Shown here: one piece after another, positions 1 through 64,000 of the stretch
Layout of the letters: the number at the start of each line of letters is the position of its first letter
Position numbering within the stretch: the first letter of the stretch is position 1
DNA from: Gemmatimonadaceae bacterium
GTDB lineage: Bacteria > Gemmatimonadota > Gemmatimonadetes > Gemmatimonadales > Gemmatimonadaceae
Direction of reading: 5' to 3'
Assembly (NCBI GenBank): GCA_035606695.1
Contig: DATNEW010000026.1
Coordinates: 124,001-188,000, forward strand
Length of the DNA stretch: 64,000 bases
The notes under the pieces: generated by a model
Database searches by the model: none
What the model was told of the DNA's origin: nothing
The model's input: the letters and a program-made list of their open reading frames with translations, nothing else
Position numbers and translations under genes: made by a program

Positions 1-1
1 G

Positions 2-514
2 ACCGAGCAGCGCGTGTTCGCGCTCGACGACGCCGGCGACGCCGAGGTCGAGCGGCATCGCGCCATCGTCGATGCCGCCTTTCATCGCTCGGCGGTACTG
101 CCGGCGCCCGTCGGTGCGGTCTTTCGTTCGGCGGACGTGCTCAAGCGCTGGATGGAGCTGCACTACGTGTCGCTCAACGATGCGCTGCAATTCGTCGAGG
201 ATCGCGAGGTCGCGCGCGTGCACGTGGTTCGCGCCGACGGAAAGGGCGGCGAGCTGGAGGCGGGGTCCGACCTCGCCGCCGCCGCGGCCGAATCATTTCG
301 CGCGCTGCGGCGAAGAGCCGTCGCCGCGGTGCCGCTGCGCCTCGAGGAAGTGACCGGCCTGGTGCTGAGCGCCGCGTTTCTCGTCGAGCGCGACTTGTGG
401 AAGGATTTCGGGAAGGCGGTGGAAGAGCAGCAGGACGCGCATCATCTCCTGCACTTCGACGTCACCGGGCCGTGGGCGCCGTACGACTTCGTGCGAATGC
501 AGTTCGGCGGTTGA
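2..514 (+). CDS. GvpL/GvpF family gas vesicle protein, C-terminal part (5' truncated)
   Basis: The reading frame is open at the window edge, so the true start lies upstream and about 170 C-terminal residues are visible. The C-terminus TGPWAPYDFVRMQF closely matches the end of the second GvpL/F protein in this window (SGPWPPYNFVNIKL, ending at 13549). The line LVLSAAFLVERDLWKDF also matches its ILNAAFLVDRAQEQGF. GvpL/GvpF proteins are accessory or minor structural proteins of gas vesicles. The visible part starts in the middle domain, where the family carries an amphipathic helical region. The gene lies 11 bp upstream of a Ser/Thr kinase on the same strand, so the two are probably co-transcribed. 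No gvpA-type shell gene is visible; it could lie outside the window. Confidence 0.8.
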   Translation, partial: TEQRVFALDDAGDAEVERHRAIVDAAFHRSAVLPAPVGAVFRSADVLKRWMELHYVSLNDALQFVEDREVARVHVVRADGKGGELEAGSDLAAAAAESFRALRRRAVAAVPLRLEEVTGLVLSAAFLVERDLWKDFGKAVEEQQDAHHLLHFDVTGPWAPYDFVRMQFGG

Positions 515-525
515 GAGTGTAGCGC

Positions 526-1524
526 ATGTTCTGCCCTCAATGTGGGACATGGAATCGCGCGTCGTCGGCCGCCTGCACGCGGTGCGGCGACGCGCTGCCC
601 GATCTCGATCGCACGCCGTTCGAGCGGCCCGATGAAGAGCTGACGCGGTTGCGCCGCGCGGCGGGAAATCGCTATCGCGTCGTCAAGCGGTTGGGCGGCG
701 GGGGCATGGCCGACGTGTACGTCGCCGAACAGGTGCAGCTCTCGCGGCGCGTCGTGATCAAGGTGTTGCACCCGCACCTGGCGCGCGACGAAGAAGTGGC
801 GGAGCGTTTTCGGAGAGAAGCCGAGGCCGCGGCGAAGCTGGTGCATCCGCACATCTGCGGAATTCTCGATTACGGCGCGACGGAAGATGTGGTGTTCATC
901 GTCATGCCGTATCTCGAGGGCGGCTCGCTGGCCGACGCGATTCAGAAGACTCGCTTCGTCGATCCGGCGCGCGCGGCGTCGGTGGCCGCGCAGGTCGCCT
1001 GCGCCCTCGACTACGCGCATCGCCGCGGCGTCGTCCATCGCGACGTGAAACCGGACAACGTGTTGTTCGACGAGGACGGCAACGCGTGCATCACGGATTT
1101 TGGCATCGCGACGGCGCGGTTTCACGGCCGGCTCACGGCGAGCGGCCGAGCGATGGGCACGCCGCATTACATGTCGCCGGAGCAGGCCATGGGCAAGCTC
1201 GTGGACGGGCGCAGCGACATCTACGCGATCGGCATCGTGCTCTACGAAGCGCTGCTCGGGTTCCCGCCGTTCGACGGCGCCGACGCGTTTTCAGTGAGTT
1301 ATAAGCAGGTCCATGAGGCCGCGCCGGCGCCTGTCGACGTCAACGCTCGCATTCCGGCGGCGCTTTCCGAGATCGTGGTGCGTTGTCTCGCCAAGCAGCC
1401 AACGGCTCGTTACGCGCGAGGATACGATCTTGCCGATGCCCTGATCGCGTTTCTGCGCACGGCGGCGGACGGGCAGGGCGCCTATCGCAACGCGACGCTG
1501 GCGAGACGCGCGGGCACCCAGTGA
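526..1524 (+). CDS. Cytosolic Ser/Thr protein kinase with N-terminal zinc ribbon
   Basis: This is a 332-residue Hanks-type kinase. Residues 3-20 form a CxxC...CxxC zinc ribbon (Cys3, Cys6, Cys17, Cys20). The kinase domain runs from about residue 49 to 315. It has a glycine loop GGGGMADVY, the ATP-binding Lys in VVIKVL (Lys79), the catalytic loop HRDVKPDN (Asp173), DFG at 191-193 and SPEQ as the APE equivalent, so all catalytic residues are present. No transmembrane helix or extracellular domain follows the kinase, unlike many PknB-type enzymes, so it should be soluble. It begins 11 bp after the GvpL/F gene and ends 13 bp before the epimerase gene, which suggests an operon. A link to gas-vesicle control is inferred from position only. 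Confidence 0.9.
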   Translation: MFCPQCGTWNRASSAACTRCGDALPDLDRTPFERPDEELTRLRRAAGNRYRVVKRLGGGGMADVYVAEQVQLSRRVVIKVLHPHLARDEEVAERFRREAEAAAKLVHPHICGILDYGATEDVVFIVMPYLEGGSLADAIQKTRFVDPARAASVAAQVACALDYAHRRGVVHRDVKPDNVLFDEDGNACITDFGIATARFHGRLTASGRAMGTPHYMSPEQAMGKLVDGRSDIYAIGIVLYEALLGFPPFDGADAFSVSYKQVHEAAPAPVDVNARIPAALSEIVVRCLAKQPTARYARGYDLADALIAFLRTAADGQGAYRNATLARRAGTQ

Positions 1525-1537
1525 TACAGGTTCTCTC

Positions 1538-2569
1538 ATGAAGCTTCTGCACGACGTCTCCATCGTTCACACGAAGCATCCGTTCACGATCGCCCGCGGC
1601 AGCGCGAGCGAGCACCGGCTCATGCGCGTGCGCGTGATCGACGACGACGGCATGGAAGGATGGGGCGAAGCGGCGCCGAATCGGTTCTACGGCGAGACGG
1701 CCGACACGGCGCTTGCCGCGCTCGACCGCCTCAAGCCGATCGTCGAAGCGGCGAATCCGTGGATGCTCGAGGACGTTGAAGCGGAGATGAATCGCGCGCT
1801 GCGGTTCAACGGATCGGTGAAGTCGGCGATCAGCGCGGCGTTACACGATCTGGCGGGGAAGCGCCTCGGCGTTCCGGTGTACCGGCTCTGGGGTCTCGAT
1901 CCCGCGAAAGCGCCGCTCTCGAGCTTCACGATCGCGATCGCCGCGAATGACGACGAGCTGCGGCAGCGCGTGCATGAGGCGAGCGCCTATCCCGTGCTCA
2001 AGGTAAAGCTCGGTACCGACCACGACGAACGAATCATTCGCCAGGTTCGTGACGCGGCGCCGGACAAGATCCTGCGCGTCGATGCGAACGCGGCGTGGAC
2101 CGCGAAGCAGGCGCTGCGCATGGTCGACGTGCTGGTCGAGTGCGGCGTGGAGTACCTCGAGCAGCCGTTGCCGCCGCACGATCTCGACGGAATTCGCTTC
2201 GTGCGCGAGCGGTCGAAGTTGCCGGTGATCGCCGATGAATCGTGCGTCGTCGCGGCGGACATTCCGAAGCTCGCCGGCGTGGCGGACGGCATCAACATCA
2301 AGCTGTCGAAATGCGGCGGGTTGCGCGAGGCGCTCAAGATGATCGCGACCGCGCGCGCGCACGGCATGCTGGTGATGGCGGGCTGCATGATCGAGACGAG
2401 CCTTGGCATCACGGCCGCGGCGCACTTCGCGCCGCTGCTCGACTACGCGGATTTTGACGGGGCGGCGTTGTTGTCGGATGATCCGTATGATGGCGCAAAG
2501 ATCGCGGGCGGGCGGATTGTGATTCCGGATCGGCCGGGGCTTGGGGTCGAACCCGTTCGAGGAGCGTAA
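1538..2569 (+). CDS. Dipeptide epimerase (L-Ala-D/L-Glu epimerase type), enolase superfamily
   Basis: This 343-residue protein belongs to the muconate-lactonizing/dipeptide epimerase branch of the enolase superfamily. Visible signatures are the KVK motif (acid/base Lys157), metal ligands Asp182 (VDANAAW), Glu208 (EQPLP) and Asp233 (ADES), the opposite-face Lys255 in NIKLSKCGG, and a MIETSLG segment near the C-terminus typical of dipeptide epimerases (YcjG/YkfB group). These enzymes invert the alpha carbon of a dipeptide residue and serve murein-peptide recycling. That fits with the muropeptide-recycling genes elsewhere in the window (murQ, anmK), but the actual substrate cannot be read from the sequence. 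The ATG lies 13 bp after the kinase gene. The N-terminal capping domain and the barrel are both complete. Confidence 0.88.
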   Translation: MKLLHDVSIVHTKHPFTIARGSASEHRLMRVRVIDDDGMEGWGEAAPNRFYGETADTALAALDRLKPIVEAANPWMLEDVEAEMNRALRFNGSVKSAISAALHDLAGKRLGVPVYRLWGLDPAKAPLSSFTIAIAANDDELRQRVHEASAYPVLKVKLGTDHDERIIRQVRDAAPDKILRVDANAAWTAKQALRMVDVLVECGVEYLEQPLPPHDLDGIRFVRERSKLPVIADESCVVAADIPKLAGVADGINIKLSKCGGLREALKMIATARAHGMLVMAGCMIETSLGITAAAHFAPLLDYADFDGAALLSDDPYDGAKIAGGRIVIPDRPGLGVEPVRGA

Positions 2570-2630
2570 CCCCGCTCAGTTGTCATCCTGAGCGGACGCG
2601 GAAGTGCCGATGCCGCAGACGGCGTGAACC

Positions 2631-2900
2631 ACGCAACAGCATTTGCCGCGGACGTACGCGGGCACGGCACGGGCACGGCACGGACGCGAGAGTGTTGTAC
2701 ACTCTCCAGACTCAAACGCCCAACGAGCCGAGACTTTCGTTAGGAACAACCTCGTGTCCCTTCACGTAGCTTCCCGACGTCGTTCTCAGTAAGAGATTCC
2801 CGGCTCGTTGGGCGTGGAGACCCGGATGCCCTACTCGCTTTCGCGTCCGTGCGGTGCCCGTGCCGTGCCCGCGTCAATCCGCGGCAAATGCTGTCGCGCG
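2631..2900. repeat. 270-bp palindromic element with ~100-bp inverted arms
   Basis: Positions 2631-2730 and 2801-2900 are imperfect reverse complements over their whole 100-bp length. The outer 60 bp match strongly (core ACAGCATTTGCCGCGGA), as do the inner 14 bp (CGCCCAACGAGCCG at 2717-2730 against 2801-2814). The middle of each arm has diverged. A 70-bp central segment separates the arms. The element occupies most of the gap between the epimerase and response-regulator genes, which are convergent and end at 2569 and 2945. No open frame in it looks coding. It may be a non-autonomous mobile palindrome or a large bidirectional terminator. Confidence 0.75.
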
Positions 2901-2944
2901 CTTTTGTTCATTCACGTAGAGCGTTACTCCGCTCACGGTCAGGA

Positions 2945-3622
2945 TCACAAAGACTTCGCCCCAAACACGAACCCCACCCCCCGCCGCGCATCGATCGACA
3001 CCGTCGCCGACGCGTCCCGAAGCTTTCCGCGCAGGCGCGTGACGTTCACGTCCACCACGTTCGTGCCCGGGTCGAAGCTCCGCTCCAACACCTTGTCGAG
3101 CAGTTCCGTGCGCGACACGACTTCGCCCGCGTGCATCATGAAATGCTCGAGGAGCGAGAGCTCGCGCGGCGTGAGATGCAACGGCTTCCCCGCAACGAGC
3201 GCGGCTCGGCTCAGTCGGTTGAGCACGACGTTGCCGACGGACAGGTGCTCGGTGCGCTTGGCGCCGCCGCGGCGAACGAGCGCGCGCACGCGTGCCGAGA
3301 ATTCGTCGAACTTGATGGGCTTCGTGAGATAGTCGTCGGCTCCGGCGTCGAGCGCGAGCACCGTTGTCCCCGGGCTTGCCGACCCCGTGAGCATGAGGAT
3401 CGGCGTGTCGCGCTGCTCGCGTCGCAGCGATTGGATCACCGAGATGCCGTTGCCGTCGGGAAGATTGAAATCGAGGATGATGAGGTCGTAGTCGGTGACG
3501 AGCGCCTGCACGCGCCCCGCCTCGGCCGTGTCCATCACGTCCACGACGAACCCCTCTTCCTTTAAAAGCGTGGAGACGATGTCGGCCATCGTCGGGTCGT
3601 CGTCGACGACCAGGGCACGCAT
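2945..3622 (-). CDS. OmpR/PhoB-type response regulator
   Basis: This 225-residue protein has an N-terminal receiver domain with the acidic pocket Asp7-Asp9, phosphoacceptor Asp51 (LILDFNLPDG context), Thr79 and Lys101 (LTKP). A C-terminal winged-helix DNA-binding domain follows (LTPRELSLLEHFM ... VDVNVTRLRGKL). I chose the ATG at 3622 because it starts directly at the receiver core MRALVVDDD; the longer frame to 3766 adds a low-quality N-terminus. No histidine kinase gene is adjacent. It is transcribed divergently from the surface-subunit operon that starts at 3793, so it is a natural candidate regulator of that operon (inference). Its cognate kinase is unknown. Confidence 0.92.
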   Translation of the reverse strand: MRALVVDDDPTMADIVSTLLKEEGFVVDVMDTAEAGRVQALVTDYDLIILDFNLPDGNGISVIQSLRREQRDTPILMLTGSASPGTTVLALDAGADDYLTKPIKFDEFSARVRALVRRGGAKRTEHLSVGNVVLNRLSRAALVAGKPLHLTPRELSLLEHFMMHAGEVVSRTELLDKVLERSFDPGTNVVDVNVTRLRGKLRDASATVSIDARRGVGFVFGAKSL

Positions 3623-3732
3623 CAGGCAGCCACCCGAATCATTACGAGAATGTAATTCCGGACGAAATGTCCTGTAATCCGCATCGGTCAATCTTACTTG
3701 CGTGACGGACCACAATGGTTCGGCACGCCACG

Positions 3733-3774
3733 GGCTGGGCGATGGCGCCCAGCCGACGCGTCGCAAACGACGCG
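3733..3774 (+). promoter_or_regulatory. Two adjacent perfect hairpins in the leader of the surface-protein operon
   Basis: Two back-to-back stem-loops lie just upstream of the first subunit gene. Positions 3733-3741 (GGCTGGGCG) pair with 3746-3754 around a 4-nt loop. Positions 3757-3763 (CGCGTCG) pair with 3768-3774 around a CAAA loop. The ribosome-binding sequence GAGG and the ATG at 3793 follow within 20 bp. The layout suggests a structured 5' leader that could affect translation or mRNA stability. I could not match it to a known riboswitch class. Confidence 0.5.
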
Positions 3775-3792
3775 ATCACTCACGAGGAATCC

Positions 3793-4278
3793 ATGAAAGT
3801 AACCCGAATCATCGCCGCGGCCGCCGTGCTCGGCGTCACCAGCGCCGCCACGTCCTTCGCGCAGTCGGCGACCCAGACCGTGACGTTTCAGGTCGATGCC
3901 ATCAACCAGATCGCCGTGAGCGGCAGCCCGTCGCTCGGCATCACGACCGCGACGGCCGGCAGCGCGCCGACGACCGTGACGTCCTCCGGCGCCACGTGGT
4001 CGGTCACGACCAACCAGTCGAACGCCAAGGTGATGGCGAGCATCACCACGGCCATGCCGACGGGCCTGACGCTTTCCGCGACACTCGCCGCGCCGTCCGG
4101 CGCGACCAGCTCGGGCGCGAAGCCGCTCAGCACGACGGCGGTCGACGTCGTCACCGGCATCTCGAAGCTCAACGCGGCCGGTCTGGCGTTGACGTACTCG
4201 CTCGATGCGACGGCCGCGGCCGGCGTCGTGACCTCGGCGTCGCGCGTCGTGACGTACACGATCACCGGCGGCGCGTGA
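3793..4278 (+). CDS. Secreted pilin/coat-like beta-protein, subunit 1
   Basis: This 161-residue protein begins with a clear Sec signal peptide ending near ATSFAQS. The mature part is rich in Thr, Ser, Ala and Val with alternating beta-strand character and no cysteine. The ATG at 3793 has GAGG 8 bp upstream; the frame extends to 3715 but without a signal sequence. It is paralogous to the next gene: both carry SGSP, MP.G.TL, DV.TGI, TYSL/TYTL and AAGVV at matching spacings. Size, beta character and a downstream PapD-like protein suggest a fimbrial or spore-coat-U-like structural subunit exported by a chaperone pathway. That role is inferred, and I recognise no named family with certainty. Confidence 0.8.
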   Translation: MKVTRIIAAAAVLGVTSAATSFAQSATQTVTFQVDAINQIAVSGSPSLGITTATAGSAPTTVTSSGATWSVTTNQSNAKVMASITTAMPTGLTLSATLAAPSGATSSGAKPLSTTAVDVVTGISKLNAAGLALTYSLDATAAAGVVTSASRVVTYTITGGA

Positions 4279-4281
4279 CCC

Positions 4282-4752
4282 GTGCGTAGGGTGCGTAGCG
4301 GTTTGGTGGCATTGCTGTTTCCGCTGTCTCTGCTGTTTCTGGTGGGCCGGCACGCGGGCGCGCAGTTCGCGACGCTTCGCGTGTCGGGTTCCCCCGCCAC
4401 GATGCAGGTGCAGGGCGCCGCCGCCGGTTCCATGGCGTTGCCGGTGGTCGAGAGCAGCACCACGTATACGTTCGCGAACATCGGCGGCACCAATTCCAGA
4501 AAGATCGTGGCGCAGCTCAATGCGCCGATGCCGGCCGGGGTGACCCTCGCCGTCACGTTCGACGCGCCGTCGAACGCGGTGCGCATTCCGAACGTCGTGC
4601 TCGACGCGACGCCTCGCGACGTGCTGACCGGCATCGACTTCTCGCTCGGCTCCAGTGGCACTATCACGTACACGTTGTCGGCGACACCCGCCGCCGGCGT
4701 CGTTCCCAAACAGTCTCGCACGGTCACGCTGACGATCGTCAGCGCGCCTTGA
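4282..4752 (+). CDS. Secreted pilin/coat-like beta-protein, subunit 2 (paralogue of the preceding gene)
   Basis: This 156-residue protein starts with GTG at 4282, 3 bp after the upstream stop codon. It has a strong signal peptide (hydrophobic run LVALLFPLSLLFLVG, cleavage near HAGAQ). The mature domain aligns with subunit 1 through SGSPATMQVQG, ANIGGTNSRKI, MPAGVTLAVTF, DVLTGIDFSLGS and TPAAGVVPKQSRTVTLTIV. Tandem duplication followed by divergence is the simplest explanation. The pair could form a major and a minor or tip subunit of a surface fibre (inference). It is tightly coupled to the neighbours on both sides, with the next gene starting 12 bp downstream. Confidence 0.8.
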   Translation: MRRVRSGLVALLFPLSLLFLVGRHAGAQFATLRVSGSPATMQVQGAAAGSMALPVVESSTTYTFANIGGTNSRKIVAQLNAPMPAGVTLAVTFDAPSNAVRIPNVVLDATPRDVLTGIDFSLGSSGTITYTLSATPAAGVVPKQSRTVTLTIVSAP

Positions 4753-4764
4753 GGATTCCATAAA

Positions 4765-5565
4765 ATGCGTCGTTCGTTGTTTCGCGTCTTGGCCTTCGCT
4801 TCGGTCGCCGTACTGCCCGTGTCGGTTCGCGCGCAGATCGTCGTGCTGAGCAACACCGTCGAGGAGCGCATCGCCGCGCCCGGCGAACGCTATACGAGCA
4901 CGATCATCATCGTGAATCCGTCGACCGAGCCGCAGACCGCGCGGATCTATCAGACGGATTATCAGTTCGCGGCCGACGGCACCGGGCAGTTCAACGATCC
5001 AGGCACGACCCTGCGCTCGAACGCCGGTTGGGTGACGCCGCAGACGACGCAGATCGTCGTACCGGCGAATGGCCGAGTGGCGGTGCCGTACACCGTGGTG
5101 GTGCCGAAGACGGATTCGCTCAAGGGCACGTACTGGAGCGCGATCATGGTCGAAGGCCAGACCGCGCAGCCCGGCAAGAGCGGCGCGAAGCCGACCGTGG
5201 AGCTGGGGTCCGTGATGCGCTACGCGATTCAGGTCGCCACGCACATTCAGATGAGCGGCACGCGCGCCGTGAAGTTCGTGGATCCCGGCGTCGTGAAGAC
5301 GACCGACGGGACGGCGACGTTCGACGTCGACGTGCTCGACAACGGCGATCGGGGGTATCGTCCCACGCTCTGGGTCGAGATCTACGACGCGAACGGCGTG
5401 TTGCAGGCGAAGGCGAAGCAGACGCGCGGATTGTTGTATCCCGGTTCGTCGATTCGCCAGCACTTCGTGCTCGGCAAGCTGACGCCGGGCACGTACAAGG
5501 CGATGCTGTTCGCGGATACGGGTGACGAAGCCGTGATCGCCGCGCAGTACGACGTCAAGTATTAA
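4765..5565 (+). CDS. Periplasmic PapD-like chaperone (two Ig-like domains)
   Basis: This 266-residue protein has a signal peptide (cleavage near VSVRAQ) followed by two predicted Ig-like beta-sandwich domains. The N-terminal domain has the pattern of pilus-chaperone and DUF916-like folds: PGERYTSTIIIVNPS, W..P..T.IVVPANGRVAVPYTV and GTYWSAIMVE. The second domain (about residues 165-266) includes DNGDRGYRPTLWVEIYDANG and PGTYKAMLFADTGDEA. Chaperones of this kind hold secreted subunits in the periplasm and deliver them to an outer-membrane usher. Here it sits between two small secreted beta-proteins and a large usher-like protein. Identification rests on pattern and context rather than on conserved Arg/Lys anchor residues, which I could not assign. 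Confidence 0.65.
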   Translation: MRRSLFRVLAFASVAVLPVSVRAQIVVLSNTVEERIAAPGERYTSTIIIVNPSTEPQTARIYQTDYQFAADGTGQFNDPGTTLRSNAGWVTPQTTQIVVPANGRVAVPYTVVVPKTDSLKGTYWSAIMVEGQTAQPGKSGAKPTVELGSVMRYAIQVATHIQMSGTRAVKFVDPGVVKTTDGTATFDVDVLDNGDRGYRPTLWVEIYDANGVLQAKAKQTRGLLYPGSSIRQHFVLGKLTPGTYKAMLFADTGDEAVIAAQYDVKY

Positions 5566-5579
5566 GAAGTACTAATTCA

Positions 5580-8282
5580 ATGAAACTGTTGCCGGTGTTC
5601 GTGACGATGACGGGGATGGCCTTCGCGGCCATCCCCGCCTTCGCGCAGGCGCCGGCAGCGTCTTCGCTCTCGATCGTTGCGCCCCGCCGCGACACCATCG
5701 TGATCGACTCCAGCTCGGCGGCGACGGCGGTGTTCCGCCTGCACAACGCGTCGAACGACAGCGTTACCGTAACGCCCGAGCTCGTGCTGCCGCGCGGCTG
5801 GGAGCCGTTGATGCGCCCGGCGACGGTGCATCTCTCGGCGAGCGGCACCGATCTCTGGCTCGCCGGCGTGCAAGCGCCGCGCACGACCGTCGCGGGCACG
5901 TACGTCGTGTGCGCGACGGTTTCGTCGAATGGCAAGACGGTCTCTGATTCAGTGATCGTTCGCGTCGACGAAGTGCGCGCCATCGAGCTCATCGCGCTCG
6001 ATGCGCCAGGATGGATTCTCTCGGGCGCCGCGTACGAGGCACGCTTTCAGGTGCGCAACCGCGGCAATGTCACGACGAACGTTGCGCTGTCGGCCAACTC
6101 GAGCCGCGGCGTACGCGCGACGGTCAGCGTTCCGGTGGTCTCGCTCGCGCCGGGCGAACGCAGCGTGGTGAACGTGCGCATGAACGCCTCCACGGTTCGG
6201 GGTAAGGCGCAGGACGATCTGCTCGAGCTGGTCGCTGAAGATCAACATGATTCGCGCGTGCGCGTCGCGGCGACGTCGCGTACGACGATGGTCCCGAAGA
6301 GCGGCGGCATGAGCGACAACCTGGCGACCATTCCGTCGACGTTGTCGATTCGCGCGGCACCGACGGGCAGCGGTGTCTCGCCGGCGACGATTGCCGGCAA
6401 AGGGTTGCTCCCCGGAACCAAGACGATGATCGACTATGCCGCGTACGTTCCGGCGAAAGGCCAGTCGGTGTTCAACGACCGTGACGAATACCGTCTCTCG
6501 CTCGAGCGCGAGAATCTGTCGGCACACGTGGGCGACGCACTGTACGGCTACTCCGACCTGACGTCCGCGGGGTCGCTGGGCTTCGGCGCCGAAGTCGATG
6601 CGGCGCACGCGTTCCTTCACACGGGCGCCTACGTGGAGCGGTCGCGCTGGGCGACGAATGCACCCACCGAAGCCGGGCTCACCGTCGGCACACCGCGCGA
6701 GCTGCCGATGCACTTCGATCTGACGGCCGTCGGCCGCACGGGCGACGGCATGCCGACGGGGCTCTTCTCGCTCGCCGGCGGCGTGCCGGTCCCGCACGTC
6801 GGCACGCTCTCGGTCGAGACGGCAGCGAGCGACAACGCTGGGCATCCCGCCGTCGCCGAGCGGTCGCACCTCGTCGGCGCATTAGGAAAATTAAACTATG
6901 ATTTCCTACATCAACGTGCGAACGCGGCCTACGCCGGCCCGCAGCGCGGGGCCGGCGAGAATGATGCGTCGGTCTCGCTCGCGGCCACGCGCGACTTATC
7001 GTTTCACGGGTACGGCGCGTTGCACGACGGCGCCTCGCACGATCAGTTCGGCACCGGCGCCGTCGGCGCGACCTACGGCGCATGGGGGAGCGTCGACTAT
7101 GCCTGGACGTCGCGCAGCGACGTCACCGACTCGCTGCCGGTGAACGGCGCGCAGCGCGGCCTTCGCGCGACGACGACCCTGCCGCTCGGTCCCGCGTCGC
7201 TGTCGCTGGATGGAAGCGCGGGCAGCGCGACGGATGGCCCCATGCAGATATCGCGCAACTACCTCGGATGGGGCGGGTCGCTCAATCTCCGGCTGGCGAA
7301 CGGCGGTGCACTGTCTTTCTTCGGCGAGCACTCCGACGGCCGCACCCTCGGCGCCGACGGCCGCCCGACGAACAGCGGCGGCGCGGTTGGCATGTTCGCA
7401 CTGGGCGCGCTGCGACTCACCGTGACGTCGTCGGTGTCGTCGATGCGCCGGAGCCTCAGCGCCGACTCCGCGGCCGTGTGGTTCGGCCAGGGTGACGCCC
7501 GTCTCGAGTACCGCCTTCCGACCGAGACGACGATCGGATTGCGCGCGCACTACTGGATGAATCCCGCCGCGCAGGGTGTTCGCGCGAACAACGCGATGTA
7601 TCTCGAAGTCAAGCGGCCGCTCAGCCTTCCTGTTGGCCGGCAGCGTCGCCTGGGTCGTGTCGAAGGCCGCGTCACCGACGCCTCTGGCGCGCCGCTCTCG
7701 GGCGTTCTCGTTCACGTTGGCGACCAGATTGGAATCACCGATCACAAGGGCGAAGTGTCGATGTTCGGGCTTTCGTCCGGCACGCACGGCATCTCGCTGG
7801 ACGGCGCGGGCACCACGGCGCAGACGATGTTGACGGGCGACGCCGTCGTCACGGTGAACGGCGCGTCGGATCGTCCCGCGTCATTCGCGGTGTCGGTCGC
7901 TCGCGGCGCGCATTTGCGCGGGCAAATCAGCTTGCTCGATTTCGCGACGACCGGCGCTGCCTCGGGTGATTCGCTCATCCAGACCGGCACGCTCTCGAAC
8001 GTGACGGTCGCGCTGCTCGGCACCCGCGACACGTTGTATCAGACGAGCGACGACAAGGGCGCGATCAACTTCGGCGCGATTACCCCTGGCCGCTGGACGC
8101 TCGCGGTGCTTCCTGGCGCCGAAGTCCCGGACTTCCATGCGTTCCAGAACGAACGTGTCGACCTGGACCTCGCGCCGGGCACCACGCGCGACATCGAGCT
8201 GCGCGTGGTGCCGCGCAAGCGCGCCGTCACGCTCACGACGTCGGGAGGCACGCTCAAGGTGAAGAACCAGCAGGACAAGTAG
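5580..8282 (+). CDS. Large outer-membrane usher-like protein with NEW3-like, barrel-like and carboxypeptidase-regulatory regions
   Basis: This 900-residue secreted protein has a signal peptide ending near PAFAQA. Residues about 30-215 hold two beta-sandwich domains resembling NEW3-type repeats (ARFQVRNRGNVTTNVAL, SLAPGERSVVNVRM). Residues about 290-690 are a long series of alternating strands typical of an outer-membrane barrel (for example DEYRLSLERENLSAHVGD and LGFGAEVDAAHAFLHTGAYV). At about 692-760 is a carboxypeptidase-regulatory/transthyretin-like domain (VEGRVTDASGAPLSGVLVHV, TDHKGEVSMFGLSSGTH), followed by another beta domain and a charged tail. The order (periplasmic sandwich, barrel, small C-terminal sandwich) recalls fimbrial ushers, but I see no obvious FimD family motif. 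It follows the chaperone gene by 14 bp and probably acts as the outer-membrane exit or anchor. Confidence 0.6.
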   Translation: MKLLPVFVTMTGMAFAAIPAFAQAPAASSLSIVAPRRDTIVIDSSSAATAVFRLHNASNDSVTVTPELVLPRGWEPLMRPATVHLSASGTDLWLAGVQAPRTTVAGTYVVCATVSSNGKTVSDSVIVRVDEVRAIELIALDAPGWILSGAAYEARFQVRNRGNVTTNVALSANSSRGVRATVSVPVVSLAPGERSVVNVRMNASTVRGKAQDDLLELVAEDQHDSRVRVAATSRTTMVPKSGGMSDNLATIPSTLSIRAAPTGSGVSPATIAGKGLLPGTKTMIDYAAYVPAKGQSVFNDRDEYRLSLERENLSAHVGDALYGYSDLTSAGSLGFGAEVDAAHAFLHTGAYVERSRWATNAPTEAGLTVGTPRELPMHFDLTAVGRTGDGMPTGLFSLAGGVPVPHVGTLSVETAASDNAGHPAVAERSHLVGALGKLNYDFLHQRANAAYAGPQRGAGENDASVSLAATRDLSFHGYGALHDGASHDQFGTGAVGATYGAWGSVDYAWTSRSDVTDSLPVNGAQRGLRATTTLPLGPASLSLDGSAGSATDGPMQISRNYLGWGGSLNLRLANGGALSFFGEHSDGRTLGADGRPTNSGGAVGMFALGALRLTVTSSVSSMRRSLSADSAAVWFGQGDARLEYRLPTETTIGLRAHYWMNPAAQGVRANNAMYLEVKRPLSLPVGRQRRLGRVEGRVTDASGAPLSGVLVHVGDQIGITDHKGEVSMFGLSSGTHGISLDGAGTTAQTMLTGDAVVTVNGASDRPASFAVSVARGAHLRGQISLLDFATTGAASGDSLIQTGTLSNVTVALLGTRDTLYQTSDDKGAINFGAITPGRWTLAVLPGAEVPDFHAFQNERVDLDLAPGTTRDIELRVVPRKRAVTLTTSGGTLKVKNQQDK

Positions 8283-8291
8283 CGCTAGGCG

Positions 8292-8326
8292 AACGCGCCG
8301 CGTCCTCTTGCATTCGGGCGCGTTTT
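8292..8326 (+). terminator. Possible weak terminator hairpin
   Basis: AACGCGCC at 8292-8299 is the exact reverse complement of GGCGCGTT at 8317-8324, with a 17-nt loop and a run of only four T residues. It follows the usher-like gene by 10 bp and precedes the next co-directional gene by 17 bp. The large loop and short T run make it a weak candidate; it may only attenuate read-through. Confidence 0.35.
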
Positions 8327-8342
8327 GCGCATTGTCTAACGC

Positions 8343-9692
8343 ATGCGTCCTCCACCCCAGGTCGCGGTTTCGCTGCTGGCGTCGATGCTGGCGTTGGCTC
8401 CCGCCGCCGCCCAACGCGCTACACTCCACGGCGCCGTCTTCGACAGCATCTCGAACAAACCACTTGCCGGCGCGAAGGTCCAACTCGTCGCCGCCGACAC
8501 GGCGCTGCACGGAAAGCAGTTCACCGCGACGGCCGACTCCTCGGGACAATTCACGGTGCCCGACGTGCCGTTCGGCCACTACGACGCCGGCTTCTTTCAT
8601 CAAACGCTCGATACGCTTGGGCTGGAGCCGCGCGAGTTCGCCGTTACCGTCGCGCAACCCGAGCAGACCGTCGTTCTGTCGACGCCGTCGGGCCACGCAC
8701 TCCTGCGCGCGATGTGTCCATCCGATCCAACGGCCAATGCCGCGGTATTCGGTCAGATCCACGATGCCGACACCGAGCTGCCGCTGCCCGGTGCGTCCGC
8801 ACTCGTGAGTTGGCTCACCGTCGACCGCCGCACGAAGGAACCCGCACAGGCGCGCCTGCAAAGTGGGCCGGCCGATGAATCGGGTTCGTTCGTCATCTGT
8901 GGCATCGCGGCGGACACCGCGGTACGCGTGCGCGCGCTGAACAAGAGCGACTCGAGCGGAACGATCGGTGTCGAAGTACCGAGTGGAAGCGTGCGCCACG
9001 TCTCGATGTATGTGGGCCGAGCGGCGACCGCGCGCGTGACGGGTCACGTGCATGACGCGGGCGGACATCCCATCGCGGCGGCGCGCGTGCAGATTCTCGG
9101 GGCTACGCACGACACCGTGACGGATGCGGCCGGCGCGTTCGCGCTCGAGCGCGTGCCGATCGGATCTCGCTCGCTCGTCGTGCGCGGCGTTGGATTCGCA
9201 CCAGCCGAGCTGCCGATGCAATTGCTCTCCGGTCGAACCGACACCGTGAGCGTCACGCTCGAACGCGTCGCTGTCCTCTCACCGGTCGTTGCACGCGCGG
9301 CGGCCGAAGCACAGCGACGCACCGACGCGTTCGCGACGCATCGCCGAACCGGCGGGGGACAGTTTCTCGACCCGACCACCGGCCCGGTCCTTCACGTCGA
9401 TCCCGTCGCGCACATGATGCAAGGCTTGTCCAGCGTGTTCGTCGACAAGGACGGACGCCGCGGCGGTGAATGGGTGATCAAGCTCAACACGCTCAAGGGC
9501 AACTGCAGTCCACAGCTCGTCCTCAACGGCAAGCCGACCAAGCTGTTCTACGACGACATCGTGCGCATGATCGACTTCGACGATCTCGTCGGCATCGAGG
9601 TGTACACGCGCAGCTCGCAAGTTCCAGCCGATTACAATCTGCCGGCGTTTCTCGACTGCGGCGTCGTCGCGTTCTGGACGCGCTCGCGATGA
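8343..9692 (+). CDS. Secreted carboxypeptidase-regulatory protein ending in a TonB-plug-like domain, no barrel (copy 1)
   Basis: This 449-residue protein has a signal peptide ending near PAAAQR. It carries carboxypeptidase-regulatory-like domains at about residues 26-115 (LHGAVFDSISNKPLAGAKVQL), 130-225 and 235-315 (VTGHVHDAGGHPIAAARVQI ... VPIGSRSLVVRGVGFAP). The last 110 residues resemble a TonB-receptor plug: C.PQLVLNGKP, DDLVGIEVYTRSSQVPADY and CGVVAFWTRSR. The protein stops exactly where a receptor would begin its beta-barrel. It is paralogous to the next gene and overlaps it by 4 bp (ATGA). It lies 60 bp after the usher-like gene and may be transcribed with it. Role unknown; a periplasmic or surface adaptor is possible. 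Confidence 0.75.
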   Translation: MRPPPQVAVSLLASMLALAPAAAQRATLHGAVFDSISNKPLAGAKVQLVAADTALHGKQFTATADSSGQFTVPDVPFGHYDAGFFHQTLDTLGLEPREFAVTVAQPEQTVVLSTPSGHALLRAMCPSDPTANAAVFGQIHDADTELPLPGASALVSWLTVDRRTKEPAQARLQSGPADESGSFVICGIAADTAVRVRALNKSDSSGTIGVEVPSGSVRHVSMYVGRAATARVTGHVHDAGGHPIAAARVQILGATHDTVTDAAGAFALERVPIGSRSLVVRGVGFAPAELPMQLLSGRTDTVSVTLERVAVLSPVVARAAAEAQRRTDAFATHRRTGGGQFLDPTTGPVLHVDPVAHMMQGLSSVFVDKDGRRGGEWVIKLNTLKGNCSPQLVLNGKPTKLFYDDIVRMIDFDDLVGIEVYTRSSQVPADYNLPAFLDCGVVAFWTRSR

Positions 9693-11110
9693 CCGCGCGC
9701 GTGCTGATCTTCGCGCTGCTCGCGGCGACGTTTGCGTTTCGCGCGCCGCCGCACCCACCGCCGCACGCACCGCCGGCGCCTCAGCGCGCCGCGATCAAAG
9801 GCATCGTCTGGGACAGCATCAGCGAGCGGCCCCTCGTGGGCGCGAACGTACAACTGGTTGCGGCCGACGCGAAACTCGGCAACCGGCGCTTCACGGCGAC
9901 CACCGATTCCATCGGGCGATTCGCCATCCCCAACGTGCCAAGCGGGCGCTACGTCGCCGGCTTCTATCATCCGCTCCTGGACTCCCTCGGCGCACAGCTG
10001 TCGGACGTCACGATCACCATCACCGATCGCATTCATACGATCGCGCTGAGCACGCCCGGCCCGCTCACCATTCTCCGTCGCGCGTGTGGCGACCCGAATG
10101 CGCGCACCGCCATCATCGGCCATGTGCACGATGCCGAGAATGAGATGCCGCTCGCGAAGGTGCTGGTGTTCGCGACGTGGCCCAACGTGGACGAGACAAG
10201 GAGCTCGTTCAAGGCGAGCACGCAAGGCGACAGCGTGCGCACCGACGACTCGGGCGCATTCATCGTGTGCGACGTACCGATGCATACCGAGGTTCGCGTC
10301 CGCGCGGTGAGCGGCGCCGACTCGAGCGGCGCGATCGCCGTCGAGGTCGCGCCATTTACATTCCGGCATCTGTCGTTGTACGTGCTCACGGATCATCGTG
10401 ATGCGGCAGCGGATTCGACGCCGACGCGACTCACCGGCCGCGTACGCGACGAGAATGGCCGGCCCGTTGCCGCGGCGCGCATCCTCGTGCTCGGCACGAG
10501 GAGCGATACGGTGACCGATGAAGACGGAACGTTCCGGCTCACCCGTCTCGTTCCGGGCTCGCGCGCTGTGAACGTGCGCGCCGTCGGCTTCGCGCCGACC
10601 GAAGACGAGGTGCAACTGCTCGCCGGCCGCACGAACATTGCGGACTTCACGCTGCATCGGGTCACTCGGCTCGACGGCATGACGGTTCGCGCAGCCGTCG
10701 AGTTGCAGCGTCGGCAGGATGCATTCGAGGAGAACCGCCGCACGGGCGCCGGATACTTTGCGTCGCCGGAGAAGACCCTGTCGACGACCGACATTGTTGC
10801 GGAGCTCGTGCGCGAGCTGCCCGGAATGCAGGTCGAGTATCAACATGCGGAATGGTCGGTCATCATGAATCGCCCCGCGTCCGAGAACCGATTCGGCGCG
10901 CCGGTCGGCACCTGTTCGCCGACGATGATCCTGAACGGCAAGCCGACGCCGGACTCGTTCGACGACATCGTGAAGGACACGCGGCGCGACGAGTTGGTCG
11001 GCGTCGAGATGTATCCGCGCGAATCGATGGCGCCGGCGAAATACGCGCGGAACATGAACCCGCTCAAGGAGTGCGGGCTCATCGCCGTGTGGACGCGGCC
11101 GAAGTTTTGA
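9689..11110 (+). CDS. Secreted carboxypeptidase-regulatory protein ending in a TonB-plug-like domain, no barrel (copy 2)
   Basis: This 473-residue paralogue of the preceding gene has the same domain order. The signal peptide is followed by a Pro/His-rich spacer (PPHPPPHAPPAP). Regulatory-like domains follow: IKGIVWDSISERPLVGANVQL, a middle one and LTGRVRDENGRPVAAARILV. A plug-like end contains LVRELPGMQVEY, CSPTMILNGKPTPDSFDDIV, LVGVEMYPRESMAPAKY and ECGLIAVWTRPKF. The ATG at 9689 overlaps the upstream stop codon (ATGA), which shows translational coupling and fixes the start despite the open upstream frame. The LPG motif and the GI.EV/CG.I..WT ending are characteristic of receptor plugs. No barrel follows: the gene ends 9 bp from the convergent peptidase gene. 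Confidence 0.75.
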   Translation: MTARVLIFALLAATFAFRAPPHPPPHAPPAPQRAAIKGIVWDSISERPLVGANVQLVAADAKLGNRRFTATTDSIGRFAIPNVPSGRYVAGFYHPLLDSLGAQLSDVTITITDRIHTIALSTPGPLTILRRACGDPNARTAIIGHVHDAENEMPLAKVLVFATWPNVDETRSSFKASTQGDSVRTDDSGAFIVCDVPMHTEVRVRAVSGADSSGAIAVEVAPFTFRHLSLYVLTDHRDAAADSTPTRLTGRVRDENGRPVAAARILVLGTRSDTVTDEDGTFRLTRLVPGSRAVNVRAVGFAPTEDEVQLLAGRTNIADFTLHRVTRLDGMTVRAAVELQRRQDAFEENRRTGAGYFASPEKTLSTTDIVAELVRELPGMQVEYQHAEWSVIMNRPASENRFGAPVGTCSPTMILNGKPTPDSFDDIVKDTRRDELVGVEMYPRESMAPAKYARNMNPLKECGLIAVWTRPKF

Positions 11111-11118
11111 AGTTTCGA

Positions 11119-12612
11119 CTACTTCCAGTACGTGCCCAGGCTCGCGACCACGCTGGCGTAGACTTCGATGCCGTCGAACAGATTCTGTAAGCGCAGGTTC
11201 TCGTTCGCCGCGTGCTGATTGTTGTCGTGATTCACGATGGGCAGCACGATGAGCGGTGTGTGCAGCACTTGCTCGAAGTCGTAGAGCGGTAAGCTCCCGC
11301 CCATCGTCGGCAGCGCGACGACCGGCGCATCGCTCGCATCCTGCGTGGCATGCAGCACGGCCCTGGCGAGCGGCGAGTCGATCGCCACGCGTGTCGCGGG
11401 ATACCCTGCCTCCCACGCCACCTTCACGATCTTCGCGTGCGCCATACGCTCGGCGGCGGTCGGCACGTGGTCCACGATGAAGTACCCGCGCGACTTCAAG
11501 TGCGCTTCAACCAACGCGCGCACGTGCTCCGGTGTTTGTGCGGGTACGAGCCGGAAGTCGATCGACGCCGTTGCCTCGGTGGGAATGGTGTTCGACGCCG
11601 TCGCGCCCACGCCGCCGCCCCGAATGCCGCGAAGATTCAACGCCGGCAGCATGATGCGTTCGACCAGCGGCGCGTCGTTCGCTTCGGTCGCCGCCAGCTG
11701 CGTCTCGACGCGCATGGCCGAGTCGATCGAGGGCACGTTCGCGATGGCCCGGCGTTCGGCAGCCGTGATCGGCCGCACGTCGTTATAGTAAGTCTTAATG
11801 AGTATTCTACCATCGTCGTCGCGCATGCTCGCGATGAGATTGGCCAGCCGCGTCACCGGATTCGGCGCCCAATTGCCGTAGTGGCCGCTGTGCAATCCGT
11901 GCGACGGACCGTACACCGTGAGCTCGGCGCCCGTCACGCCGCGCACGCCGAACACGACTTCCTGGCGACGCGATTGATGGATCGGACCGTCGCCGAAGAG
12001 CCACGCGTCCGCGCGGACCAGGCCGGCGTTGCGCACGAGATTGTCGTGCAGATGCGGCGAGCCTGCCTCTTCCTCGCCCTCGAAGAAGAACTTGAGATTC
12101 ACCGACCGATTGATGTTGGCGGCGCTTAAGCCATCGATCGCCGTCAGCATCGCCTCGATGGGCGCCTTGTCGTCGCTTGCCGATCGGGCGTACAGCCGCC
12201 CGTCACGCAGCACCGGCCGCCACGGCGGCGTCGCCCACTGCGTCGTATCCACCGGCTGCCCGTCGTAGTGCGCGTAGAAGACGACCGTCTTCGTCGCGCC
12301 GGGCGATTCCAACTCGCCATACACCACCGGCGGACCGCCGCTCGGGGACTCGAGCAGCTTCGTCGCGATGTGTCGCGCGGCCATCATCTGAACGAGCCGC
12401 GCGGCGTTGCGCCGAATACCCGCCGTATCGCTCGCGAGATTCGGTATGGCGAGAAAACTCTCGAGCTCGTTCAGGATGTTCGTCTCGTGCTCCGACCGGA
12501 ACGTCCTCACCTGATGCCGGATTGAAGCCGCGTCGGCGGATTGGGCCGTCACGGTCCGCGCGGACATCGCCAAAAACGCCGTAAACAAGTAGCGCAAAAA
12601 TCGTCTGTTCAT
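11119..12612 (-). CDS. Secreted M20-family metallopeptidase (dipeptidase/carboxypeptidase)
   Basis: This is a 497-residue M20 peptidase with a signal peptide (cleavage near RTVTAQ). The di-zinc site is visible as YAHYDGQPV, ARSASDDKAP (bridging Asp), FEGEEEAGS (catalytic Glu plus metal Glu) and a late His in VNHDNNQHAANEN. The dimerisation (lid) domain lies at about residues 220-380. The family hydrolyses dipeptides or N-acylated amino acids; the extended N-terminus and export place it in the periplasm. I chose ATG 12612 because it gives a compact signal peptide; an in-frame ATG at 12636 is also possible. The gene is convergent with the plug-like pair and divergent from the second GvpL/F gene. 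Confidence 0.88.
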   Translation of the reverse strand: MNRRFLRYLFTAFLAMSARTVTAQSADAASIRHQVRTFRSEHETNILNELESFLAIPNLASDTAGIRRNAARLVQMMAARHIATKLLESPSGGPPVVYGELESPGATKTVVFYAHYDGQPVDTTQWATPPWRPVLRDGRLYARSASDDKAPIEAMLTAIDGLSAANINRSVNLKFFFEGEEEAGSPHLHDNLVRNAGLVRADAWLFGDGPIHQSRRQEVVFGVRGVTGAELTVYGPSHGLHSGHYGNWAPNPVTRLANLIASMRDDDGRILIKTYYNDVRPITAAERRAIANVPSIDSAMRVETQLAATEANDAPLVERIMLPALNLRGIRGGGVGATASNTIPTEATASIDFRLVPAQTPEHVRALVEAHLKSRGYFIVDHVPTAAERMAHAKIVKVAWEAGYPATRVAIDSPLARAVLHATQDASDAPVVALPTMGGSLPLYDFEQVLHTPLIVLPIVNHDNNQHAANENLRLQNLFDGIEVYASVVASLGTYWK

Positions 12613-12751
12613 TAGGAAAAGTTCAGAATTGACCATGAGTTACGGCGACCTCGTCGGTATAAAGAATGCACTGGCTCCTAGCGCTTTGTCTGTCCGCCGG
12701 GAATCTTACTCCCAAGACTTCCCGCCCGACGAACATCCCACGAGGTCCTCA

Positions 12752-13549
12752 ATGTTGGAGACGCATGCGACCGATGCAGGTCCTTCTCCTGCTCTGGACG
12801 GTGGTAAGTACGTGTACTGTATCGTTCGAAGCGATCGCCCGCGCGACTTCGGCGCAATCGGGATAGGCGGCGGCCAGCGCGTCTTCACCGTCGCGTTTCA
12901 GGACCTGGCGGCCGTCGTCAGCGACACGCCGATCGTGATCTATGATCCGACGCGCGAAAACGTCCTTGCCCACGAGTTCGTGAACGAAACCGTGATGCGC
13001 GAGCATACCGTGATTCCGATGTCGTTCGGCACCGTCTTTCGCTCGGAAGACGACGTGACCGAGCTGCTACGCTCGACATATCAGGCGTTCAGCGACGTGC
13101 TCGAAAAGATGCAGGACAAGATCGAGTTCGGCCTCAAGGTGTTGTGGGACCGCGAGAAGGTCATCGCCACGATCGAGCGCGCGAACGACGAGATTAGCCG
13201 CCTCAAGGACGAGATCAGCCGGCACACGACGACGTCCACCTACTTCGCGCGCATGCAGCTCGGCCGGTTGATCGACGCGGCGCTCGAGGACATGAGCGCG
13301 CGATACGTCGCCGACATTCACGATGCCTTGAAGCCCGTCGCGGTGGCGAGCCGCTCGAACAAACCGATCGGCGACCGCATGATCCTCAACGCGGCGTTCC
13401 TGGTCGATCGCGCGCAGGAACAGGGCTTCGACGAGCGTGTGAAAGAAACCAGCCGCAAGTATGAAGACGTACTGTCCTTCAAGTACTCCGGTCCGTGGCC
13501 GCCGTACAACTTCGTGAACATCAAGCTCAAGCTCGAGAAGGCCGACTAA
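12752..13549 (+). CDS. GvpL/GvpF family gas vesicle protein
   Basis: This 265-residue protein has the two-part GvpL/F layout. The N-terminal domain (about residues 19-110) contains KYVYCIVRSD, LAAVVSDTPI, HEFVNETVMREHTVIPMSFG and VFRSEDDV. A helical stretch with heptad-like charge pattern follows (KVIATIERANDEISRLKDEI). The C-terminal domain contains ILNAAFLVDRAQEQGFDE and ends in SGPWPPYNFVNIKLKLEK. These motifs are diagnostic of the family, which takes part in gas-vesicle assembly. I placed the start at ATG 12752, preceded by GAGGT; the frame continues to 12629 but the extra residues do not fit the family. The histidine kinase gene starts 11 bp downstream, so the two are likely co-transcribed. 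Confidence 0.9.
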   Translation: MLETHATDAGPSPALDGGKYVYCIVRSDRPRDFGAIGIGGGQRVFTVAFQDLAAVVSDTPIVIYDPTRENVLAHEFVNETVMREHTVIPMSFGTVFRSEDDVTELLRSTYQAFSDVLEKMQDKIEFGLKVLWDREKVIATIERANDEISRLKDEISRHTTTSTYFARMQLGRLIDAALEDMSARYVADIHDALKPVAVASRSNKPIGDRMILNAAFLVDRAQEQGFDERVKETSRKYEDVLSFKYSGPWPPYNFVNIKLKLEKAD

Positions 13550-13560
13550 GCCGGTAAACG

Positions 13561-15795
13561 GTGGCATCCACCTTGGAATCGACGAGCCGCGGCCTTGCTC
13601 CGCAGCCGGGAGAGCGCAGTCATCTCGCGCTCCTTTCCGCGTTGGCCGAAGCGCCGGATTTGTCGGCGGCCGCCACGTTCCTGCTCAACGCGATCCTTTC
13701 GCTGACGAACGCGCGCCGTGCGTGCCTGCTGCAGTTCGATACCGGCGAGGAGCAACTCGCCCTTGCGGCGACCGTGGGCTTCGACGAGCCGCCCCCCGCC
13801 GAGCTGTCGATTGGAGAACGCGGTCATCCATGGATGGTCGCCACGCTCGCACTGTCGCCTGTGCTGAGCGAAGGACCGATGCGCGCCGGCGCTCGCGTGC
13901 CCTTCGACGCGTGGACCGCCTTGCCGATGCCGCGCCCGCACTATCGCGGCGCGCCGGCGATCTGGTCCGACTCGTACGCCGAGCAAGTGCTCGCCCCACT
14001 CGGCGCGCGACTGGTGCCGCTCGAGGATCGCCGTTTCAGCAGCGCACCAGGCGGGGTCGTCATCGTCGACGCGCTGCTGTCGGCGGCGATGCTGCAGGAA
14101 GTCGCGTCGGTCGTGATGTTCGCGGGGCCGGTGCTCTTCCGCGTCGCCGCCCATCTCGAGGCCGAGCGCGGCTACGATCGCGTGAGTCAGGAGCGCAGCC
14201 GCTTTCAGCAGATGGTGGACTCGCTTCCTGATCCCGTGGTGATCACGGATGCCTCGAACGACATCGTCGTGCAGAACAAGCGCGCCGAGCATCTGCTGTT
14301 CGTCACCGAAGAAGATTCACCGGGCCGGCGCCGCGCCGTCGAAGTGAACAATCTGCTGTTCAGCTCCTTTCTGTCGCGTGCGACGATCGCCGGCACGCCG
14401 ACGGGCGGCCCGCGCGAGCTCAATCTCGTCGATCCCGACGAAGGCCACGATCTTCTCTTCGAGGTGCTCGCCCACCCACTCGGCGAGCGCGTGGGTCCGG
14501 AGGACGCCGTGCTGTCGGTGCTGCGCGACGTCACCGACTTGCGCCGCGCCGCGCACGAGCTCGAGCGCCAGGTGCAGCGCGTGCGTCAGGCCGAGATCGA
14601 AGCGACGGACGAACGCGACCGTCTGAATTTGATCCTCGAGAACGTCGCCGATCCGATTCTCGTCACCGACAGCGCAACGAACATCATCCTGATGAACGAC
14701 GAGGCCGAGCAGCTGTTTCACGGGCCGCGCGGAATTCAGCAGAGCTATCGCGTATCGCAGGCGGTTCGGCAGAACGATACGAAGTTCACGTCGTTCATCT
14801 CCGACTTCGCCTTGACGCACGAACGCATGCGCCGCGAGCGCATGTCGCTCACGCATCCGACGTCGGCGATCGAGCTGCCGGTCGAAGTCGTGTCGGGCAA
14901 GATCTGGAACGAGCGCGGCGAACCGATCGCCATCGTGTCGGTGCTGCACGATCTGACGCAGCAGGCCGAGAACGAGCGCTTGTACGAAGCGCTGAAGCAG
15001 CTGAATAGTGAGCTCGAGGCACGCGTTCGCGCGGCGACGAAGGATCTCGCGCAGCAGAACGAGCGGTTGATGTGGCAATCGGAAGAGCTGGCGAAGGCGA
15101 ACAAGCTCAAGTCCGACTTCCTCGCGAACATGTCGCACGAGTTGCGCACGCCGCTCAACGCGGTGATCGGGTATTCGGCGCTGCTGCTCGACGGCATCGG
15201 CGGCGATCTGACGACCGGCCAGCGCGACTACATCACGCGCAGCCGCACCGCGGCGTCGCACTTGTTGTCGCTGATCAACGACATTCTCGATCTGGCGCGG
15301 ATCGAGGCCGGCAAGATGCCGGTGTACGTCGAGCCGGTGACGCTGCCCGAGCTCATTCGGGAAGTGGCGCAGCAGGTCGAGCCGATGGTGTCGACGAAGA
15401 AGCTCACGTTCACGCATCGCGTGAACCCGATGTGTCCCGAGATCCACACCGACAAGACGAAGGTGAAGCAGATCCTGCTCAACCTGTTGTCGAACGCCGT
15501 GAAATTCACGAACAAGGGCTCGGTGTCGCTCACCGCGGACTGTGGCGACGGCGTGGTGGTGCTCGAGGTGACGGATACGGGCGTGGGGATCAAGCCCGAG
15601 GAGATCGACACGATTTGGGAAGATTTCCGCCAGCTCGATCAGTCGCGCACGCGTTCGTATGGTGGAACCGGATTGGGATTGTCGATCACGCGGCGGTTGA
15701 CGCAGCAACTCGGCGGGCAGGTGGGCGTGCAGAGTGTGTTCGGGGACGGGACGACGTTCTGGGTACGCCTTCCGCTTTCGATAGAAAGTCGATAG
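13561..15795 (+). CDS. PAS-domain sensor histidine kinase (soluble)
   Basis: This 744-residue cytosolic histidine kinase starts with GTG. Residues about 20-200 form a GAF-like sensor (AATFLLNAILSLTNARRACLLQF). Two PAS domains follow: one starts around FQQMVDSLPDPVVITDAS, the other around LILENVADPILVTDSATN. A coiled coil (ERLYEALKQLNSELEARV) leads to the HisKA domain with phospho-His526 in MSHELRTPLN. The ATPase domain shows the N box (LLNLLSNAVKFT), G1 (VTDTGVGI) and G2 (GGTGLGLSI). No transmembrane helix is evident. It is 11 bp from a GvpL/F gene, which suggests that a signal for buoyancy or vesicle production is sensed here (inference). No response regulator is adjacent. Confidence 0.92.
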   Translation: MASTLESTSRGLAPQPGERSHLALLSALAEAPDLSAAATFLLNAILSLTNARRACLLQFDTGEEQLALAATVGFDEPPPAELSIGERGHPWMVATLALSPVLSEGPMRAGARVPFDAWTALPMPRPHYRGAPAIWSDSYAEQVLAPLGARLVPLEDRRFSSAPGGVVIVDALLSAAMLQEVASVVMFAGPVLFRVAAHLEAERGYDRVSQERSRFQQMVDSLPDPVVITDASNDIVVQNKRAEHLLFVTEEDSPGRRRAVEVNNLLFSSFLSRATIAGTPTGGPRELNLVDPDEGHDLLFEVLAHPLGERVGPEDAVLSVLRDVTDLRRAAHELERQVQRVRQAEIEATDERDRLNLILENVADPILVTDSATNIILMNDEAEQLFHGPRGIQQSYRVSQAVRQNDTKFTSFISDFALTHERMRRERMSLTHPTSAIELPVEVVSGKIWNERGEPIAIVSVLHDLTQQAENERLYEALKQLNSELEARVRAATKDLAQQNERLMWQSEELAKANKLKSDFLANMSHELRTPLNAVIGYSALLLDGIGGDLTTGQRDYITRSRTAASHLLSLINDILDLARIEAGKMPVYVEPVTLPELIREVAQQVEPMVSTKKLTFTHRVNPMCPEIHTDKTKVKQILLNLLSNAVKFTNKGSVSLTADCGDGVVVLEVTDTGVGIKPEEIDTIWEDFRQLDQSRTRSYGGTGLGLSITRRLTQQLGGQVGVQSVFGDGTTFWVRLPLSIESR

Positions 15796-15841
15796 GCCGG
15801 AGAGTGGTCGCGCCGAGACGCCACTAGAGTCAAAAACAGTT

Positions 15842-15970
15842 ACCACGGACCAACGTCGGACGATCACGGACCGGCACGGAACGGCGTTAACTGCCGTTAA
15901 CTGCCGTTGACTCAAAACGCTGTGTCCAACTGATCCGCTGTTGTCCGATCATGTCCGTGGTCGCTGTGGT
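15842..15970. repeat. Imperfect palindromic repeat of the CCACGGAC type
   Basis: The left part (ACCACGGACCAACGTCGGAC and onward, including GGCACGGAACGGCGTTAACT) is a degenerate reverse complement of the right part ending in GTCCGTGGTCGCTGTGGT. The same building blocks (ACCACGGAC, CGGCACGGA, ACGGCGTT) recur in the palindrome at 32768-33009, so this is a dispersed family. It fills the gap between the histidine kinase gene and the BlaI promoter. Confidence 0.6.
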
Positions 15971-16000
15971 GTTCTTTTTTTGCCCGCGGAAAATTTTCTC

Positions 16001-16029
16001 TTGACAAACAGTCTCAGATGCGGAATAAT
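16001..16029 (+). promoter_or_regulatory. Predicted sigma-70 promoter of the BlaI-led operon
   Basis: TTGACA at 16001-16006 is a perfect -35 box. AATAAT at 16024-16029 matches the -10 box in four of six positions, and the spacing is the ideal 17 bp. The site is 38 bp upstream of the BlaI-type start codon and lies in a locally AT-richer stretch. It overlaps the palindromes described in the next entry, as expected for a repressed promoter. Confidence 0.75.
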
Positions 16030-16059
16030 CCGCACGTAGCGGAAAAACCCGCATCTGAG
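16013..16059 (+). promoter_or_regulatory. Candidate BlaI-type operator: nested palindromes overlapping the promoter
   Basis: CTCAGATGCGG at 16013-16023 is the exact reverse complement of CCGCATCTGAG at 16049-16059. Inside it are two copies of a GCGGA-x5-CCGCA-like site, at 16020-16034 (GCGGAATAATCCGCA) and 16039-16053 (GCGGAAAAACCCGCA), 19 bp apart. The first copy is centred on the -10 box. BlaI/MecI repressors bind dyads at their own promoters, so autorepression is the natural reading. The site does not resemble the classical TACA/TGTA operators, and the binding itself is inferred. Confidence 0.65.
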
Positions 16060-16066
16060 GTTTTGC

Positions 16067-16468
16067 ATGCCCAAGCGCAGTGCCGCGCTTCCGGCGCTCT
16101 CGCGCCGCGAACGGCAGGTCATGGACATTCTGTTCCGCCGCGGTGAAGCCACCGCCGCGGACGTCATGAACGACCTTCCCGATCCGCCCAGCTATTCCTC
16201 GGTGCGGTCGATTCTTTCGATACTCGTCGAGAAGGGACACGTGCGGTATCGCGAGGAAAATCTTCGCTACGTGTATCTCCCGGCGGCGAGTCCGGAGCAC
16301 GTGCGCGAGGAAGCGTTGCGCCACGTCATCCGCACCTTTTTTGACGGGTCGACGGATCAGACCATCGCCGCGGTGTTGCGGATGTCGGACAGCAAGCTGA
16401 GTGACGGCGACATCGCGCGGCTGCAGGAACGCATTCGACGCGCGCAACAGCGCGAGGAGGACGAATGA
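16067..16468 (+). CDS. BlaI/MecI-family transcriptional repressor (first gene of the propeller operon)
   Basis: This 133-residue protein matches the BlaI/MecI/CopY family in size and layout. It has an N-terminal winged helix (LSRRERQVMDILFRRGEATA ... SYSSVRSILSILVEKGHVRY) and a C-terminal helical dimerisation segment (HVIRTFFDGST ... IARLQERIRRAQQ). Such repressors are inactivated when a partner M56 membrane protease is triggered. Its stop codon overlaps the start of the M56 gene (ATGA at 16465-16468), the canonical BlaI-BlaR1 arrangement. The promoter upstream carries palindromes suited to autorepression. No beta-lactamase gene is nearby, so the controlled function is probably the downstream envelope genes. 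Confidence 0.92.
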   Translation: MPKRSAALPALSRRERQVMDILFRRGEATAADVMNDLPDPPSYSSVRSILSILVEKGHVRYREENLRYVYLPAASPEHVREEALRHVIRTFFDGSTDQTIAAVLRMSDSKLSDGDIARLQERIRRAQQREEDE

Positions 16469-18111
16469 GACTCGATCTGCTCGCGCCGCTGGGTCCCGTG
16501 GCGATCGTCATTCTCAAGACGACGCTGCTGCTCGCGCTTGGCGCGACTGGCGACCGGGTGCTGCATCGCGCACCGGCCGTGGCGCGGCATCTCGTGTGGC
16601 TTACCGCGATCGTCGGTGCGCTCCTCGTGCCCGTGTTCGACCGCTACATGCCGATGCGCGTCGCTGTGCTGCCCGCGCCGATGTCGACGCTCGTGTCCGC
16701 GACGGCGAATGGCGTCGGCGTCTCATCGCTGCCGAACGCCGACGGTGCGCCGCCGGCGAGCGATGCATCACGTTCCGTCTCGGCTCGCCTGACTTCATCC
16801 ACGCACAATCATCTGAGCATCACCCGTGTCTTGTTCTTCGCGTGGTTGATCGGCGCGCTGCTGCTGCTCGTGCGACTGCTCGCCGGACTGGCGACCGTTC
16901 GCCGGCTCATTCATCGCGCGCAGCCGCTGGAATCTACGGAGTGGCTACACGCGCTCCACGATGCCGCACGGCGGCTCGGCGTCGACGAATTGCCCCGTCT
17001 CGTGATGAGCCCGGACGTCGAGATGGCGTTCACGTTCGACACGCTTTCGCCGGCGATCGTGCTGCCTGTATCTGCAAAGGAGTGGACCGGAGAACGGCGC
17101 CGCGCGGTGCTCCTTCACGAGCTCGCCCATATTCGGCGTCGCGATCTCCTGGGCCACGGCATCGCCGCACTGGGTTGCGTGGCGTACTGGTTCAATCCAT
17201 TCATCTGGACCGCGGCGCGCAAACTGCGTATCGAGAGCGAGCTCGCGAGCGACGAGATGGTGCTGCGCGCCGGCGTGCGTCCCAGCGAATATGCGCAGCA
17301 CCTGCTCGACATGGTCACCAGCTTCGGTCGGCGCACGCCGTCGGTGGCGCTCGCGATGGCGCGGCCCAAGGAGTTCGAGGGGCGGCTCGTCGCGATCCTC
17401 GACCCGTTGCATCGCCGATCGACCGTCGCGTGGCCGCAGCGCGGCGCTGTCGTGGCGCTGTTTTCGATCATGGCGGTGAGCATCGGCGCCGCGGCGCCCG
17501 TTCGGCGCGTGGCGAAGACTCTCGTGGTAGAAGCACCGCCGGCCACCGCGTTACGAGACACGCCGGGCGACGCGAAAGCCGCGTCGCCGGGTCAAGACGC
17601 AGCCGTGACGCCACGCGACGTGCGGTCGCCACGCGCGCGTTCGGCGGGCCACACTTCACAACTCTCTCATTACGCCATCGCCTCACTGCTGCGCTTCGGC
17701 CCCGGTGGCATCATCAATCCGATGTTGATGCTCCTGCGCGATGCCGACTCCCTCCAGCTCAGCGGACCGCAAGCGGACAGCATCGCCACGCTCAACCGGA
17801 AGTACATGATCCGGCTGAACGAGATCTGGTCGCCGGTGTCGGCGTACTACTCCGTGCACTCGGGCGATGGTGATAGTTCTCTAAACAATCCCGTTCCGGA
17901 TGCGCCGGCCCGCACGGTGCGTGCGCTCGACGAGCTGGTCCCGGCCTTGGCCGGACTCCTGTCGTCACGCCAGCGAAGTTTGCTCCCGCCCGCCATTCGG
18001 TCGTATCTCGATCCCGCGAGCATCTCGTCTGCGACCGCGGGTCCCGATGGCGTATTCGTGCCTGCCGACCAACTCATCGGACTTCGCGGCCGAGCGAGAG
18101 GCGGGGGATGA
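16465..18111 (+). CDS. M56 BlaR1-like membrane metalloprotease/sensor with C-terminal two-LTXXQ domain
   Basis: This 548-residue protein has N-terminal membrane helices (VAIVILKTTLLLALGAT, HLVWLTAIVGALLVPV, LFFAWLIGALLLLVRLLAGL). The gluzincin motif HELAH is at 218-222, with a downstream ESELASDE segment supplying the third zinc ligand. A further helix around AVVALFSIMAVSIGA precedes an extracytoplasmic tail. Residues about 403-548 are not a penicillin-binding domain as in true BlaR1. They form a helical module with GGIINPM and two LTXXQ-type motifs (LSGPQ at 432-436, LSSRQ at 499-503). The same module ends the next gene product. The protein probably senses an envelope signal and cleaves the BlaI-type repressor (family knowledge plus inference). 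It overlaps both neighbours by 4 bp. Confidence 0.88.
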   Translation: MRLDLLAPLGPVAIVILKTTLLLALGATGDRVLHRAPAVARHLVWLTAIVGALLVPVFDRYMPMRVAVLPAPMSTLVSATANGVGVSSLPNADGAPPASDASRSVSARLTSSTHNHLSITRVLFFAWLIGALLLLVRLLAGLATVRRLIHRAQPLESTEWLHALHDAARRLGVDELPRLVMSPDVEMAFTFDTLSPAIVLPVSAKEWTGERRRAVLLHELAHIRRRDLLGHGIAALGCVAYWFNPFIWTAARKLRIESELASDEMVLRAGVRPSEYAQHLLDMVTSFGRRTPSVALAMARPKEFEGRLVAILDPLHRRSTVAWPQRGAVVALFSIMAVSIGAAAPVRRVAKTLVVEAPPATALRDTPGDAKAASPGQDAAVTPRDVRSPRARSAGHTSQLSHYAIASLLRFGPGGIINPMLMLLRDADSLQLSGPQADSIATLNRKYMIRLNEIWSPVSAYYSVHSGDGDSSLNNPVPDAPARTVRALDELVPALAGLLSSRQRSLLPPAIRSYLDPASISSATAGPDGVFVPADQLIGLRGRARGGG

Positions 18112-21100
18112 TCGATCGATTCCGGGGTACGCTCGCAATGGCTCTTGTCATTGCGACGGCCGCGCTCACGCCTAAATCCGCCCTCGGCGCCCAGCAAGCC
18201 GACGTCATTCGCGGCCGAGTGAGCGCGTCCGGTACCGACGAGCCGCTGAACGGCGCGACGGTGATCGCGACGACGCTCTCCGGCGGCGTCAATCGCACCG
18301 GGCGCACCGATCGCAACGGGCGCTACACGATCACGTTCCCGGGCGGGGAGGGTGACTACTTCATCACCGTGCGCGCGATCGGCTACGTGCCGCGGCGCTT
18401 CGAGCTCAAGCGTACGGCTGATGAGGATATTCTCATTGGGGACGTCCGGCTGACGCTTTCGTCTTCAACACTCGACACCATGGTCACGCTCGGCAAGCGC
18501 GACCGGCCGCAGCGCACCGACAGCGCGAGCGACATCAGCGGGCTCGATCGCGTCGTGAACACGTCCAACGTGGCGATCGAGAATCTCGGCAACCTGACGG
18601 TGATGGCGGCGACGACGCCGGGTTTGCTCTTCATCCCCGGCGTCGACGGCGATCCCTCCGGCTACTCGGCGCTCGGCCTCGATCCAACGCAGAACTCGCT
18701 GTCGCTCAACGGCATGAACAGCGTTGCCACCGACCTGCCGCGCGACGGTGACTTCACGGTGAGTGTCGCGCTGTCGCCGTACGACGTATCGCAGGGCCAG
18801 TTCAGCGGCGGCCACACGAACGTGCGAATCAGTTCCGGATCGAACTTCATTCGGCGCACCGGCAGTCTGCTGCTCAACACGCCGCCGCTCGAGTGGACGG
18901 ACCGTGTGGGGCACTCGCTCGGCCAGGAGTACACCAACGCCAATCTCGGCGGCGGCATGTCGGGACCAATTCGCTTCGACGAAGCGTTTTACAACTTCTC
19001 ATATCAGCTCGGCCGCTCGTCGAATGACTTGCACACGCTGCTCAACACCGATCCGCTCGGACTGCGCACCGTCGGGATTTCAACGGACTCGGTCGCGCGG
19101 CTCGTCGGCATTCTCGGCAACGCACGAGTGCCCGCGACGGTGGACCGCTTTCCGAGCAGCCGGCTGGGCGATCAGGGAGTGGTGCTCGGGAGCTTCGACT
19201 TCACGCCGCCGACGTCCAACAGCGGACAGGCGTTCAACGTCACGATGAACGGCGCGTGGAATCGCATGTCGCCGGCACAGTTGTCCACGACCGGCGTGCC
19301 GTCGTCGGCGTTCGACAACACGAGCTGGAACAGCGGGGTTCAGGCGCACCATTCGGCGTACTACGGTTTCGTCCTCAGCGAAAGCGGCCTTTCGGCGTCG
19401 GCGGCGCGGCGATTCTCGACGCCATACCTCGATCTGCCGTCTGGGCGGGTCTTGGTGGCCTCGACGTTCGACGATGGCACGGGCGGCGTGACCCCGGTGT
19501 TGTTCGGCGGCGCGTCCACGGAATTCCGGTCGACCACGACGGTGCTCGAGGCGACGAACCAACTGTCATGGTTCAGCGAAGACAACAAGCATCGCGTGAA
19601 GTTGACGACGGACCTGCGCCGCGACGGGTACGACGCCGACCAGGGATCGAACACGCTCGGCACCTTCACGTTCAACTCGCTCGCCGACCTGGCGGCTGGA
19701 CGTGACGCGTCGTTCACGCGACAATTGTCGACGATCAGCTCGCACGAAGGCGAATGGCTCGGCAGCGTCGCGCTCGGCGACGCGTATCGCCCCACGCACG
19801 ATCTCCAGATCACATATGGCGCGCGGCTCGACATGAACCATTTCGTCGACTCGCCGGCGGCCAACGCGGACGTGAGCCGCCTATTCAATATCTCTAATAC
19901 CGCGCTGCCGAGCCGTGCCGTCGTCAGTCCGCGACTCGGATTCGCGTGGACATACGGGACGACACCCGAGATCGCGGCCTTCAGCGGTGCGGCGCGGGCG
20001 CCGCGCGCCGTGGTTCGTGGCGGCATCGGTGTGTTTCAGGGTACGCCGAACCCGTCGCTCGTGAGCCAGCCGTTGGTGACGAACGGACTCGCCACAGGCG
20101 TTCAGCAGGTGAGCTGCACCGGCGCAGCCGCGCCGGTCCCGAATTGGAGTGCATTCGCGAACACCGCGAACATTCCAAGCGCCTGTGCCGACGGGACGAC
20201 CGGTACCGCGTTCGCGAGCTCGGCGCCGAACGTCACGCTCTTTTCGCCGAACTACGCGGCGCCGCGCAGCGTGCGCTCAAATCTTCAGTGGAGCGGCGCG
20301 GTGCTGGATAATCGCGCGCTGCTCACCATCGGCGGCATCTATTCGATCAACCAGCAGCTGCCGGGATTCGTCGATCTCAACCTGCAGCCCACGTCGCGCT
20401 TCACACTGGCCGACGAGGCGCGGCGCCCGGTGTTCGTCGATCCGTCGAGCATCGTGCCGGGGACCGGCGCGATCGCGCTGCGCGATGGGCGCGTCGCGGC
20501 GCAGTTCAATCACGTGACCGAGCTGCGCTCGGAGCTCTCTTCGACAACTCGGCAACTGCAGTTCTCGCTGGTACCCGTTGGCGCGAACACGCACTACACG
20601 TGGGGAATTACCTACACGCTGAACAGCGTACGCGAGCGCACGAATGGATTCTCCAGCACCGTCGGCGATCCGTTCGCGATCGCGACGGGTCGGGCGTCAT
20701 TCGATTGGCGGCATCAGCTTCAAGGGAACGTCGGGTATAACCTGTTCGACGTCATCCGCCTCAACTGGTTTCAAACTTTTCTGTCCAGGTTGCCGTACAC
20801 GCCGGTTGTTGCGGGCGACGTGAACGGCGACGGGTATGCGTCGAACGATCGCGCATTCGTCTTCGATCCAGCGCATGCCTCGGACCCCGCGGTCGGCGAG
20901 GCGATGTCGAGTCTCCTGGCGAACAGTTCGCCCGGCGCGCGAAGCTGCCTGACTCGCCAGCTCGGCGCGCTCGCGGCGCGCAACAGTTGCGAGGCACCGT
21001 GGACGTCGACCGCGACGCTCCGGGTGGACTTCAATCCGATCGCCGTGCGGATGCCAGAGCGTACGATGCTCAGTTTCTCGATCTCTAATCCGCTCGCCGG

Positions 21101-21842
21101 CGCAGACCTGCTGCTGCACGGCCAGAATCACATTCACGGCTGGGGACAGTTCGTCCTGCCCGACAATCAGTTGTTGTACGTGCGCGGGTTCGACCCGCAG
21201 GCGCGGCGATTCACCTATCAGGTGAATCCACGTTTCGGCAACACCAGCCCGGCGGCGAGCGCGCTGCGCAGTCCCGTGGCGATCACGGCGCTCGTGCGAG
21301 TCGATCTCGGCCCGACGCGCGAGCGCCAGGCACTCACACGCACGCTCGATCAGGGACGCACCACGGCGGGACCAAAGGCCACTGCCGCCGAGTTGCGGGC
21401 GATGTACGGAATGGGCGGCTTGATCAATCCCATGGCGACCATTCTGCGCAGCGCGGACACGCTCAAGCTCACCGGACCGCAGGCGGACAGCATCGCGACG
21501 TTGAATCGCTGGTATCTCGTGCGACTCGATTCGATCTGGGGGCCGGTGGTTCGCACGTACGCATCGCTGCCGGAGCGCTACAGCCAGCACGATGCGTACG
21601 TGCGATACGTGCACGCGCGCGAGGCATCCGTCGATCTGTTGATCAAGCTGGCACCGATGCTCAGCGGCGTGTTGACGCCGGCCCAACGGCGCAAGCTGCC
21701 GCCGTTGACGGCGTCGCATCTCGACAAACGGTTTCTCCTGGCGGTGCGATCCGGCACCCCGAATCTCTCGGCGCCGGTGTTCCCGCCGCCGGCCGGCGTG
21801 GCGGCCGAGCGTGGCGGTGGACGGGGCGGGGGAGGTCGCTGA
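18108..21842 (+). CDS. TonB-receptor-like outer-membrane protein with C-terminal two-LTXXQ (Spy/CpxP-like) domain
   Basis: This 1244-residue protein has a signal peptide (cleavage near SALGAQQ) and a carboxypeptidase-regulatory domain at about 30-115 (IRGRVSASGTDEPLNGATVI). A plug-like region follows with LSLNGMNSVATDLPRDGDF, where a receptor shows the LDG and IEV segments. A long barrel region with many aromatic-rich strands runs to about residue 1080. The final 150 residues are an added module: GGLINPM, LTGPQADSIATLNR (LTXXQ at 1121-1125), a helix RLDSIWGPV, LTPAQRRKLPP (LTXXQ at 1189-1193) and a Gly/Arg tail. The same module ends the M56 sensor. The ATG overlaps the M56 stop codon. Ligand unknown; the appended domain suggests a chaperone-like or sensing role at the outer membrane. 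Confidence 0.82.
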   Translation: MIDRFRGTLAMALVIATAALTPKSALGAQQADVIRGRVSASGTDEPLNGATVIATTLSGGVNRTGRTDRNGRYTITFPGGEGDYFITVRAIGYVPRRFELKRTADEDILIGDVRLTLSSSTLDTMVTLGKRDRPQRTDSASDISGLDRVVNTSNVAIENLGNLTVMAATTPGLLFIPGVDGDPSGYSALGLDPTQNSLSLNGMNSVATDLPRDGDFTVSVALSPYDVSQGQFSGGHTNVRISSGSNFIRRTGSLLLNTPPLEWTDRVGHSLGQEYTNANLGGGMSGPIRFDEAFYNFSYQLGRSSNDLHTLLNTDPLGLRTVGISTDSVARLVGILGNARVPATVDRFPSSRLGDQGVVLGSFDFTPPTSNSGQAFNVTMNGAWNRMSPAQLSTTGVPSSAFDNTSWNSGVQAHHSAYYGFVLSESGLSASAARRFSTPYLDLPSGRVLVASTFDDGTGGVTPVLFGGASTEFRSTTTVLEATNQLSWFSEDNKHRVKLTTDLRRDGYDADQGSNTLGTFTFNSLADLAAGRDASFTRQLSTISSHEGEWLGSVALGDAYRPTHDLQITYGARLDMNHFVDSPAANADVSRLFNISNTALPSRAVVSPRLGFAWTYGTTPEIAAFSGAARAPRAVVRGGIGVFQGTPNPSLVSQPLVTNGLATGVQQVSCTGAAAPVPNWSAFANTANIPSACADGTTGTAFASSAPNVTLFSPNYAAPRSVRSNLQWSGAVLDNRALLTIGGIYSINQQLPGFVDLNLQPTSRFTLADEARRPVFVDPSSIVPGTGAIALRDGRVAAQFNHVTELRSELSSTTRQLQFSLVPVGANTHYTWGITYTLNSVRERTNGFSSTVGDPFAIATGRASFDWRHQLQGNVGYNLFDVIRLNWFQTFLSRLPYTPVVAGDVNGDGYASNDRAFVFDPAHASDPAVGEAMSSLLANSSPGARSCLTRQLGALAARNSCEAPWTSTATLRVDFNPIAVRMPERTMLSFSISNPLAGADLLLHGQNHIHGWGQFVLPDNQLLYVRGFDPQARRFTYQVNPRFGNTSPAASALRSPVAITALVRVDLGPTRERQALTRTLDQGRTTAGPKATAAELRAMYGMGGLINPMATILRSADTLKLTGPQADSIATLNRWYLVRLDSIWGPVVRTYASLPERYSQHDAYVRYVHAREASVDLLIKLAPMLSGVLTPAQRRKLPPLTASHLDKRFLLAVRSGTPNLSAPVFPPPAGVAAERGGGRGGGGR

Positions 21843-23125
21843 TGCGGCCGATTCCAGTTCTCTCATTGGCGGTGTGCGTCGCGGCCGGCGCTCGTGCGCA
21901 GCAAGCGCCTGCGATTCGACAGATCGGGAAACTCGAGGCCGTATCGGCGGACTCCGCCGGCCTGGCGAGCGTCTTCTCCGCGGTCGGCCTCACCGGCAAC
22001 CGAATCTTGGTCAACGACGTCATCGCGCGTCGGATCGTGCTCCTGGATTCGACGCTCGGCCATGCCGTCGTGGTTGCGGATACGACGAGTGCGACCGCCG
22101 ACGCATACGGGCAAAGCCTAGCTTCGCTGATCGGATATCGCGGAGACAGTGCGCTTCTCATCGTCCCCTCGACGTTGTCGATGTTCGTGATCGGTCCGAC
22201 CGGAAACATCGCGCGGACGATGGCCATTCCGCGCGCGCGCGACGTCGCGGGCCTCAAGCCGGGTCGATGGGCGGCGCCCGGCATCGATTCGCGCGGGCGG
22301 TTGATCTATCTCGGTCACGCGAGCGGCTTGCCCGGCGTGATTTCGCTGTCTGGCAAACTCCAGGTCTATGCGGATGGAGCCCCGACGCCGATCGGCGAGT
22401 CGCTGTTGCAACAATTACGAACGTCGGACACCGCGGCCGTCGTGCGAGCCGACCCGGCGACCCGATTGCTCGACACCGTCGCATGGGTGAAGACGTCGAA
22501 CTATCGTCGCGGCTTCAGGGCGGACGCGCAGGGATTCGTGACGGCGATGACGTTGACGCCGGACGCATTGCCGCTCATCGACGAGTGGACGGTTCTGCCC
22601 GACGGCACGCTGGCGATCGTGCGTGGACGCGACTTTCATGTCGACTGGGTCGACCCGGCGGGGCGCGTGACGTCGTCGCCGAAGATCGCGTTCGATTGGC
22701 GGCGTGTGGATGATGCGCAAAAGCGCGCCCTGATCGATTCGGTCGTCGCGCATTGGCAGGGGCAATTCGACGAGGACGCGCGTCAACAGAGCGGTGCCTC
22801 AGGGAGCTCGGGCCGTGGACGCGGCGGCGCGGAAGCGATTCCGACGATCGCGCTGGCCGAGTCGACCGCGGAACTGCCCGATTATTTGCCGCCGTTCTCC
22901 GATTTCTCCATCCATCCCGACAGCGAGGGCAACGTGTGGATCCGCACGACGACCGTCGTCGACGGCAGACCGGTCTACTACGTGGTGAACAGGAGCGGTG
23001 CGCTCGTCGATCGCGTGCAGCTGCCCGCGTTTCGCGAGATCGCCGGGTTCGGGAATGGCGTACTCTACATGACGTTCGAGGATCGCACCGGGCGTGTGCA
23101 CCTCGAGCGGGCGCGAATCCATTGA
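21842..23125 (+). CDS. Secreted beta-propeller protein, tandem copy 1 of 5
   Basis: This 427-residue secreted protein has a signal peptide ending near ARAQQ and starts with the family signature AIRQIGKLE. Propeller-blade motifs recur: NRILVNDVIARRIVLLDSTL, SMFVIGPTGNIARTMAIP, IDSRGRLIYLG, DGTLAIVRGRDFHVDW and GNVWIRTT. The end is DRVQLPAF ... HLERARIH. A Gly/Ser/Arg-rich linker lies at about residues 318-331, followed by LPDYLPPF. The start codon shares one base with the upstream stop codon (TGATG), so it is translationally coupled to the TonB-receptor-like gene. I infer a six-bladed-type propeller acting in the periplasm or at the outer membrane; no catalytic motif is evident. It is the most diverged of the five copies. 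Confidence 0.78.
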   Translation: MRPIPVLSLAVCVAAGARAQQAPAIRQIGKLEAVSADSAGLASVFSAVGLTGNRILVNDVIARRIVLLDSTLGHAVVVADTTSATADAYGQSLASLIGYRGDSALLIVPSTLSMFVIGPTGNIARTMAIPRARDVAGLKPGRWAAPGIDSRGRLIYLGHASGLPGVISLSGKLQVYADGAPTPIGESLLQQLRTSDTAAVVRADPATRLLDTVAWVKTSNYRRGFRADAQGFVTAMTLTPDALPLIDEWTVLPDGTLAIVRGRDFHVDWVDPAGRVTSSPKIAFDWRRVDDAQKRALIDSVVAHWQGQFDEDARQQSGASGSSGRGRGGAEAIPTIALAESTAELPDYLPPFSDFSIHPDSEGNVWIRTTTVVDGRPVYYVVNRSGALVDRVQLPAFREIAGFGNGVLYMTFEDRTGRVHLERARIH

Positions 23126-23132
23126 GGGTGTT

Positions 23133-24389
23133 ATGAGAATACTCATCACGGCCGCCGTCGCCTTCGCCGGCGCGGCGCTCGGTGCCCAGGCGCCGCCGCC
23201 AGTGCGGCAGATCGGCCGCCTGGAGCACGTCACGACCGATTCGCTGGCCAGTATCGCGTCGGCGCTCGTGATGCCCGACGGCGGTGTGCTCGTGAACGAT
23301 CGCATCGCCCATCGCGTGTTGCGGTACGATTCGACGCTTGCGCACGCGACCGTCGTTGCCGATACGACGGCCGCCACGGCGAACATCTACGGACAACGTC
23401 CGGCCAATCTGATCCATTATCGCGGCGATAGCGCGCTGTTGATCGATCAAACGTCGCTGTCGATGTTTGTGATCGGACCGCGCGGAGCGGTTGGACGAGT
23501 GATGGCCATTCCACGCGCCAACGACGCGCAAGCGATGATCGCCGCCGGCAGCGGCGTCGACGCGCGCGGACGGCTCATCTACTCCAACGCGCTGAGCCTG
23601 TTGCCCGGCATTCTCATGCTCGGCCGCGGGGATCTCATTCTCAAGGACCAGATGACGCGCTGGGCCGAGCGGACGGATTCGGCGCCGCTGCTCCGCGTCG
23701 ATCCGCCGACGCGGCAACTGGACACGATTGCGTGGCTTCGAATACCAAAACTCGATCGTGAGCTGAAACTCGACGACGCGGGACACTTGACGTCGATCGT
23801 CAACGTGCCGGATCCGCTGCCGGTGGTCGATCATTCGATCGTGTTGCACGACGGTACCGTCGCGATCGTGCGCGGGCGCGACTATCACGTCGACTGGCTG
23901 GGCGTTGACGGAACATGGAGCTCCACGCCGAGGATGGCGTTCGATTGGCGGCGTCTGGACGACGCGCGCAAGCAGGCGTTGATCGACTCGACCGTCAAGA
24001 GCTGGCAGGCGCAGTACGATCGCGTCGTGAACGGTGGCGGACGGAGCGGTCGAGGCGGCGGCGACCTCGCGCCGATTGTCGCGGTCGCACCGCCGCTCTC
24101 GAGCGTGTTCGATTACGTGCCGCCGTTTCCGTCGCAAGCCGGTGGGCCAAACCTGATCAACTCCGGTCCGATCCTCAACGCGGACGCGGACGGCAATCTG
24201 TGGATTCGAACGACGAACGTCGTCGCCGGCCGGCCGGTGTTCGACGTCGTCAGCCGGCGCGGCGAAGTGATCGACCGAGTGCAGTTGCCGGCGTTTCGCA
24301 GCCTCGCGGGGTTCGGCCCCGGCGTGATTTACATGGCGGTGAAGGACTCCGCGGGAATCGTCCGGCTCGAGCGAGCGCGGATCAGGTGA
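23133..24389 (+). CDS. Secreted beta-propeller protein, tandem copy 2 of 5
   Basis: This 418-residue paralogue has a signal peptide ending near ALGAQ and then PPPVRQIGRLEHVTTDSLAS, nearly identical to copies 3 and 4. It shows blade motifs GGVLVNDRIAHRVLRYDSTL, SMFVIGPRGAVGRVMAIP, DGTVAIVRGRDYHVDW, FDWRRLDDARK and GNLWIRTTNVVAGRPVFDVV. The Gly-rich linker sits at about 300-310 (GGGRSGRGGG), before VFDYVPPFPS. I chose ATG 23133 because it begins the signal peptide and has GAGGGTG upstream; it lies 7 bp after the copy 1 stop codon. The C-terminal signature is DRVQLPAFRSLAGFGPGV. Function unknown; the conserved mature N-terminus suggests a shared partner. Confidence 0.78.
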   Translation: MRILITAAVAFAGAALGAQAPPPVRQIGRLEHVTTDSLASIASALVMPDGGVLVNDRIAHRVLRYDSTLAHATVVADTTAATANIYGQRPANLIHYRGDSALLIDQTSLSMFVIGPRGAVGRVMAIPRANDAQAMIAAGSGVDARGRLIYSNALSLLPGILMLGRGDLILKDQMTRWAERTDSAPLLRVDPPTRQLDTIAWLRIPKLDRELKLDDAGHLTSIVNVPDPLPVVDHSIVLHDGTVAIVRGRDYHVDWLGVDGTWSSTPRMAFDWRRLDDARKQALIDSTVKSWQAQYDRVVNGGGRSGRGGGDLAPIVAVAPPLSSVFDYVPPFPSQAGGPNLINSGPILNADADGNLWIRTTNVVAGRPVFDVVSRRGEVIDRVQLPAFRSLAGFGPGVIYMAVKDSAGIVRLERARIR

Positions 24390-24391
24390 CC

Positions 24392-25705
24392 ATGCGAAAA
24401 CTCGCACGTATGGTGGTGAGCGGATTCGCGAGTGCCGCGTTGCTTGCGATCGAGGCCGGTGCGCAACGCCCCGCGGTTCGCCAGCTCGGGCGGCTCGAGC
24501 ACGCGACGCATGATTCGCTCGCCAGCGCCGCGAACGCGCTGCAACTCCCTGGCGGCCGAGTGCTGGTGAACGACATCACCGGCCGCCGGTTGCTGCTGTT
24601 CGACTCGACGCTCGCTCATCCGATCGTCGTCGCCGATACGACGGGCGCGACATCCAACGCGTATGGTCGCGATGCCGGCACGCTCGTCCGCTATCGCGGC
24701 GACACGTCGATCTTCGTCGACATCGCATCGCTGTCGATGCTCGTCATCGATCCGTCGGGAAAGATCGTACGTGTGAAGGCGGTGCCGAATCCGGACGAGG
24801 CGCAATTTCTCATCGGGAGTGTGTTCGGTCTGCCGGGCTTCGACGCCGCGGGCCGATTGATTTATCACGGGCCTGCCGGGATGGAAGGCACGTTCATCCT
24901 GTGCTGCGTCGAGCGTCCCGCGCGCATGGGTGACGGATCGCAGCGCTCGCGGCCCGTGCCGAAGCCGGACAGTGGATTCCTGGTGCGTGTCGATCTCGAG
25001 ACGCGCGCTTCCGATACACTGACAGCCATCAAGCTCGAATGGGAGAAGCAGCGCATTCGGCTCGACGAGCAAGGGTACGTGCAAGCGATCGAACGCGTGC
25101 GCATGCCGTACCCGTATGTCGATGCGTGGGCGGTGCTCATCGATGGTTCGCTCGCTGTCGTGCGTGGTCGAGACTACCACATCGACTGGCTCGGCACCGA
25201 CGGCCGATGGAGCGCGTCGCCGAAGCTCACGTTCGACTGGCGTCGTGTGGATGACGCGCGCAAACTCGCCGTCATCGACTCGAGTGCAAGAGCCGAGCAG
25301 GCGATCGACGAGCGTCTCAATACCCGGTCGGCTGCGCGCCCCGGCGGTGGCGGCGGTGGGCGCGGCGGCGGTGGCGGAGGTGGCGGCGGTGCGCGGCCCG
25401 GACGCGGCGGCACTCCGATTCCCGAAGTGACCGCGCGCGCCGACGTATCGGACGTCCCCGACTACGAGCGCCCGTTCGAGGAAGGCGGCGCGATCGCTGA
25501 CGCGGACGACCATCTCTGGATTCGCACGACCGCCATGGCGGACGGCCGGCCGGTGTATGACGTGGTCGATCGTCGCGGCGAGCTGGTCGATCGCGTGCAG
25601 TTGCCGGCATTTCGTACGATCGCGGGATTCGGTCCCGGTGTGGCGTACACGGCGGTCAAGGACCCGGCCGGTCTCGTCCATCTCGAGCGGATTCGTATCC
25701 ACTAG
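24392..25705 (+). CDS. Secreted beta-propeller protein, tandem copy 3 of 5
   Basis: This 437-residue paralogue starts with ATG 24392, 2 bp after the copy 2 stop codon; the frame is open further upstream inside copy 2 but has no signal peptide there. The signal peptide ends near EAGAQ, followed by RPAVRQLGRLEHATHDSLAS. Blade motifs include RVLVNDITGRRLLLFDSTL, VDIASLSMLVIDPSGKIVRV and VIDGSLAVVRGRDYHIDW-like segments (ILIDG in place). It has the most extreme linker of the family, an almost pure glycine run with a few Arg at about residues 315-340, then DVPDYERPF. Copies 3 and 4 share the CC pair in ILCCVE / VRCCIG, absent from the others, so they are probably the most recent duplicates. Confidence 0.78.
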   Translation: MRKLARMVVSGFASAALLAIEAGAQRPAVRQLGRLEHATHDSLASAANALQLPGGRVLVNDITGRRLLLFDSTLAHPIVVADTTGATSNAYGRDAGTLVRYRGDTSIFVDIASLSMLVIDPSGKIVRVKAVPNPDEAQFLIGSVFGLPGFDAAGRLIYHGPAGMEGTFILCCVERPARMGDGSQRSRPVPKPDSGFLVRVDLETRASDTLTAIKLEWEKQRIRLDEQGYVQAIERVRMPYPYVDAWAVLIDGSLAVVRGRDYHIDWLGTDGRWSASPKLTFDWRRVDDARKLAVIDSSARAEQAIDERLNTRSAARPGGGGGGRGGGGGGGGGARPGRGGTPIPEVTARADVSDVPDYERPFEEGGAIADADDHLWIRTTAMADGRPVYDVVDRRGELVDRVQLPAFRTIAGFGPGVAYTAVKDPAGLVHLERIRIH

Positions 25706-25713
25706 GGCCTGAT

Positions 25714-27012
25714 ATGAGAATGCTCATTACAGCACTCGTCATGGCTCCCGCGCTAAGGGCGCAGATGCCCGCCGTTCGCCAGATCGGCCGCCTGGAACAC
25801 ATGACGACGGATTCGCTGGCCAGCGCCACCGGCGCGATTCCGCTGCCCGATGGCCGCGTCCTGGTGAACGATGCGCGTGGCCGGCGGCTCCTGGTCTTCG
25901 ATTCGACGCTGTCGCACCCGATCGTCATTGCCGACACGACGGACGCCACGTTGGAGGCGTACAGCCGGCAGGTCGGCTCGTTGATTCACTTCCGCGGTGA
26001 TTCGGCATTGTTCGTCGACGTCGGATCGCTGTCGATGATCGTCGTCCGCCCCGACGGCCGGCTGGGGCGCATCCTTGCCGTGCCGCACCCTGATGACGCG
26101 CAGCATCTGTTCCCGGTTTTTGGACTTCCCGGATTCGACGTGCACGGCCGTCTCGTCTATCACACCGCCGCTGGACCGGAAGGCATCGTCGTGCGGTGCT
26201 GTATTGGCACGTTGCGCGCGACGGACGCGAGCGGCCGCGCCATGACCGGCAAGCAGAAGATTCCAAAGCCGGACAGCGCGTTCCTGGTCGCGGTCGATCT
26301 CTCCGCGCGCCGCACGGACACGATCGCGGCGATCAAGATCGCATACACGCCACAGCGATTCGTGTTCGACAACGACGGATACAACACCGCGATCGAGCAG
26401 ACGTACCGTCCGCTCCCCGTCGTCGACGCGTGGGCGGTGCTGAGCGATGGGACCGTCGCGATCGTCCGCGGGCGGGATTTTCACGTCGATTTCCTGGCGG
26501 CCGGCGGTCGCTGGACGTCTGCGCCGAAGCTGCCGTTCGATTGGCAGCGACTCGACGACGCGCGCAAGATGGCGATCATCGACTCGGCGACGAAGGAAGA
26601 TCAAACGCGGAGGGACAGCCTGGCGCGCCGGCGTGCGACTCAGTCTGGGCCGGGACGCGGCGGCGGTGGACGCGGCGGCGGAGGGCGTAGTGGCGGCGTC
26701 GGCAGTGGGATGGGCGGCCAAGAAGTTCCAGGAATAATCGTCCGCGCCGAGATCCAGGACGTGCCCGATTACGTGCCGCCGTTCGGAGCGAACGCGGCGT
26801 TCGCCGACATGAACGACAACCTGTGGATTCGCACGTCGACGCTCGTCGGTGGTCGACCTGTGTACGACGTCGTGAATCGACGGGGCGAACTGATCGATCG
26901 GGTGCAATTGCCGAGCTTCCGCACGATTGCCGGGTTTGGCCGCGACGTCATCTACATGGCCGTGCAGGATCCGACCGGAGCCGTTCACCTCGAGCGTGCT
27001 CGCATCCATTAA
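25714..27012 (+). CDS. Secreted beta-propeller protein, tandem copy 4 of 5
   Basis: This 432-residue paralogue lies 8 bp after copy 3 and has AGGG before its ATG. The short signal peptide ends near ALRAQ, then MPAVRQIGRLEHMTTDSLAS. It has the blade motifs RVLVNDARGRRLLVFDSTL, SMIVVRPDGRLGRILAVP, DGTVAIVRGRDFHVDF, FDWQRLDDARKMAIIDSA and NLWIRTSTLVGGRPVYDVV. A Gly/Arg linker at about 314-334 is followed by DVPDYVPPFG. Like copy 3 it carries a CC pair in the middle blade. The family lacks lipobox cysteines, so the protein is probably soluble in the periplasm or secreted. Its role is unknown and inferred only from the operon. Confidence 0.78.
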   Translation: MRMLITALVMAPALRAQMPAVRQIGRLEHMTTDSLASATGAIPLPDGRVLVNDARGRRLLVFDSTLSHPIVIADTTDATLEAYSRQVGSLIHFRGDSALFVDVGSLSMIVVRPDGRLGRILAVPHPDDAQHLFPVFGLPGFDVHGRLVYHTAAGPEGIVVRCCIGTLRATDASGRAMTGKQKIPKPDSAFLVAVDLSARRTDTIAAIKIAYTPQRFVFDNDGYNTAIEQTYRPLPVVDAWAVLSDGTVAIVRGRDFHVDFLAAGGRWTSAPKLPFDWQRLDDARKMAIIDSATKEDQTRRDSLARRRATQSGPGRGGGGRGGGGRSGGVGSGMGGQEVPGIIVRAEIQDVPDYVPPFGANAAFADMNDNLWIRTSTLVGGRPVYDVVNRRGELIDRVQLPSFRTIAGFGRDVIYMAVQDPTGAVHLERARIH

Positions 27013-27019
27013 GGGCAAT

Positions 27020-28321
27020 ATGAGATTGCTAATTCTTGTCATTGTGCTGACGGCATCGGCAGCGGACGCGCAGGCGCCGCCGCAAATTCGCCAGATCGGT
27101 GTGCTCGAGCACATGACGCCCACGTCTATGGTTCTCGCGAGCGTGACGAATGCGCTGGCGATGCCCGGCGGACGCGTGTTGATCAACGACACGCGCGGCC
27201 GGCGAGTGCTCCTGCTCGATTCGACGCTCTCGCGCGCCACCGTCGTCGCCGACTCGACGGATGCCACGGCGAACACCTACAGCTACAGCTGGTCGACGCT
27301 CGTGCGCTATCGTGGCGACACCGCGCTGCTCATGGTGCCATCCTCGCTGTCGATGTTCATCATCACGCCCGCCGGCGTTCTCGGGCGCATCATGGCGATG
27401 CCGCGTCCCGAAGAAGCGCCGATGCTCGCCGCGAGCTGGGGCGGCGTGTCCGCGTTCGATCCGCGCGGACGACTCGTGTACTTCGGCGGGCGCGGCGTGC
27501 TTGGCGGTGTTCTGACGCTGCGCACCGGCATGCCGCTGGTGGAGAACGGCAAGCTGACCGAGGTCGGCGCGATGCTCAATCACAACATGCCCGACTTCCT
27601 GCGGCCGGACGGTGTGCGGCTCGATTCGAGCGTCATCGTACGTGTCGATCCGCAGACGCGCGGGCTCGACACACTCGCGTGGCTTCACATTCCGAAATTC
27701 CGCAGGCAAATCAAGCTCGACGAAACCGGCTCGGCGAGCGCGATCGAGACGACGCCCGATCCGATGCCGATCATCGACCAGTGGATACTCCTGCGCGACG
27801 GGACGCTCGCCGTGGTGCGCGGCCGCGATTTTCACATCGATTGGCTCGATCCATCGGGCCACTGGTCGTCGTCGCCGAAAATTCCGTTCGACTGGCAGCA
27901 CGTCGACGACGCACGCAAGCGGCAGTTGATCGACTCGGCGGTCGCGCAACGGCAAGACCAATATGAGCGTGTCGCCGGCGGCCGAGGCAGCGGTGCGGGT
28001 CGCGGCGGCGTCGCGGGTCGGTATCCGTCGCCGACGCCAAACATCGCCGTGCGGCCGGGGCTCGCTGAGGTGGCCGATTATGCTCCGGCGTTCGGCGAGC
28101 ATTCGGTCGAGAGTGACGAGGACGGCAATCTCTGGATTCGCACGACGCAAATCGCGGACGGTCGCCCGGTGTACGACGTGGTGAATCGCCGCGGTGTGGT
28201 AATCGACCGCGTCCAATTGCCAAGGTTTCGCAGTGTGGCGGGGTTCGGGCCCGGTGTGATCTACATGGCGGTGATCGATCCCAACGGAGTGGTGCGGTTG
28301 GAGCGGGCGAGACTGCGCTAG
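27020..28321 (+). CDS. Secreted beta-propeller protein, tandem copy 5 of 5 (end of operon)
   Basis: This 433-residue paralogue starts 7 bp after copy 4 with AGGG ahead of the ATG. The signal peptide ends near AADAQ, then APPQIRQIGVLEHMTPTSMV. Blade motifs are RVLINDTRGRRVLLLDSTL, SMFIITPAGVLGRIMAMP, FDPRGRLVYFGG, DGTLAVVRGRDFHIDWLD and GNLWIRTTQIADGRPVYDVV. A linker with Gly, Arg and Ala at about 319-333 precedes VADYAPAFG. The C-terminal DRVQLPRFRSVAGFGPGV matches the family. It is the last gene of the co-directional series, and the following genes are on the other strand. I saw no clear terminator in the short gap downstream. Confidence 0.78.
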   Translation: MRLLILVIVLTASAADAQAPPQIRQIGVLEHMTPTSMVLASVTNALAMPGGRVLINDTRGRRVLLLDSTLSRATVVADSTDATANTYSYSWSTLVRYRGDTALLMVPSSLSMFIITPAGVLGRIMAMPRPEEAPMLAASWGGVSAFDPRGRLVYFGGRGVLGGVLTLRTGMPLVENGKLTEVGAMLNHNMPDFLRPDGVRLDSSVIVRVDPQTRGLDTLAWLHIPKFRRQIKLDETGSASAIETTPDPMPIIDQWILLRDGTLAVVRGRDFHIDWLDPSGHWSSSPKIPFDWQHVDDARKRQLIDSAVAQRQDQYERVAGGRGSGAGRGGVAGRYPSPTPNIAVRPGLAEVADYAPAFGEHSVESDEDGNLWIRTTQIADGRPVYDVVNRRGVVIDRVQLPRFRSVAGFGPGVIYMAVIDPNGVVRLERARLR

Positions 28322-28345
28322 CGCTGCGCCATTCGCCGCGCGTTG

Positions 28346-28726
28346 TTACTCCGTTGAAGCGGCGCGTTTCCGCGGCCTTCCACCTTTTTTTCCATTCGCT
28401 CGAGCAGCCGCAGCTTTCGCGTCCGACGTCGACCCACCCGCGACGCGAGCGAACTCACGCGCGGCGAGTCTTTGGCCGATCGCCTCGACGACCAGCGCCG
28501 GCACGCTGTAGTCGGCGTCAAGTGCCTCGAAATGCAGGATGTTGCCTTTACCGATCACTTCGATGTCCGCGATCTGTTCGGGCTCGGCCTCTCGAATCTC
28601 TCGGAGGCGGGCGATCGGCACGCCGACGAAAAACCCGTTCGTGAGCTCTATGACGATGCGGTGCCGGTGGGCATCGTAGCACGCTGAGGCCGCGCGCGGC
28701 GACCCGGTCTTGAATCGTCTAGCCAT
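28346..28726 (-). CDS. DUF2442-type protein, probable antitoxin-like partner
   Basis: This 126-residue protein has a central DUF2442 pattern: ACYDAHRHRIVIELTNG, VPIARLREIREAEPEQIADIEVIGKGNILHFEALDADYSVPALVVEAIGQRL. DUF2442 genes are commonly paired with DUF4160 genes and are suspected toxin-antitoxin-type modules. The C-terminus is a basic, Ala-rich tail (AKAAAARANGKKGGRPRKRA) that looks nucleic-acid binding. Its start overlaps the end of the upstream DUF4160 gene by 8 bp, so the two are translationally coupled. Function is inferred from pairing; no experiment-based role can be read from the sequence. Confidence 0.75.
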   Translation of the reverse strand: MARRFKTGSPRAASACYDAHRHRIVIELTNGFFVGVPIARLREIREAEPEQIADIEVIGKGNILHFEALDADYSVPALVVEAIGQRLAAREFARVAGGSTSDAKAAAARANGKKGGRPRKRAASTE

Positions 28727-28967
28727 GAATCTCTCTCCAACGCTTCAGCAGTAGCGCCGTGTGCTCGGTGACGATCTGCTCGGCCTTTCGCACGTCTCTT
28801 GGCTTCATGCCATCAACCCGCATCGTTGTCTGGCACTTGCGTTCCTGTACCAGTTGAATGACCGCAATCCCGTCGGCATTTACCACATGCACGTGAGGGG
28901 GCGGATGTTCGCGCGGCGGAAACAGAACGAGAACGCGGAAGCCGCCGAGACGCAGCACAGCCGGCAT
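28719..28967 (-). CDS. DUF4160 family protein
   Basis: This 82-residue protein has the DUF4160 signature: RVLVLFPPREHPPPHVHVVN (the HxPPHVHV motif), followed by MKPRDVRKAEQIVTEHTALLLKRW. The family is small and of unproven function, and is usually encoded next to DUF2442. I chose ATG 28967 (MPAVLRLGGF) because family members begin just before this motif; a longer frame to 29078 lacks support. A perfect palindrome lies directly upstream (28975-28991), suggesting autoregulation of the pair. The genes lie between the propeller operon and priA, on the opposite strand, and look like a small accessory module. Confidence 0.78.
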   Translation of the reverse strand: MPAVLRLGGFRVLVLFPPREHPPPHVHVVNADGIAVIQLVQERKCQTTMRVDGMKPRDVRKAEQIVTEHTALLLKRWREIHG

Positions 28968-28974
28968 GATATAT

Positions 28975-28991
28975 AACCCAACGGTTGGGTT
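28975..28991 (-). promoter_or_regulatory. Perfect palindrome upstream of the DUF4160/DUF2442 pair
   Basis: AACCCAAC at 28975-28982 and GTTGGGTT at 28984-28991 are perfect reverse complements around one base. The palindrome is centred 16 bp upstream of the DUF4160 start codon and flanked by AT-rich TATA-containing sequence on both sides. A position overlapping the probable promoter fits an operator for autorepression, as is usual for paired two-gene modules. Binding is inferred. Confidence 0.55.
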
Positions 28992-29115
28992 TATACAAGA
29001 GAGGAACGTCGGGTCGCGCATGATCCGTTCTGCGCGCGACGCGATCGGACCATGACCCAAAGAGGCGCGGGGAGGCATACGATCGCTCGGTGCCCCCGCG
29101 TTAACTTGCTAGGCC

Positions 29116-31371
29116 ATGCTCGTCGACGTCGCCCTCCCGTTGCCGCTCTTCCGCAACTTCACCTACGAAGTCGACGACGCCGACGCGCAGCGCGCGCGCA
29201 TCGGGATGCGCGCGGTCGTGCCATTCCGCACGCACAAGGAAGTCGGCATCATCGTCGGAGTCGGCGAGCCGAAGGAAGGCGTCAAGCCAAAACGCGTCCA
29301 GGCGCTCCCTGACGCCGAGCCCGTGATGAGCGAGCGCATGCTCGCGCTCGCGCGCTGGCTCTCCGAGTACTACATCGTCCCGCTCGGACTCGCGCTTCGA
29401 AGCATGCTGCCCGCCGCGCTCTCGTCGCATGCGACGCCCGAACCCGTGCGCCGCACGCGCCGTGTCGCCGAGTTGCGGCGCGATCTGCCGTCGCTCATTC
29501 ACCGTGAGCGAATCTTCGCGCGCGCGCCGCAGCAGCGCGCACTCTTCGAGCTCATCGAGTCGCTCGGCGGACGCGTCGCGGTCGAGCATCTCACCGATCG
29601 ACTGAGCTTCTCGCCGTCGGTGCTCAAGGCGCTCGTCGCGCGCGGCATCGTGTCGGTCGAAACCGAAGTCATCTCGCGCGATCCATTCGCGTGGCGCGCG
29701 GTGCAAGCGGCGGCGCGGCACGAACCGTCGGCGGCGCAACGCGACGCGATCAATCGCCTGCACACCGGCGCTCCCGGTGAGGTGTTCCTGCTGCACGGCG
29801 TCACGGGCAGCGGAAAGACGCTCGTCTACATCGAGTTGCTGCGCCGCGTGGTGCTGGAGCAGGGGAAGTCGGCGATCGTGCTGGTGCCGGAGATCGCGTT
29901 GACGCCGCAGACGGTGGATCGTTTTCGCGCCGTGTTCGGCGACGAGATCGCCGTGCTGCACAGCGCGTTGAGCGACGGCGAGCGATACGACGAATGGCTC
30001 GCCCTGCGCGAGGGACGCAAGCGCATCGCCGTCGGCGCACGCTCCGCCATCTTCGCGCCGCTCGCCAACCTCGGCGCCATCGTCGTGGATGAGGAGCACG
30101 AGTCGAGCTACAAGCAGGGCGAGACGCCGCGCTATCACGCTCGCGAAGTCGCGATCGTTCGCGCGCGCGCCGAGGGCGCGATCGTGGTGCTCGGCAGCGC
30201 GACACCGAGCCTCGAGAGCTGGACCAACGCGCACGGCGGAAAGTATCAGTTGCTCGAGCTGCCCGATCGTGTCGGCGCGGGCAAGCTGCCGAAAGTCGAC
30301 GTGATCGATCGCCGCGACGCCGGCAAGGCGAAGCGAGAAGCCGAGGACGCGGGTTCCTGGCTGCGGCTCGTGATCAGCGAGGAGTTGGAGCGCGCGCTGT
30401 CCGATCGGTTGCAGAAAAAGGAGCAGAGCATTCTCCTGCTCAACCGCCGCGGGTACGCGAGCTTCGTGCAGTGCGGCGCGTGCGGCTTCGTCGAGACGTG
30501 TCCGAATTGCTCGATCAGCCTGACGTATCATCGCACGCCGGAGCGGCTCATCTGCCACTACTGCCAGCACGCGCAGCCGCTGCGCGACGTGTGCCCGCAG
30601 TGCGCCGGGACCGTGTTGCGCCAGCGCGGGTTGGGTACGCAGCAAGTCGAACGTCTGCTGGCGGACCGCTTCTCGAGCGCGCGCATCGCCCGCATGGACG
30701 TCGACACGACGAGCGGCAAGTGGGCGCACGCCGAGATTCTGGATCGCGTTGCGAGCGGGGAGGTCGACATCCTGCTGGGTACGCAGATGATCGCCAAGGG
30801 TTTAGACTTTCCTAATGTGACGCTGGTCGGCGTGGTGGACGCCGACGTCGGGATCAATCTGCCCGACTTCCGCGCGAGCGAACGGTGCTTTCAGCTCCTG
30901 AGCCAGGTGGCGGGCCGCGCGGGACGTGGTCCGAAGGGCGGCCGCGTGTTCATTCAGACGCGCGTGCCGGATCATCACGCCGTGCGATGCGCGGTGTCGC
31001 ACGACTACCATACGTTCGCGCGGCTCGAGCTGGATGGGCGGGTGACGCCCGCGTATCCGCCCAACGTGAGGCTGGCGAACGTGGTGTTCAGCGGCAAGAC
31101 CGAGGCGGGAACCGCCGCACTCGCGACGGCGGCGACGACGTGGCTGCACGGCTTGCTTCGCAAGCGACCGATGGCGGGCCTCTCGATCATAGGACCGGCG
31201 CCGTGCCCGGTGGAGCGGATCAAGAACCGCTGGCGCTGGCACGTGCTGCTCAAGGCGGAACGCGCCGCGGACCTCACCCGGCTCGGCCGCTATTTCCTGG
31301 AGCGCTTCCCCGTGCCGAAGGACGGAGAGATGCGCGTCACCCTCGATCGGGACCCCGTGGCGCTGCTCTAG
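29116..31371 (+). CDS. priA: Primosomal protein N' (replication restart helicase PriA)
   Basis: This 751-residue PriA has all expected parts. The N-terminal 3'-DNA-binding domain (LPLPLFRNFTYEV, VVPFRTHKEVGIIVGV) is followed by a winged-helix segment. Helicase lobe 1 has Walker A GVTGSGKTLVY and the DEEH box. A zinc-binding domain with eight cysteines follows (QCGACGFVETCPNC and CHYCQH ... CPQC). Lobe 2 contains GTQMIAKGLDFPNVTLVGV and QVAGRAGRG. PriA reloads the replisome at stalled forks. The DEEH box and SYKQGETPRYHAREVA are intact, so the helicase should be active. The gene appears monocistronic, with an intergenic gap before the next lipoprotein gene. Confidence 0.97.
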   Translation: MLVDVALPLPLFRNFTYEVDDADAQRARIGMRAVVPFRTHKEVGIIVGVGEPKEGVKPKRVQALPDAEPVMSERMLALARWLSEYYIVPLGLALRSMLPAALSSHATPEPVRRTRRVAELRRDLPSLIHRERIFARAPQQRALFELIESLGGRVAVEHLTDRLSFSPSVLKALVARGIVSVETEVISRDPFAWRAVQAAARHEPSAAQRDAINRLHTGAPGEVFLLHGVTGSGKTLVYIELLRRVVLEQGKSAIVLVPEIALTPQTVDRFRAVFGDEIAVLHSALSDGERYDEWLALREGRKRIAVGARSAIFAPLANLGAIVVDEEHESSYKQGETPRYHAREVAIVRARAEGAIVVLGSATPSLESWTNAHGGKYQLLELPDRVGAGKLPKVDVIDRRDAGKAKREAEDAGSWLRLVISEELERALSDRLQKKEQSILLLNRRGYASFVQCGACGFVETCPNCSISLTYHRTPERLICHYCQHAQPLRDVCPQCAGTVLRQRGLGTQQVERLLADRFSSARIARMDVDTTSGKWAHAEILDRVASGEVDILLGTQMIAKGLDFPNVTLVGVVDADVGINLPDFRASERCFQLLSQVAGRAGRGPKGGRVFIQTRVPDHHAVRCAVSHDYHTFARLELDGRVTPAYPPNVRLANVVFSGKTEAGTAALATAATTWLHGLLRKRPMAGLSIIGPAPCPVERIKNRWRWHVLLKAERAADLTRLGRYFLERFPVPKDGEMRVTLDRDPVALL

Positions 31372-31697
31372 CTGCTCTTCAGGCCGCTTCAAAAAAGTTC
31401 CCAGATTACAAAATCTTAGTGCGTCGCTGTTCGTAAACATCTAGCTAACAGTTTCTGTACGCCGTAAAATCGGCCCCCATGCGCGGGCGTTGAGTTGCAT
31501 TGCGTTGCACGCGCGCGAGGCGGAGCGAGCCTCACAAAGTCCTGGAACGTCGCGGTCGGAAGACTGGCTGGCGAAGGCGCCACCGATGAACAACTGAAAC
31601 ACCCAGTGTGTGCTTGACCATCACGATGCCGTGGTGTGCTTGCTTGCGTGCGTCGCTTACGACTGCACGCGTCATCGTTCGCAGGAGTAATCCGCAG
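31372..31697 (+). other. Intergenic leader between priA and a lipoprotein gene
   Basis: This 326-bp gap has no supported gene. The first 80 bp after priA are AT-richer (AAAAAAGTTCCCAGATTACA). The distal part is GC-rich and could fold, for example GAGGC at 31517-31521 with GCCTC at 31529-31533. I could not assign a known RNA family or a convincing promoter. A good ribosome-binding site (AGGAG) lies 10 bp before the ATG at 31698. Confidence 0.4.
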
Positions 31698-32768
31698 ATG
31701 CATCATCGTTCCCGCCCCCGCCCCCGCCCCCACGCCGCGCGGTTTGCCGGCGCCATCGTGTCCCTGATGTTCCTTGCCGCGTGCTCGGAGAAATCGCCGA
31801 GTCCCGTGGCGCCACCTGCGCCACGAGACATCTCCGCCACGTTCGACAAGGGGAATGGGCAAGGCAACGACAATGACGAGGTGCTCGATCACGCGATCAT
31901 TCACCCGACGATCGACGGGATGGATGCATTCCGCGCGAGTCACGGCAACGCGGCCACCGGAGCGGCGGCCACCGCCGGGGCGAATCTCACGTATCACGGC
32001 GGTGTGGGCGGTATCGGCGTCGAAACGTCGCCGCGTGTGTACGTGGTCTTCTACGGCTCCCAGTGGAGCAACGATCCGTCGGGCGAAGCAACGCTCGTTC
32101 AGAATTTCCTGAGAGGCGTCGGCGGCAGCAGCTGGTTGAACAGCGTGACGCAGTACTGCCAGGGCGTCGCGGTGGGTACGGTGCAATGCGGCTCGTCGGG
32201 CACGCACGCCGGAAATCCCGCGAACATTCTGATCGGTGTGTGGTTCGACAACGCCTCCGCGGCACCGCGGCGTCCCTCGCAGTCGCAGCTCGCGGCCGAG
32301 GCGGTGCGTGCGGCGAATCATTTCGGGAATACCACGGCGTCGAGCAACGTGAGCTCGCAGTACGTCATCGCCACGGCGCATGGTGCCAACTCCTCGGGCT
32401 TCGGTTCGCAGTATTGCGCGTATCACAGCTCGACGTCGTCGACGGCCGGCAACGTCGCGTACACGAACCTGCCGTACATCACGGATGCGGGTGCCAGCTG
32501 CGGCGCCAACTTCCTGAACATGGGCGCGAACGCGGGGGTCACGATCGTCGGCGGTCACGAGTTGGCCGAGACGATCTCCGATCAGTTCCCGAACGGCGGC
32601 TGGCTGGACAGCAGCGGTGCGGAGAACGGCGACAAGTGCGCGTGGATTTCATCGGGCCAGGGCGCGTCGGCGAAGATCACGCTCAGCACGGGAACGTTCC
32701 CGGTGCAAACGCTGTGGAGCAATGCGTTCAATGGTGGGGCGGGTGGGTGCGTGTTGTCGTACCCGTAA
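31698..32768 (+). CDS. Secreted lipoprotein, putative metallopeptidase (HELAE motif)
   Basis: This 356-residue protein has a lipoprotein signal peptide (IVSLMFLAAC) after a His/Arg/Pro-rich N-terminus. The mature part contains VYVVFYGSQW, a disulfide-rich middle (YCQGVAVGTVQC) and GGHELAETISDQFPNGGWLDS, followed by GAENGDKCAW. An HExxE core near a DKCAW segment is seen in secreted actinobacterial and plant-like proteins thought to be metallopeptidases. The exact family and catalytic residues are uncertain, because the canonical HExxH is not complete. The ATG at 31698 is chosen for its ribosome-binding site and lipobox. It appears to be a single-gene unit with a strong hairpin terminator 125 bp downstream. 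Confidence 0.65.
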   Translation: MHHRSRPRPRPHAARFAGAIVSLMFLAACSEKSPSPVAPPAPRDISATFDKGNGQGNDNDEVLDHAIIHPTIDGMDAFRASHGNAATGAAATAGANLTYHGGVGGIGVETSPRVYVVFYGSQWSNDPSGEATLVQNFLRGVGGSSWLNSVTQYCQGVAVGTVQCGSSGTHAGNPANILIGVWFDNASAAPRRPSQSQLAAEAVRAANHFGNTTASSNVSSQYVIATAHGANSSGFGSQYCAYHSSTSSTAGNVAYTNLPYITDAGASCGANFLNMGANAGVTIVGGHELAETISDQFPNGGWLDSSGAENGDKCAWISSGQGASAKITLSTGTFPVQTLWSNAFNGGAGGCVLSYP

Positions 32769-33009
32769 CCACGGACGCCGGCGGACGAGCACAGAACGGC
32801 ACGGAGACGGCGTTCACCGTGAACTGCCGTGTCGTGTGAATGAACTGTGACGGAACTTGAATGAACGGTGAACGACGGCGAAAGAACGAGACCCTCAGGA
32901 TGCTTCGGAACGCGAAGCATCCTGAGTTTTTTTCAAATGAATTCACGTGCAACGCACGTGCTGACGCCGTCTCCGTGCCGGTCCGTGGCCGTCCGCTCCT
33001 GGCCGTGGT
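32768..33009. repeat. Palindromic repeat of the CCACGGAC type enclosing a terminator
   Basis: Positions 32768-32813 and 32964-33009 are imperfect reverse complements over 46 bp (roughly 80% by eye), with the identical block CGGCACGGAGACGGCGT at the inner end of each arm. The 150-bp loop holds a strong terminator hairpin (32894-32933). The arm sequence matches the repeat at 15842-15970. The right arm ends about 20 bp before the operator of the second BlaI-type gene. Confidence 0.7.
32894..32933 (+). terminator. Strong Rho-independent terminator
   Basis: CTCAGGATGCTTCG (32894-32907) pairs perfectly with CGAAGCATCCTGAG (32913-32926) around a 5-nt loop, giving a 14-bp stem followed by seven T residues. 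It lies about 125 bp after the putative metallopeptidase gene on the same strand and would separate it from the second BlaI operon. Confidence 0.88.
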
Positions 33010-33029
33010 CAGGCGGCTTCGACCCGAAG

Positions 33030-33073
33030 TACGACGACTCTCGTATTGACAAGTACGAGAGCCGTCGTAGATT
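33030..33073 (+). promoter_or_regulatory. Promoter and 16-bp-arm palindromic operator of the second BlaI/M56 pair
   Basis: TTGACA at 33046-33051 is a perfect -35 box, with TAGATT at 33068-33073 as -10 and 16-bp spacing. The -35 box sits in the loop of a large palindrome: TACGACGACTCTCGTA (33030-33045) and TACGAGAGCCGTCGTA (33054-33069) are reverse complements with a single mismatch. BlaI-family proteins bind such dyads to repress their own operon. The TAC...GTA ends resemble the TACA/TGTA half-sites of classical BlaI/MecI operators more than the first operon does. Confidence 0.75.
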
Positions 33074-33080
33074 GCGTCAC

Positions 33081-33482
33081 ATGTCCGCCCACCCCGTCCC
33101 CACGCCCGCCGAGCTCGAGCTCCTGCGCCTGCTGTGGCGTCACGGGCCCCAGACCGTGCGCGACGTGCACGAGCGCATCAAGCGACGGCGCGACATCGGA
33201 TACACGACGGTCCTCAAGACGCTGCAGGTCATGGCGGAGAAAGGCTTGGTCACGCGCGACGAATCGTCGCGCTCGCACGTGTACGCCGCGGCCGTGCACG
33301 AAACGGCCGTGAAGCGGCGCTTGGTGAGCGACCTGGTCGAGAGCGCCTTCGACGGCTCCGCCGCCGGTCTCGTGATGCAAGCCCTGTCCACGCGGCGTGC
33401 ATCGCCGGAAGAGATCAAGGAAATCCGCCGACTGCTCGACACGATGAAGCGCCGCGAGGAAGAGGAGGAGCGCGATGATTGA
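33081..33482 (+). CDS. BlaI/MecI-family transcriptional repressor (second pair)
   Basis: This 133-residue repressor has a winged helix (PTPAELELLRLLWRHGPQTV, RDIGYTTVLKTLQVMAEKGL) and a C-terminal dimerisation region (LVSDLVESAFDGSAAGLVMQ ... IKEIRRLLDTMKRREEEE). The GYTTVLKTLQ helix is typical of BlaI/CopY DNA recognition. It begins 8 bp after the predicted -10 box and palindrome, so the leader is very short. It overlaps the M56 gene by 8 bp. Two independent BlaI/M56 pairs in one window suggest that this regulator type has expanded in the genome. Confidence 0.93.
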   Translation: MSAHPVPTPAELELLRLLWRHGPQTVRDVHERIKRRRDIGYTTVLKTLQVMAEKGLVTRDESSRSHVYAAAVHETAVKRRLVSDLVESAFDGSAAGLVMQALSTRRASPEEIKEIRRLLDTMKRREEEEERDD

Positions 33483-35172
33483 CGTCATCGGTTGGACGCT
33501 CGTGCATGCCGCGTGGGAAGGCGGTGTGATCGCCATCGTGGCCGCCCTCGCGCTGTGGATGACGCGACGCGCGTCCGCGGCCACGCGGTATCTCATCGCG
33601 CTCTCGGCTCTCGGCCTCATGGTCGCGGCGCCGGTCGCCACGACGCTGTTCACCATTCATCGATCGGCGCCGCTCAACGCGGAACGTGGGCCGTTCGCGA
33701 TCGATGCAACGCCGGCTGTTTCGTCGGCGGCTCCCGCAGCATCCACGATGCGCGTTGCGGTGCAGCGCACGCGGGCGGCGGCATCGCCGTCGCTCACGTC
33801 GCGCGCCGGTTCGCTGCGCGTCCACATCGACCGCGCACTGCCGTGGCTCGTCGCCGCGTGGCTGCTCGGTATCGCCCTCTTGTCGCTGCGCACATGCGTC
33901 GGCGTCATGCATGTCTGGCGGCTCGGACACCGCGGTATCTCGGCGGTCGCCGGCGAGCTCCGCGAAGTCGCCGGCGAGCTTGCCCAACGACTTGGTATTC
34001 GCGCCGCCGTTCGCATTGTCCAGTCGGCGCGCGTCGACGTGCCGATGGTCGTCGGTTGGATCGAGCCCATGGTCCTGGTTCCAATCAGCTTGCTCGCGAG
34101 CGCGGCACCGGCGCAGCTCGAGATGATGATCGCGCACGAGCTCGCGCACATTCGCCGGTACGATACGATCGTGAATCTCGCGCAGACGAGCGTCGAGACG
34201 CTGCTCTTCTTTCATCCGGCGGCGTGGTGGACGTCGGCGCGGGTTCGCGAAGAACGTGAGAACTGCTGCGACGATCTTGCCATCCTCGTCTCGGGCGCCG
34301 ACCGTGTGCGATACGGAACGATGCTCCTCATGCTCGAGGAGTCGCGCGCCAGTCTCGCGCTGTCGGCGGCGGCGAACGGCGGACCGCTCAGGCGCCGCGT
34401 CGAGCGCATCATCCTCGGACCGAATTCGCGTGTGGAGCTCGGCGGATCGTGGTTCGCGGCGGTCGCAACGCTGCTCGTCGTGCTCGTGATCGCCGTGCCG
34501 CGCCACGCGCCCGCCGCGTCGGTACCCGCGCCGGCATCAGCGACATCAGCGGCATCAGTACCATCGGGGCCATCGGGGCCATCGGGCCGATCGTCGGCAG
34601 CATCGCCTTCGTCGATGACATCGCCGATCGCCATGCATGCGACGCCAGTCGTTCAACACCCTACGCGGAGTACACCCATGCCACGTCGCTCACTCGCCCT
34701 TGGCGCCGCGCTCACACTCGCGGCCACCGCGGCCGGCGCGCAGCGCGTCCCGAACATCTCCGGCCGCTGGGTGTCGTACGACTCGGTTAGCGGGAAGCCG
34801 CAGGAGACCTACACGCTCGAGCAGACCGATCGCGCGTTGAAGTTCGTCCAGGACTCGGGCTCGATCACGTTCGAGATCGCCGAACCGGACAGCGCCGGCG
34901 CGCTGCGCGTGCGCGGGCCGATCGCGGGAACGATGATCATCAAGGGCGTCGAGTATGCCATGACCGTGACACGCGACACCGTCGCGCTGAATGCCCAGTG
35001 GAGGAGCGGCCACGTTGACTTCGCCTTGGCGGCGGGGCCGAAGTCTGGTCTGATTCAAGTCAACGGCCGAATGACGCTATGGCTGGACACGAACGGCGAT
35101 CTCCTCGTCGTCACCGAGACGCCGCAAGACAACGGACCCGTCAAGCGCAGCGTGGCGCGGTATCACCGCTAG
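33475..35172 (+). CDS. M56 BlaR1-like membrane metalloprotease fused to a secreted beta-domain
   Basis: This 565-residue protein has N-terminal membrane helices (GGVIAIVAALALWMT, YLIALSALGLMVAAPV, LPWLVAAWLLGIALLSL). The zinc motif HELAHIRRYD and a downstream EERENCCDDLA segment complete the M56 site. A final membrane helix (WFAAVATLLVVLVIAVP) and a low-complexity Ala/Ser/Pro linker lead to the C-terminal region. The last 164 residues begin with a stretch that itself looks like a full signal peptide (MPRRSLALGAALTLAATAAG). A beta-rich domain follows (NISGRWVSYDSVSGK ... HVDFALAAGPKSGLIQVNG). The gene may therefore make both a fusion and, from an internal start, a separate secreted protein. 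The soluble domain could be the extracytoplasmic sensor. Confidence 0.85.
   Translation: MIDVIGWTLVHAAWEGGVIAIVAALALWMTRRASAATRYLIALSALGLMVAAPVATTLFTIHRSAPLNAERGPFAIDATPAVSSAAPAASTMRVAVQRTRAAASPSLTSRAGSLRVHIDRALPWLVAAWLLGIALLSLRTCVGVMHVWRLGHRGISAVAGELREVAGELAQRLGIRAAVRIVQSARVDVPMVVGWIEPMVLVPISLLASAAPAQLEMMIAHELAHIRRYDTIVNLAQTSVETLLFFHPAAWWTSARVREERENCCDDLAILVSGADRVRYGTMLLMLEESRASLALSAAANGGPLRRRVERIILGPNSRVELGGSWFAAVATLLVVLVIAVPRHAPAASVPAPASATSAASVPSGPSGPSGRSSAASPSSMTSPIAMHATPVVQHPTRSTPMPRRSLALGAALTLAATAAGAQRVPNISGRWVSYDSVSGKPQETYTLEQTDRALKFVQDSGSITFEIAEPDSAGALRVRGPIAGTMIIKGVEYAMTVTRDTVALNAQWRSGHVDFALAAGPKSGLIQVNGRMTLWLDTNGDLLVVTETPQDNGPVKRSVARYHR
34678..35172 (+). CDS. Possible internal in-frame gene: secreted beta-domain protein
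   Basis: An ATG at 34678 lies in frame inside the M56 gene, with GGAG 7 bp upstream. It begins a textbook signal peptide (basic MPRRS, hydrophobic LALGAALTLAATAAG, cleavage near AGAQR). The predicted product has 164 residues. Signal peptides do not normally occur in the middle of a membrane protein, so this is either a recent fusion of two neighbouring genes or an alternative start that still works. I list it as an alternative, not as an additional certain gene. Confidence 0.45.
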   Translation: MPRRSLALGAALTLAATAAGAQRVPNISGRWVSYDSVSGKPQETYTLEQTDRALKFVQDSGSITFEIAEPDSAGALRVRGPIAGTMIIKGVEYAMTVTRDTVALNAQWRSGHVDFALAAGPKSGLIQVNGRMTLWLDTNGDLLVVTETPQDNGPVKRSVARYHR

Positions 35173-35177
35173 CATCC

Positions 35178-36326
35178 TTGGTCACGCCCGGCGAAATTGC
35201 GGGCGTGGCCACCTTCTCGCCTCCCGACTTCTCTGATTCGCGCTTTGCCAACGTTCCCGACGCGCGATTCGTTCCCGCTCCCGTCGACGGCGTGCTGCCC
35301 GAGGGCTTCTTCTCGACCACCAACCTTCCGACGTTCGTTCGCGTGAACGGGCAGTGGGTCGCGCCGCGCGAACCGCGCATGGATTCCGGCCTGGTGCTCA
35401 TGCGCGACGGCACTGTCTACGTTCGCGAAGGGCGCCGCCTCAAAGCGGGCGATCTCGTCGCGGTCGGCGACAAGGAAGACGGCAGCCAGGGCATCTTCGT
35501 GCAGACGCACATGGTGCCGCACGGCGTCGATCCCGACGCGTTCACGTTCATGTCGAGCGAAGTCTCGCGCGAAAAGCCGATCGACTACGCGAACATGGCC
35601 AGGCTGCTCGTCGAGGAGAAGGAGCGGGGCGGGTACCCGGTGTGGGTCACGGGGCCGGCGCTCGTTCATTCTCGTGCACGCAGCGACATGAGCTGGTTCA
35701 TCGCGAACGGCTACGTCGGCGCGCTGCTCGCCGGAAACGCGGTCGCGGTCCACGACATTGAAGCGTCGATCTACGGCACCACGCTCGGCATGACGGGTAC
35801 CGGGGAGATCACGCAAGGCGGTCACGGACTGCACATGCGCGCCATCAACATGGTGCGCGCCGCCGGGTCGATCGCGAACGCGGTCGAGAAGGGCATCATC
35901 ACCGACGGCATCATGTATTCGTGCGTCAAGCACAACGTGCCGTTCGTGCTGACCGGCTCCATTCGCGATGACGGACCGCTGCCCGGCGTCATCACCGACA
36001 TGCTCGCGGCGCAGGATGCCATGCGAGTGCACGCCATCAAGGCGACGTTCGCCATCATGATCGCGACGGCGTTGCACGCCATCGCGACGGGGAACATGCT
36101 GCCCGCGTTCGTGCAGCAGGACGACGGGATGATGCGCGAGCTGCCGACGATCTGCGTCGATTCGTCGGAGTTCGTTGTCAGCAAACTCAAAGACCGCGGT
36201 ACTCACCAGGCGTTCGGTGTCGTCACGAACGCCCAGGACTTCATGCACATTCTCAGATTGTACGTCGAGCGCGAGCTCGAATCGCGCGCGATTGCCGGCG
36301 GTACGTCGCAGCCCGCCGCGCGATGA
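35178..36326 (+). CDS. LOR/SDH-type (TIGR00300-like) family enzyme, ornithine-cyclodeaminase-related
   Basis: This protein of about 382 residues carries the conserved core of the TIGR00300/LOR-SDH region: PVDGVLPEGFFSTTNLPTFV, GPALVHSRARSDM, NGYVGALLAGNAVAVHDIEA, GSIRDDGPLPGVITDMLAAQ and CVDSSEFVVSKLKDRGTHQA. Related archaeal proteins and the C-terminal domain of cyanobacterial AgrE act in ornithine or arginine metabolism, and the plant homologue is part of lysine-ketoglutarate reductase/saccharopine dehydrogenase. The start is uncertain: no ATG lies downstream of the M56 stop codon, so I use TTG 35178. An ATG at 35079 inside the M56 gene would add 33 unconvincing residues. The N-terminal subdomain found in longer relatives appears short or absent. 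The reaction is not assigned. Confidence 0.75.
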   Translation: MVTPGEIAGVATFSPPDFSDSRFANVPDARFVPAPVDGVLPEGFFSTTNLPTFVRVNGQWVAPREPRMDSGLVLMRDGTVYVREGRRLKAGDLVAVGDKEDGSQGIFVQTHMVPHGVDPDAFTFMSSEVSREKPIDYANMARLLVEEKERGGYPVWVTGPALVHSRARSDMSWFIANGYVGALLAGNAVAVHDIEASIYGTTLGMTGTGEITQGGHGLHMRAINMVRAAGSIANAVEKGIITDGIMYSCVKHNVPFVLTGSIRDDGPLPGVITDMLAAQDAMRVHAIKATFAIMIATALHAIATGNMLPAFVQQDDGMMRELPTICVDSSEFVVSKLKDRGTHQAFGVVTNAQDFMHILRLYVERELESRAIAGGTSQPAAR

Positions 36327-36739
36327 CCGGCGTCCTGACCGAAACGCGTGAGCGTTTTCTAAAGACGATCGCCGCCCAGGTGCCGGCCGAGCGAATCGCC
36401 GAAGTGCACTTCTTTTCGCCGATCAAGCAGGGCGGAGTCGAGAGCGGCGTCGCGGTGGTCGCGGCGTGGCCGGAGGCGACGCCTGATGACGCCGGCGCCG
36501 CGAACGTTCGTCCGGTCGTGTACACCGCACGCTATCGCCTGACGCTCAAAGGTCCCGATCGCGGTAAATGGGAGTCAAACGTCGTCGCCGAGGCGGACGC
36601 GCCGCTCGTCACCGTGGACGCGGTCGTCCGCGGCGTACAGCGCCGCGCCGGCGACGTCGACGAGCCGACGCGCATGGACGGCGACGAAGTTCGCGCGTTC
36701 ATCGACGCGATCGCCGCACGGGGACAACCGGCGGCATAA
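36323..36739 (+). CDS. Conserved hypothetical protein, partner of the LOR/SDH-type enzyme
   Basis: This 138-residue soluble protein starts at an ATGA overlap with the preceding gene, so the two are translationally coupled. No signal peptide or membrane helix is visible. The sequence alternates helices and strands (RIAEVHFFSPIKQGGVESGV, RYRLTLKGPDRGKWESNVVA) and ends in a helix with DEVRAFIDAIAARG. I do not recognise a family. Coupling to the LOR/SDH-type gene suggests a shared metabolic role or complex. It converges on the DUF4249 gene, leaving a 52-bp gap. Confidence 0.75.
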   Translation: MTGVLTETRERFLKTIAAQVPAERIAEVHFFSPIKQGGVESGVAVVAAWPEATPDDAGAANVRPVVYTARYRLTLKGPDRGKWESNVVAEADAPLVTVDAVVRGVQRRAGDVDEPTRMDGDEVRAFIDAIAARGQPAA

Positions 36740-36791
36740 CAGGAGCAGCGGCGGTACCGGTTGGCGTGGAGCATTGCGGCGGACACCAGCA

Positions 36792-37958
36792 CTACTGTTT
36801 GATGAACACGGCAGTCGTGCCCTTCTTGCGATACGTCCCCGTGAGCGTGGTGCCCTGCAGCGTGCCACTGAACACGTCGAGCGTGTCGCCGACGCGTTGA
36901 TTGTTGAGCAGCGCGAGCGTGATCGCGTTGCCGAGCTGCTCGCCGATCACGCCGTCCGTGCGCGGAGACGGCGTGTTCGAGTTGAAGCGCCCGCTCAATG
37001 CGTCGGGAGCATTCGCTTTCGCGGCTTTCGATTCGATGTAGAGCACGAACTGGGTCGCTACGGGCGATGGATCGCTCGTCGACGTCTGCTGCAGACGAAA
37101 GCGGCCTTCGATGGGCTCGGTCTGGTCCGCGGTCACCGTGAGCGTGCCGCTCGTCAGCGGCACCAGCGACCCGAACATCCCAAGTCCATTCGTCACGCGG
37201 CTGATGACACCGCTGCCCGTGAATGGATCGTTGCCGGTGCGATAGTAGTCGTAGAAGTTCGAGTCGACGGCGGCGACGAGCATGTCCTGGCGAAAGCCCG
37301 GGAACAACACGCGCTCGAGATCGCTCGCGAACGGATTTCGAATGTCACCGGTGATCCGCACGTGCGTGCTGTCGGTGAAGAGGAAGAATGGGCTGAACGG
37401 ACTCTCGATCCGCACCGCGTAGCTGCGCGCGATCGCCGCCGGATTCCACTTCACGACCATCGTGTCGCGATCGCGATTGAACGGACGTGTCAAACCGCCC
37501 GACGACGTGACGTCCGGCGCAGGAATGCGCGTGAACGCCGTGACCGTCTGGCTGTCGGTGCGAATGCGCAGCTGATATCGCGCGCCCAGCCGAAGGTTGG
37601 TGCCGGCGAGCGGGACGCGATACACGCCGGCGCCCAAGTGGTCGGATCGCGTCACGCGATCCTCGAGGCCGGCGATGGCGTTGCCGGTGGAATCGATGAT
37701 CTCGACGATGGCGCCGCTCACCGGGTCGCCGCCCGCGCTCGCGATGGGATCGTTGGCCGTGAAGTTCGTGTCCACGACCGTGATCGCGCCGGTCAACGTG
37801 CGCTCGACGAGCACGACCTGGTTCGGAGCGGTGGTGTTCAGGACCGCGTGCACGACGATGGTCGGCGTCGTGCGCGAGAGGTCGATCTTGTCGAACTCGC
37901 ACGCGGTGAGCGCGAACGCGCACAGCGCCAGGAGGAGTCTAGAACTTGATCGAAACAC
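36792..37958 (-). CDS. DUF4249-like lipoprotein, partner of the TonB receptor
   Basis: This protein of about 388 residues starts with a lipoprotein signal peptide (SRLLLALCAFALTAC) followed by EFDKIDLSRTTPTIVVHAVL. It has the general DUF4249 pattern: an N-terminal beta-domain with PVSGAIVEIIDSTGNAI and GAGVYRVPLAGTNLRLGARY, and a C-terminal part with FNSNTPSPRTDGVI. DUF4249 proteins accompany TonB receptors with carboxypeptidase-regulatory domains and are thought to be surface or periplasmic partners in uptake. The GTG at 37958 overlaps the receptor gene by 20 bp; the frame extends further upstream inside that gene without a signal peptide. Family assignment is by pattern, hence moderate confidence. 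Confidence 0.72.
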   Translation of the reverse strand: MFRSSSRLLLALCAFALTACEFDKIDLSRTTPTIVVHAVLNTTAPNQVVLVERTLTGAITVVDTNFTANDPIASAGGDPVSGAIVEIIDSTGNAIAGLEDRVTRSDHLGAGVYRVPLAGTNLRLGARYQLRIRTDSQTVTAFTRIPAPDVTSSGGLTRPFNRDRDTMVVKWNPAAIARSYAVRIESPFSPFFLFTDSTHVRITGDIRNPFASDLERVLFPGFRQDMLVAAVDSNFYDYYRTGNDPFTGSGVISRVTNGLGMFGSLVPLTSGTLTVTADQTEPIEGRFRLQQTSTSDPSPVATQFVLYIESKAAKANAPDALSGRFNSNTPSPRTDGVIGEQLGNAITLALLNNQRVGDTLDVFSGTLQGTTLTGTYRKKGTTAVFIKQ

Positions 37959-40230
37959 CGGCCGACGGGAGGAAGGGGAATTGCGAGATCGCCTGGCGCG
38001 TCGGCGGATTGGTGGTGTAGTCGAACACGTACAGAAACACATTCTTGGCGTTATATGCGTTTACTAAACTCAGAAACGGGGCGATCGTCGTGCCTCCGAC
38101 GTGATAATTTCTTGTCACATCGACGTCGAGCCGCTGCGTCGTCGGCAATCGCGCGGCGTTCCGGGCGCCGCCCACGAATTCCACGATGGCGCCGCCGCCG
38201 CGCGTGCCGTACGCATTGAGTCCGGGATCGTACACGCGCCGCACGATCTGGCCAACGATGTCGGTGTACGGCGTGCCGGTCGCATAGCCGAAACGGACGC
38301 CGAGGACATATCGCGCCAGATGCCACTGCGCGACGACATTGACGTCATGGCGCCGGTCGTGTCCCGGAAAGTACCGGAGCGTGTCCAGCTGCCGGGCCGC
38401 GACGGCATACGTGTACGCGATCCAGCCGCTGAGCGGCCCCTTCTCGAATTGGCGCAACAGCACGTCGATCCCGTACGAGTCGCCGTTCACGGGAAAGAAC
38501 TCGTCGCCCCGCACATTTGGATCTTCCTGCGGATTCGCCTCGAGGAGCGTGCCGTACTTCTTGTAGAATCCTTCCACGCGCACGTAGCGCGTTGGGCTGA
38601 GCCAGCGCTCCGAGCCAAGGATGTAATGCCACGCGCTCGACACAGGCGTCGTCGCATCGCTCGCGACCCAGAAGTCGAACAGGCGTACGGGAATGTCTTC
38701 GCGCGCGAGGGAATGTGTCCACTGCGTGAATCGGCCGACGGCGCCGGTCAGCGCGAAGTCCGGCGTGAGGAAATACTTCGCCGACACGCGCGGCGAGACG
38801 CCCGTCCAGGCTCGGCCAGTGAGCCCTTCGCCGCGCACGCCTGTTTCGACGAGCCACTTGGGCGACGCGCGCCAGAGATCGTCGAAGTACAATCCCGCGG
38901 ACGTTGGATGCTGGCGAAGATCGTACAGCGACGTTTGGGTCTGCTCCGAAACGGCGTCATAGGTGAAGCCGTACGCCGACACGTCGTAGCCGAACGAGCG
39001 GTCGTGTGACGACGTGTGCGCGGTCACGCTTCCCGCGAGGCGACGTTCGCTGACGTGATTCGCGAGCGTCAGCGTGCCGTCACCCAGATCCAGTGTCGTC
39101 GAAAACGTCGTCAGCGACGCACGCTCCTCGAGCGTCGTGCTGTCGCCGAGAAAGAAGCGTCCGAGCGCCGAACGCCGGCGCGTCGCGAACGACTTGGACA
39201 GCGATGCGCCGACGACCCGGTTGCCCCAACCAAACTGAAACGCGCCGCCGCTCGCGGTTGCCGAGTCGCCCAACGTGGCGATGTTCGCATCGAGTTGGTC
39301 GCGACCATCGTACGCCGTGAGCGTCAGCTTCGTGCTCGGCGTGAAGGCATAGCTGAAATGCGCTTGCTCGTCGCGGAAGTGATACGGCAGCTGATCGTTC
39401 GGGTTGATCAGCTTCACGAATTTGTCGGCGTACGTGCGACGCCCGGCGATCATCCAACTGCCTTTGCCTTGCGCGAACGCCCCGCCGAGCTCACCGGTCG
39501 AGGCGAGCACCGAGATGTCGGCCGCACCGTGCACGCCGGTGCGCAGCTCTTCAGCCGAATGCACGTCGAGCACACTCGACAGGCGGCCGCCGTAGCGGGC
39601 AGGGAAGCCGCCGGTCATCAGCGTGATGTCGCCGACGGTTGGATCGATGAAGGTGCTGAACAAGCCGCCGAGATGAAACGGATTGTAGATCGGATATCCG
39701 TCCATCAGAATGAGATTCTGATCCGCCTCGCCGCCGCGCACGTTCAGCCCGGTCGAGAAGTCGTTGCGTGCCTCGACGCCCGGCAGCAGCTGCACGACGC
39801 GAATGATGTCCGGCTCCGCGAACTTCGGCACACCCTCGGCCGCACGCGCCGTGATTTGCACCGTGCCTACGCTCGGCCGCGATTCGAATGCGTCGCGTTC
39901 GACGGAGCGTGCTTCCGTGCGCACGGCGCCGAGCACCGTGGCTTCGGTCGCGAGCGCGAAATCGACGCGTGTGGTGTCACTCGCGGAAACAACGACGCGC
40001 TTTTCAATTTGCTTATAACCGAGCAGCCGCGCGCGGAGCGTGATTTCACCCGGCGCGACATTCGCGATCACGTAACGGCCATTCTCGCTGGCGATCGCGC
40101 CGCGTGTCGTGCCGACGATCGAGACGCTCGCGCCGGCGCGGGGTTCAGCGGTGGTCGAATCGATGATGTGGCCGGCGATCACACCTTGGGCGCGAAGGGC
40201 GCTCGCGGCGAGCAATAACAATTTTGTCAT
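37939..40230 (-). CDS. TonB-dependent outer-membrane receptor with carboxypeptidase-regulatory domain
   Basis: This 763-residue receptor has a signal peptide (MTKLLLLAASALRAQG) and a carboxypeptidase-regulatory domain at about 20-100 (IAGHIIDSTTAEPRAGASVS). The plug contains IRVVQLLPGVEARNDFSTGL, NVRGGEADQNLILMDGYPIY and GGFPARYGGRLSSVLDVHSA. The barrel contains many aromatic strands and ends in PSAGVSIKF, with a terminal Phe typical of Bam-inserted proteins. Its ligand is unknown. It is followed by an overlapping DUF4249 lipoprotein gene, and the pair probably forms one uptake unit. I used ATG 40230; a start at 40266 would overlap the upstream gene. The ATG lies in a CTCGGGATGAC sequence that also occurs as a dispersed repeat end in this window. 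Confidence 0.88.
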   Translation of the reverse strand: MTKLLLLAASALRAQGVIAGHIIDSTTAEPRAGASVSIVGTTRGAIASENGRYVIANVAPGEITLRARLLGYKQIEKRVVVSASDTTRVDFALATEATVLGAVRTEARSVERDAFESRPSVGTVQITARAAEGVPKFAEPDIIRVVQLLPGVEARNDFSTGLNVRGGEADQNLILMDGYPIYNPFHLGGLFSTFIDPTVGDITLMTGGFPARYGGRLSSVLDVHSAEELRTGVHGAADISVLASTGELGGAFAQGKGSWMIAGRRTYADKFVKLINPNDQLPYHFRDEQAHFSYAFTPSTKLTLTAYDGRDQLDANIATLGDSATASGGAFQFGWGNRVVGASLSKSFATRRRSALGRFFLGDSTTLEERASLTTFSTTLDLGDGTLTLANHVSERRLAGSVTAHTSSHDRSFGYDVSAYGFTYDAVSEQTQTSLYDLRQHPTSAGLYFDDLWRASPKWLVETGVRGEGLTGRAWTGVSPRVSAKYFLTPDFALTGAVGRFTQWTHSLAREDIPVRLFDFWVASDATTPVSSAWHYILGSERWLSPTRYVRVEGFYKKYGTLLEANPQEDPNVRGDEFFPVNGDSYGIDVLLRQFEKGPLSGWIAYTYAVAARQLDTLRYFPGHDRRHDVNVVAQWHLARYVLGVRFGYATGTPYTDIVGQIVRRVYDPGLNAYGTRGGGAIVEFVGGARNAARLPTTQRLDVDVTRNYHVGGTTIAPFLSLVNAYNAKNVFLYVFDYTTNPPTRQAISQFPFLPSAGVSIKF

Positions 40231-40252
40231 CCCGAGTGACAGCGCGCGGCGC

Positions 40253-41863
40253 CTAGTCGCGCGCATAACGCAGCATGATCGCCGAGTGAATGTCGCGCGC
40301 GTCGTCGATGCGCGCCCGGTCGAGATGCAAATGCGGCGGCCCGATCAGGAACGGATGCAGTTGATTGCCGCCCGCCGCGCCGTGCGCGCCGATCTGGTCG
40401 TCGAACGACACGATCTCGTATCCGTCATAGGCTCCGAAAATGGTGATGTCACCGGTGTTCGATTGCCGAATGAGATGCTCGATGGCGCGCAGCACCTTCT
40501 CACCCGTTCCGTACGGCTCGAGAGGATTCTGGCCCTCCAGCACCTCGAGCTGTCCGTCGACGACGATGGCGCGTCCCATTCTGCTTTCGAGATGTACCGA
40601 AGGCCCGTTGCGAGTTCCGAGCAGGCCGACGCCCGGATGCTCGATGAGCTCCGCGTAGAGCATCGCGCGGCGGCCGTCGGTCACGATGTCCGTGAGCTCG
40701 AGCGGGCGGACGTCGTCGGCGAAGTAGAGCAGCGCCAGGCACGAGCTGTACGTCACCACGACCTCGTGATCCTCCTCGATGCGATACTTCTCCGGCAGAA
40801 TCAGCTCGCGCAGACCGTATCGGCTGCGCACCCAATCGCGAACCTTGCGGATCAACTTTCGCGAGCGCGGCTGACTCTCCGGCGTGACTTGCGCCACCGC
40901 CTCGACGACCTGCGCGCCGACGTCGGCGTATTCAGACGTGACGTCGAAGCTCGCCGCCGAGCGGAGCGGACGCTCGCCGGTGCGTGTGGCATCGCGCTCC
41001 AGAATCTTTTCCACCGTGCGCCCAAGCGATTCGCCGAAGCGCACCCGATAGCTCGACGATGGCGTCATGCCGTGATCGGAGAGAATCACGAGGTCATACT
41101 CACGGCCGCCAAGGTTGCGGATCATGCGACGGATCTCGCGAATACGGGCATCGGTGCGGCGCAGATCGCGCAACGCCTGAAAGCTCGATGGACCGAAGTG
41201 ATGTCCCAGCTCGTCGTATTGCATGAACGTGCTGTAGATGATCGGGACACCCAGGTAGATGTCGAGGAGAATCGCCATCGTCTGCAGCTCGCGCACGATG
41301 ACGTTGGACAAGACACGGATGAAGGGGAACAACCCTTCGCTATGCGTACGTTTTCCGCGCAGCTCGCCAACGCCGCGCTCGTATTCCTCGCGCAGCCACT
41401 CGAGCACCGCCTGAAATCCCATGCGCAGCATGCGGATGGGATGCAAGAGAATGAGCATCGCCATGCGCCATCCGCCGAGTCGGCGAAACGCTGACATCTT
41501 TTCGCGCGTGGCGACCGTGAACGCGACGGTCTGCGCATCGCCGTCGAGGAGATTCACGTAGCTCGAGCCGCCGGCGAGCGCGCCGGGCGCGTGAATGCGA
41601 TCGCGAATGTATTGCACGCCCGACGGCGTATTGCAGGTGATGACGCGGCGTTCGGTCTTGTCGTAGAAGCGGAATGCCGGAATGCATTCATTCGTGCCGT
41701 AGAAGATTCCGGCCTGGCAGTAGGGCGTCGCGGCGGGCAGTCCGCAGAACCAGCGGCGCAGGGTGTACTGCTCTTCGCGCACGAGCTGGGAGATTGTCGG
41801 ACAATATCCCAGCTCGATCGCGCGCCGAAGCTCGGCGTACGGGAGCGCGTCGATCTGGAGCAT
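40253..41863 (-). CDS. Alkaline-phosphatase-superfamily phosphodiesterase-like enzyme
   Basis: This 536-residue protein has the metal-site pattern of type I phosphodiesterase/nucleotide pyrophosphatase folds. MLQIDALPYAEL supplies the first Asp, LPAATPYCQAGIFYG holds the likely Thr nucleophile, MQYDELGHHFGP gives Asp and His, and VILSDHGMTPSSSYR gives Asp and His. A helical insertion rich in Arg (about 150-220) may associate with the membrane. No signal peptide begins at this ATG. The frame is open upstream with a plausible continuation (RRYFALKYRVFRRERR) but contains no start codon that I can accept, so the N-terminus may be longer by an unusual start. It lies 22 bp before the TonB receptor gene on the same strand. 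Confidence 0.75.
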   Translation of the reverse strand: MLQIDALPYAELRRAIELGYCPTISQLVREEQYTLRRWFCGLPAATPYCQAGIFYGTNECIPAFRFYDKTERRVITCNTPSGVQYIRDRIHAPGALAGGSSYVNLLDGDAQTVAFTVATREKMSAFRRLGGWRMAMLILLHPIRMLRMGFQAVLEWLREEYERGVGELRGKRTHSEGLFPFIRVLSNVIVRELQTMAILLDIYLGVPIIYSTFMQYDELGHHFGPSSFQALRDLRRTDARIREIRRMIRNLGGREYDLVILSDHGMTPSSSYRVRFGESLGRTVEKILERDATRTGERPLRSAASFDVTSEYADVGAQVVEAVAQVTPESQPRSRKLIRKVRDWVRSRYGLRELILPEKYRIEEDHEVVVTYSSCLALLYFADDVRPLELTDIVTDGRRAMLYAELIEHPGVGLLGTRNGPSVHLESRMGRAIVVDGQLEVLEGQNPLEPYGTGEKVLRAIEHLIRQSNTGDITIFGAYDGYEIVSFDDQIGAHGAAGGNQLHPFLIGPPHLHLDRARIDDARDIHSAIMLRYARD

Positions 41864-41999
41864 GACGAGTCCGCGCCGTCCGTCGGCGGGACGCCGTTCG
41901 CGGCGGAAGACGCGGTACTTGAGGGCGAAGTACCGGCGGAGAAAAGGGTGGCGGGGCGGCGCGGGGGGAGAGATTGGTTTGGCCGTTAGAAGAGATACT

Positions 42000-42110
42000 A
42001 CGACACGATCTGACCAGATCTGACCAAATCTGTCGAACTACGGTTCCCGCCGCCGCACCGACATCGCTTCGCGGGTCCAGATCTGGTCAGATGTTGTCAG
42101 ACGTTGTCGT
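42000..42110. repeat. Palindromic repeat with TCTGACCAGATCTG arms
   Basis: The 33-bp arms at 42000-42032 and 42078-42110 match in about 27 positions as reverse complements, with a 45-bp loop. Each arm holds near-tandem copies of ATCTGACCA. It fills most of the 291-bp gap between two genes: the response regulator gene ends at 42155 and the phosphodiesterase-like gene starts at 41863, both on the minus strand. It differs in sequence from the CCACGGAC family but has the same architecture. Confidence 0.7.
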
Positions 42111-42154
42111 TGTTATGTGTTGTGCTCTCGGGTAGTGGGCGGTCTCGGACGTGG

Positions 42155-42514
42155 TCACCCCAACCACCCGCTCAGCCGCCGCATCAACTCTCGAGCGGGT
42201 ACAGGCTTCACCAGGACGTCGATGCATCCGTGCTCGATGCATCGCTGCCGTGTCGCGGCGTCGTCGTGGCCCGTGAGCGCCACGAACTGTCCACAGCCCG
42301 CGGCGCGCAGCAACGGAATCGCCGCCAGGCCTTCGCCGTCCGGCAGCGTGAGATCGAGCAGCACCAGCTGCGCCGGATCCGTCGTTCCGCGCGCGATCGC
42401 ATCGGCGATCGACTCGGCCCACGTGAAGCGGTAGCCGGCGCTCTCGATGAGAATGTGCATGGCGCCCGCCACCGCCTCGCTGTCTTCGACGAGGAGAACG
42501 TGCGCGTGTGTCAC
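42155..42514 (-). CDS. Single-domain response regulator (CheY-like)
   Basis: This 119-residue protein is a lone receiver domain: HVLLVEDSEAVAGAM (acidic pocket), phosphoacceptor Asp in LVLLDLTLPDGEG, FVALTGHDD (conserved Thr) and DVLVKPVPARELM (conserved Lys). It starts with GTG at 42514, which directly precedes the receiver core; the longer frame inside the kinase gene is not credible. It is 13 bp after the histidine kinase stop codon on the same strand. It has no output domain and must act through a partner or in a phosphorelay. The upstream kinase is its obvious donor. Confidence 0.9.
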   Translation of the reverse strand: MTHAHVLLVEDSEAVAGAMHILIESAGYRFTWAESIADAIARGTTDPAQLVLLDLTLPDGEGLAAIPLLRAAGCGQFVALTGHDDAATRQRCIEHGCIDVLVKPVPARELMRRLSGWLG

Positions 42515-42527
42515 GATGGAAAGGCGA

Positions 42528-43367
42528 TCAGTCGTCCGTGACCGGCTCGAGCGGCACCGTGAAGAAGAAGCGGCTGCCCGCGCCAAGCTCGCTTTCCACC
42601 CAGATGCGCCCGCCGTGCAGCTCGACCAGTTTGCGCGCGATCGTCAGGCCCAACCCCGTGCCGTGGTGCGGGCGGGACGGCGTCGAATCGACCTGCGCGA
42701 ATTCACGGAAGATGAGATCGTGATGCTCGGGCGCGATGCCGACGCCCGTGTCGCCGACTTCGACCAGGATCGAGGCCACGCCGTCTTCCGGTGCTTCGAT
42801 CGCGCGCAACCACACCTTCCCGCCGGTCGGTGTGAAATCCACCGCGTTCCCGAACAGGTTGCCGATCACGTGCGCGATCTTTTCGCGGTCCGCCGTCACG
42901 TGCGGCAGTTCGGCCGGTGCGTCGACGTGCAGCGTGATCTGCTTCTTCTTGAGCAAAGACTCATTGAGCCCGCTCACTTCGCGCAGCACGTCCCGCATGG
43001 GGAAGCGGGTCGGCACGAGCGTCAATTGATTCGCGGCGCCGCGCGCGTAGGTGAGAATCTCGCCCACCTGATTGAGCAGCTGCCGACCGCCGCTGATGAT
43101 GCCGCGCACGCTTTCCATCTGCCGCGGCGACAGATCGCCCAGGATGCCGTCGCGCAGAATTTCCGCGTGCGTGATGACGGCGGTGAGCGGTGTCCGCAGA
43201 TCGTGCGAGATGTTCGCCAGAAACTGCGTCTTGAGCGCGTCGCGCGCGCGAAGTTCGGCGATCTCGAGCGCCGCTTCCTTGAGCTGTGCTTCGAGCGCGG
43301 CCACGCGACTGTCTTCCGGCGTAGCCTGCAGCGTGGTTCGCTCGTCGGCGCTTTCAACCCGGCTCAT
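42528..43367 (-). CDS. Cytosolic histidine kinase
   Basis: This 279-residue kinase has no membrane helix. An N-terminal coiled coil ([20 protein letters not shown]) leads to the HisKA domain with phospho-His55 in [12 protein letters not shown]. The ATPase domain shows [14 protein letters not shown] (N box), [12 protein letters not shown] (G1), FREFAQVD (F box) and [12 protein letters not shown] (G2). It has no recognisable sensor domain, so the signal must come from a partner or through the coiled coil. It starts 9 bp after the ABC exporter stop codon and is followed by the receiver gene. The three genes form a unit in which export state could be sensed (inference). Confidence 0.93.
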
Positions 43368-43376
43368 GCGTTGATA

Positions 43377-45386
43377 CTACCCCTTGGTGCTGGTTTCCGC
43401 CAATGCGTCGGAGAGCGCATCGCCGTCGCCGTCTCCCTCATCGGCTTCGATCGATTCCTCGAGCTGCTGGCGGCTGAGCAACGCCCAGTATCGTCCGCCC
43501 GCGGCGAGAAGATCCTCATGCCGTCCCTGCTCGACAATCCGTCCTTCGTCCAGCACGATGATCCACGTCGCATCGCGAATCGCGCTGATGCGATGCGACG
43601 CGATCATCGCCGTGCGTCCCGCGAGCGCGTCATGCAGCGCGTGGAGAATCTCGGCTTCCGTGTGCGTGTCCACCGCCGACAGCGCATCGTCGAGCAACAC
43701 GATGCTTGGGCGCCGTGCCAGCGCACGCGCGAGTGCCGCACGCTGCTTTTGCCCGCCGGACAGATTGATACCGCGTTCCCCAAGAATCGTTTCGTATCCA
43801 CCGGGAAATGATTCGATGGTTTCCGCGAGCTGTGCGATACGCGCTGCCCACGCCCCCGAATCTTGGTGATTGTTCCTCGCTTCGGCGCTGCGCACCTCCG
43901 CTCGGAATTCCGCATTGACGGCTTGATTGTTCCTCGCTTCGGCGCCGCGCGCCTCCGCTCGGAATTCCGCGTTGACGTCTTGATTGTTCCTCGCTGCGGC
44001 GCTGCGCACCTCCGCTCGGAATTCCGCGTTGACGCCTTCTTCAGTGCCATAGACGAGATTACTGCCAATCGTATCGCTGAAGAGAAAACTCTCCTGCGGC
44101 ACATAGCCGATCTCGCGGCGCAGCTCGGTGAGCTCGACGTCGCGGATCGGTACGCCATCGATCAGAATCTCGCCTTCCTGCGGATCTAACAGGCGCGGCA
44201 CCAAATCCATTAACGCACTCTTGCCGCTGCCCGTTGCGCCGACGACGCCGATCGTCGCGCCCGCCGGCACCGAAAAAGTAATGTCGCGCAACACCCAGCG
44301 CGGCGACGCGCCGGCTTCAGTCGGATAATGGAATCCCACATTTCTAAATTCGATTCCGCGTCCGGCTGTGACTGTCGGCAGCGAGCGCACGCGCGCGCGC
44401 GGCACGTCGAGCAGCGACGTCGCGTCGAGGATGTCGAGCAGCCGGGCGGTCGACGCGGCGCCGCGTTGAAAGAGATTGATGACCCAGCCGAGCGCGATGA
44501 GCGGCCACGTCAACATGCCGAGGTAGAGACCGAATGCGACATAGCTGCCGACGCTGATGGTGCCCTGGATCACCAACACGCCGCCGAAGCCGGCGACCGC
44601 AACCATGCCGAGTCCCGCGAACATGCCGAATGACGGCTGCATGATGCCGTAGAGTTTCGCGAGCCCCATGTTCTTGTCGAGATACTCATCGTTGAGCGTC
44701 GCCCACCGCGCCATTTCAGCGGCTTCCTGGCGAAACGCGCGCACGATGCGCACGCCGGCGAGATTCTCCTGCGCGAGCGTCGTCATGTCGCTGAACTGCG
44801 CCTGCACGGCCTCGAAGCGCGCATGAATGCGGCGGCCGAGCCAGAGTCCGATCGCCGGCAGAATGATCATCGGGAGCACCGCGACGGCGGTGAGCCGCGA
44901 CGAGATGTGCAGCATGAACGCAATGGCGAACGCACCGCCGAAGATCGTGTTCGCGAAGTACATGATCGCCGGACCGACCGCCTGACGCACGGCGCTCAGA
45001 TCGTTGGTGAGCCGCGCCATCAAGTCGCCGGTGCGCATGCGCGTGAAGTACGTCGCGTCGACTTCCTCGAGCTTGCGAAAGAGATCGTTGCGCAGATCGT
45101 ATTCGATCCAGCGGCTCAAGCCGTTGATCTTCTCGCGCATCATGTAACGGCCGGCACCGCCGATCAGTGACGCGGCTACCATCGCTCCGCCCAGGAGCCA
45201 GATAGATTTGAGCGGGGCGCCCGCGCGAATGCCGTCGAGTGCGCCGCGCAAAAACCATGGTCCCACGCTCGAGAACGCTGCCGCGCCGACGACGAGCGCC
45301 AATCCCAATGCAACATCGCCGCGGTAGGGGCGGTAGTAAGGGAGTAGGCGTCGAAGAGAGCTCAGCGTTGGCATACTCGTTGCCAC
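43377..45386 (-). CDS. ABC exporter (fused permease and ATPase, MsbA/MDR type) with a tandem-repeat insertion
   Basis: This 669-residue half-transporter has six N-terminal membrane helices followed by a complete ATPase domain: Walker A GATGSGKSALM, Q-loop GYVPQESFLFSD, signature LSGGQKQR, Walker B IVLLDDALSAVD and the switch His in IASHRISAIR. It probably works as a homodimer exporting a lipid or drug-like substrate. Between the Q-loop helix and the signature lies a non-native stretch of three 19-residue repeats (VNAEFRAEVRSAAARNNQD and two variants), encoded by three 57-bp tandem units. The frame is preserved, so the protein may still function. The GTG start at 45386 has GGAG upstream. The histidine kinase gene follows after 9 bp. 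Confidence 0.92.
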   Translation of the reverse strand: MATSMPTLSSLRRLLPYYRPYRGDVALGLALVVGAAAFSSVGPWFLRGALDGIRAGAPLKSIWLLGGAMVAASLIGGAGRYMMREKINGLSRWIEYDLRNDLFRKLEEVDATYFTRMRTGDLMARLTNDLSAVRQAVGPAIMYFANTIFGGAFAIAFMLHISSRLTAVAVLPMIILPAIGLWLGRRIHARFEAVQAQFSDMTTLAQENLAGVRIVRAFRQEAAEMARWATLNDEYLDKNMGLAKLYGIMQPSFGMFAGLGMVAVAGFGGVLVIQGTISVGSYVAFGLYLGMLTWPLIALGWVINLFQRGAASTARLLDILDATSLLDVPRARVRSLPTVTAGRGIEFRNVGFHYPTEAGASPRWVLRDITFSVPAGATIGVVGATGSGKSALMDLVPRLLDPQEGEILIDGVPIRDVELTELRREIGYVPQESFLFSDTIGSNLVYGTEEGVNAEFRAEVRSAAARNNQDVNAEFRAEARGAEARNNQAVNAEFRAEVRSAEARNNHQDSGAWAARIAQLAETIESFPGGYETILGERGINLSGGQKQRAALARALARRPSIVLLDDALSAVDTHTEAEILHALHDALAGRTAMIASHRISAIRDATWIIVLDEGRIVEQGRHEDLLAAGGRYWALLSRQQLEESIEADEGDGDGDALSDALAETSTKG
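43867..44037 (-). repeat. Three tandem 57-bp in-frame repeats inside the ABC exporter gene
   Basis: The units run 43867-43923, 43924-43980 and 43981-44037, each exactly 57 bp (19 codons) and differing by a few substitutions. The + strand unit includes TGATTGTTCCTCGCTTCGGC and CTCCGCTCGGAATTCCGC. Its CCTCGCTTCGG...CTCGGAAT words resemble the outer part of the CTCGGGATGAC-type palindromes in this window (48374-48473 and 54009-54091). This suggests that a dispersed element entered the gene and expanded in tandem. Confidence 0.85.
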
Positions 45387-45397
45387 GGTTCAGCTCA

Positions 45398-45406
45398 CTC
45401 CAGGAG
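45398..45406. promoter_or_regulatory. CTCCAGGAG palindrome giving ribosome-binding sites on both strands
   Basis: The 9-bp sequence CTCCAGGAG lies between two divergent genes. On the + strand AGGAGGAA sits just before the ATG at 45415. On the - strand the complement contains GGAG about 10 bp before the GTG at 45386. The start codons are only 28 bp apart, so the two genes must use overlapping promoters located inside each other's coding regions. Confidence 0.6.
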
Positions 45407-45414
45407 GAATTCCC

Positions 45415-46365
45415 ATGACGAAATATACCCGCCGCCTGGCAGCATCCTTGGTGACGACGGTGACGACGGTGACTGCCGCGGCGATGCTGGCTGCATGCCA
45501 CGGCGCCGACAAGAAGGCGGACAGCACCGCGCTCGGTACGGACACCACACTCAATCGTGATCTCGCGCTGGCGAACCGTGACACGACGGCGCAGCCGCAG
45601 CTGAAGGACGTGCCGAACACGCCTGCTGCCACGACGGCGGCACCGGCGCCGGCGACCAATCGGTCGACGCCGCGGCCGCAACCGCGCGTGACGCATCCGC
45701 GGGCGCAAAGCGGTCCGATTTCGCGTCCGGTTGATCGCACGCCGGCGCCGGCGACGACCACCACGACGACGCCGAGTGGCAATACGGCGTCGACGACGCC
45801 GGGCAATGCGTCGAATCCGGGTGCGGCGGGCGGCGGTGCCGTGGGGATGATTCCCGCGGGCGCGACGCTCAACACGCATTCGAACTCGCGCGTCTGCACG
45901 AACACCAGCAACGTCGGCGATCACGTGACGGCGACGTTGGACAACGCGGTGTCGGGCTCGAACGGCGCGGTCATTCCCGCTGGCGCGACGGTCAATCTCA
46001 CGGTGACGCGTCTCAAGCGGAGCGAGAACGCGAACGATCCGATCGTCCTGGAGTTCGCGGTGAACTCGGTGACGTTCAGCGGCAAGACGTATCCGATCGA
46101 GGCGACGGTCGCGTCGGCGTCGGTGGATCGCGTGAAGGATCAGCCGCAGAGCAAGGACGTGCAGAAGGTCGCGATCGGTGCGGTGGCGGGTGCGATCGCG
46201 GGGAAGATTCTCGGTCATTCGACCAAGGGCGCGGTGATTGGCGGCGCTGCCGGTGCCGCGGCGGGTGCGGCGGCTGCGTCGGCGACCGCCAACTATCAGG
46301 GGTGTGTGCCGTCGGGCGGGTCGATCGTGGTGAAGCTCACTTCGCCGGCGACGGTGCGCGTGTAA
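45415..46365 (+). CDS. Lipoprotein with Pro/Thr-rich linker and C-terminal glycine zipper
   Basis: This 316-residue protein has a lipoprotein signal peptide (TVTAAAMLAAC). A low-complexity region (about residues 55-140) is rich in Thr, Pro, Ala and Asn. A beta-domain follows (IPAGATLNTHSNSRVCTNTS, GDHVTATLDNAVSG, GAVIPAGATVNLTV). A glycine-zipper segment lies near the end (AIGAVAGAIAGKILGHSTKG, AVIGGAAGAAAGAAAAS). The layout (lipid anchor, flexible spacer, folded domain, glycine zipper) suggests an outer-membrane or cell-wall-associated protein that inserts or oligomerises. Two cysteines could form a disulfide. The ribosome-binding site AGGAGGAA is strong. Divergent from the ABC exporter gene; function unknown. 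Confidence 0.85.
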   Translation: MTKYTRRLAASLVTTVTTVTAAAMLAACHGADKKADSTALGTDTTLNRDLALANRDTTAQPQLKDVPNTPAATTAAPAPATNRSTPRPQPRVTHPRAQSGPISRPVDRTPAPATTTTTTPSGNTASTTPGNASNPGAAGGGAVGMIPAGATLNTHSNSRVCTNTSNVGDHVTATLDNAVSGSNGAVIPAGATVNLTVTRLKRSENANDPIVLEFAVNSVTFSGKTYPIEATVASASVDRVKDQPQSKDVQKVAIGAVAGAIAGKILGHSTKGAVIGGAAGAAAGAAAASATANYQGCVPSGGSIVVKLTSPATVRV

Positions 46366-46390
46366 GTTGTTTCGCGCGCTCAAAGCGCTC

Positions 46391-46480
46391 AGGGCCGGGA
46401 TGTCTTCCGGCGAGCGAGTGCAATAGTGCCGATACTGCCGGGCACTATTGCCACGCCTCGCCTCCAGACATCCCGGCCCT
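46391..46480 (+). terminator. Long 40-bp-arm hairpin between convergent genes
   Basis: Positions 46391-46430 (AGGGCCGGGATGTCTTCCGG and onward to CAATAGTGCC) pair with 46441-46480 around a 10-nt loop. About 32 of 40 positions are complementary, including perfect 15-bp (outer) and 11-bp (inner) ends. It lies between two convergent genes that end at 46365 and 46588, so it may act as a bidirectional terminator. It has no long T run, so it could instead be a repeat element. Confidence 0.6.
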
Positions 46481-46587
46481 TCGCGTTGCCCCTCCGTCAG
46501 TCGCGGCGCGCGCTGGGACGCCGCGCACCGACGCGCACCGACGCGCACCGCGGCGCGAAATGATCGAATCCGCGGCCCTGAATACGA

Positions 46588-48378
46588 CTAGTACCCTACC
46601 GGCCGCCCAGAAGAGCGCGGATCGGACATGCCTTCATATCCGCCGCGCACGTGCATGATGGCATTGATCAACCCCACGCCGCCGATCGGCTCGACACCAT
46701 ACCCCATGCGCCTCAGCGAATCGACAACCGCGGGCCGCAAGCCATCCCGCTCGTACATCAACGAATCCGGCAGCGCCTGATGATGAATGCGCGGCGCACT
46801 CACCGCGTCCGACAGAATCATGTGCTGATCGAGCACGTTGAGAATCACCTGCGACGTCGACGTGATGATGCGCGGTCCGCCGCGACTGCCGACGACCAGC
46901 AGCAGCGATCCATCGCGGTCGAGCACGATCGTCGGCGACATCGCGCTCAGCATGCGCTTGCCCGGTTGAATCGCGTTCGCTTCGCCCTGCACGAGGCCAA
47001 ACATGTTCGGCTTGCCCGGCGCCGCGGCGAAATCGTCCATCTCATCATTGAGAAAGAATCCACCGCCGCGCACATACACGCCCGATCCATACAGCGCGTT
47101 CAACGTCGTCGTCGTCGCGACCGCGTTGCCGTTCGCGTCGGCCACGGAGTAGTGCGTCGTCTCCATCCCTTCGCGCATCTCGCGCATCTCGCGCGACAGC
47201 GCGGGCGTCGGCGTCGCGCGATCGTTGCCGATCGTCGCACGCAACTTCTCCGCATATGCCTTGCTCGTGAGCTGCTGCATCGGCACCGTCGCGAACGCGG
47301 GATCGGCCAGCTTCTCGTTGCGATCGACGAACGCGCGCTGATACGCCGAAGCGAGACGATACGCATACTCCGCGCTTCCGAACGTGGACGGCGTGAATCC
47401 TTCGAGAATGTTTAGAGTTTCAGTAACCGTCACGCCCCCCGACGACGACGGCGGCATCGTGAACAGCGTATAGCCCCGATAGGCCGACTTCACCGCGTCG
47501 CGCCAGATCGGTTTGTAGCGCGCGAGATCCGCCTCCGTCACAATCCCGCCGTTGCGCCGCATCTCCTCGGCGATGAGATGCGCGGTCTCGCCCGTGTAGA
47601 ATCCCGGCGCACCCTGATCGGCGATGCGATGCAGCGTCGCCGCGAGCTCCGGCTGCACGAGCCGCGTTCCCGCGGCAAGCGGTTTGCCACCCGGCAGGAA
47701 CACGCTCGCTCCCGCGAACTGTCGGATGAGCCGCGCGTTCGACGCATACGATCGCGCCTGCGCACTGTCGACCACGAACCCCTGCTCGGCAAAGCGAATC
47801 GCGGGCGCCATCACCGCCTCGAGCGACATCGTGCCGTACTTCGCAAGCGCGGCCGTCAGGCCAGCGACCGCACCGGGCACGCCACTCGCGAGAGGACCCA
47901 CCACACTCTTGTTCGTGAGATTGCCGTTCGCGTCGAGATACATGTCGCGCGTCGCGGCCAGCGGCGCGATCTCGCGATAGTCGAGCGCCGCGCTGCGGCC
48001 GTCGGCCATGCGAATCACCATGTAGCCGCCGCCCCCGATGTTGCCGGCTTCGGGGAAGACGACCGCCATCGCGAATCCAACGGCGACGGCCGCATCCACC
48101 GCGTTGCCGCCCTGCTTCATGATCTCGACGCCGGCTTCGCTCGCGAGCGGCGCGTCGGCGGCGACCATCGCGTGCGCGCCGAACACGGCGGCGCGGCCCG
48201 CTCTGTATGGCCAGTCCGCTGGAAAGTCCGGCCGCCGGCGATCGCCCGAATACACCGCGGCGCCCTTCGCGCTCGACGACGGAAAGCCGACGTCCGTCGC
48301 GCCGGAGTTGAGCGGCGGGGTGCGATGGCACGCGACTCCCGCTACAAGAAGACCAACGACATAGCGTTTCATCGTCAT
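46588..48378 (-). CDS. ggt: Gamma-glutamyltransferase (lipoprotein-like precursor)
   Basis: This 596-residue Ntn-hydrolase precursor carries the family signatures: AEAPLASEAGVEIMKQGGN-like start (APLASEAGVEIMKQGGNAVD), GYMVIRMADGRSAALDYRE and PPSSSGGVTVTETLNILEG. The processing site is ETTHYSVADANGNAV, where Thr407 becomes the N-terminal nucleophile of the small subunit. The oxyanion motif is GSRGGPRIITS. The enzyme cleaves or transfers gamma-glutamyl groups in the periplasm. A lipobox-like VAGVAC after the hydrophobic leader suggests membrane anchoring. The start is uncertain: ATG 48378 lies inside a palindromic repeat, while ATG 48372 (MKRYVVGLL) lies just outside it. It is convergent with the glycine-zipper lipoprotein gene. 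Confidence 0.95.
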   Translation of the reverse strand: MTMKRYVVGLLVAGVACHRTPPLNSGATDVGFPSSSAKGAAVYSGDRRRPDFPADWPYRAGRAAVFGAHAMVAADAPLASEAGVEIMKQGGNAVDAAVAVGFAMAVVFPEAGNIGGGGYMVIRMADGRSAALDYREIAPLAATRDMYLDANGNLTNKSVVGPLASGVPGAVAGLTAALAKYGTMSLEAVMAPAIRFAEQGFVVDSAQARSYASNARLIRQFAGASVFLPGGKPLAAGTRLVQPELAATLHRIADQGAPGFYTGETAHLIAEEMRRNGGIVTEADLARYKPIWRDAVKSAYRGYTLFTMPPSSSGGVTVTETLNILEGFTPSTFGSAEYAYRLASAYQRAFVDRNEKLADPAFATVPMQQLTSKAYAEKLRATIGNDRATPTPALSREMREMREGMETTHYSVADANGNAVATTTTLNALYGSGVYVRGGGFFLNDEMDDFAAAPGKPNMFGLVQGEANAIQPGKRMLSAMSPTIVLDRDGSLLLVVGSRGGPRIITSTSQVILNVLDQHMILSDAVSAPRIHHQALPDSLMYERDGLRPAVVDSLRRMGYGVEPIGGVGLINAIMHVRGGYEGMSDPRSSGRPVGY

Positions 48379-48473
48379 TCCGAAGGGGCGAAGTGACTGA
48401 GGAATCTAGCGGTCTGACAGAGTGGTTGGCTCTCAGACCGTTACGCTAGATCCCTCGCTGCGCTCGGGATGAC
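48374..48473. repeat. 100-bp palindrome of the CTCGGGATGAC type overlapping the ggt start
   Basis: The left arm 48374-48422 (beginning GTCATTCCGAAGG) and right arm 48430-48473 (ending CGCTCGGGATGAC) are imperfect reverse complements around a 7-nt loop; the inner parts pair as GGTCTGACAGAG with CTCTCAGACC. Two extra 20-bp copies of CTCGGGATGACAAGAAGAG follow to about 48515. The ggt ATG at 48376-48378 is part of the left terminus. A related copy lies at 54009-54091. Confidence 0.8.
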
Positions 48474-48521
48474 AAGAAGAGGGCTCGGGATGACAAGAAG
48501 AGCGCTCGGGATGACAATCAG

Positions 48522-49181
48522 TCAGAACCCAACCCGTCCCCCGACGCGAAACGTGTAGACGCGAGGCGCCGACGCGGTCACGTTGTCGCCTTGCGGGTGC
48601 AACACCCAGTCGGCGACTTCACCTACATAGATATCGACGGTCGGCGACAACGAGTAGCTCAACTCGCCGCCAAAGCCGAACGTCGGATCGTAGTGCGACG
48701 TGCTCGGCAGCGACACCGACGTCGAATGCTCGCGGAAGTTCGAGAACGTGGTGAAGCCGCCCTCGAGATCGAAGTCGCCGTGAAAACCGTACCCGCGCGA
48801 TCCACCGCCGCCGCCGCGCAGGAACAACAACCATTGCGTGATGTCGGCGTCGGCGCGACACGAGCCGCCGCACGCCGTATTGAATCCAGCGCCGCTGTAC
48901 GTGAGCGGCGCGGTCGAGAATCCGCCGCTCAGTCCCGCCGCGATGCCGGGCTGCAACGACTTCTCGATCGTGGCGCGAATCTGCGACGAATAGCCGAACT
49001 GCCACGTCGCGCCGGTCCCGCCGTCGACCATCGTCGCGCCGTCCATGTAGCCGTATGACAACCCGACCCAGTAGTCGGGACTCGCACGCACCTGCCCGCG
49101 GCGGCCAACCTGCGCGCGTCCCTGCGCGGCATACAGCACGGTTGCGAGAAGCGCGCTCGCGAGCATCGTGGCTCGTCTCAT
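48522..49181 (-). CDS. Predicted outer-membrane beta-barrel protein
   Basis: This 219-residue protein has a signal peptide (ASALLATVLYAAQGRAQ) and a mature part made of short aromatic, amphipathic strands separated by Gly/Ser turns: YWVGLSYGYMDGATMV, ATWQFGYSSQIRATI, GFHGDFDLEGGFTTF and YTFRVGGRVGF. It ends in Phe, as expected for a barrel inserted by the Bam machinery. Size and strand number suggest an eight-stranded OmpA/OmpW-type barrel. Two cysteines (ACGGSC) may form a loop disulfide. ATG 49181 has GGTGG upstream and begins the signal peptide. It is transcribed divergently from murQ, 40 bp away. Function unknown. Confidence 0.8.
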   Translation of the reverse strand: MRRATMLASALLATVLYAAQGRAQVGRRGQVRASPDYWVGLSYGYMDGATMVDGGTGATWQFGYSSQIRATIEKSLQPGIAAGLSGGFSTAPLTYSGAGFNTACGGSCRADADITQWLLFLRGGGGGSRGYGFHGDFDLEGGFTTFSNFREHSTSVSLPSTSHYDPTFGFGGELSYSLSPTVDIYVGEVADWVLHPQGDNVTASAPRVYTFRVGGRVGF

Positions 49182-49221
49182 CTTTCCACCCCACCCCGTT
49201 GGATCTAAGTTAGCTTGCGAC

Positions 49222-50159
49222 ATGACGTTCATCGACCCTCGGCTCACCGAGCGCCGGAATCCCCGCACTGCCGGGATCGATCTCGCGTCACCGATCGAGA
49301 TCGTCGATTTAATAAACACCGAAGATCGCACGGTACCTGATGCGGTCGCGTCGCAACGTGTTCCAATCGCCGCGGCGATCGAGCAGGCCGAGAAGACGTT
49401 TCGCTCGGGCGGCCGGCTCTTCTACGTCGGCGCGGGCACATCGGGCCGGCTCGGCGTGCTCGATGCGTCCGAGATTCCGCCGACGTACGGCGCCGATCCC
49501 GAGCTCGTGCAAGGGATCATCGCGGGCGGATACAGTGCGCTGACGCGCGCGGCCGAAGGCGCCGAGGATCGGCTCGAGTCGGCGGCGGAAGATCTCGGCG
49601 AGCGAGGCGTGCGCGCCGGCGACTTTGTCGTCGGCATCGCGGCGTCGGGCACGACACCGTACGTGCATCGCGCGCTCATCTATGCGCGCGACGTCGGCGC
49701 GGCGACGGCACTCGTCGCCTGCTCGCCGCCGCCGGAGGAAGTCGTTGCCGCGGCCGACATTCTCATTCTGCCGATCACGGGCCCCGAGGTCGTGACGGGA
49801 TCGACGCGCATGAAGGCGGGCACCGCGACCAAGCTCGTGCTCAACATGATCACGAGCGGCGCGATGATCCGCCTGGGCAAGACCTTCGGCAATCTGATGG
49901 TCGATCTCCGCGCCACGAACAACAAGCTCAAGGACCGCAGTGAGAGAATTCTCATGGAGATCTGCGAGGTGACGCGCGAGCGGGCGCGCGAGCTGTTGGC
50001 GGCGAGCGGCGGCACCGTGAAGACGGCGATCGTCATGCATTTCCTCGGCGTGCCGCGAGACAAGGCGGAGGAGGCCCTCGACGCCGCGGGCGGCGTCATT
50101 CGCCGCGTCGTTCAGCGCGAGCCGCCGCCCGTGCCGGCGGCGCCTGGCGCACCTGGGGC

Positions 50160-50163
<4 letters not shown>
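49222..50163 (+). CDS. murQ: N-acetylmuramic acid 6-phosphate etherase
   Basis: This 313-residue SIS-domain enzyme carries the MurQ signatures: GAGTSGRLGVLDASEIPPTY, GIAASGTTPYVHRAL, SGSTRMKAGTATK-like (TGSTRMKAGTATKLVLNMIT) and GNLMVDLRATNNKL. The Glu in LDASE is the likely acid/base residue. MurQ cleaves the lactyl ether of MurNAc-6-phosphate to GlcNAc-6-phosphate in muropeptide recycling. The ATG at 49222 gives the usual family N-terminus (LTERRNPRTAGID). The stop codon overlaps the anmK start (ATGA), which couples two consecutive steps of the pathway. The C-terminus has a short Pro/Ala extension. Confidence 0.97.
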
Positions 50164-51290
<1,127 letters not shown>

Positions 51291-51342
51291 GCGCGGCGAC
51301 CAAAACGAATACGAGTTGAACGCGGCTGAACGCGTCGGATCT

Positions 51343-52341
51343 TCATCGCCCTAAGAGGGACCACACCCCAACCGCCACCACGAGCAGGATGATCGCCACG
51401 GTGATGATTTTCTCCACCGGCAATCTCGTGCGCGCGACCGGCGCCGTCGGCGCCGAAAACGTCCCCGACTTCGTCATCGACCAGTCCGATGGCACAGTCT
51501 CCGGCGGGCGCGTCAACGTCATCGACAACGGATTCTGTCCCAGCGCGGCCTTGAGCAATCTCTGATAGCTCTGCGCGTCGGGCGGCCGGTGCCGGGGGTC
51601 GCGCGCGAGGCCGGTCGCGATCGTGGCGCGCAGACCCGGCGGACACTCCTCGTCGGACAGCGCGACCTCATCCGCGAAATCGGTCGCCGATTGGCCGGTG
51701 ACGAGCCGGTAGAGCAGCCCGGCCGCGTCGTACACGTCGGTCGCCGGTCCGGGCTCCTCGCCGTCGTGTCGCTCGAGGAGACCGCCGAAGTTCGCGAGCA
51801 CGGGCCGGCCGCCCGCCGTGAACAGCACGTTCGACATGCTCACGTCGCCGTGAACGAGCCCCGCCGCGTGGACCGCGACGAGGCCATCGAGCAAGCGGAG
51901 GACGAGCTGCGAGGCCGCCTTCCAGCGCAGCCGGCCGCCGGCGCGCATGACGTGCTCTTCGAGTGGAACACCCTCGTAGCCGTCGAGCACCAGGTACGCG
52001 GTGTCGTTGTCGCGAAACATGCCGCTGACGCGCACGACGTTGAGGTGCGCGACGCGCATCAATCGCTCGGCGTCGGCCACGAAGCGCGCGAGGGCGTCCT
52101 GAAACGCCGCGTCGTGCTCGCCGCCGCGCGGGACGACCGTCGTGCGATCGGATGACCGGCTCGCGAGCGTGGAGGGCAGGAACTCCCGAATCGCGACGGA
52201 CCGGTTGCCGATCTGGTCATAGGCGAAATACGTGACGCCGGACGAGCCCGGCGTGCCGATCATGCGCTCCACGAGGTAGCGCTGGTGCAGGAGCGTGTCG
52301 GGCAGCAGCGCGACGGTGTGGTGAAGCGCCCGCGTGGCCAT
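51343..52341 (-). CDS. Membrane-anchored Ser/Thr pseudokinase-like protein
   Basis: This 332-residue protein has a kinase-like fold with degenerate motifs. The VAIK lysine is Arg52 (VAIREFLP). HRDxK has become HGDVS (164-168), keeping Asp166 but losing the lysine two residues on. DFG has become NFG (184-186). Asn171 is kept. These changes remove both the ATP-binding Lys and the metal-binding Asp, so catalysis is doubtful. A C-terminal membrane helix (IITVAIILLVVAVGVWSLL) anchors it with the domain inside the cell. ATG 52341 is chosen; ATG 52353 is possible. It converges on anmK. It may act as a scaffold or decoy for the kinases in this region (inference). Confidence 0.82.
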   Translation of the reverse strand: MATRALHHTVALLPDTLLHQRYLVERMIGTPGSSGVTYFAYDQIGNRSVAIREFLPSTLASRSSDRTTVVPRGGEHDAAFQDALARFVADAERLMRVAHLNVVRVSGMFRDNDTAYLVLDGYEGVPLEEHVMRAGGRLRWKAASQLVLRLLDGLVAVHAAGLVHGDVSMSNVLFTAGGRPVLANFGGLLERHDGEEPGPATDVYDAAGLLYRLVTGQSATDFADEVALSDEECPPGLRATIATGLARDPRHRPPDAQSYQRLLKAALGQNPLSMTLTRPPETVPSDWSMTKSGTFSAPTAPVARTRLPVEKIITVAIILLVVAVGVWSLLGR

Positions 52342-52624
52342 GATGCATCTCATATTCCAAGATGCTAATGCCGCGCCGTGGAGGCGCGACGCGCATCGAC
52401 ACGGAAACCCGCTGGCTGCGGAACGTGGGGAGGGAAGGGGCGGGCGCCGCGCACGATGGATCCCATGCGGCATCGCGTGGAACGCTCCGGCTAAAGTCCG
52501 GGCGAAACCGCGAATTGTCAAGCCGTGGCGGCCCCGTCGGCTCGCCGATTGCTGTGATCCAGGTCCACGCGGGCGTCGCCCGGGTTTGGTTAACGAATGT
52601 GACCTACGAAATGGAGCGCCGGAC
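52342..52624 (+). other. GC-rich intergenic leader upstream of the Ig-like lipoprotein
   Basis: This gap of about 280 bp has no gene I can support. It contains several G-rich and C-rich runs and a segment ending CCGGCTAAAGTCCGGGCG that recalls the core of GEMM-type RNAs. The required GCAAA motifs and the partner stem are not present, so I do not call a riboswitch. It also carries the promoter of the divergent pseudokinase gene. Confidence 0.3.
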
Positions 52625-53992
52625 ATGCGTGCGATACGATGTGTGATGCAATCGGCACAGCAATTGGTAATGCACGACACGTTGGTCCTGTTGTGCGGCA
52701 CCATGCTGGTGGCAGGCGCCGCGTCGTGCGGCGGCAGTGATGGAAGCACCGGTGGAACGACGACGTCCCCGAACGGCAAGAGCGTGAGCTCGGTCAGCAT
52801 CTCACCCCCGTCGGCGTCCATGGCCGTCGGCACCACCGTCACCTTCGCCGTTACCGTCGCCGCCAACGGCGGAGCCAGCACCGCGGTGACCTGGGTCACG
52901 AGCAACTCGAGCGTGGCGACGGTCGCACCCAGCGGCGACGCCACCGCCGTTGTCACCGCCGTCGGTCCCGGCACGGCGACGATCAGCGCGATCTCGAGCT
53001 TCGACGCGACGAAACAGGGCACCGCCGCCATCACCGTTGTCGCGGGCGTGCGGTCCGTCAACATCACACCGGCCACGCTCACGCTGCAGAAAGGCCGCAC
53101 GGCCAAATTCTCCGCCACGGTCAGCGCCGACGCCGGCGTCGTGACCGGTGTGACGTGGACCTCGAGCAACACGGGCGTCGCCACCATCGGGACCGACGGC
53201 ACGCTCACTGCCGTCGGCAACGGCACGGCGACGATCACGGCGAAATCCACGGCCGACGCCAGCAAGACGGCAACGGCCGCCATCACGATCATCGACCCGT
53301 GCTCGGGCACGACGAACCTCACCATTCCGTCGACCGTCAACCCCGCGCTGTCGACGACGAGCTGCTTCGCGTCGAATACCTACAACGACATCTACGCGTA
53401 CAACGTCGCTTCGAGCGGCTTGTTGCTGTCGATGTCGGTCACCAGTAGCGCGTTCCCCATCTCGCTCACGCCGGTCATTCCGGCGGGCAGCGCCACGTCG
53501 GCCGTCACGGGTACCGGCACGGTCCAGACCTACGCTCTCCTCAAAGCCGGGTCGTATACCGCGCAGGTCGCGACCACGGATTCGACCAAGCTCGGCGCCT
53601 ACACGCTGGCCTCATCGTTCATCTCGTCGATACCCAGCGGATGCAATGACATTCGCACGACGCTGGACGTCTCGGGCAACTTCGTGCTGTCCACCGGCTC
53701 GTGTTCCTACAAGCCGGCGAGTTCGAGCGGCTCGTTCTTCGCGCAGGCGTTCTTCATGAACATGCCGGTCGGGCACGCGCTCACGGTGCACGTCACGTCG
53801 CAGTCGTTTTCGCCGCTCGTCGAGATTCGAGACAAGAACAACACATTGCTCGCGTCGTCGGCCGATCAGAATGGATCGAGCACGGTCACGGTGTCCTTCA
53901 CGCCGACGTCCGCGGCGTCATTGCCGGTCATCTATGTCACATCGCAGTTTGCCGGCGTGACGGGACCGTTTTCAATCACGATAGATCCGTAA
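52625..53992 (+). CDS. Secreted Ig-like (Big_2) lipoprotein
   Basis: This 455-residue protein has a lipoprotein signal peptide (LVLLCGTMLVAGAASC). A Gly/Ser/Thr spacer is followed by two bacterial Ig-like (Big_2) domains: VSSVSISPPSASMAVGTTV ... WVTSNSSVATVAPSG and VRSVNITPATLTLQKGRTA ... WTSSNTGVATIGTDG. The C-terminal half (about 200-455) is a beta-rich region with repeated SCF/SCS cysteines and TSSAFPISL, FVLSTGSC and HALTVHVTSQSF. Big_2 domains occur in adhesins and surface structures. It probably sits at the cell surface. Several in-frame ATGs lie near the start; I used the first (52625). Confidence 0.85.
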   Translation: MRAIRCVMQSAQQLVMHDTLVLLCGTMLVAGAASCGGSDGSTGGTTTSPNGKSVSSVSISPPSASMAVGTTVTFAVTVAANGGASTAVTWVTSNSSVATVAPSGDATAVVTAVGPGTATISAISSFDATKQGTAAITVVAGVRSVNITPATLTLQKGRTAKFSATVSADAGVVTGVTWTSSNTGVATIGTDGTLTAVGNGTATITAKSTADASKTATAAITIIDPCSGTTNLTIPSTVNPALSTTSCFASNTYNDIYAYNVASSGLLLSMSVTSSAFPISLTPVIPAGSATSAVTGTGTVQTYALLKAGSYTAQVATTDSTKLGAYTLASSFISSIPSGCNDIRTTLDVSGNFVLSTGSCSYKPASSSGSFFAQAFFMNMPVGHALTVHVTSQSFSPLVEIRDKNNTLLASSADQNGSSTVTVSFTPTSAASLPVIYVTSQFAGVTGPFSITIDP

Positions 53993-54008
53993 TGGCGCCC
54001 GCATACCC

Positions 54009-54091
54009 ACGCGACGGCGAGGAATCTTGTCGATCGGTAGAGACGTGGCTCTCTATCGGTCGGCGAGATCCCTCGCTCCGCTCGGGATGAC
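54009..54091. repeat. CTCGGGATGAC-type palindromic repeat (second copy, partly truncated)
   Basis: GAGGAATCTTGTCGATCGGT on the left pairs with the reverse complement of ATCGGTCGGCGAGATCCCTC on the right around a short loop. The outer right end continues CGCTCCGCTCGGGATGAC, the same terminus as the element at 48374-48473; the left terminus is shorter. It fills the 111-bp gap between convergent genes. Confidence 0.7.
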
Positions 54092-54103
54092 GCGCCCTCC
54101 CGA

Positions 54104-55480
54104 TCATTTCATGAGCTCCACGACGCGCGTCGACGGCACCGCGTACACGATGCGGCCGTTCGACCCCTTGCGGCCGCCGTAAATCACGCCGACCACCGAT
54201 CCGCGCGCGTCGAACACGGGACTGCCGCTCGATCCCTCCGCCGCGTACGAATCGATCTGCACGACCTCGGGCACGACCTTGCTCACCACACCGACGGTGA
54301 GCGTGGTCGATGCCTTGAGGCCATTCATCGGCAAGTCGCTGCCATCCGGAAACCCGATCGACACGATCGGCGTGCCGGCCGAGACGTCGACCGTGCTCGC
54401 GACCGACACGACCGGCACCGTCGCCGGATCATCCAGCTGGAGCAGCACGAGATCCACACTCGGATCGGCCGGCGCGCGCAGCACATGCGCGTGACGCCAC
54501 ACGTCCGCGTCGGCGAACTTCACGAGCACGCGCGCCGCGTTGACGCCGTTGTTCTCGATGACGTGACGATTCGTCACGAGCTTCCCATTCGCCGTCACCG
54601 CGAACGCCGTCGCCTCGAGCGCGGTCTGCCCCGCGAACTCGGCGCGCACGAGCGCAATGGCCGGATTGTTCGCGCGCGACACCGCCGCGGGATCGAGCTC
54701 CGTGATCGCACGCGCCACGGTGTCGCGCCGCGCGAGCGCTCGCTGCAGCACCGAAGCGTCGGTGCCCTTCGCCGCGCGTGCGAGCCGCACGAGACTGTCG
54801 CGCTCGCGCTGCAAGTGGTCGATCACCGCCGCGGCGTTGCCGTTGGATTGCAGCTTCTGCTCGAGCACCTTCGATGATTGCTCGTACCTGGCCATGAGTT
54901 GCTCGAGCCGTGCATCGCTCGCCGCCGCTTCACGATGGCCAAGCCAGTAGGCCGCGGCGGCGATGGCCGCGCACACCACGAACACTGCGCCGGCCAGGAG
55001 CTTGAGCTTGCGCGTCTGTTCGGCGACGGCCACCGCGACGCGCTCTTGCGTCGGCCGGCGCGGCCCCGACGCCGGCGACGCGGGCGACACAGGCACCGCC
55101 GCGGCGCCGAGTGCGGGAGTTGGGATCGATTCCGTGACGCGGTCGCCGACGGGCGTCCTGCGTGCTCCGGCGATGGACACCGAAACGGTCGGTCCCTGCG
55201 CGCCGAATCCGATCACGTCGCCATCACGCAACTCGCGCGATGAACCCGCGGCCACACGATCGCCGTTCACGAATGTGCCGTTCGTGCTCATGTTGTCGAC
55301 GACGGCATAGCGGCCGTCGGCGAAGCGAATCTCCGCGTGCTTCGTCGACACGTCGAGATCGCGCGCGATGTCGAGCTGCAGGTCGCTCGCGGGATGCCGC
55401 CCGATCGTCACTACCGGCTTGTCGAACGATTGCGAATGACCGGCGCGCGCTCCGCTGAGTATGCGCAGCTCGATCGGCAT
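54104..55480 (-). CDS. FHA domain-trypsin-like serine protease, membrane-anchored
   Basis: This 458-residue protein has an FHA domain at the N-terminus (VVTIGRHPASDLQL ... STKHAEI ... NMSTNGTFVNG, about 1-100). A Pro/Ala linker leads to one membrane helix (about 160-180, LLAGAVFVVCAAIAAAAYWL) and a coiled coil (185-260). A trypsin/DegP-like protease domain follows with His306 (TNRHVIE), Asp343 (SVDLVLLQL) and Ser418 (EGSSGSPVF). The phosphopeptide-binding FHA should face the cytoplasm and the protease the periplasm, so a phosphorylation signal could reach envelope proteolysis. No PDZ domain is present. The ATG shares bases with the PP2C stop codon, so it is translationally coupled. Confidence 0.9.
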   Translation of the reverse strand: MPIELRILSGARAGHSQSFDKPVVTIGRHPASDLQLDIARDLDVSTKHAEIRFADGRYAVVDNMSTNGTFVNGDRVAAGSSRELRDGDVIGFGAQGPTVSVSIAGARRTPVGDRVTESIPTPALGAAAVPVSPASPASGPRRPTQERVAVAVAEQTRKLKLLAGAVFVVCAAIAAAAYWLGHREAAASDARLEQLMARYEQSSKVLEQKLQSNGNAAAVIDHLQRERDSLVRLARAAKGTDASVLQRALARRDTVARAITELDPAAVSRANNPAIALVRAEFAGQTALEATAFAVTANGKLVTNRHVIENNGVNAARVLVKFADADVWRHAHVLRAPADPSVDLVLLQLDDPATVPVVSVASTVDVSAGTPIVSIGFPDGSDLPMNGLKASTTLTVGVVSKVVPEVVQIDSYAAEGSSGSPVFDARGSVVGVIYGGRKGSNGRIVYAVPSTRVVELMK

Positions 55481-56757
55481 CAGTGCAACGGCGTCGTCGA
55501 CGGCGCGTTGGTGATGGCATGCGTGCCGCGCCACACGAACCAGCCGACCGTGGCCAGCAGCACGACGAACAGCACCAGCGCGATCGTGCGTCCGGCGTTG
55601 CGGCGGCGCGGCGACACGGTGGGCGTGACGGCGGGACGAACGACGCCGTCGTCATCGTCCGCGCGGTCAATCGCCGCGCCAGATGTACTGGTCGTACTCG
55701 TCGTATTCGATGTGCCCGACGTCCGCCCGCCAATGGGCTCGTCGGCCATCGCATCATCATCCGCCGAGATGGGACGCGTGGTGCGCGGCCGTGCGACGAC
55801 GGGAATGGGCTCGGTCGGCGAGTTCGTGTCCACGATCCGATCGATCGCCATCGCCGGCGTCTGTCCCGTTTCCGCGAGCGGAAAGACGCGATGCCCGACT
55901 TCGTCCGACTGCGCCGCGCTGGTGAGTCCCGGCCCTTCGAAGCGCGCGACGATGACCGTGATGTTGTCCGGTCCCCCAGCCGCGTTGGCGAGATCGATCA
56001 ACTGTTTGCACGCGTTCGTGAGATCGGGCTCCTTGCTCACGACCGTCGCGATGTCGTCCTTCGTCACCTGACCCGACAAGCCATCGCTGCACAGCACGAG
56101 CGTGTCGCCGCGCCGCACGTTCTGGTGGGTGAGGTCGATCTTGATCGTGGGTTCGGGACCGAGCGCCTGCAGAATGATGTTGCGGCGCTCGCTATGCTCG
56201 GCTTCTTCTTCCGTGAGCTCGCCGGCCTCGATCAACTTCTGCATCAGCGATTGGTCCTTCGTGATCTGAATCGCCACGCCCTCGCGCACGAGATACGCGC
56301 GGCTGTCGCCGACCTGTGCGAGATACAACGTATCGCCGAGCAGGCCGGCGACGGTCGCGGTGGTGCCCATGCCGCGGTATTCGGGATGATTCGTCGCGTA
56401 CGTGTGAATTTGCTCATTGGCGCTCTTCGTCGCCGCCTTGAGCGAGCGCACGAACGCTTCGCTGCTCGACACCGGTGCCGCGATCCACGTGCTGCGCAAC
56501 TCCTCGAGCACGATCTTCACCGCCATGTCGCTGGCGATCTCGCCGGCCGCGGCGCCGCCCATGCCGTCGGCGACCATGAACAGCGATCCACGCTTGCCCG
56601 CGGTGTGCGTGCGAACTTCGGGCTGCAGGGTGGCGTTGTCCGTCGTGAGGTCGGCGACGACGAACGCGTCCTCGTTGTGCTCGCGTGTGCGGCCGACGTC
56701 GGTCTTGCCGAACACGTGAACGACGATTTCGCCGCGCGCGGCGTCGTTGGAGCTCAT
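55480..56757 (-). CDS. PP2C-type Ser/Thr protein phosphatase, membrane-anchored
   Basis: This 425-residue phosphatase has the PPM metal-site motifs: TDVGRTREHNEDAFVVAD, MVADGMGGAAAGE, GMGTTATVAGL, QVGDSRAYLV, LCSDGLSGQV and GGPDNITVIVARF. A Thr/Asp-rich linker (TTSTTSTSGA) leads to a single C-terminal membrane helix (IALVLFVVLLATVGWFVW). It dephosphorylates Ser/Thr phosphoproteins, and the neighbouring kinase is the obvious counterpart. I used ATG 56757; a GTG at 56787 is possible. The stop codon overlaps the start of the FHA-protease gene. The kinase gene ends 49 bp upstream on the same strand. Confidence 0.93.
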   Translation of the reverse strand: MSSNDAARGEIVVHVFGKTDVGRTREHNEDAFVVADLTTDNATLQPEVRTHTAGKRGSLFMVADGMGGAAAGEIASDMAVKIVLEELRSTWIAAPVSSSEAFVRSLKAATKSANEQIHTYATNHPEYRGMGTTATVAGLLGDTLYLAQVGDSRAYLVREGVAIQITKDQSLMQKLIEAGELTEEEAEHSERRNIILQALGPEPTIKIDLTHQNVRRGDTLVLCSDGLSGQVTKDDIATVVSKEPDLTNACKQLIDLANAAGGPDNITVIVARFEGPGLTSAAQSDEVGHRVFPLAETGQTPAMAIDRIVDTNSPTEPIPVVARPRTTRPISADDDAMADEPIGGRTSGTSNTTSTTSTSGAAIDRADDDDGVVRPAVTPTVSPRRRNAGRTIALVLFVVLLATVGWFVWRGTHAITNAPSTTPLH

Positions 56758-56806
56758 CGAGGGAAGCGAGGGGTTGGAGACGGGCACGTCGGCGATGGAA
56801 GATAGG

Positions 56807-58390
56807 CTAATCCGCGCATGCTGCGCCGGGGGCGAGTTTGTGCTTCACGTTTACCTCGAACTCAGTACCGACCGACGCACCCTCGATGCTCTTGAGCGCA
56901 TCGCATGCCTTCTTGTCATCCACATTCTTGCCGTACACGTAGGCGTTGTAGGTGGCGATTCCGGCCATCACCGTGTCGAGCCGCGTGCTGAGCGGAATGC
57001 GCGCAATGGCGCGCAACACCGCGGCTGACTTCGTTGAGTCTGTCGCATCTTCCATCAATTGTCTGAGCCGCGCATCTGAGTGCGCGGCCGGCGGCGCCGA
57101 CTTGGTCGCTGCGGGCGCGGCGGGCGTCGTCGGAGCCCCGGCTTGTTTCGTCGCGCTCGCCGACGAATCGGCCACCGGCGGCGAAGACTGCGGCTGCGCC
57201 GTCGAGCCGCCGCCGCCGAGCTTCATCGCCGCGAACCCAATGCCGGCCACCACCACCGCCGCGCCAACCATCATGGGAACCTTGTTCGACTTCTTTGAAT
57301 CCGCAGCGCCGTGGGTCACAGGGCCCGCCGGCGCACCAGGCGGCGCGGACGAACCCGAATCAGCCGCCGTGGACACACGGGTCGGCGGGATCTGGCCCAT
57401 CACCATCGTGCCGACTTCCATCGCCTGTGTCTCGGGCATGCGGTCGACCGCGTTCCACAACGCCAGGCCGAACTGCGTCGCCTGCTGATACCGCTGATTG
57501 ACGTCGCGCTCGAGTGCCTTGTCCATCACCGCCTGCACTTCGGCCGGCCAACTCATTTCCGGCTTCATCTCGGCCAGCGGCTTCGGCTTGTCCGTCAGGC
57601 GCATGATCATCGAATCCTGCGCCGACTCGCCGGGGAAGGGCAGCTTGCCTGTGAGCATGTTGAACGCGACCAGCGCGAGCGAATAGATGTCGCTGCGTCC
57701 GTCGAGCTTGTCACCGGCGAGCTGCTCGGGGCTCATGTACTCTGGCGTGCCGACGACGAGGCCGGTCTTCGTCACCTTCTGCGCGTCGTTGCCCGCCGCT
57801 TTCGCGATGCCGAAGTCCACGACCTTCACGCAATCCGACTTATCACGATTCCTTGCGATCATGATGTTGTCGGGCTTGAGATCGCGATGCACGATGCCCA
57901 TATCGTGCGCGACCGCGAGCGCGTCGGCGGCCTGCCGCACGATCTCGGCGGCGCGTTTGGGCGGCAGCGCGCCCTGCTCCTCGATGACCTTCGTGAGCGG
58001 CGGGCCCTCCACGTATTCCATCGCCAGATAGATGATGCCGTCGGGCGTCTCGCCGAAGTCGTAGACCGCGGCGACGTTTCCGTGCGCGATGCGGCTGGCG
58101 TTGGCGGCTTCGCGGTTGAAGCGCGCGATGGCATCGACGTCGGCCTTCATGCCGGGATGCATCACCTTGAGCGCCAGCTTCCGCCCCATCTTCACGTGTT
58201 CGGCCAGATAGACCTGGCCCATGCCGCCTTCGCCGAGCTTCTGCAGGACATGGTAGCGATCTGCTACTATTGATCCCACGAGATCCGACGTCGGCGTTGC
58301 GCTTCGCAACGCCGTTCCATCGATCTCACAGAAGCGCGCGTTGGCGGGATACTCGGCCCCGCACTGCGGACAGACTTTCAATGCGCTCAC
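56807..58390 (-). CDS. Membrane-anchored Ser/Thr protein kinase with N-terminal zinc ribbon
   Basis: This 527-residue kinase has an N-terminal zinc-ribbon-like segment (CPQC at 7-10, then ARFCEIDG with Cys21 only). A complete kinase domain follows: glycine loop GEGGMGQVY, Lys75 (ALKV), catalytic loop VHRDLKPDN (Asp170) and DFG at 192-194. A Pro/Ala linker and one membrane helix (about 368-390) come next, then an Ala/Pro/Ser-rich spacer. A C-terminal extracytoplasmic helical region (SDARLRQLMEDATDSTKSAA) may be a sensor. All catalytic residues are intact. The gene overlaps the FHA gene upstream by 4 bp and lies 49 bp before the PP2C gene, forming a writer-reader-eraser block. Confidence 0.94.
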   Translation of the reverse strand: MSALKVCPQCGAEYPANARFCEIDGTALRSATPTSDLVGSIVADRYHVLQKLGEGGMGQVYLAEHVKMGRKLALKVMHPGMKADVDAIARFNREAANASRIAHGNVAAVYDFGETPDGIIYLAMEYVEGPPLTKVIEEQGALPPKRAAEIVRQAADALAVAHDMGIVHRDLKPDNIMIARNRDKSDCVKVVDFGIAKAAGNDAQKVTKTGLVVGTPEYMSPEQLAGDKLDGRSDIYSLALVAFNMLTGKLPFPGESAQDSMIMRLTDKPKPLAEMKPEMSWPAEVQAVMDKALERDVNQRYQQATQFGLALWNAVDRMPETQAMEVGTMVMGQIPPTRVSTAADSGSSAPPGAPAGPVTHGAADSKKSNKVPMMVGAAVVVAGIGFAAMKLGGGGSTAQPQSSPPVADSSASATKQAGAPTTPAAPAATKSAPPAAHSDARLRQLMEDATDSTKSAAVLRAIARIPLSTRLDTVMAGIATYNAYVYGKNVDDKKACDALKSIEGASVGTEFEVNVKHKLAPGAACAD

Positions 58391-59439
58391 ACCGACTCCA
58401 CCCGCAGGATCTGATCGCCGACGAGAATGCGCTGGCCCTTCTTCACCGACCGTTCGCCGCGCACGCTCATCGCCACGCCGTTGCGGCTGTTGGCGTCGTG
58501 CACGAAGAACTCGCTGTCCTCGGACCGCACGTCCGCGTGTTTGCCGCTCATCGTTGAATCATACGGAAAGAGCCAGTCGCCGGCTTCACGCCCGATCTCG
58601 ATCGAGCGCCCCGGTGAGAGATGGAACACGTCACGTACGCTGCCGTCGGCGCGCAGCTGCTCGAGCACCGCGATGTCGACCGTCGGCACCGCGGAGCCCA
58701 TGCGGCGTGTCGAGTCGGCCTCCGGCGGATGCGGACCCGGATAGCCCAACCGCCGAAAGCGAATCACCTGCGAGCCGATCAAGAGCAAATCGCAATCGGT
58801 CAGCTTCGTCGGCTGATCGATGAATACCCACGTTCCGTTGCGCGATCCCAGATCGCGCAGGCACAACTGCCCATCGCGCAGCTCGAAGCGAGCGTGCAGC
58901 GGCGACATGAAATGATCGTTCTCGAATTTGATGTCGGCGTCGCCGCGTCCTATCACCGCTTCGCCGCGGTCGAGCGTATACGATTGCGTCGCCTCGCCGG
59001 ACTCGCCGAGGAGGGCGAGCTTGGGCCCGGGGAGCATGCGGTTGGCGCCGAAGACCGCGGTGCCGGCGCCGGCGGTGTCGGTGCTCGCCATCTGGACCGA
59101 TACGCGGCGTCCGACGAGGGTGCCGCAGTAGCCGCAGAACGGGAGGCCGCCGGTCGTCGACTCTCCGCAGCGCGGACATTTGCGCGCGGGCGTGGGACTG
59201 TTCGCGGACTCGCTCACGCGAGTGGGCGGCACGAACGGCGACGCACTCGCTGCGCCGGCCGAAGCAGCAGTAGCGGCGGTACCAACAGATGCGCTGACGG
59301 GCTGCGGTTGGCCACCTGTAGGGTGGGGCACGTAGGCTGGACCAACGCGTGCGGCGGACGGGTTCATCGGCTTCCCGCAGTCGATGCAGAACCGCGACTC
59401 GAGCTCGTTCTCCCGTCCGCAGAAGGCGCAGGACGTCAC
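58387..59439 (-). CDS. Double zinc-ribbon, double FHA domain protein
   Basis: This 350-residue protein has two zinc ribbons (Cys4, Cys7, Cys18, Cys21; then CPRC ... FCGYC at about 88-108) and two FHA domains. The first includes AVIGRGDADIKFENDHFMSP and DLGSRNGTWVFID; the second includes IEIGREAGDWLFPYDSTMSG and DANSRNGVAMSVRG. FHA domains bind phosphothreonine peptides, so the protein can bridge two phosphoproteins. It is the first gene of the minus-strand block leading to the kinase, PP2C and FHA-protease genes. It overlaps the kinase gene by 4 bp. No membrane helix is visible, so it is cytosolic. Confidence 0.93.
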   Translation of the reverse strand: MTSCAFCGRENELESRFCIDCGKPMNPSAARVGPAYVPHPTGGQPQPVSASVGTAATAASAGAASASPFVPPTRVSESANSPTPARKCPRCGESTTGGLPFCGYCGTLVGRRVSVQMASTDTAGAGTAVFGANRMLPGPKLALLGESGEATQSYTLDRGEAVIGRGDADIKFENDHFMSPLHARFELRDGQLCLRDLGSRNGTWVFIDQPTKLTDCDLLLIGSQVIRFRRLGYPGPHPPEADSTRRMGSAVPTVDIAVLEQLRADGSVRDVFHLSPGRSIEIGREAGDWLFPYDSTMSGKHADVRSEDSEFFVHDANSRNGVAMSVRGERSVKKGQRILVGDQILRVESV

Positions 59440-59579
59440 GCGGTGGCCTCCGGCGGGGAAACATCCATGGGGCGCGAATATAGACCGTGGGGGAGGGGGT
59501 GGTCAATGAATTGCACGACCCATGCGACTGCCCATCGAACCCCATGGAACGTCGTCTCTTACCACCCTAGCATTCCCGC
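59440..59579. other. Divergent intergenic region between the FHA and amidase genes
   Basis: The 140-bp gap must hold the promoters of both divergent operons. CCATGGGG at 59465-59472 and CCCCATGG at 59540-59547 form an 8-bp inverted repeat 67 bp apart that could bind a regulator. No clear -35/-10 pair stands out. The region is G-rich in the middle. Confidence 0.35.
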
Positions 59580-61463
59580 ATGCGGAAACGGATCATCACA
59601 TCGGTCGGATTCATCGCGTTCGCTGCGCTCGTGCTGCTCTTCGCCGCCTGCCATTCGACGCCCGCGCCACCCGCCACGGCAAGTCCAAGCCCGCCGACGC
59701 CGCCGCTCGCTCCACCAACGATTCCCACGTTCCAGCGAGGCATCACGCCGCGCGCCGCGCCGCCGCTCCCCGCCATTCCGCTCGTTGAAGGTCCGCTCGC
59801 GCCGCACCTCGTCTATCCGTCGGCCAACAGCACCATCCCCGTCCGCGATTCGAACTTCATCTTCGGCTCGGTCGGCAACGGCCACGCGACGCTGACGATC
59901 AACGGCGCGAACGTTCGCGTTGCACCGAACGGGACGTTCCTCGCATTTCTTCCCGTTCCGCCGCCCACCGCGCCGCGCTACGACCTCGTCGCCCGCGTCG
60001 GCACCGACAGCGCGCGATTGAGCGTGCCGGTGAACGTGCCGCGCGCGCGCCCCGATCTCTCGCTCACCGGCCGCCTCGTCGTCGATTCGTCGAGCGCGTC
60101 GCCGCGCGGCGTCACGCTCGCGTTGCGCGATAGTGAGCCGGTGCGCGTGAGCATTCGCGCGCCAACCAATGCGAGCGCGTGGGTCACGGCCGGCGGCGCG
60201 ACGATGCCGCTCGTCGACGTCGAAGGCAACACGTTCGCGACGGACGTTCCCGCATCGGCGCTTCGCAACGGCGGTACGCTGTACGTCGAGCGCGATCGCG
60301 ACACGGTGCGCTTCGCGCTCTCGCACGTCGCATCGCCTCCGCGCCGGACGACGCTCGTTTCGCTCGGCGACGCGTCCGCGCAGCGCGATACGGACGCATA
60401 CGTCATCGGCCGCTCGACGCCCGCCGGGACGTACAAATGGATGTTCGTGCCGGGCACGATCGTCGAGGAGACGGGCCGCAGCGGCGACAACGTGCGCGTG
60501 CGTCTCGATTCGCGTCTCGAGGTCTGGGTGGACTCGGCGAGCGTGCGTTCGCTCGCGACGGGTTATCCGATGCCGCATCGCACCGTCGGCGCGATGGCCT
60601 TCGTTCCGTCGGCGGAGTGGGTGGATCTCGTGATGCCGGTGTCGTCGCCGCCGCCGTATCTCATCGAGCAGGAGCTGAATCGGATCACGCTCACGCTCTA
60701 CGGCACGCAGGCCACGCCGGACATCATCAAGTTCCTGGGCAACGATTCGCTGGTGCGCATGATCAACTGGGTGCCGGAGGAGTCCGATCGCGTTCGACTG
60801 ACGCTCGAATTAACCGCGCAGCCGTACGGTTACCTCGTGTTGTTCGATCCCGCGCGCGGCTTCGTGCTGCGATTGCGCCGCGCGCCGCGGATCAACCTGG
60901 CGCATCCGCTGGAGGGATTGACGATCACGGTCGATCCCGGCCATCCGCCCGGTGGCGCGATCGGTCCCACAGGCTATACTGAAGCGCAGGGTGTGCTCGC
61001 GGTGGGGATGAAGCTCCGCGACATCCTGGAGCAGCGCGGCGCGCGGGTCGTGATGACGCGGACGGACATGAACGCCGTCGACCTGCACCTTCGGTCCGTG
61101 ATTGCCCGCCGAGCGAACTCTCACCTGCTCGTGTCGGTTCATGAAAATGCGTTCGGCGAGGGGATCGATCCGTTCCCCAACGTCGGAACGAGCACGTTGT
61201 TCTTCCACCCGCAATCCGAGCCGCTCGCGCGGCTGGTGCAGCAAGGGATGATGAATCAAATGGGATTGCGGGATTTAGGGATTCATTATCAGAATATTGC
61301 AATAGGACGAACCATGTGGATGCCCGCCATCATCACGGAAGGGTTGTTTCTGATGGTGCCCGAGCAGGAAAATGCGGCGAAGGATCCGGGGTTTCAGGAG
61401 CGGTATGCGCGTGGGGTCGCGGATGGGATCGAGGCATACTTCAGAAGCCTTGGACAGCGATGA
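59580..61463 (+). CDS. N-acetylmuramoyl-L-alanine amidase (AmiC type), lipoprotein-like
   Basis: This 627-residue protein has a lipoprotein-like leader (ALVLLFAAC), a Pro/Ala linker and a long beta-rich N-terminal half with AMIN-like character (about 320-440, for example LIEQELNRITLTLYGTQATP). The Amidase_3 catalytic domain starts near 445. It binds zinc through His455 (VDPGHPPGG), Glu468 (YTEAQG) and His521 (SVHENA), with catalytic Glu587 (IITEGLF). It cleaves the bond between MurNAc and L-Ala in peptidoglycan and so feeds the murQ/anmK recycling pathway. Its stop codon overlaps the start of the next gene. It is divergent from the FHA gene, with a gap of 140 bp. Confidence 0.93.
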   Translation: MRKRIITSVGFIAFAALVLLFAACHSTPAPPATASPSPPTPPLAPPTIPTFQRGITPRAAPPLPAIPLVEGPLAPHLVYPSANSTIPVRDSNFIFGSVGNGHATLTINGANVRVAPNGTFLAFLPVPPPTAPRYDLVARVGTDSARLSVPVNVPRARPDLSLTGRLVVDSSSASPRGVTLALRDSEPVRVSIRAPTNASAWVTAGGATMPLVDVEGNTFATDVPASALRNGGTLYVERDRDTVRFALSHVASPPRRTTLVSLGDASAQRDTDAYVIGRSTPAGTYKWMFVPGTIVEETGRSGDNVRVRLDSRLEVWVDSASVRSLATGYPMPHRTVGAMAFVPSAEWVDLVMPVSSPPPYLIEQELNRITLTLYGTQATPDIIKFLGNDSLVRMINWVPEESDRVRLTLELTAQPYGYLVLFDPARGFVLRLRRAPRINLAHPLEGLTITVDPGHPPGGAIGPTGYTEAQGVLAVGMKLRDILEQRGARVVMTRTDMNAVDLHLRSVIARRANSHLLVSVHENAFGEGIDPFPNVGTSTLFFHPQSEPLARLVQQGMMNQMGLRDLGIHYQNIAIGRTMWMPAIITEGLFLMVPEQENAAKDPGFQERYARGVADGIEAYFRSLGQR

Positions 61464-64000
61464 ACGGCGCTACACCGAACGGCGCTAACCCAGACGGCGC
61501 CGGCCCATACGGCGCCGGCGCCGTTCGGGCTGTGCGCCGTTCGGGCCGTGCGCTCTTATCGGTTTGCGCCGTTTCGCTGTTTACGCACTCTCTCTTGTCC
61601 CAGGTCTCTCCAAACGCGAACTGGCACTCACTCAAGACCCAGCATTTCTACGTCCATTTCACCCCGCCGCTCGAACCCCTCGCCCGCCGCATCGCCGGCG
61701 ACGCCGAGCGGGCCTATTCACAACTCTCGCAACAGCTGCACCCGCCGCGCGGGATGATCGACGTCGTCATCTCCGACGACGTCGACGCCTCCAACGGCTC
61801 GGCCACGCCGTACCCGACGAATCGCATCGTTATCTACGCCAATCCGCCGGTCGACGAATCGGCGCTGCGCTACACGAACGACTGGGGCCAGCTCGTGATC
61901 ACGCACGAGCTCACGCACATCTTCCATCTCGATCGCACGCGCGGACTATGGTCGCTCGGCCAACACATCTTCGGCCGCGCGGATGCGCTCTTTCCGAATC
62001 TCTACGCGCCGTCGTGGCTCGTTGAAGGACTCGCGGTCTACGAGGAATCGAAGCTCACCGGCGCGGGACGGATCGAGGGCTCCGAGCATCGCATGATCGC
62101 GCGCGCCGCGGCGGTCGATCACCAATTTCCGGGCATCGGCGCTCTGAGTCTCGCGCAGGGGCGCTTTCCGTTCGGCGAGTACGCATACGGCTACGGTTCG
62201 CTCTTCGTCGATTATCTCGCGCGCACGCGCGGCGAGTCGCGCGTCCGCGACTTCGTCGACAAGGAAAGCGCCGACATCATTCCGTATCTGATGGACGTGC
62301 CCGCGAAACAGGGCTTCGGCGTTTCCTTCTCGAAAGCGTGGAAGGAATTTGCCGATTCCGTCGTTCGGTCGGTTGGCCCCGAACAAGCGCCGGTTCCAGG
62401 TTGGCGCGATCTCACGCGCGACGGCGTCTTCGTGTTCGCGCCGCGCTGGACGAACGACAGCACCATCGTCTACAGTGGCGCGCCGGGACGTGAGAGCTTT
62501 GGGGCGTATCGCGTGGATCTCAACGGGAAGCGTACGCGCGTCGGCCGGCGCAACTCCCGTTCGGCCAACGTGCAGATCGCGCCCGGCCAGTATTTGTATT
62601 CTCAAATAGACTTCGTCAATCCGTACCAGCAGCGTTCCGACCTCTGGATTCAACGCGGCCGCCACGAGCGCCAGCTCACGTTCGGCCAGCGCCTGACCAC
62701 GCCGGACGTACGCCGCGACGGTCTCATCGTCGCGGGACAGATCACTCCCGGCGCGACACGTCTCGCGCTCGTCTCGCCCGACGGCAAGCGCATCACGCCG
62801 ATCACGTCCGGCAGCTACGACGAGCAATGGACGGAGCCGCGCTGGTCGCACTCGGGCACGTACATCGCCGCGTCGCGGTGGCTGCGCGGCAACATCTCGC
62901 AGATCGTCGTCATCGACACCACGGGACGCATCGTCCACATCGTGTCGAGCGGCCACTCCATCGAGACGACCCCGAGTTGGTTGAACGACGACACGGGGAT
63001 CGCGTATAGCTCGGATCGGAGCGGCTCGACCGAGATCTACGTCGAGCGATTCAACGCGCCGCTGCGCTTTGCCGGTGCCACGACCTTCCGCGCGAGCAAC
63101 GCCGTCACCGGTCTCTTCGAGCCGAACGCCAGCCCGAACGCGCGCAAGCTCGCGGCGGTGATCTTTCGATACGACGGATATCATCTTGGCGTCGGCGACT
63201 GTTGCCCGCTGTCGCCCGACATGCCGATCGCCGCGTCGCTCGCGCCCGTGGCAGCGATGCTCGACACGATCCCGGCGCGCGATCTCGCGCCGATCGTCGC
63301 CGACTCGAGCCCCGTGGTGCGCTACAATCCGTGGCGCACGTTCCTGCCGCGCTACTGGCTGCCGACGGTGGATCAAGGCGCGAAGAGCGGATATCGCATC
63401 GGCCTGAGAACGAGCGGTGCCGACGTCGTCGGCCGCCACACGATGACCGCGACGTTCGAGGTGCCGACCGACAACACGGGCGTCGTCGGCAACATCGTGT
63501 ACCAGTATTCAGGCTTCGGCCTGCCGATCATTCAGGCCGACGCGGCGCAGGATTGGGAATGGCTCGGCAGTGTCTTCTCGCGCGACGCCAGTCGCACCGT
63601 GCTCGGCGACGTCTTTCGCCGCACGTGGACGGGCGACCTGCTCGCGACCTGGCTGCGCCAGCGCTATCGCACGCTCGTCACGTTCACGAGCGGCTTCGGC
63701 ATCGAGCATCGCACGCACACGACGACGGCGAATCTTCCGCTGGCGAGCCTCGACTCGATCGGCGTGTTGGGCTCGCCGACGTATCCGACCTTCATCGCCG
63801 CGGTAGGATTCTCTAATTACCAGCGGCCGCCGTACAGTATTTCGCCCGAGGATGGCGTCATCATCAACGTGACGGCGCGCGACCGATTCAACAGCGGCCC
63901 ATCGGGCAACGGCGGCGCGAGCTACAGCGCGGTGACGTCGGCATCGCTCTACAAGTCGATCGACCTGCCCGGGTTCGCGCATCACGTGATCGCACTGCGC
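61460..64000 (+). CDS. Large secreted gluzincin metalloprotease with TolB-like propeller and barrel-like C-terminus (3' truncated)
   Basis: The frame starts at an ATG that overlaps the amidase stop codon (ATGA) and stays open for 847 codons to the window edge. The N-terminus is a low-complexity Asn/Gly/Ala/Pro stretch (MNGATPNGANPDGAG) from short direct repeats, followed by a hydrophobic signal (LLSVCAVSLFTHSLLSQ). A gluzincin domain has HELTHIFHLD and a later VEGLAVYEES that supplies the third ligand. Then come PD40/TolB-like blades (PRWTNDSTIVYSGAPGRES, PRWSHSGTYIAASRWLRG). The visible end turns into aromatic, membrane-type beta strands (GVVGNIVYQYSGFGLP). It is coupled to the amidase gene and probably located in the outer membrane. 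Substrate unknown. Confidence 0.85.
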   Translation, partial: MNGATPNGANPDGAGPYGAGAVRAVRRSGRALLSVCAVSLFTHSLLSQVSPNANWHSLKTQHFYVHFTPPLEPLARRIAGDAERAYSQLSQQLHPPRGMIDVVISDDVDASNGSATPYPTNRIVIYANPPVDESALRYTNDWGQLVITHELTHIFHLDRTRGLWSLGQHIFGRADALFPNLYAPSWLVEGLAVYEESKLTGAGRIEGSEHRMIARAAAVDHQFPGIGALSLAQGRFPFGEYAYGYGSLFVDYLARTRGESRVRDFVDKESADIIPYLMDVPAKQGFGVSFSKAWKEFADSVVRSVGPEQAPVPGWRDLTRDGVFVFAPRWTNDSTIVYSGAPGRESFGAYRVDLNGKRTRVGRRNSRSANVQIAPGQYLYSQIDFVNPYQQRSDLWIQRGRHERQLTFGQRLTTPDVRRDGLIVAGQITPGATRLALVSPDGKRITPITSGSYDEQWTEPRWSHSGTYIAASRWLRGNISQIVVIDTTGRIVHIVSSGHSIETTPSWLNDDTGIAYSSDRSGSTEIYVERFNAPLRFAGATTFRASNAVTGLFEPNASPNARKLAAVIFRYDGYHLGVGDCCPLSPDMPIAASLAPVAAMLDTIPARDLAPIVADSSPVVRYNPWRTFLPRYWLPTVDQGAKSGYRIGLRTSGADVVGRHTMTATFEVPTDNTGVVGNIVYQYSGFGLPIIQADAAQDWEWLGSVFSRDASRTVLGDVFRRTWTGDLLATWLRQRYRTLVTFTSGFGIEHRTHTTTANLPLASLDSIGVLGSPTYPTFIAAVGFSNYQRPPYSISPEDGVIINVTARDRFNSGPSGNGGASYSAVTSASLYKSIDLPGFAHHVIALR

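Follow-up and report, generated by a model that had tools for sequence, protein, structure and literature searches.

The four genes at positions 3793–8282 of the window (the whole 64,000-nucleotide stretch of Gemmatimonadaceae DNA that we analysed) very probably form an operon of the chaperone–usher type that builds a surface fibre, and they belong to a class that is unnamed in the libraries searched. With much less assurance, we lean towards a broader reading in which this is a fourth, ancient chaperone–usher class of about 20 diderm phyla, overlooked because no family model covers its proteins. Its usher would be plug-less and would receive subunits on two chaperone-like Ig domains, and its chaperone would link Gram-negative pilus chaperones with the Gram-positive WxL surface system. 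Formation of a fibre and donor-strand exchange are suggested by the anatomy of the proteins.

A conserved four-gene operon and its distribution

All four open reading frames were found on the forward strand. The genes of the locus, together with the neighbouring regulator, are as follows:

2945–3622, reverse strand: divergent OmpR-type response regulator (orthologues beside related operons)
3793–4278, forward strand: subunit 1, secreted, pilin-like, 161 aa (ORF, AF2 model, structural matches)
4282–4752, forward strand: subunit 2, secreted paralogue without N-terminal extension, 156 aa (ORF, homology to subunit 1)
4765–5565, forward strand: periplasmic chaperone-like protein with two Ig-like domains, 266 aa (ORF, WxLIP match, PapD-like link via intermediates)
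5580–8282, forward strand: usher-like outer-membrane protein, 900 aa (ORF, AF2 model, Foldseek, VIA)

The genes of the operon are separated by gaps of 3, 12 and 14 nt, and their GC content at the third codon position (0.84–0.92) is typical for the genes of this genome. In related genomes the genes stand in the identical order, and relatives of both large proteins are among them. Because the order recurs in these genomes and in many phyla, the arrangement is more than chance, and we regard it as confirmed that the four frames are real genes of a conserved operon. The host is a soil-type bacterium. The frames of subunit 1, subunit 2 and the chaperone are one and the same, separated by TGA stops.

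The genome carries a further operon of this type (G000:C1, L025), and five subunit-like places were found in the 5.9 Mb, all five of them inside the two operons. Orthologues of the OmpR-type regulator, 61–71% identical, adjoin the operon in five related loci (L026, L028, L071, L072 and L076), and from this position it is likely to be the regulator of the operon in Gemmatimonadaceae. The genes at 8343–11110, which encode CarboxypepD_reg proteins, were also considered as members of the operon and were rejected, since none was seen 3' of the operon in the relatives listed.

Nor is the locus peculiar to this genome. With a chaperone profile the operon was recovered from about 20 diderm phyla, among them Bacteroidota, Verrucomicrobiota, Gemmatimonadota, Synergistota and diderm Bacillota. 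Cultured carriers include Thiocapsa, Draconibacterium, Maribellus, Orenia and Deinococcus deserti. Of 92 non-redundant loci, 88 have the usher-like gene immediately 3' of the chaperone gene (median gap, 4.5 nt); pilin-like subunits lie upstream of the chaperone in nearly all of them, and at least two subunit paralogues are present there in 75. According to PMC4654587, classical and alternative chaperone–usher systems occur only in beta- and gamma-proteobacteria, whereas the archaic class, which is the largest, is known from proteobacteria, Cyanobacteria and Deinococcus-Thermus; the class described here has a wider range.

At present the genes are annotated as hypothetical or as carboxypeptidase regulatory-like. 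The initial annotation had remarked on the lack of classical motifs, and indeed none of the four proteins of the window matched any Pfam or NCBIfam family over the cut-off. Across 59 related genomes, no protein scored above the cut-off for the Usher family (PF00577); the E. coli control was detected. In the literature on Gemmatimonadota or on ushers in multiple phyla (mostly outside subscription journals, bioRxiv preprints excluded), we found no description of the operon.

Two pilin-like subunits, one with a predicted free strand

Signal peptides are visible on both small proteins. Their proposed paralogy was borne out by comparison of the two families with hhalign (probability 99.7%, E 2.6e-25). 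The AF2 model of subunit 1 (pLDDT 94.8) contains seven strands, and residues 1–14 of the mature protein take part in none of them:

3862–3903, forward strand: N-terminal extension of mature subunit 1 (QSATQTVTFQVDAI), proposed donor strand (AF2 model)

Subunit 1 is therefore predicted to be a pilin-like Ig-like domain short of one strand and carrying a free N-terminal extension, for which we propose a donor role. It is not modelled as a complete Ig domain, in keeping with the donor-strand complementation that the initial annotation had in mind.

The distance from the signal h-region to strand A has a median of 23 residues (17–32) in the subunit-1 family and of 9 residues (5–15) in the subunit-2 family, with no overlap between the two. 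The extension was absent in all 41 rows examined for the subunit-2 family, which were taken from loci picked outside Bacteroidota; in Bacteroidota loci the strand-less subunit is the last gene of the locus. Because a tip subunit is expected to lack an N-terminal strand, we propose that subunit 2 is the tip, the first subunit to be secreted.

In a Foldseek search with the model of subunit 1, ranks 1–6 were taken by chaperone–usher pilins, with weak E-values (best, 2.4e-3). Such pilins also made up most of the 50 rows in the VIA comparison. CfaB came first there with Z 8.2, barely above the values often seen for models that have no clear match; the pilin domain of CfaE scored Z 7.5 (114 residues, 3.0 Å) and EcpA Z 7.3. 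The closest structural counterparts are thus subunits of alternative (alpha, CFA/I-like) pili, namely CfaB, CooA and EcpA, but no sequence similarity to these was detected and their usher and chaperone differ from those of the window. Searches of the subunit profiles against PDB sequences gave no matches, and those against Pfam only noise. A profile comparison with E. coli pilins was discarded, because mainly the signal peptide was matched.

Just under CfaB in the same comparison were cannula-type subunits (Z 7.9, 7.7 and 7.6). In self-assembling matrix fibres or tubes, as formed by TasA or archaeal cannulae, the chaperone would serve to start assembly by strand complementation and the barrel would be a passive pore; TasA/TapA operates by strand complementation (PMC10151520). 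Such an arrangement is highly improbable here, the least probable of those we weighed, as most of the structural matches are to chaperone–usher pilins and the gene set, like the arrangement of domains in the barrel protein, is that of an usher operon.

The chaperone-like protein between WxLIP and PapD

A first profile of 7 rows found nothing among PDB sequences. With an 86-row profile of the chaperone family, the only significant PDB sequence matches were WxLIP structures (9i25_C, E 1.2e-6; 9i1y_A, E 1.3e-6; next best, 0.45). Among the 86 members, 20 matched WxLIP_PGBD and six matched WxLIP_HBD, weakly. In a direct profile comparison with E. coli PapD-like chaperones the similarity was not significant (probability 6%), and the chaperone of the window had no match to PapD_N in Pfam; unlike the chaperones of known pathways, it is not directly recognisable as PapD-like. 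The link to these was seen through two Gemmatimonadota chaperones that exceed the PapD_N cut-off. One (L179) matched the E. coli PapD-like profile at 3.6e-7 and the window's chaperone family at 2.3e-13, the other (L196) at 2e-7 and 3.5e-14, respectively. Both sides of this transitive link are significant and both matches lie in the N-domain. Judged by sequence, the chaperone is nearest to Gram-positive WxLIP, and PapD is reached through intermediates only.

The initial annotation had left open whether the locus was a distant or a convergent type of chaperone–usher export. Because the Gemmatimonadota intermediates have matches on both sides, to this family and to PapD-like chaperones, a distant class fits better, and we judge convergence less likely.

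The WxLIP matches raise the question of a surface complex like that of the Gram-positive WxL gene clusters (WxLIP, DUF916–DUF3324), in which a WxLIP-like scaffold would stay on the small proteins, the barrel would be an anchor or exporter and no polymer would form. WxLIP is itself predicted to complete the sandwich of the small WxL partner by strand insertion (PMC10599100). We nevertheless consider such a complex unlikely. The subunits have no WxL family match and no relation to WxL domains was detected, either by sequence or among the structural matches listed. WxLIP carries a C-terminal transmembrane helix (PMC10599100), whereas the chaperone of the window ends in ...AAQYDVKY with no hydrophobic helix. 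In addition, WxL clusters have neither an usher nor an outer membrane, while the usher-like gene here almost always adjoins the chaperone gene.

Closer at hand are the chaperone–usher-like loci of Gemmatimonadota with DUF4402 subunits (L034, L036), where related chaperones and usher-like proteins occur in the same order. One subunit of L034 is near DUF4402, unlike those of the window, and the usher-like proteins of these loci lie further from the window family (E 1e-6 to 1e-10).

The usher-like protein and a possible assembly route

The AF2 model of the 900-aa protein (pLDDT 89.2, pTM 0.64) was divided into three regions:

5661–6299, forward strand: two N-terminal Ig/NEW3-like domains, residues 28–240 (AF2 strands, sub-threshold NPCBM_assoc)
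6321–7640, forward strand: predicted beta-barrel of about 26 strands, residues 248–687 (DSSP on the AF2 model, VIA ranges)
7653–8219, forward strand: two C-terminal beta-sandwich domains, residues ~692–880 (AF2, CarboxypepD_reg, hhalign)

The protein is thus predicted to form an outer-membrane barrel of membrane size that might pass a folded subunit. The initial annotation had asked for a 24-strand barrel; a large barrel is indeed present in the model, with a count nearer 26. PF00577 did not match the protein, and its sole noteworthy sub-threshold match in Pfam and NCBIfam was CarboxypepD_reg near the C-terminus (E 4.9e-6). This domain had been taken for an oddity replacing the C-terminal domains of ushers, but it aligns with those very domains instead: in hhalign, residues 711–847 matched FimD 729–850 in a comparison with E. 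coli ushers (probability 92.5%, E 5e-7), a match that is not usher-specific and is common to many unrelated transthyretin-like domains.

When the whole chain was used in Foldseek, FimD occupied ranks 1–5 (best E 2e-13 over 858 columns) and PapC ranks 8 and 10, in alignments of low TM (0.24) and high rmsd. In VIA, the barrel matched MtrB with Z 19.8 (406 residues), the FimD barrel with Z 17.0 (331 residues) and PapC with Z 16.8, and TonB-dependent receptors and porins were close behind MtrB. The rank of MtrB and the promiscuity of the C-terminal domain family would suit an MtrB-like or porin-like conduit for other cargo, with the small proteins as accessory surface proteins and the likeness to ushers due to barrel size and common Ig-like domains. 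We find this very unlikely, since it leaves aside the FimD ranks of the whole chain, the chaperone gene next door and the pilin-like subunits upstream; nor was a multihaem cytochrome gene seen in the operon. The reading as a chaperone–usher-like locus is supported by the barrel protein, which matches FimD and PapC best, and by subunit 1, which matches mainly chaperone–usher pilins.

The classical, alternative and archaic pathways (FimC/FimD, PapD/PapC, CfaA/CfaC, CsuC/CsuD, EcpB/EcpC) share with this locus an operon of subunits, two-Ig chaperone and large barrel, a barrel protein with two C-terminal beta-sandwich domains, and pilin-like subunits with a free N-terminal strand beside one strand-less subunit. 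What truly sets the 900-aa protein apart from ushers is its two-Ig N-terminus, the lack of a plug insertion and the size of its barrel. The chaperone-binding N-terminal domain of ushers is absent and the two Ig/NEW3-like domains stand in its place; they match the chaperone family in hhalign (probability 90.7%, E 1.3e-6, 190 columns). No plug domain is inserted between the barrel strands of the AF2 model, where the longest loop is 14 residues, and the predicted strands number about 26, in contrast to 24 in known ushers.

From this layout an assembly route may be sketched. Subunits 1 and 2 would enter the periplasm by Sec, where the two-Ig chaperone would bind each unfinished subunit and lend it a strand. 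The 900-aa protein might then receive the chaperone–subunit complexes on its two N-terminal Ig domains. Subunit 2, having no strand to donate, would go first and form the tip; every subunit 1 after it would put its N-terminal TVTFQV strand in the groove of the previous subunit, displacing the chaperone. The growing fibre would exit via the beta-barrel, whose gate would be something other than an inserted plug, perhaps, to speculate, the C-terminal sandwiches.

As this kit occurs in some 20 bacterial phyla and is unnamed, it seems that a widespread means of making surface fibres has been overlooked. If the reading is true, pilus-like assembly machinery would be present in many more diderm phyla. 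With a plug-less usher, the gating of the pore and the plug as a later addition would become testable, and so would a common ancestry of chaperone–usher and WxL systems.

The operon and its distribution

The window (G000:C26) belongs to a genome of Gemmatimonadota type, with Gemmatimonadaceae as the closest relatives that bear a name. The four open reading frames of the operon were found at the positions assigned to them in the initial annotation, on one strand and separated by gaps of 3, 12 and 14 nt:

3793-4278 (+), subunit 1, 161 aa
4282-4752 (+), subunit 2, 156 aa
4765-5565 (+), chaperone with two Ig-like domains, 266 aa
5580-8282 (+), usher-like protein, 900 aa

None of the four products passed the Pfam or NCBIfam cut-offs, in line with the earlier remark that classical motifs are absent; the only sub-threshold match of note was CarboxypepD_reg near the C-terminus of the 900-aa protein. 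Both subunits and the chaperone (3793-5565) share one reading frame with only TGA stops between them, probably by chance, since the frames in other loci look random. Further downstream, 8343-9692 (+) and 9680-11110 (+) encode, one after the other, two proteins in which CarboxypepD_reg domains are repeated and the C-terminal stretch is TonB-plug-like; neither has a barrel, and no counterpart of this pair was seen beside the operon in relatives. A divergent OmpR-type response regulator adjoins the operon in the window and in loci L026, L028, L071, L072 and L076 of relatives, whose copies are 61-71% identical to that of the window, which suggests that expression of the operon is signal-dependent; within the region read around the operon, no gene could be recognised as that of a kinase.

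Related genomes carry relatives of the 900-aa and 266-aa proteins in matching order, and the window's own genome has the operon twice, the second copy lying in G000:C1. The chaperone was matched at E <= 0.001 in 65 of the 395 sampled genomes of the phylum, 22 of which hold strong members of its family (E below 1e-70). When the chaperone profile was run against 84,980 species genomes, it gave 80 loci in many phyla. Among 92 non-redundant loci, an usher-like ORF lies directly 3' of the chaperone in 88 (median gap 4.5 nt), and at least two upstream subunit paralogues are present in 75. By the names in records and tree, roughly 20 phyla are represented, plus Deinococcota, although phyla with a single record could be binning errors because many records are metagenome bins. 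In the chaperone tree the Gemmatimonadota formed one clade (100/99), and the Chromatiaceae and the Bacteroidota, the latter with a single Chlorobiota record, likewise stayed together; this grouping by taxon fits an old, mainly vertical inheritance. The operon on plasmid 2 of Deinococcus deserti (NC_012529.1 87735-91583; L199 7426-11274) has only one small upstream gene, and its three genes are annotated as a hypothetical protein, a FimB/Mfa2 family fimbrial subunit and a carboxypeptidase regulatory-like protein; the fimbrial label, carried by the chaperone, is probably a misannotation.

The usher-like protein

Classical ushers (FimD, PapC) have 24 strands, a plug, an N-terminal domain and two C-terminal domains. 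The AF2 prediction of the 900-aa protein, made with 73 sequences (mean pLDDT 89.2, pTM 0.64), contained:

N-terminus, signal peptide
residues 28-240, two Ig-like domains
residues 248-687, barrel of about 26 strands
residues 692-880, two beta-sandwiches

The barrel suggested initially is present in the prediction, with about 26 strands rather than the 24 raised as a possibility. Its inter-strand loops have at most 14 residues, and therefore the predicted protein has no inserted plug. When the whole model was compared with the PDB by Foldseek, FimD occupied ranks 1-5 (best 3rfz_E, E 2e-13, 858 columns) and PapC ranks 8 and 10. With the barrel only, VIA-align placed MtrB on top (Z 19.8, 406 residues, 5.0 A), with FimD at Z 17.0 (331 residues, 5.0 A), PapC at Z 16.8 (334 residues, 5.4 A), and TonB receptors and porins next. 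Since these other barrels match too, barrel geometry alone does not single out ushers; it is the whole chain together with the operon that does so. In hhalign against eight E. coli K-12 ushers, residues 711-847 aligned with FimD 729-850 (probability 92.5%, E 5e-7), this C-terminal domain type being promiscuous. The two Ig domains at the N-terminus are similar to the chaperone family (probability 90.7%, E 1.3e-6), a likeness to which generic Ig similarity may contribute.

Chaperone and subunits

Only WxLIP of Enterococcus faecium (E about 1e-6) matched the 86-row chaperone profile in the PDB with an E-value below 0.45; WxLIP_PGBD was weakly matched by 20 of the 86 members. Direct comparison of the family with ten E. 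coli PapD-like chaperones gave no significant match, and even among the known chaperone-usher classes there is little sequence homology (PMC4654587). Several other Gemmatimonadota chaperones, however, match both the window's family and the E. coli PapD-like profile, with E-values of 2.3e-13 and 3.6e-7 for L179 and 3.5e-14 and 2e-7 for L196. Both matches fall in the N-domain, the PapD_N cut-off (23 bits) is exceeded by these two proteins (34.5 and 34.6 bits), and the neighbouring genes encode relatives of the 900-aa protein (E 3.4e-27 and 6.2e-30, respectively). The locus had been called distant or convergent; because such intermediates match both sides, distant homology of the chaperone to PapD is favoured and convergence is not. 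R152 of the chaperone is invariant in 86/86 rows and sits within an alternating hydrophobic stretch, ELGSVMRYAIQVATHI; judging from this pattern, we would guess that the two are a candidate carboxylate anchor and donor strand.

In the AF2 model of mature subunit 1 (91 sequences, pLDDT 94.8), residues 1-14 form no strand and seven strands lie within residues 15-135. Chaperone-usher pilins (CfaB, CS17 and another chaperone-usher pilus rod) took ranks 1-6 in Foldseek with weak E-values (2.4e-3 to 4.3e-2). By VIA, chaperone-usher pilins or adhesin pilin domains made up the large majority of 50 rows: CfaB was best (Z 8.2 over 110 residues, but at 13.0 A rmsd), the CfaE pilin domain had Z 7.5 (114 residues, 3.0 A) and EcpA Z 7.3 (109 residues, 3.1 A); the main other group was archaeal cannula proteins (Z 7.6-7.9). 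Z scores at this level do not settle the question by themselves, and the pilin likeness of the predicted fold rests on the consistency of the list.

Tip subunits such as FimH have no N-terminal extension. Before strand A, the subunit 1 family has 17-32 residues (median 23) and the subunit 2 family 5-15 (median 9; 41 rows chosen from loci outside Bacteroidota), without overlap. In Bacteroidota the extension is present in both upstream subunits, and the member that resembles subunit 2 and lacks the strand comes last in the locus, 3' of the usher gene. In the single-subunit loci L159, L160, L162 and L164, from one Gemmatimonadota family, the only subunit within the region read carries the extension; not every locus therefore shows a strand-less partner in the part that was read. 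A third subunit with the extension lies 3' of the second operon of G000, on the opposite strand (L025 10739-11374 (-), G000:C1:20744-21208).

Proposed working and class

The anatomy of the locus matches chaperone-usher working. A strand-lending chaperone would capture the subunits and dock on the N-domains of the usher-like protein; ordered exchange would follow, subunit 2 first, with exit through the barrel of the 900-aa protein. The analysis shows the genes with their order and conservation, how the families are related, the predicted folds, and the division of the subunits into those with and those without the strand; binding, exchange, polymerisation and pore gating are what we infer.

Other loci of this kind were also noticed:

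L167 6073-9347 (G000:C27), a third, divergent pair of chaperone and usher-like protein (812 aa) carried by the same genome as the window
L034 2798-7919 and L036 4253-7746, two Gemmatimonadota loci of chaperone-usher-like type, in one of which a subunit is DUF4402-like
L029 5174-9391 (-), an usher-like frame of 1405 aa continuing without a stop into an apparent isocitrate dehydrogenase

PF00577 is absent from the usher-like proteins of L034 and L036, which possibly represent a further unnamed class; the L029 frame results either from the fusion of two genes or from the loss of a stop.

On several points that define the PF00577 usher family the 900-aa protein falls short, and it is therefore not filed there. 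We consider it quite likely that the mode of working of the operon is that of a chaperone-usher system. We regard it as a distant class of the chaperone-usher pathway, covered by no family model used and new as far as the searched libraries and open papers go.

Follow-up and report, generated by a model that had tools for sequence, protein, structure and literature searches.

A BlaI/M56-headed operon in a Gemmatimonadaceae bacterium combines a protease with a C-terminal domain homologous to the tail of the adjacent TonB-dependent receptor

The window analysed in this work is a stretch of 64,000 nucleotides from a Gemmatimonadaceae bacterium (contig DATNEW010000026.1). It contains an operon of eight open genes, all on the + strand, between positions 16067 and 28321, in which a repressor gene and a protease gene are followed by genes of a receptor and of five exported proteins:

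16001..16029, + strand: predicted promoter, TTGACA (16001-16006), 17-nt spacer, AATAAT (16024-16029); 11/12 consensus positions
16013..16059, no strand: putative operator region, two dyads inside a 21-nt inverted repeat
16067..16468, + strand: BlaI/MecI-family repressor, 133 aa; PF03965, E 4.4e-25
16465..18111, + strand: M56 (BlaR1-type) membrane protease, 548 aa; PF05569, E 4.1e-35
17647..18036, + strand: M56 sensor domain, relative of the receptor-tail domain, approximately residues 402-522, after the last membrane helix
18108..21842, + strand: Oar-like TonB-dependent receptor, 1244 aa; signal peptide, CarboxypepD_reg, plug, barrel, C-terminal helical tail
21357..21749, + strand: receptor C-terminal tail domain, homologous to the M56 sensor domain
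21842..23125, + strand: exported beta-propeller 1, 427 aa
23133..24389, + strand: exported beta-propeller 2, 418 aa
24392..25705, + strand: exported beta-propeller 3, 437 aa; Gly-rich insert
25714..27012, + strand: exported beta-propeller 4, 432 aa
27020..28321, + strand: exported beta-propeller 5, 433 aa

The BlaI and M56 genes overlap by 4 bp (ATGA), the M56 and receptor genes also by 4 bp, and the receptor and propeller 1 genes by 1 bp, whereas the successive propeller genes are separated by gaps of 7, 2, 8 and 7 bp. These junctions show that the preliminary description was correct in claiming eight co-directional genes with overlaps or gaps of at most 8 bp. Its further claim, a promoter with an operator-like palindrome before the first gene, also agrees with the sequence (11 of 12 consensus positions, and dyads). 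The site at 16001 is the sole promoter-like site on the + strand within 15700-29200; together with the tight junctions, this favours a single operon.

The -10 element lies within the first dyad, TGCGGA-N4-TCCGCA (16019-16034), and 19 bp further on the dyad recurs as AGCGGAAAAACCCGCA (16038-16053); the 21-nt inverted repeat that includes them (16013-16033/16039-16059) overlaps the promoter. Taken alone, the 6-N4-6 dyad has a shuffle p value of only ~0.04, but its significance is strengthened by the presence of the same layout in paralogous BlaI genes. Other, related BlaI genes of the genus are likewise preceded by the 16-bp arrangement TGNNN-N6-NNNCA: in TGTTGAAAAATCAACA and TGCTATTTTCTTAGCA the outer five pairs are exact, and in TGCTGGTTTTCTAGCA four of the five outer pairs match. 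That the layout is common to these genes while the bases differ is what one would expect for paralogues of different specificity. The genome holds eight BlaI genes. The exact TGCGGAN4TCCGCA sequence occurs elsewhere in the genome once, inside an mlaD-like coding sequence, and sites with at most one mismatch number 27, little above the 16 obtained with a reversed-pattern control. Because of these two observations a wider operator regulon is not claimed. Control of the operon itself by BlaI appears well supported by the anatomy of the locus.

The repressor belongs to the PF03965 winged-helix family (88.7 bits, cut-off 22.6). A PDB search with BlaI alone gave no match at E 0.001. The nearest paralogue of the repressor, 60% identical, is another BlaI of the same genome (C23). 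The M56 protein scores 121.8 bits with PF05569 (cut-off 31), has four hydrophobic helices with the HELAH (HExxH) sequence at residues 218-222, between helices 3 and 4, and aligns with the BlaR1 structures 8exs/8exp over the zinc site (E 0.0012). The preliminary description had noted that this pair heads an operon of exported proteins which includes no beta-lactamase or PBP gene, and both statements hold. Family membership of BlaI and M56 is what would favour a classical beta-lactam or cell-wall response whose outputs happen to be unusual. This is hardly conceivable: Pfam detected no PBP/beta-lactamase-like (penicillin-binding sensor) domain in M56, the NCBIfam BlaR1 model (NF000326) gave 94.7 bits, far from its cut-off of 400, and the operon lacks the corresponding target genes.

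In the window's receptor only CarboxypepD_reg was matched by Pfam. In the receptor family CarboxypepD_reg was present in 20/20 members, Plug in 18/20 and OMP_b-brl_4 in 15/20, and a match to the plug region of TbpA was obtained (E 4e-6). At the level of the family the protein thus qualifies as an Oar-like TonB-dependent receptor, with a putative role in transport. For the propellers no Pfam or NCBIfam family scored above cut-off. The AlphaFold model of propeller 4 (computed for a 430-aa version starting at 25720) is a confident propeller (pLDDT 87.5, pTM 0.86), with NHL/DFPase-type propellers as top Foldseek matches (E ~1e-8); on the basis of the model an NHL/SGL-type fold can be assigned without a sequence family. 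Their sequences show that the set of five propellers arose by local expansion. The earlier reading of five paralogous propellers and a TonB-receptor-like protein is confirmed.

A feature overlooked in the preliminary description is that the C-terminus of M56 is a helical domain of ~120 residues and a homologue of the adjacent receptor's C-terminal tail. The two are 42% identical. The sensor domain matches the tail profile with E 4e-39, a value to be read with the fact that the profile itself includes the sensor copy; in a single-sequence search it matches receptor tails independently (E 1e-23). There are nine copies of the domain in the genome, eight as receptor tails and one as the M56 sensor, and the tail profile matched none of ~40 other M56 proteins. 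The exact M56-tail fusion was found in one genome only. The relationship of the sensor to the tail of a receptor in the same operon suggests a self-monitoring feedback of an undescribed kind. With an end branch of 4.04 the sensor copy has diverged, and it is no nearer to the receptor of its own operon than to others, so a ligand shared at present is not assured. A tail-domain tree gave no placement of the M56 copy because of its long branch.

The preliminary description named conservation of the eight-gene order in related genomes as a check on its reading, and such conservation is not supported. The unit conserved across Gemmatimonadota is a tailed receptor with one propeller. Among 120 other loci, BlaI/M56 genes were attached to this pair in one, G004, which is of the same genus; the G004 BlaI/M56 genes are not orthologous to those of the window, yet they head the same kind of cassette, and both BlaI-linked operons carry extra propellers of local origin. 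In the nearest receptor relative, G046, an ABC-F gene stands upstream in place of BlaI/M56. (The 1878-aa receptor with a long N-terminus predicted in G046 is a gene-calling artefact over the opposite-strand ABC-F gene.) The rarity of the association, the unrelatedness of the G004 and window BlaI/M56 pairs and the ABC-F gene of G046 would fit with a shuffled BlaI/M56 pair that landed in front of a ready-made receptor-propeller pair and acquired the tail domain by recombination with a receptor gene, in which case regulation would be real but the sensing link meaningless. We regard this as distinctly unlikely, since BlaI/M56 pairs would not be expected to reach one receptor clade twice independently by chance, each time in a tight operon with extra propellers, and the tail domain of M56 is in frame and has kept its conserved core. 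LTPxQ repeats in the G004 sensor were considered as possible tail-domain homologues, without support from hhalign or Pfam.

CpxP and CnrX are proteins that adjust the activity of envelope or metal sensors. The CpxP/Spy/ZraP/CnrX group consists of helical periplasmic proteins with LTxxQ-like motifs, and the tail domain weakly resembles Spy, CpxP and CnrX. Its commonest Pfam match, LTXXQ (PF07813), is a weak one, obtained for 13 of the 64 members at a best E of 0.003; among PDB sequences Spy ranks first (E 0.56). Foldseek gave no significant match with the sensor domain; in VIA-align CnrX was top, with NccX and a related Salmonella protein also high, at Z up to 6.5, which like the other fold matches of the domain falls below the level that the tool trusts for helical bundles. 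Its similarity to the CpxP group is sub-threshold, and unlike those proteins the domain occurs here as a fused part of a protease sensor and of receptors.

The consistency of these weak resemblances, and the fact that CpxP modulates a sensor from the periplasm in E. coli (PMC6737893), would suit an envelope-stress sensor, in which the tail domain binds misfolded envelope proteins and thereby activates M56. The operon would then be one of the outputs of a stress response, and the homology would reflect a reused chaperone-like module with no matched partner. We consider this somewhat unlikely: besides the sub-threshold fold matches, the domain is otherwise confined to receptors in this genome, and the perfect operator is found at a single promoter, so that no wider stress regulon is visible. 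The high rank of CnrX and NccX could also point to a domain that binds a transition metal as CnrX does, next to a receptor importing a metal complex. That is very improbable, as in the 64 homologues no His or Cys column exceeds 50% and only one column is mostly Met, so that no conserved set of His/Met/Cys ligands of the CnrX type was found in them.

The best explanation, to which we give about an even chance, is a BlaI/M56 regulated-proteolysis switch in which the receptor-like tail domain reads a periplasmic partner or the state of the receptor/propeller system. Such a self-repressed operon would have been built upon the Gemmatimonadota receptor-propeller pair. BlaI dimers would bind the two 16-bp dyads over the -10 element and the start, and block the single promoter. 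M56 would be an inner-membrane protein, its zinc protease turned towards the cytoplasm and its C-terminal domain towards the periplasm, like BlaR1; a change in the sensor domain would activate the protease, BlaI would be cleaved and inactivated, and the receptor and the propellers would be made. As the sensor is homologous to the receptor tail, it most likely reads what the tail reads: a shared partner (such as a propeller or the imported ligand), or the receptor tails themselves. In this way the supply of the receptor/propeller machine would be matched to need. A more specific version, which we put forward tentatively and would not bet on, is that the M56 copy mimics the periplasmic tail and competes or pairs with the receptor for one partner, with transcription tracking the free partner pool. 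We know of no description of such target-mimic sensing for BlaR1-type proteins. The earlier guess of an envelope-stress or nutrient-sensing system is narrowed by the receptor-tail homology of the sensor, but stays a guess as to the signal.

In this operon the sensor is recognisable, and since it is related to the receptor tail, the question of what M56 senses can be reduced to a binding test among a few named proteins. In the BlaI-BlaR1 and MecI-MecR1 systems of Staphylococcus aureus and Bacillus licheniformis (mechanism reviewed in PMC7593790) a repressor likewise acts with an M56 zinc protease that carries a C-terminal sensor past its last helix, and the promoters have dyads. The BlaR1 sensor is, however, a class-D beta-lactamase-like domain instead of a receptor-tail domain, and the outputs of the present operon are a TonB-dependent receptor and propellers. 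BlaI of Mycobacterium tuberculosis (Rv1846c) controls genes other than beta-lactamase genes, namely Rv1303/ATP synthase operon and ftsQ (PMC12565901), but its regulon is scattered, whereas the presumed targets here are envelope proteins encoded in the repressor's own operon. The nearest M56 and BlaI relatives are those of Gemmatimonadaceae M56 proteins with HEAT-repeat C-termini (e.g. C23 of this genome, G002 and G005; M56 39-46%, BlaI up to 60% identity), whose sensor region is HEAT-like by inspection and which have no adjoining receptor-propeller pair.

No published account of a BlaI/M56-receptor-propeller arrangement was found in literature searches, with most subscription journals outside their coverage, nor did the literature searched yield a described function for the receptor-propeller pair. 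In E. coli yncE adjoins yncD. PqqU (YncD) with the periplasmic propeller YncE, and SusC/SusD-type pairs, are further cases in which the gene of a TonB-dependent receptor accompanies that of a soluble protein. PqqU, an importer of PQQ, is widespread among Gemmatimonadetes (PMC12124388), and xoxF3 clusters include genes of a TonB receptor and of a YncE-type propeller (PMC10875860). Compared with PqqU/YncE, the receptor of the operon has CarboxypepD_reg, a long barrel and a tail, its propellers have no Pfam entry, and a link to PQQ is hypothetical. The analysis points to a receptor-propeller pair that is Gemmatimonadota-wide, the tailed receptor being present in most genomes of the taxonomic family (tail domain in 137 of 179).

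The eight reading frames of the operon (16067-28321, + strand) are open and lie on a single strand, with overlaps of 4, 4 and 1 bp followed by gaps of 7, 2, 8 and 7 bp at the junctions, in agreement with the co-directional set reported in the preliminary description. The BlaI and M56 products scored far over the Pfam cut-offs. The promoter with an operator-like palindrome that had been placed before the first gene was confirmed by the following features:

16001-16029, + strand: sigma-70-like promoter, TTGACA-17-AATAAT, 11/12 matches
16013-16033/16039-16059: 21-nt inverted repeat overlapping the promoter

This promoter is the sole sigma-70-like site on the + strand across 15.7-29.2 kb. Directly upstream of the operon, a GvpL/GvpF gas-vesicle gene is followed by a PAS-domain histidine kinase gene (12752-15795), with a gas-vesicle cluster perhaps situated still further upstream.

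The M56 protein has four hydrophobic helices, of which the third and fourth flank the HELAH motif, and a C-terminal region after them; its protease part can be aligned to BlaR1 structures over the zinc site. No penicillin-binding domain was found in it with Pfam or NCBIfam. Residues 402-522 and the C-terminal tail of the adjoining receptor are homologous (42% identity) and have the exact run GPQADSIATLN in common. In a single-sequence search this sensor domain matched receptor tails with an E value of 1e-23, and it matched the tail profile, which itself includes the M56 copy, with 4e-39. The profile detected nine copies in this genome: the M56 sensor and eight receptor tails, the latter ending open frames about 1210-1320 codons long that all encode receptors of the same family as that of the operon. 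About 40 other M56 proteins of this genome and its relatives lack the domain by profile search. A whole-M56 search of 179 family and 395 phylum genomes, which covers M56 proteins close to that of the operon, found no second fusion of this M56 type; the close relatives matched the protease part. Fusions on distant M56 types may occur. By inspection, the nearest relatives carry HEAT-like repeats in place of the tail domain, thus the sensor module appears to be swappable. The exact fusion thus occurred once among the genomes searched.

Other M56 C-termini were also seen. The HEAT-repeat-like proteins (L039:7130-9259, L186:6916-8850, L187:6520-8925) have odd low-complexity ends such as PWPWPWPWPRPMP or RPRPRPRPRPRPNGW. 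The M56 protein of G004 C40, in a genome of the same genus, contains a pair of similar LTPxQ...LTNDAD segments with a long Gly-rich stretch between them, without demonstrable homology to the window's sensor domain (L040:808-2898). A second BlaI/M56 pair of the window (33081-35172), followed by an ArgZ-like gene at 35178, has dyad-like repeats around TTGACA, a BlaI distantly related to that of the operon (27% identical) and a different M56 C-terminal region without Pfam match.

The tail domain was modelled as all-helical (pLDDT 82.6). Its commonest Pfam match, a weak one, was LTXXQ (PF07813), its best PDB sequence match was Spy (E 0.56), and CnrX/NccX with a related Salmonella protein stood high in structural alignment (Z up to 6.5, possibly reflecting just a common helical arrangement). 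As these three weak lines agree, the domain is likely Spy/CpxP/CnrX-like. The lack of conserved His or Cys among its homologues argues against a metal sensor. The operon's anatomy, operator layout, protease site, domain homology and history are documented by the sequences. The barrel of TonB receptors ends on the periplasmic side, from which we infer that both tail domains are periplasmic. The M56 sensor, through its receptor-like tail, would read something that the receptor tail also meets, be it a propeller, the ligand or another tail, and the readout would adjust supply. Such sensing of a shared partner seems the economical reading, and the nearest known logic is CpxP titration, as in the Cpx system of E. 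coli (PMC6737893). The rival possibility is that the domain senses misfolding in general. In BlaI/BlaR1 the protease faces the cytoplasm and the C-terminal domain faces outward, activation leading to BlaI cleavage (PMC7593790). BlaI outputs beyond beta-lactamase are already known (PMC12565901); no description of an M56 protein that controls a receptor and shares homology with that receptor's tail in its sensor was found in a search outside which many subscription papers lay.

The receptor family matches CarboxypepD_reg, Plug and OMP barrel, and the operon receptor shows TbpA plug similarity. The five propellers are paralogous (about 45-58% identity where compared). On inspection, each has a hydrophobic export signal at its N-terminus, and neither Pfam nor NCBIfam gave a family match above cut-off. 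The single one modelled has a confident propeller fold (pLDDT 87.5, pTM 0.86), of NHL/DFPase type by Foldseek (E about 1e-8). It has a long helix and, after it, a Gly/Arg-rich insert, as do its paralogues (24392-28321), and similar RGGG runs occur at the ends of the receptor and the M56 sensor. Another exported CarboxypepD_reg and Plug protein (763 aa) is encoded at 37939-40230 (- strand); its gene overlaps one for a 388-aa product that starts like a lipoprotein.

Of the 179 family genomes, 137 have the tail domain. At nearly all of 80 named loci, and at most loci from relatives, a tailed receptor is directly followed by one propeller, and this is a standing pair in Gemmatimonadota. The surrounding genes, housekeeping genes among them, varied between the loci inspected, therefore the pair stands alone. 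Conservation of the eight-gene order in relatives, proposed as a check in the preliminary description, was not borne out: in a six-frame search of 120 fetched loci, BlaI/M56 directly preceded the pair only at G004 C40. At one locus (G001 C143) BlaI/M56 was close to the pair, not adjacent.

The receptors of the window, G004 and G046 form one clade (SH-aLRT 100), and an ABC-F gene lies upstream of the G046 receptor where the other two have BlaI/M56. The BlaI and M56 proteins of the window and G004 are only 23% and 22% identical, each being closer to other paralogues, so that BlaI/M56 control was gained, or replaced, at least twice in this receptor clade. By our own rough arithmetic, from 8 BlaI genes among roughly 5000 and about 15 pairs in the genus, the chance of two adjacent placements is about 3 in 10,000. 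Most loci kept one propeller. In the propeller tree, from which the incomplete propeller of G046 is absent, the five of the window group together (99), as do the two of G004 (100), and both groups join in a clade (100); each of the two BlaI-linked operons thus underwent its own propeller amplification.

Within the 21-nt inverted repeat, TGCGGAATAATCCGCA lies across the -10 element, with an imperfect second copy 19 bp further on. By shuffling, a perfect 6-N4-6 dyad is unremarkable alone (p ~0.04 per 150-nt upstream region). The same 16-bp layout recurs with other bases, at a similar position, at same-subfamily BlaI genes of the genus, which makes the operon dyad credible as an operator:

TGTTGAAAAATCAACA: BlaI dyad, C23 of this genome and G002 C23
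TGCTATTTTCTTAGCA: BlaI dyad, G002 C2
TGCTGGTTTTCTAGCA: BlaI dyad, G005, 4/5

CTACTAG-type dyads occur at several more distant BlaI genes. The exact operon dyad has one further copy in this genome, within an mlaD-like coding sequence, a distribution consistent with a dedicated repressor whose sole target would be its own operon. At C15 of this genome (L034:9849-13305), a BlaI gene without adjoining M56 is oriented divergently to a single distant propeller gene, after which comes a DUF1800 gene; the intergenic gap contains TGTTAATCAATTAGCA and TGCTAGCGTACTCGCA, each nearly palindromic and with this same 16-bp layout.
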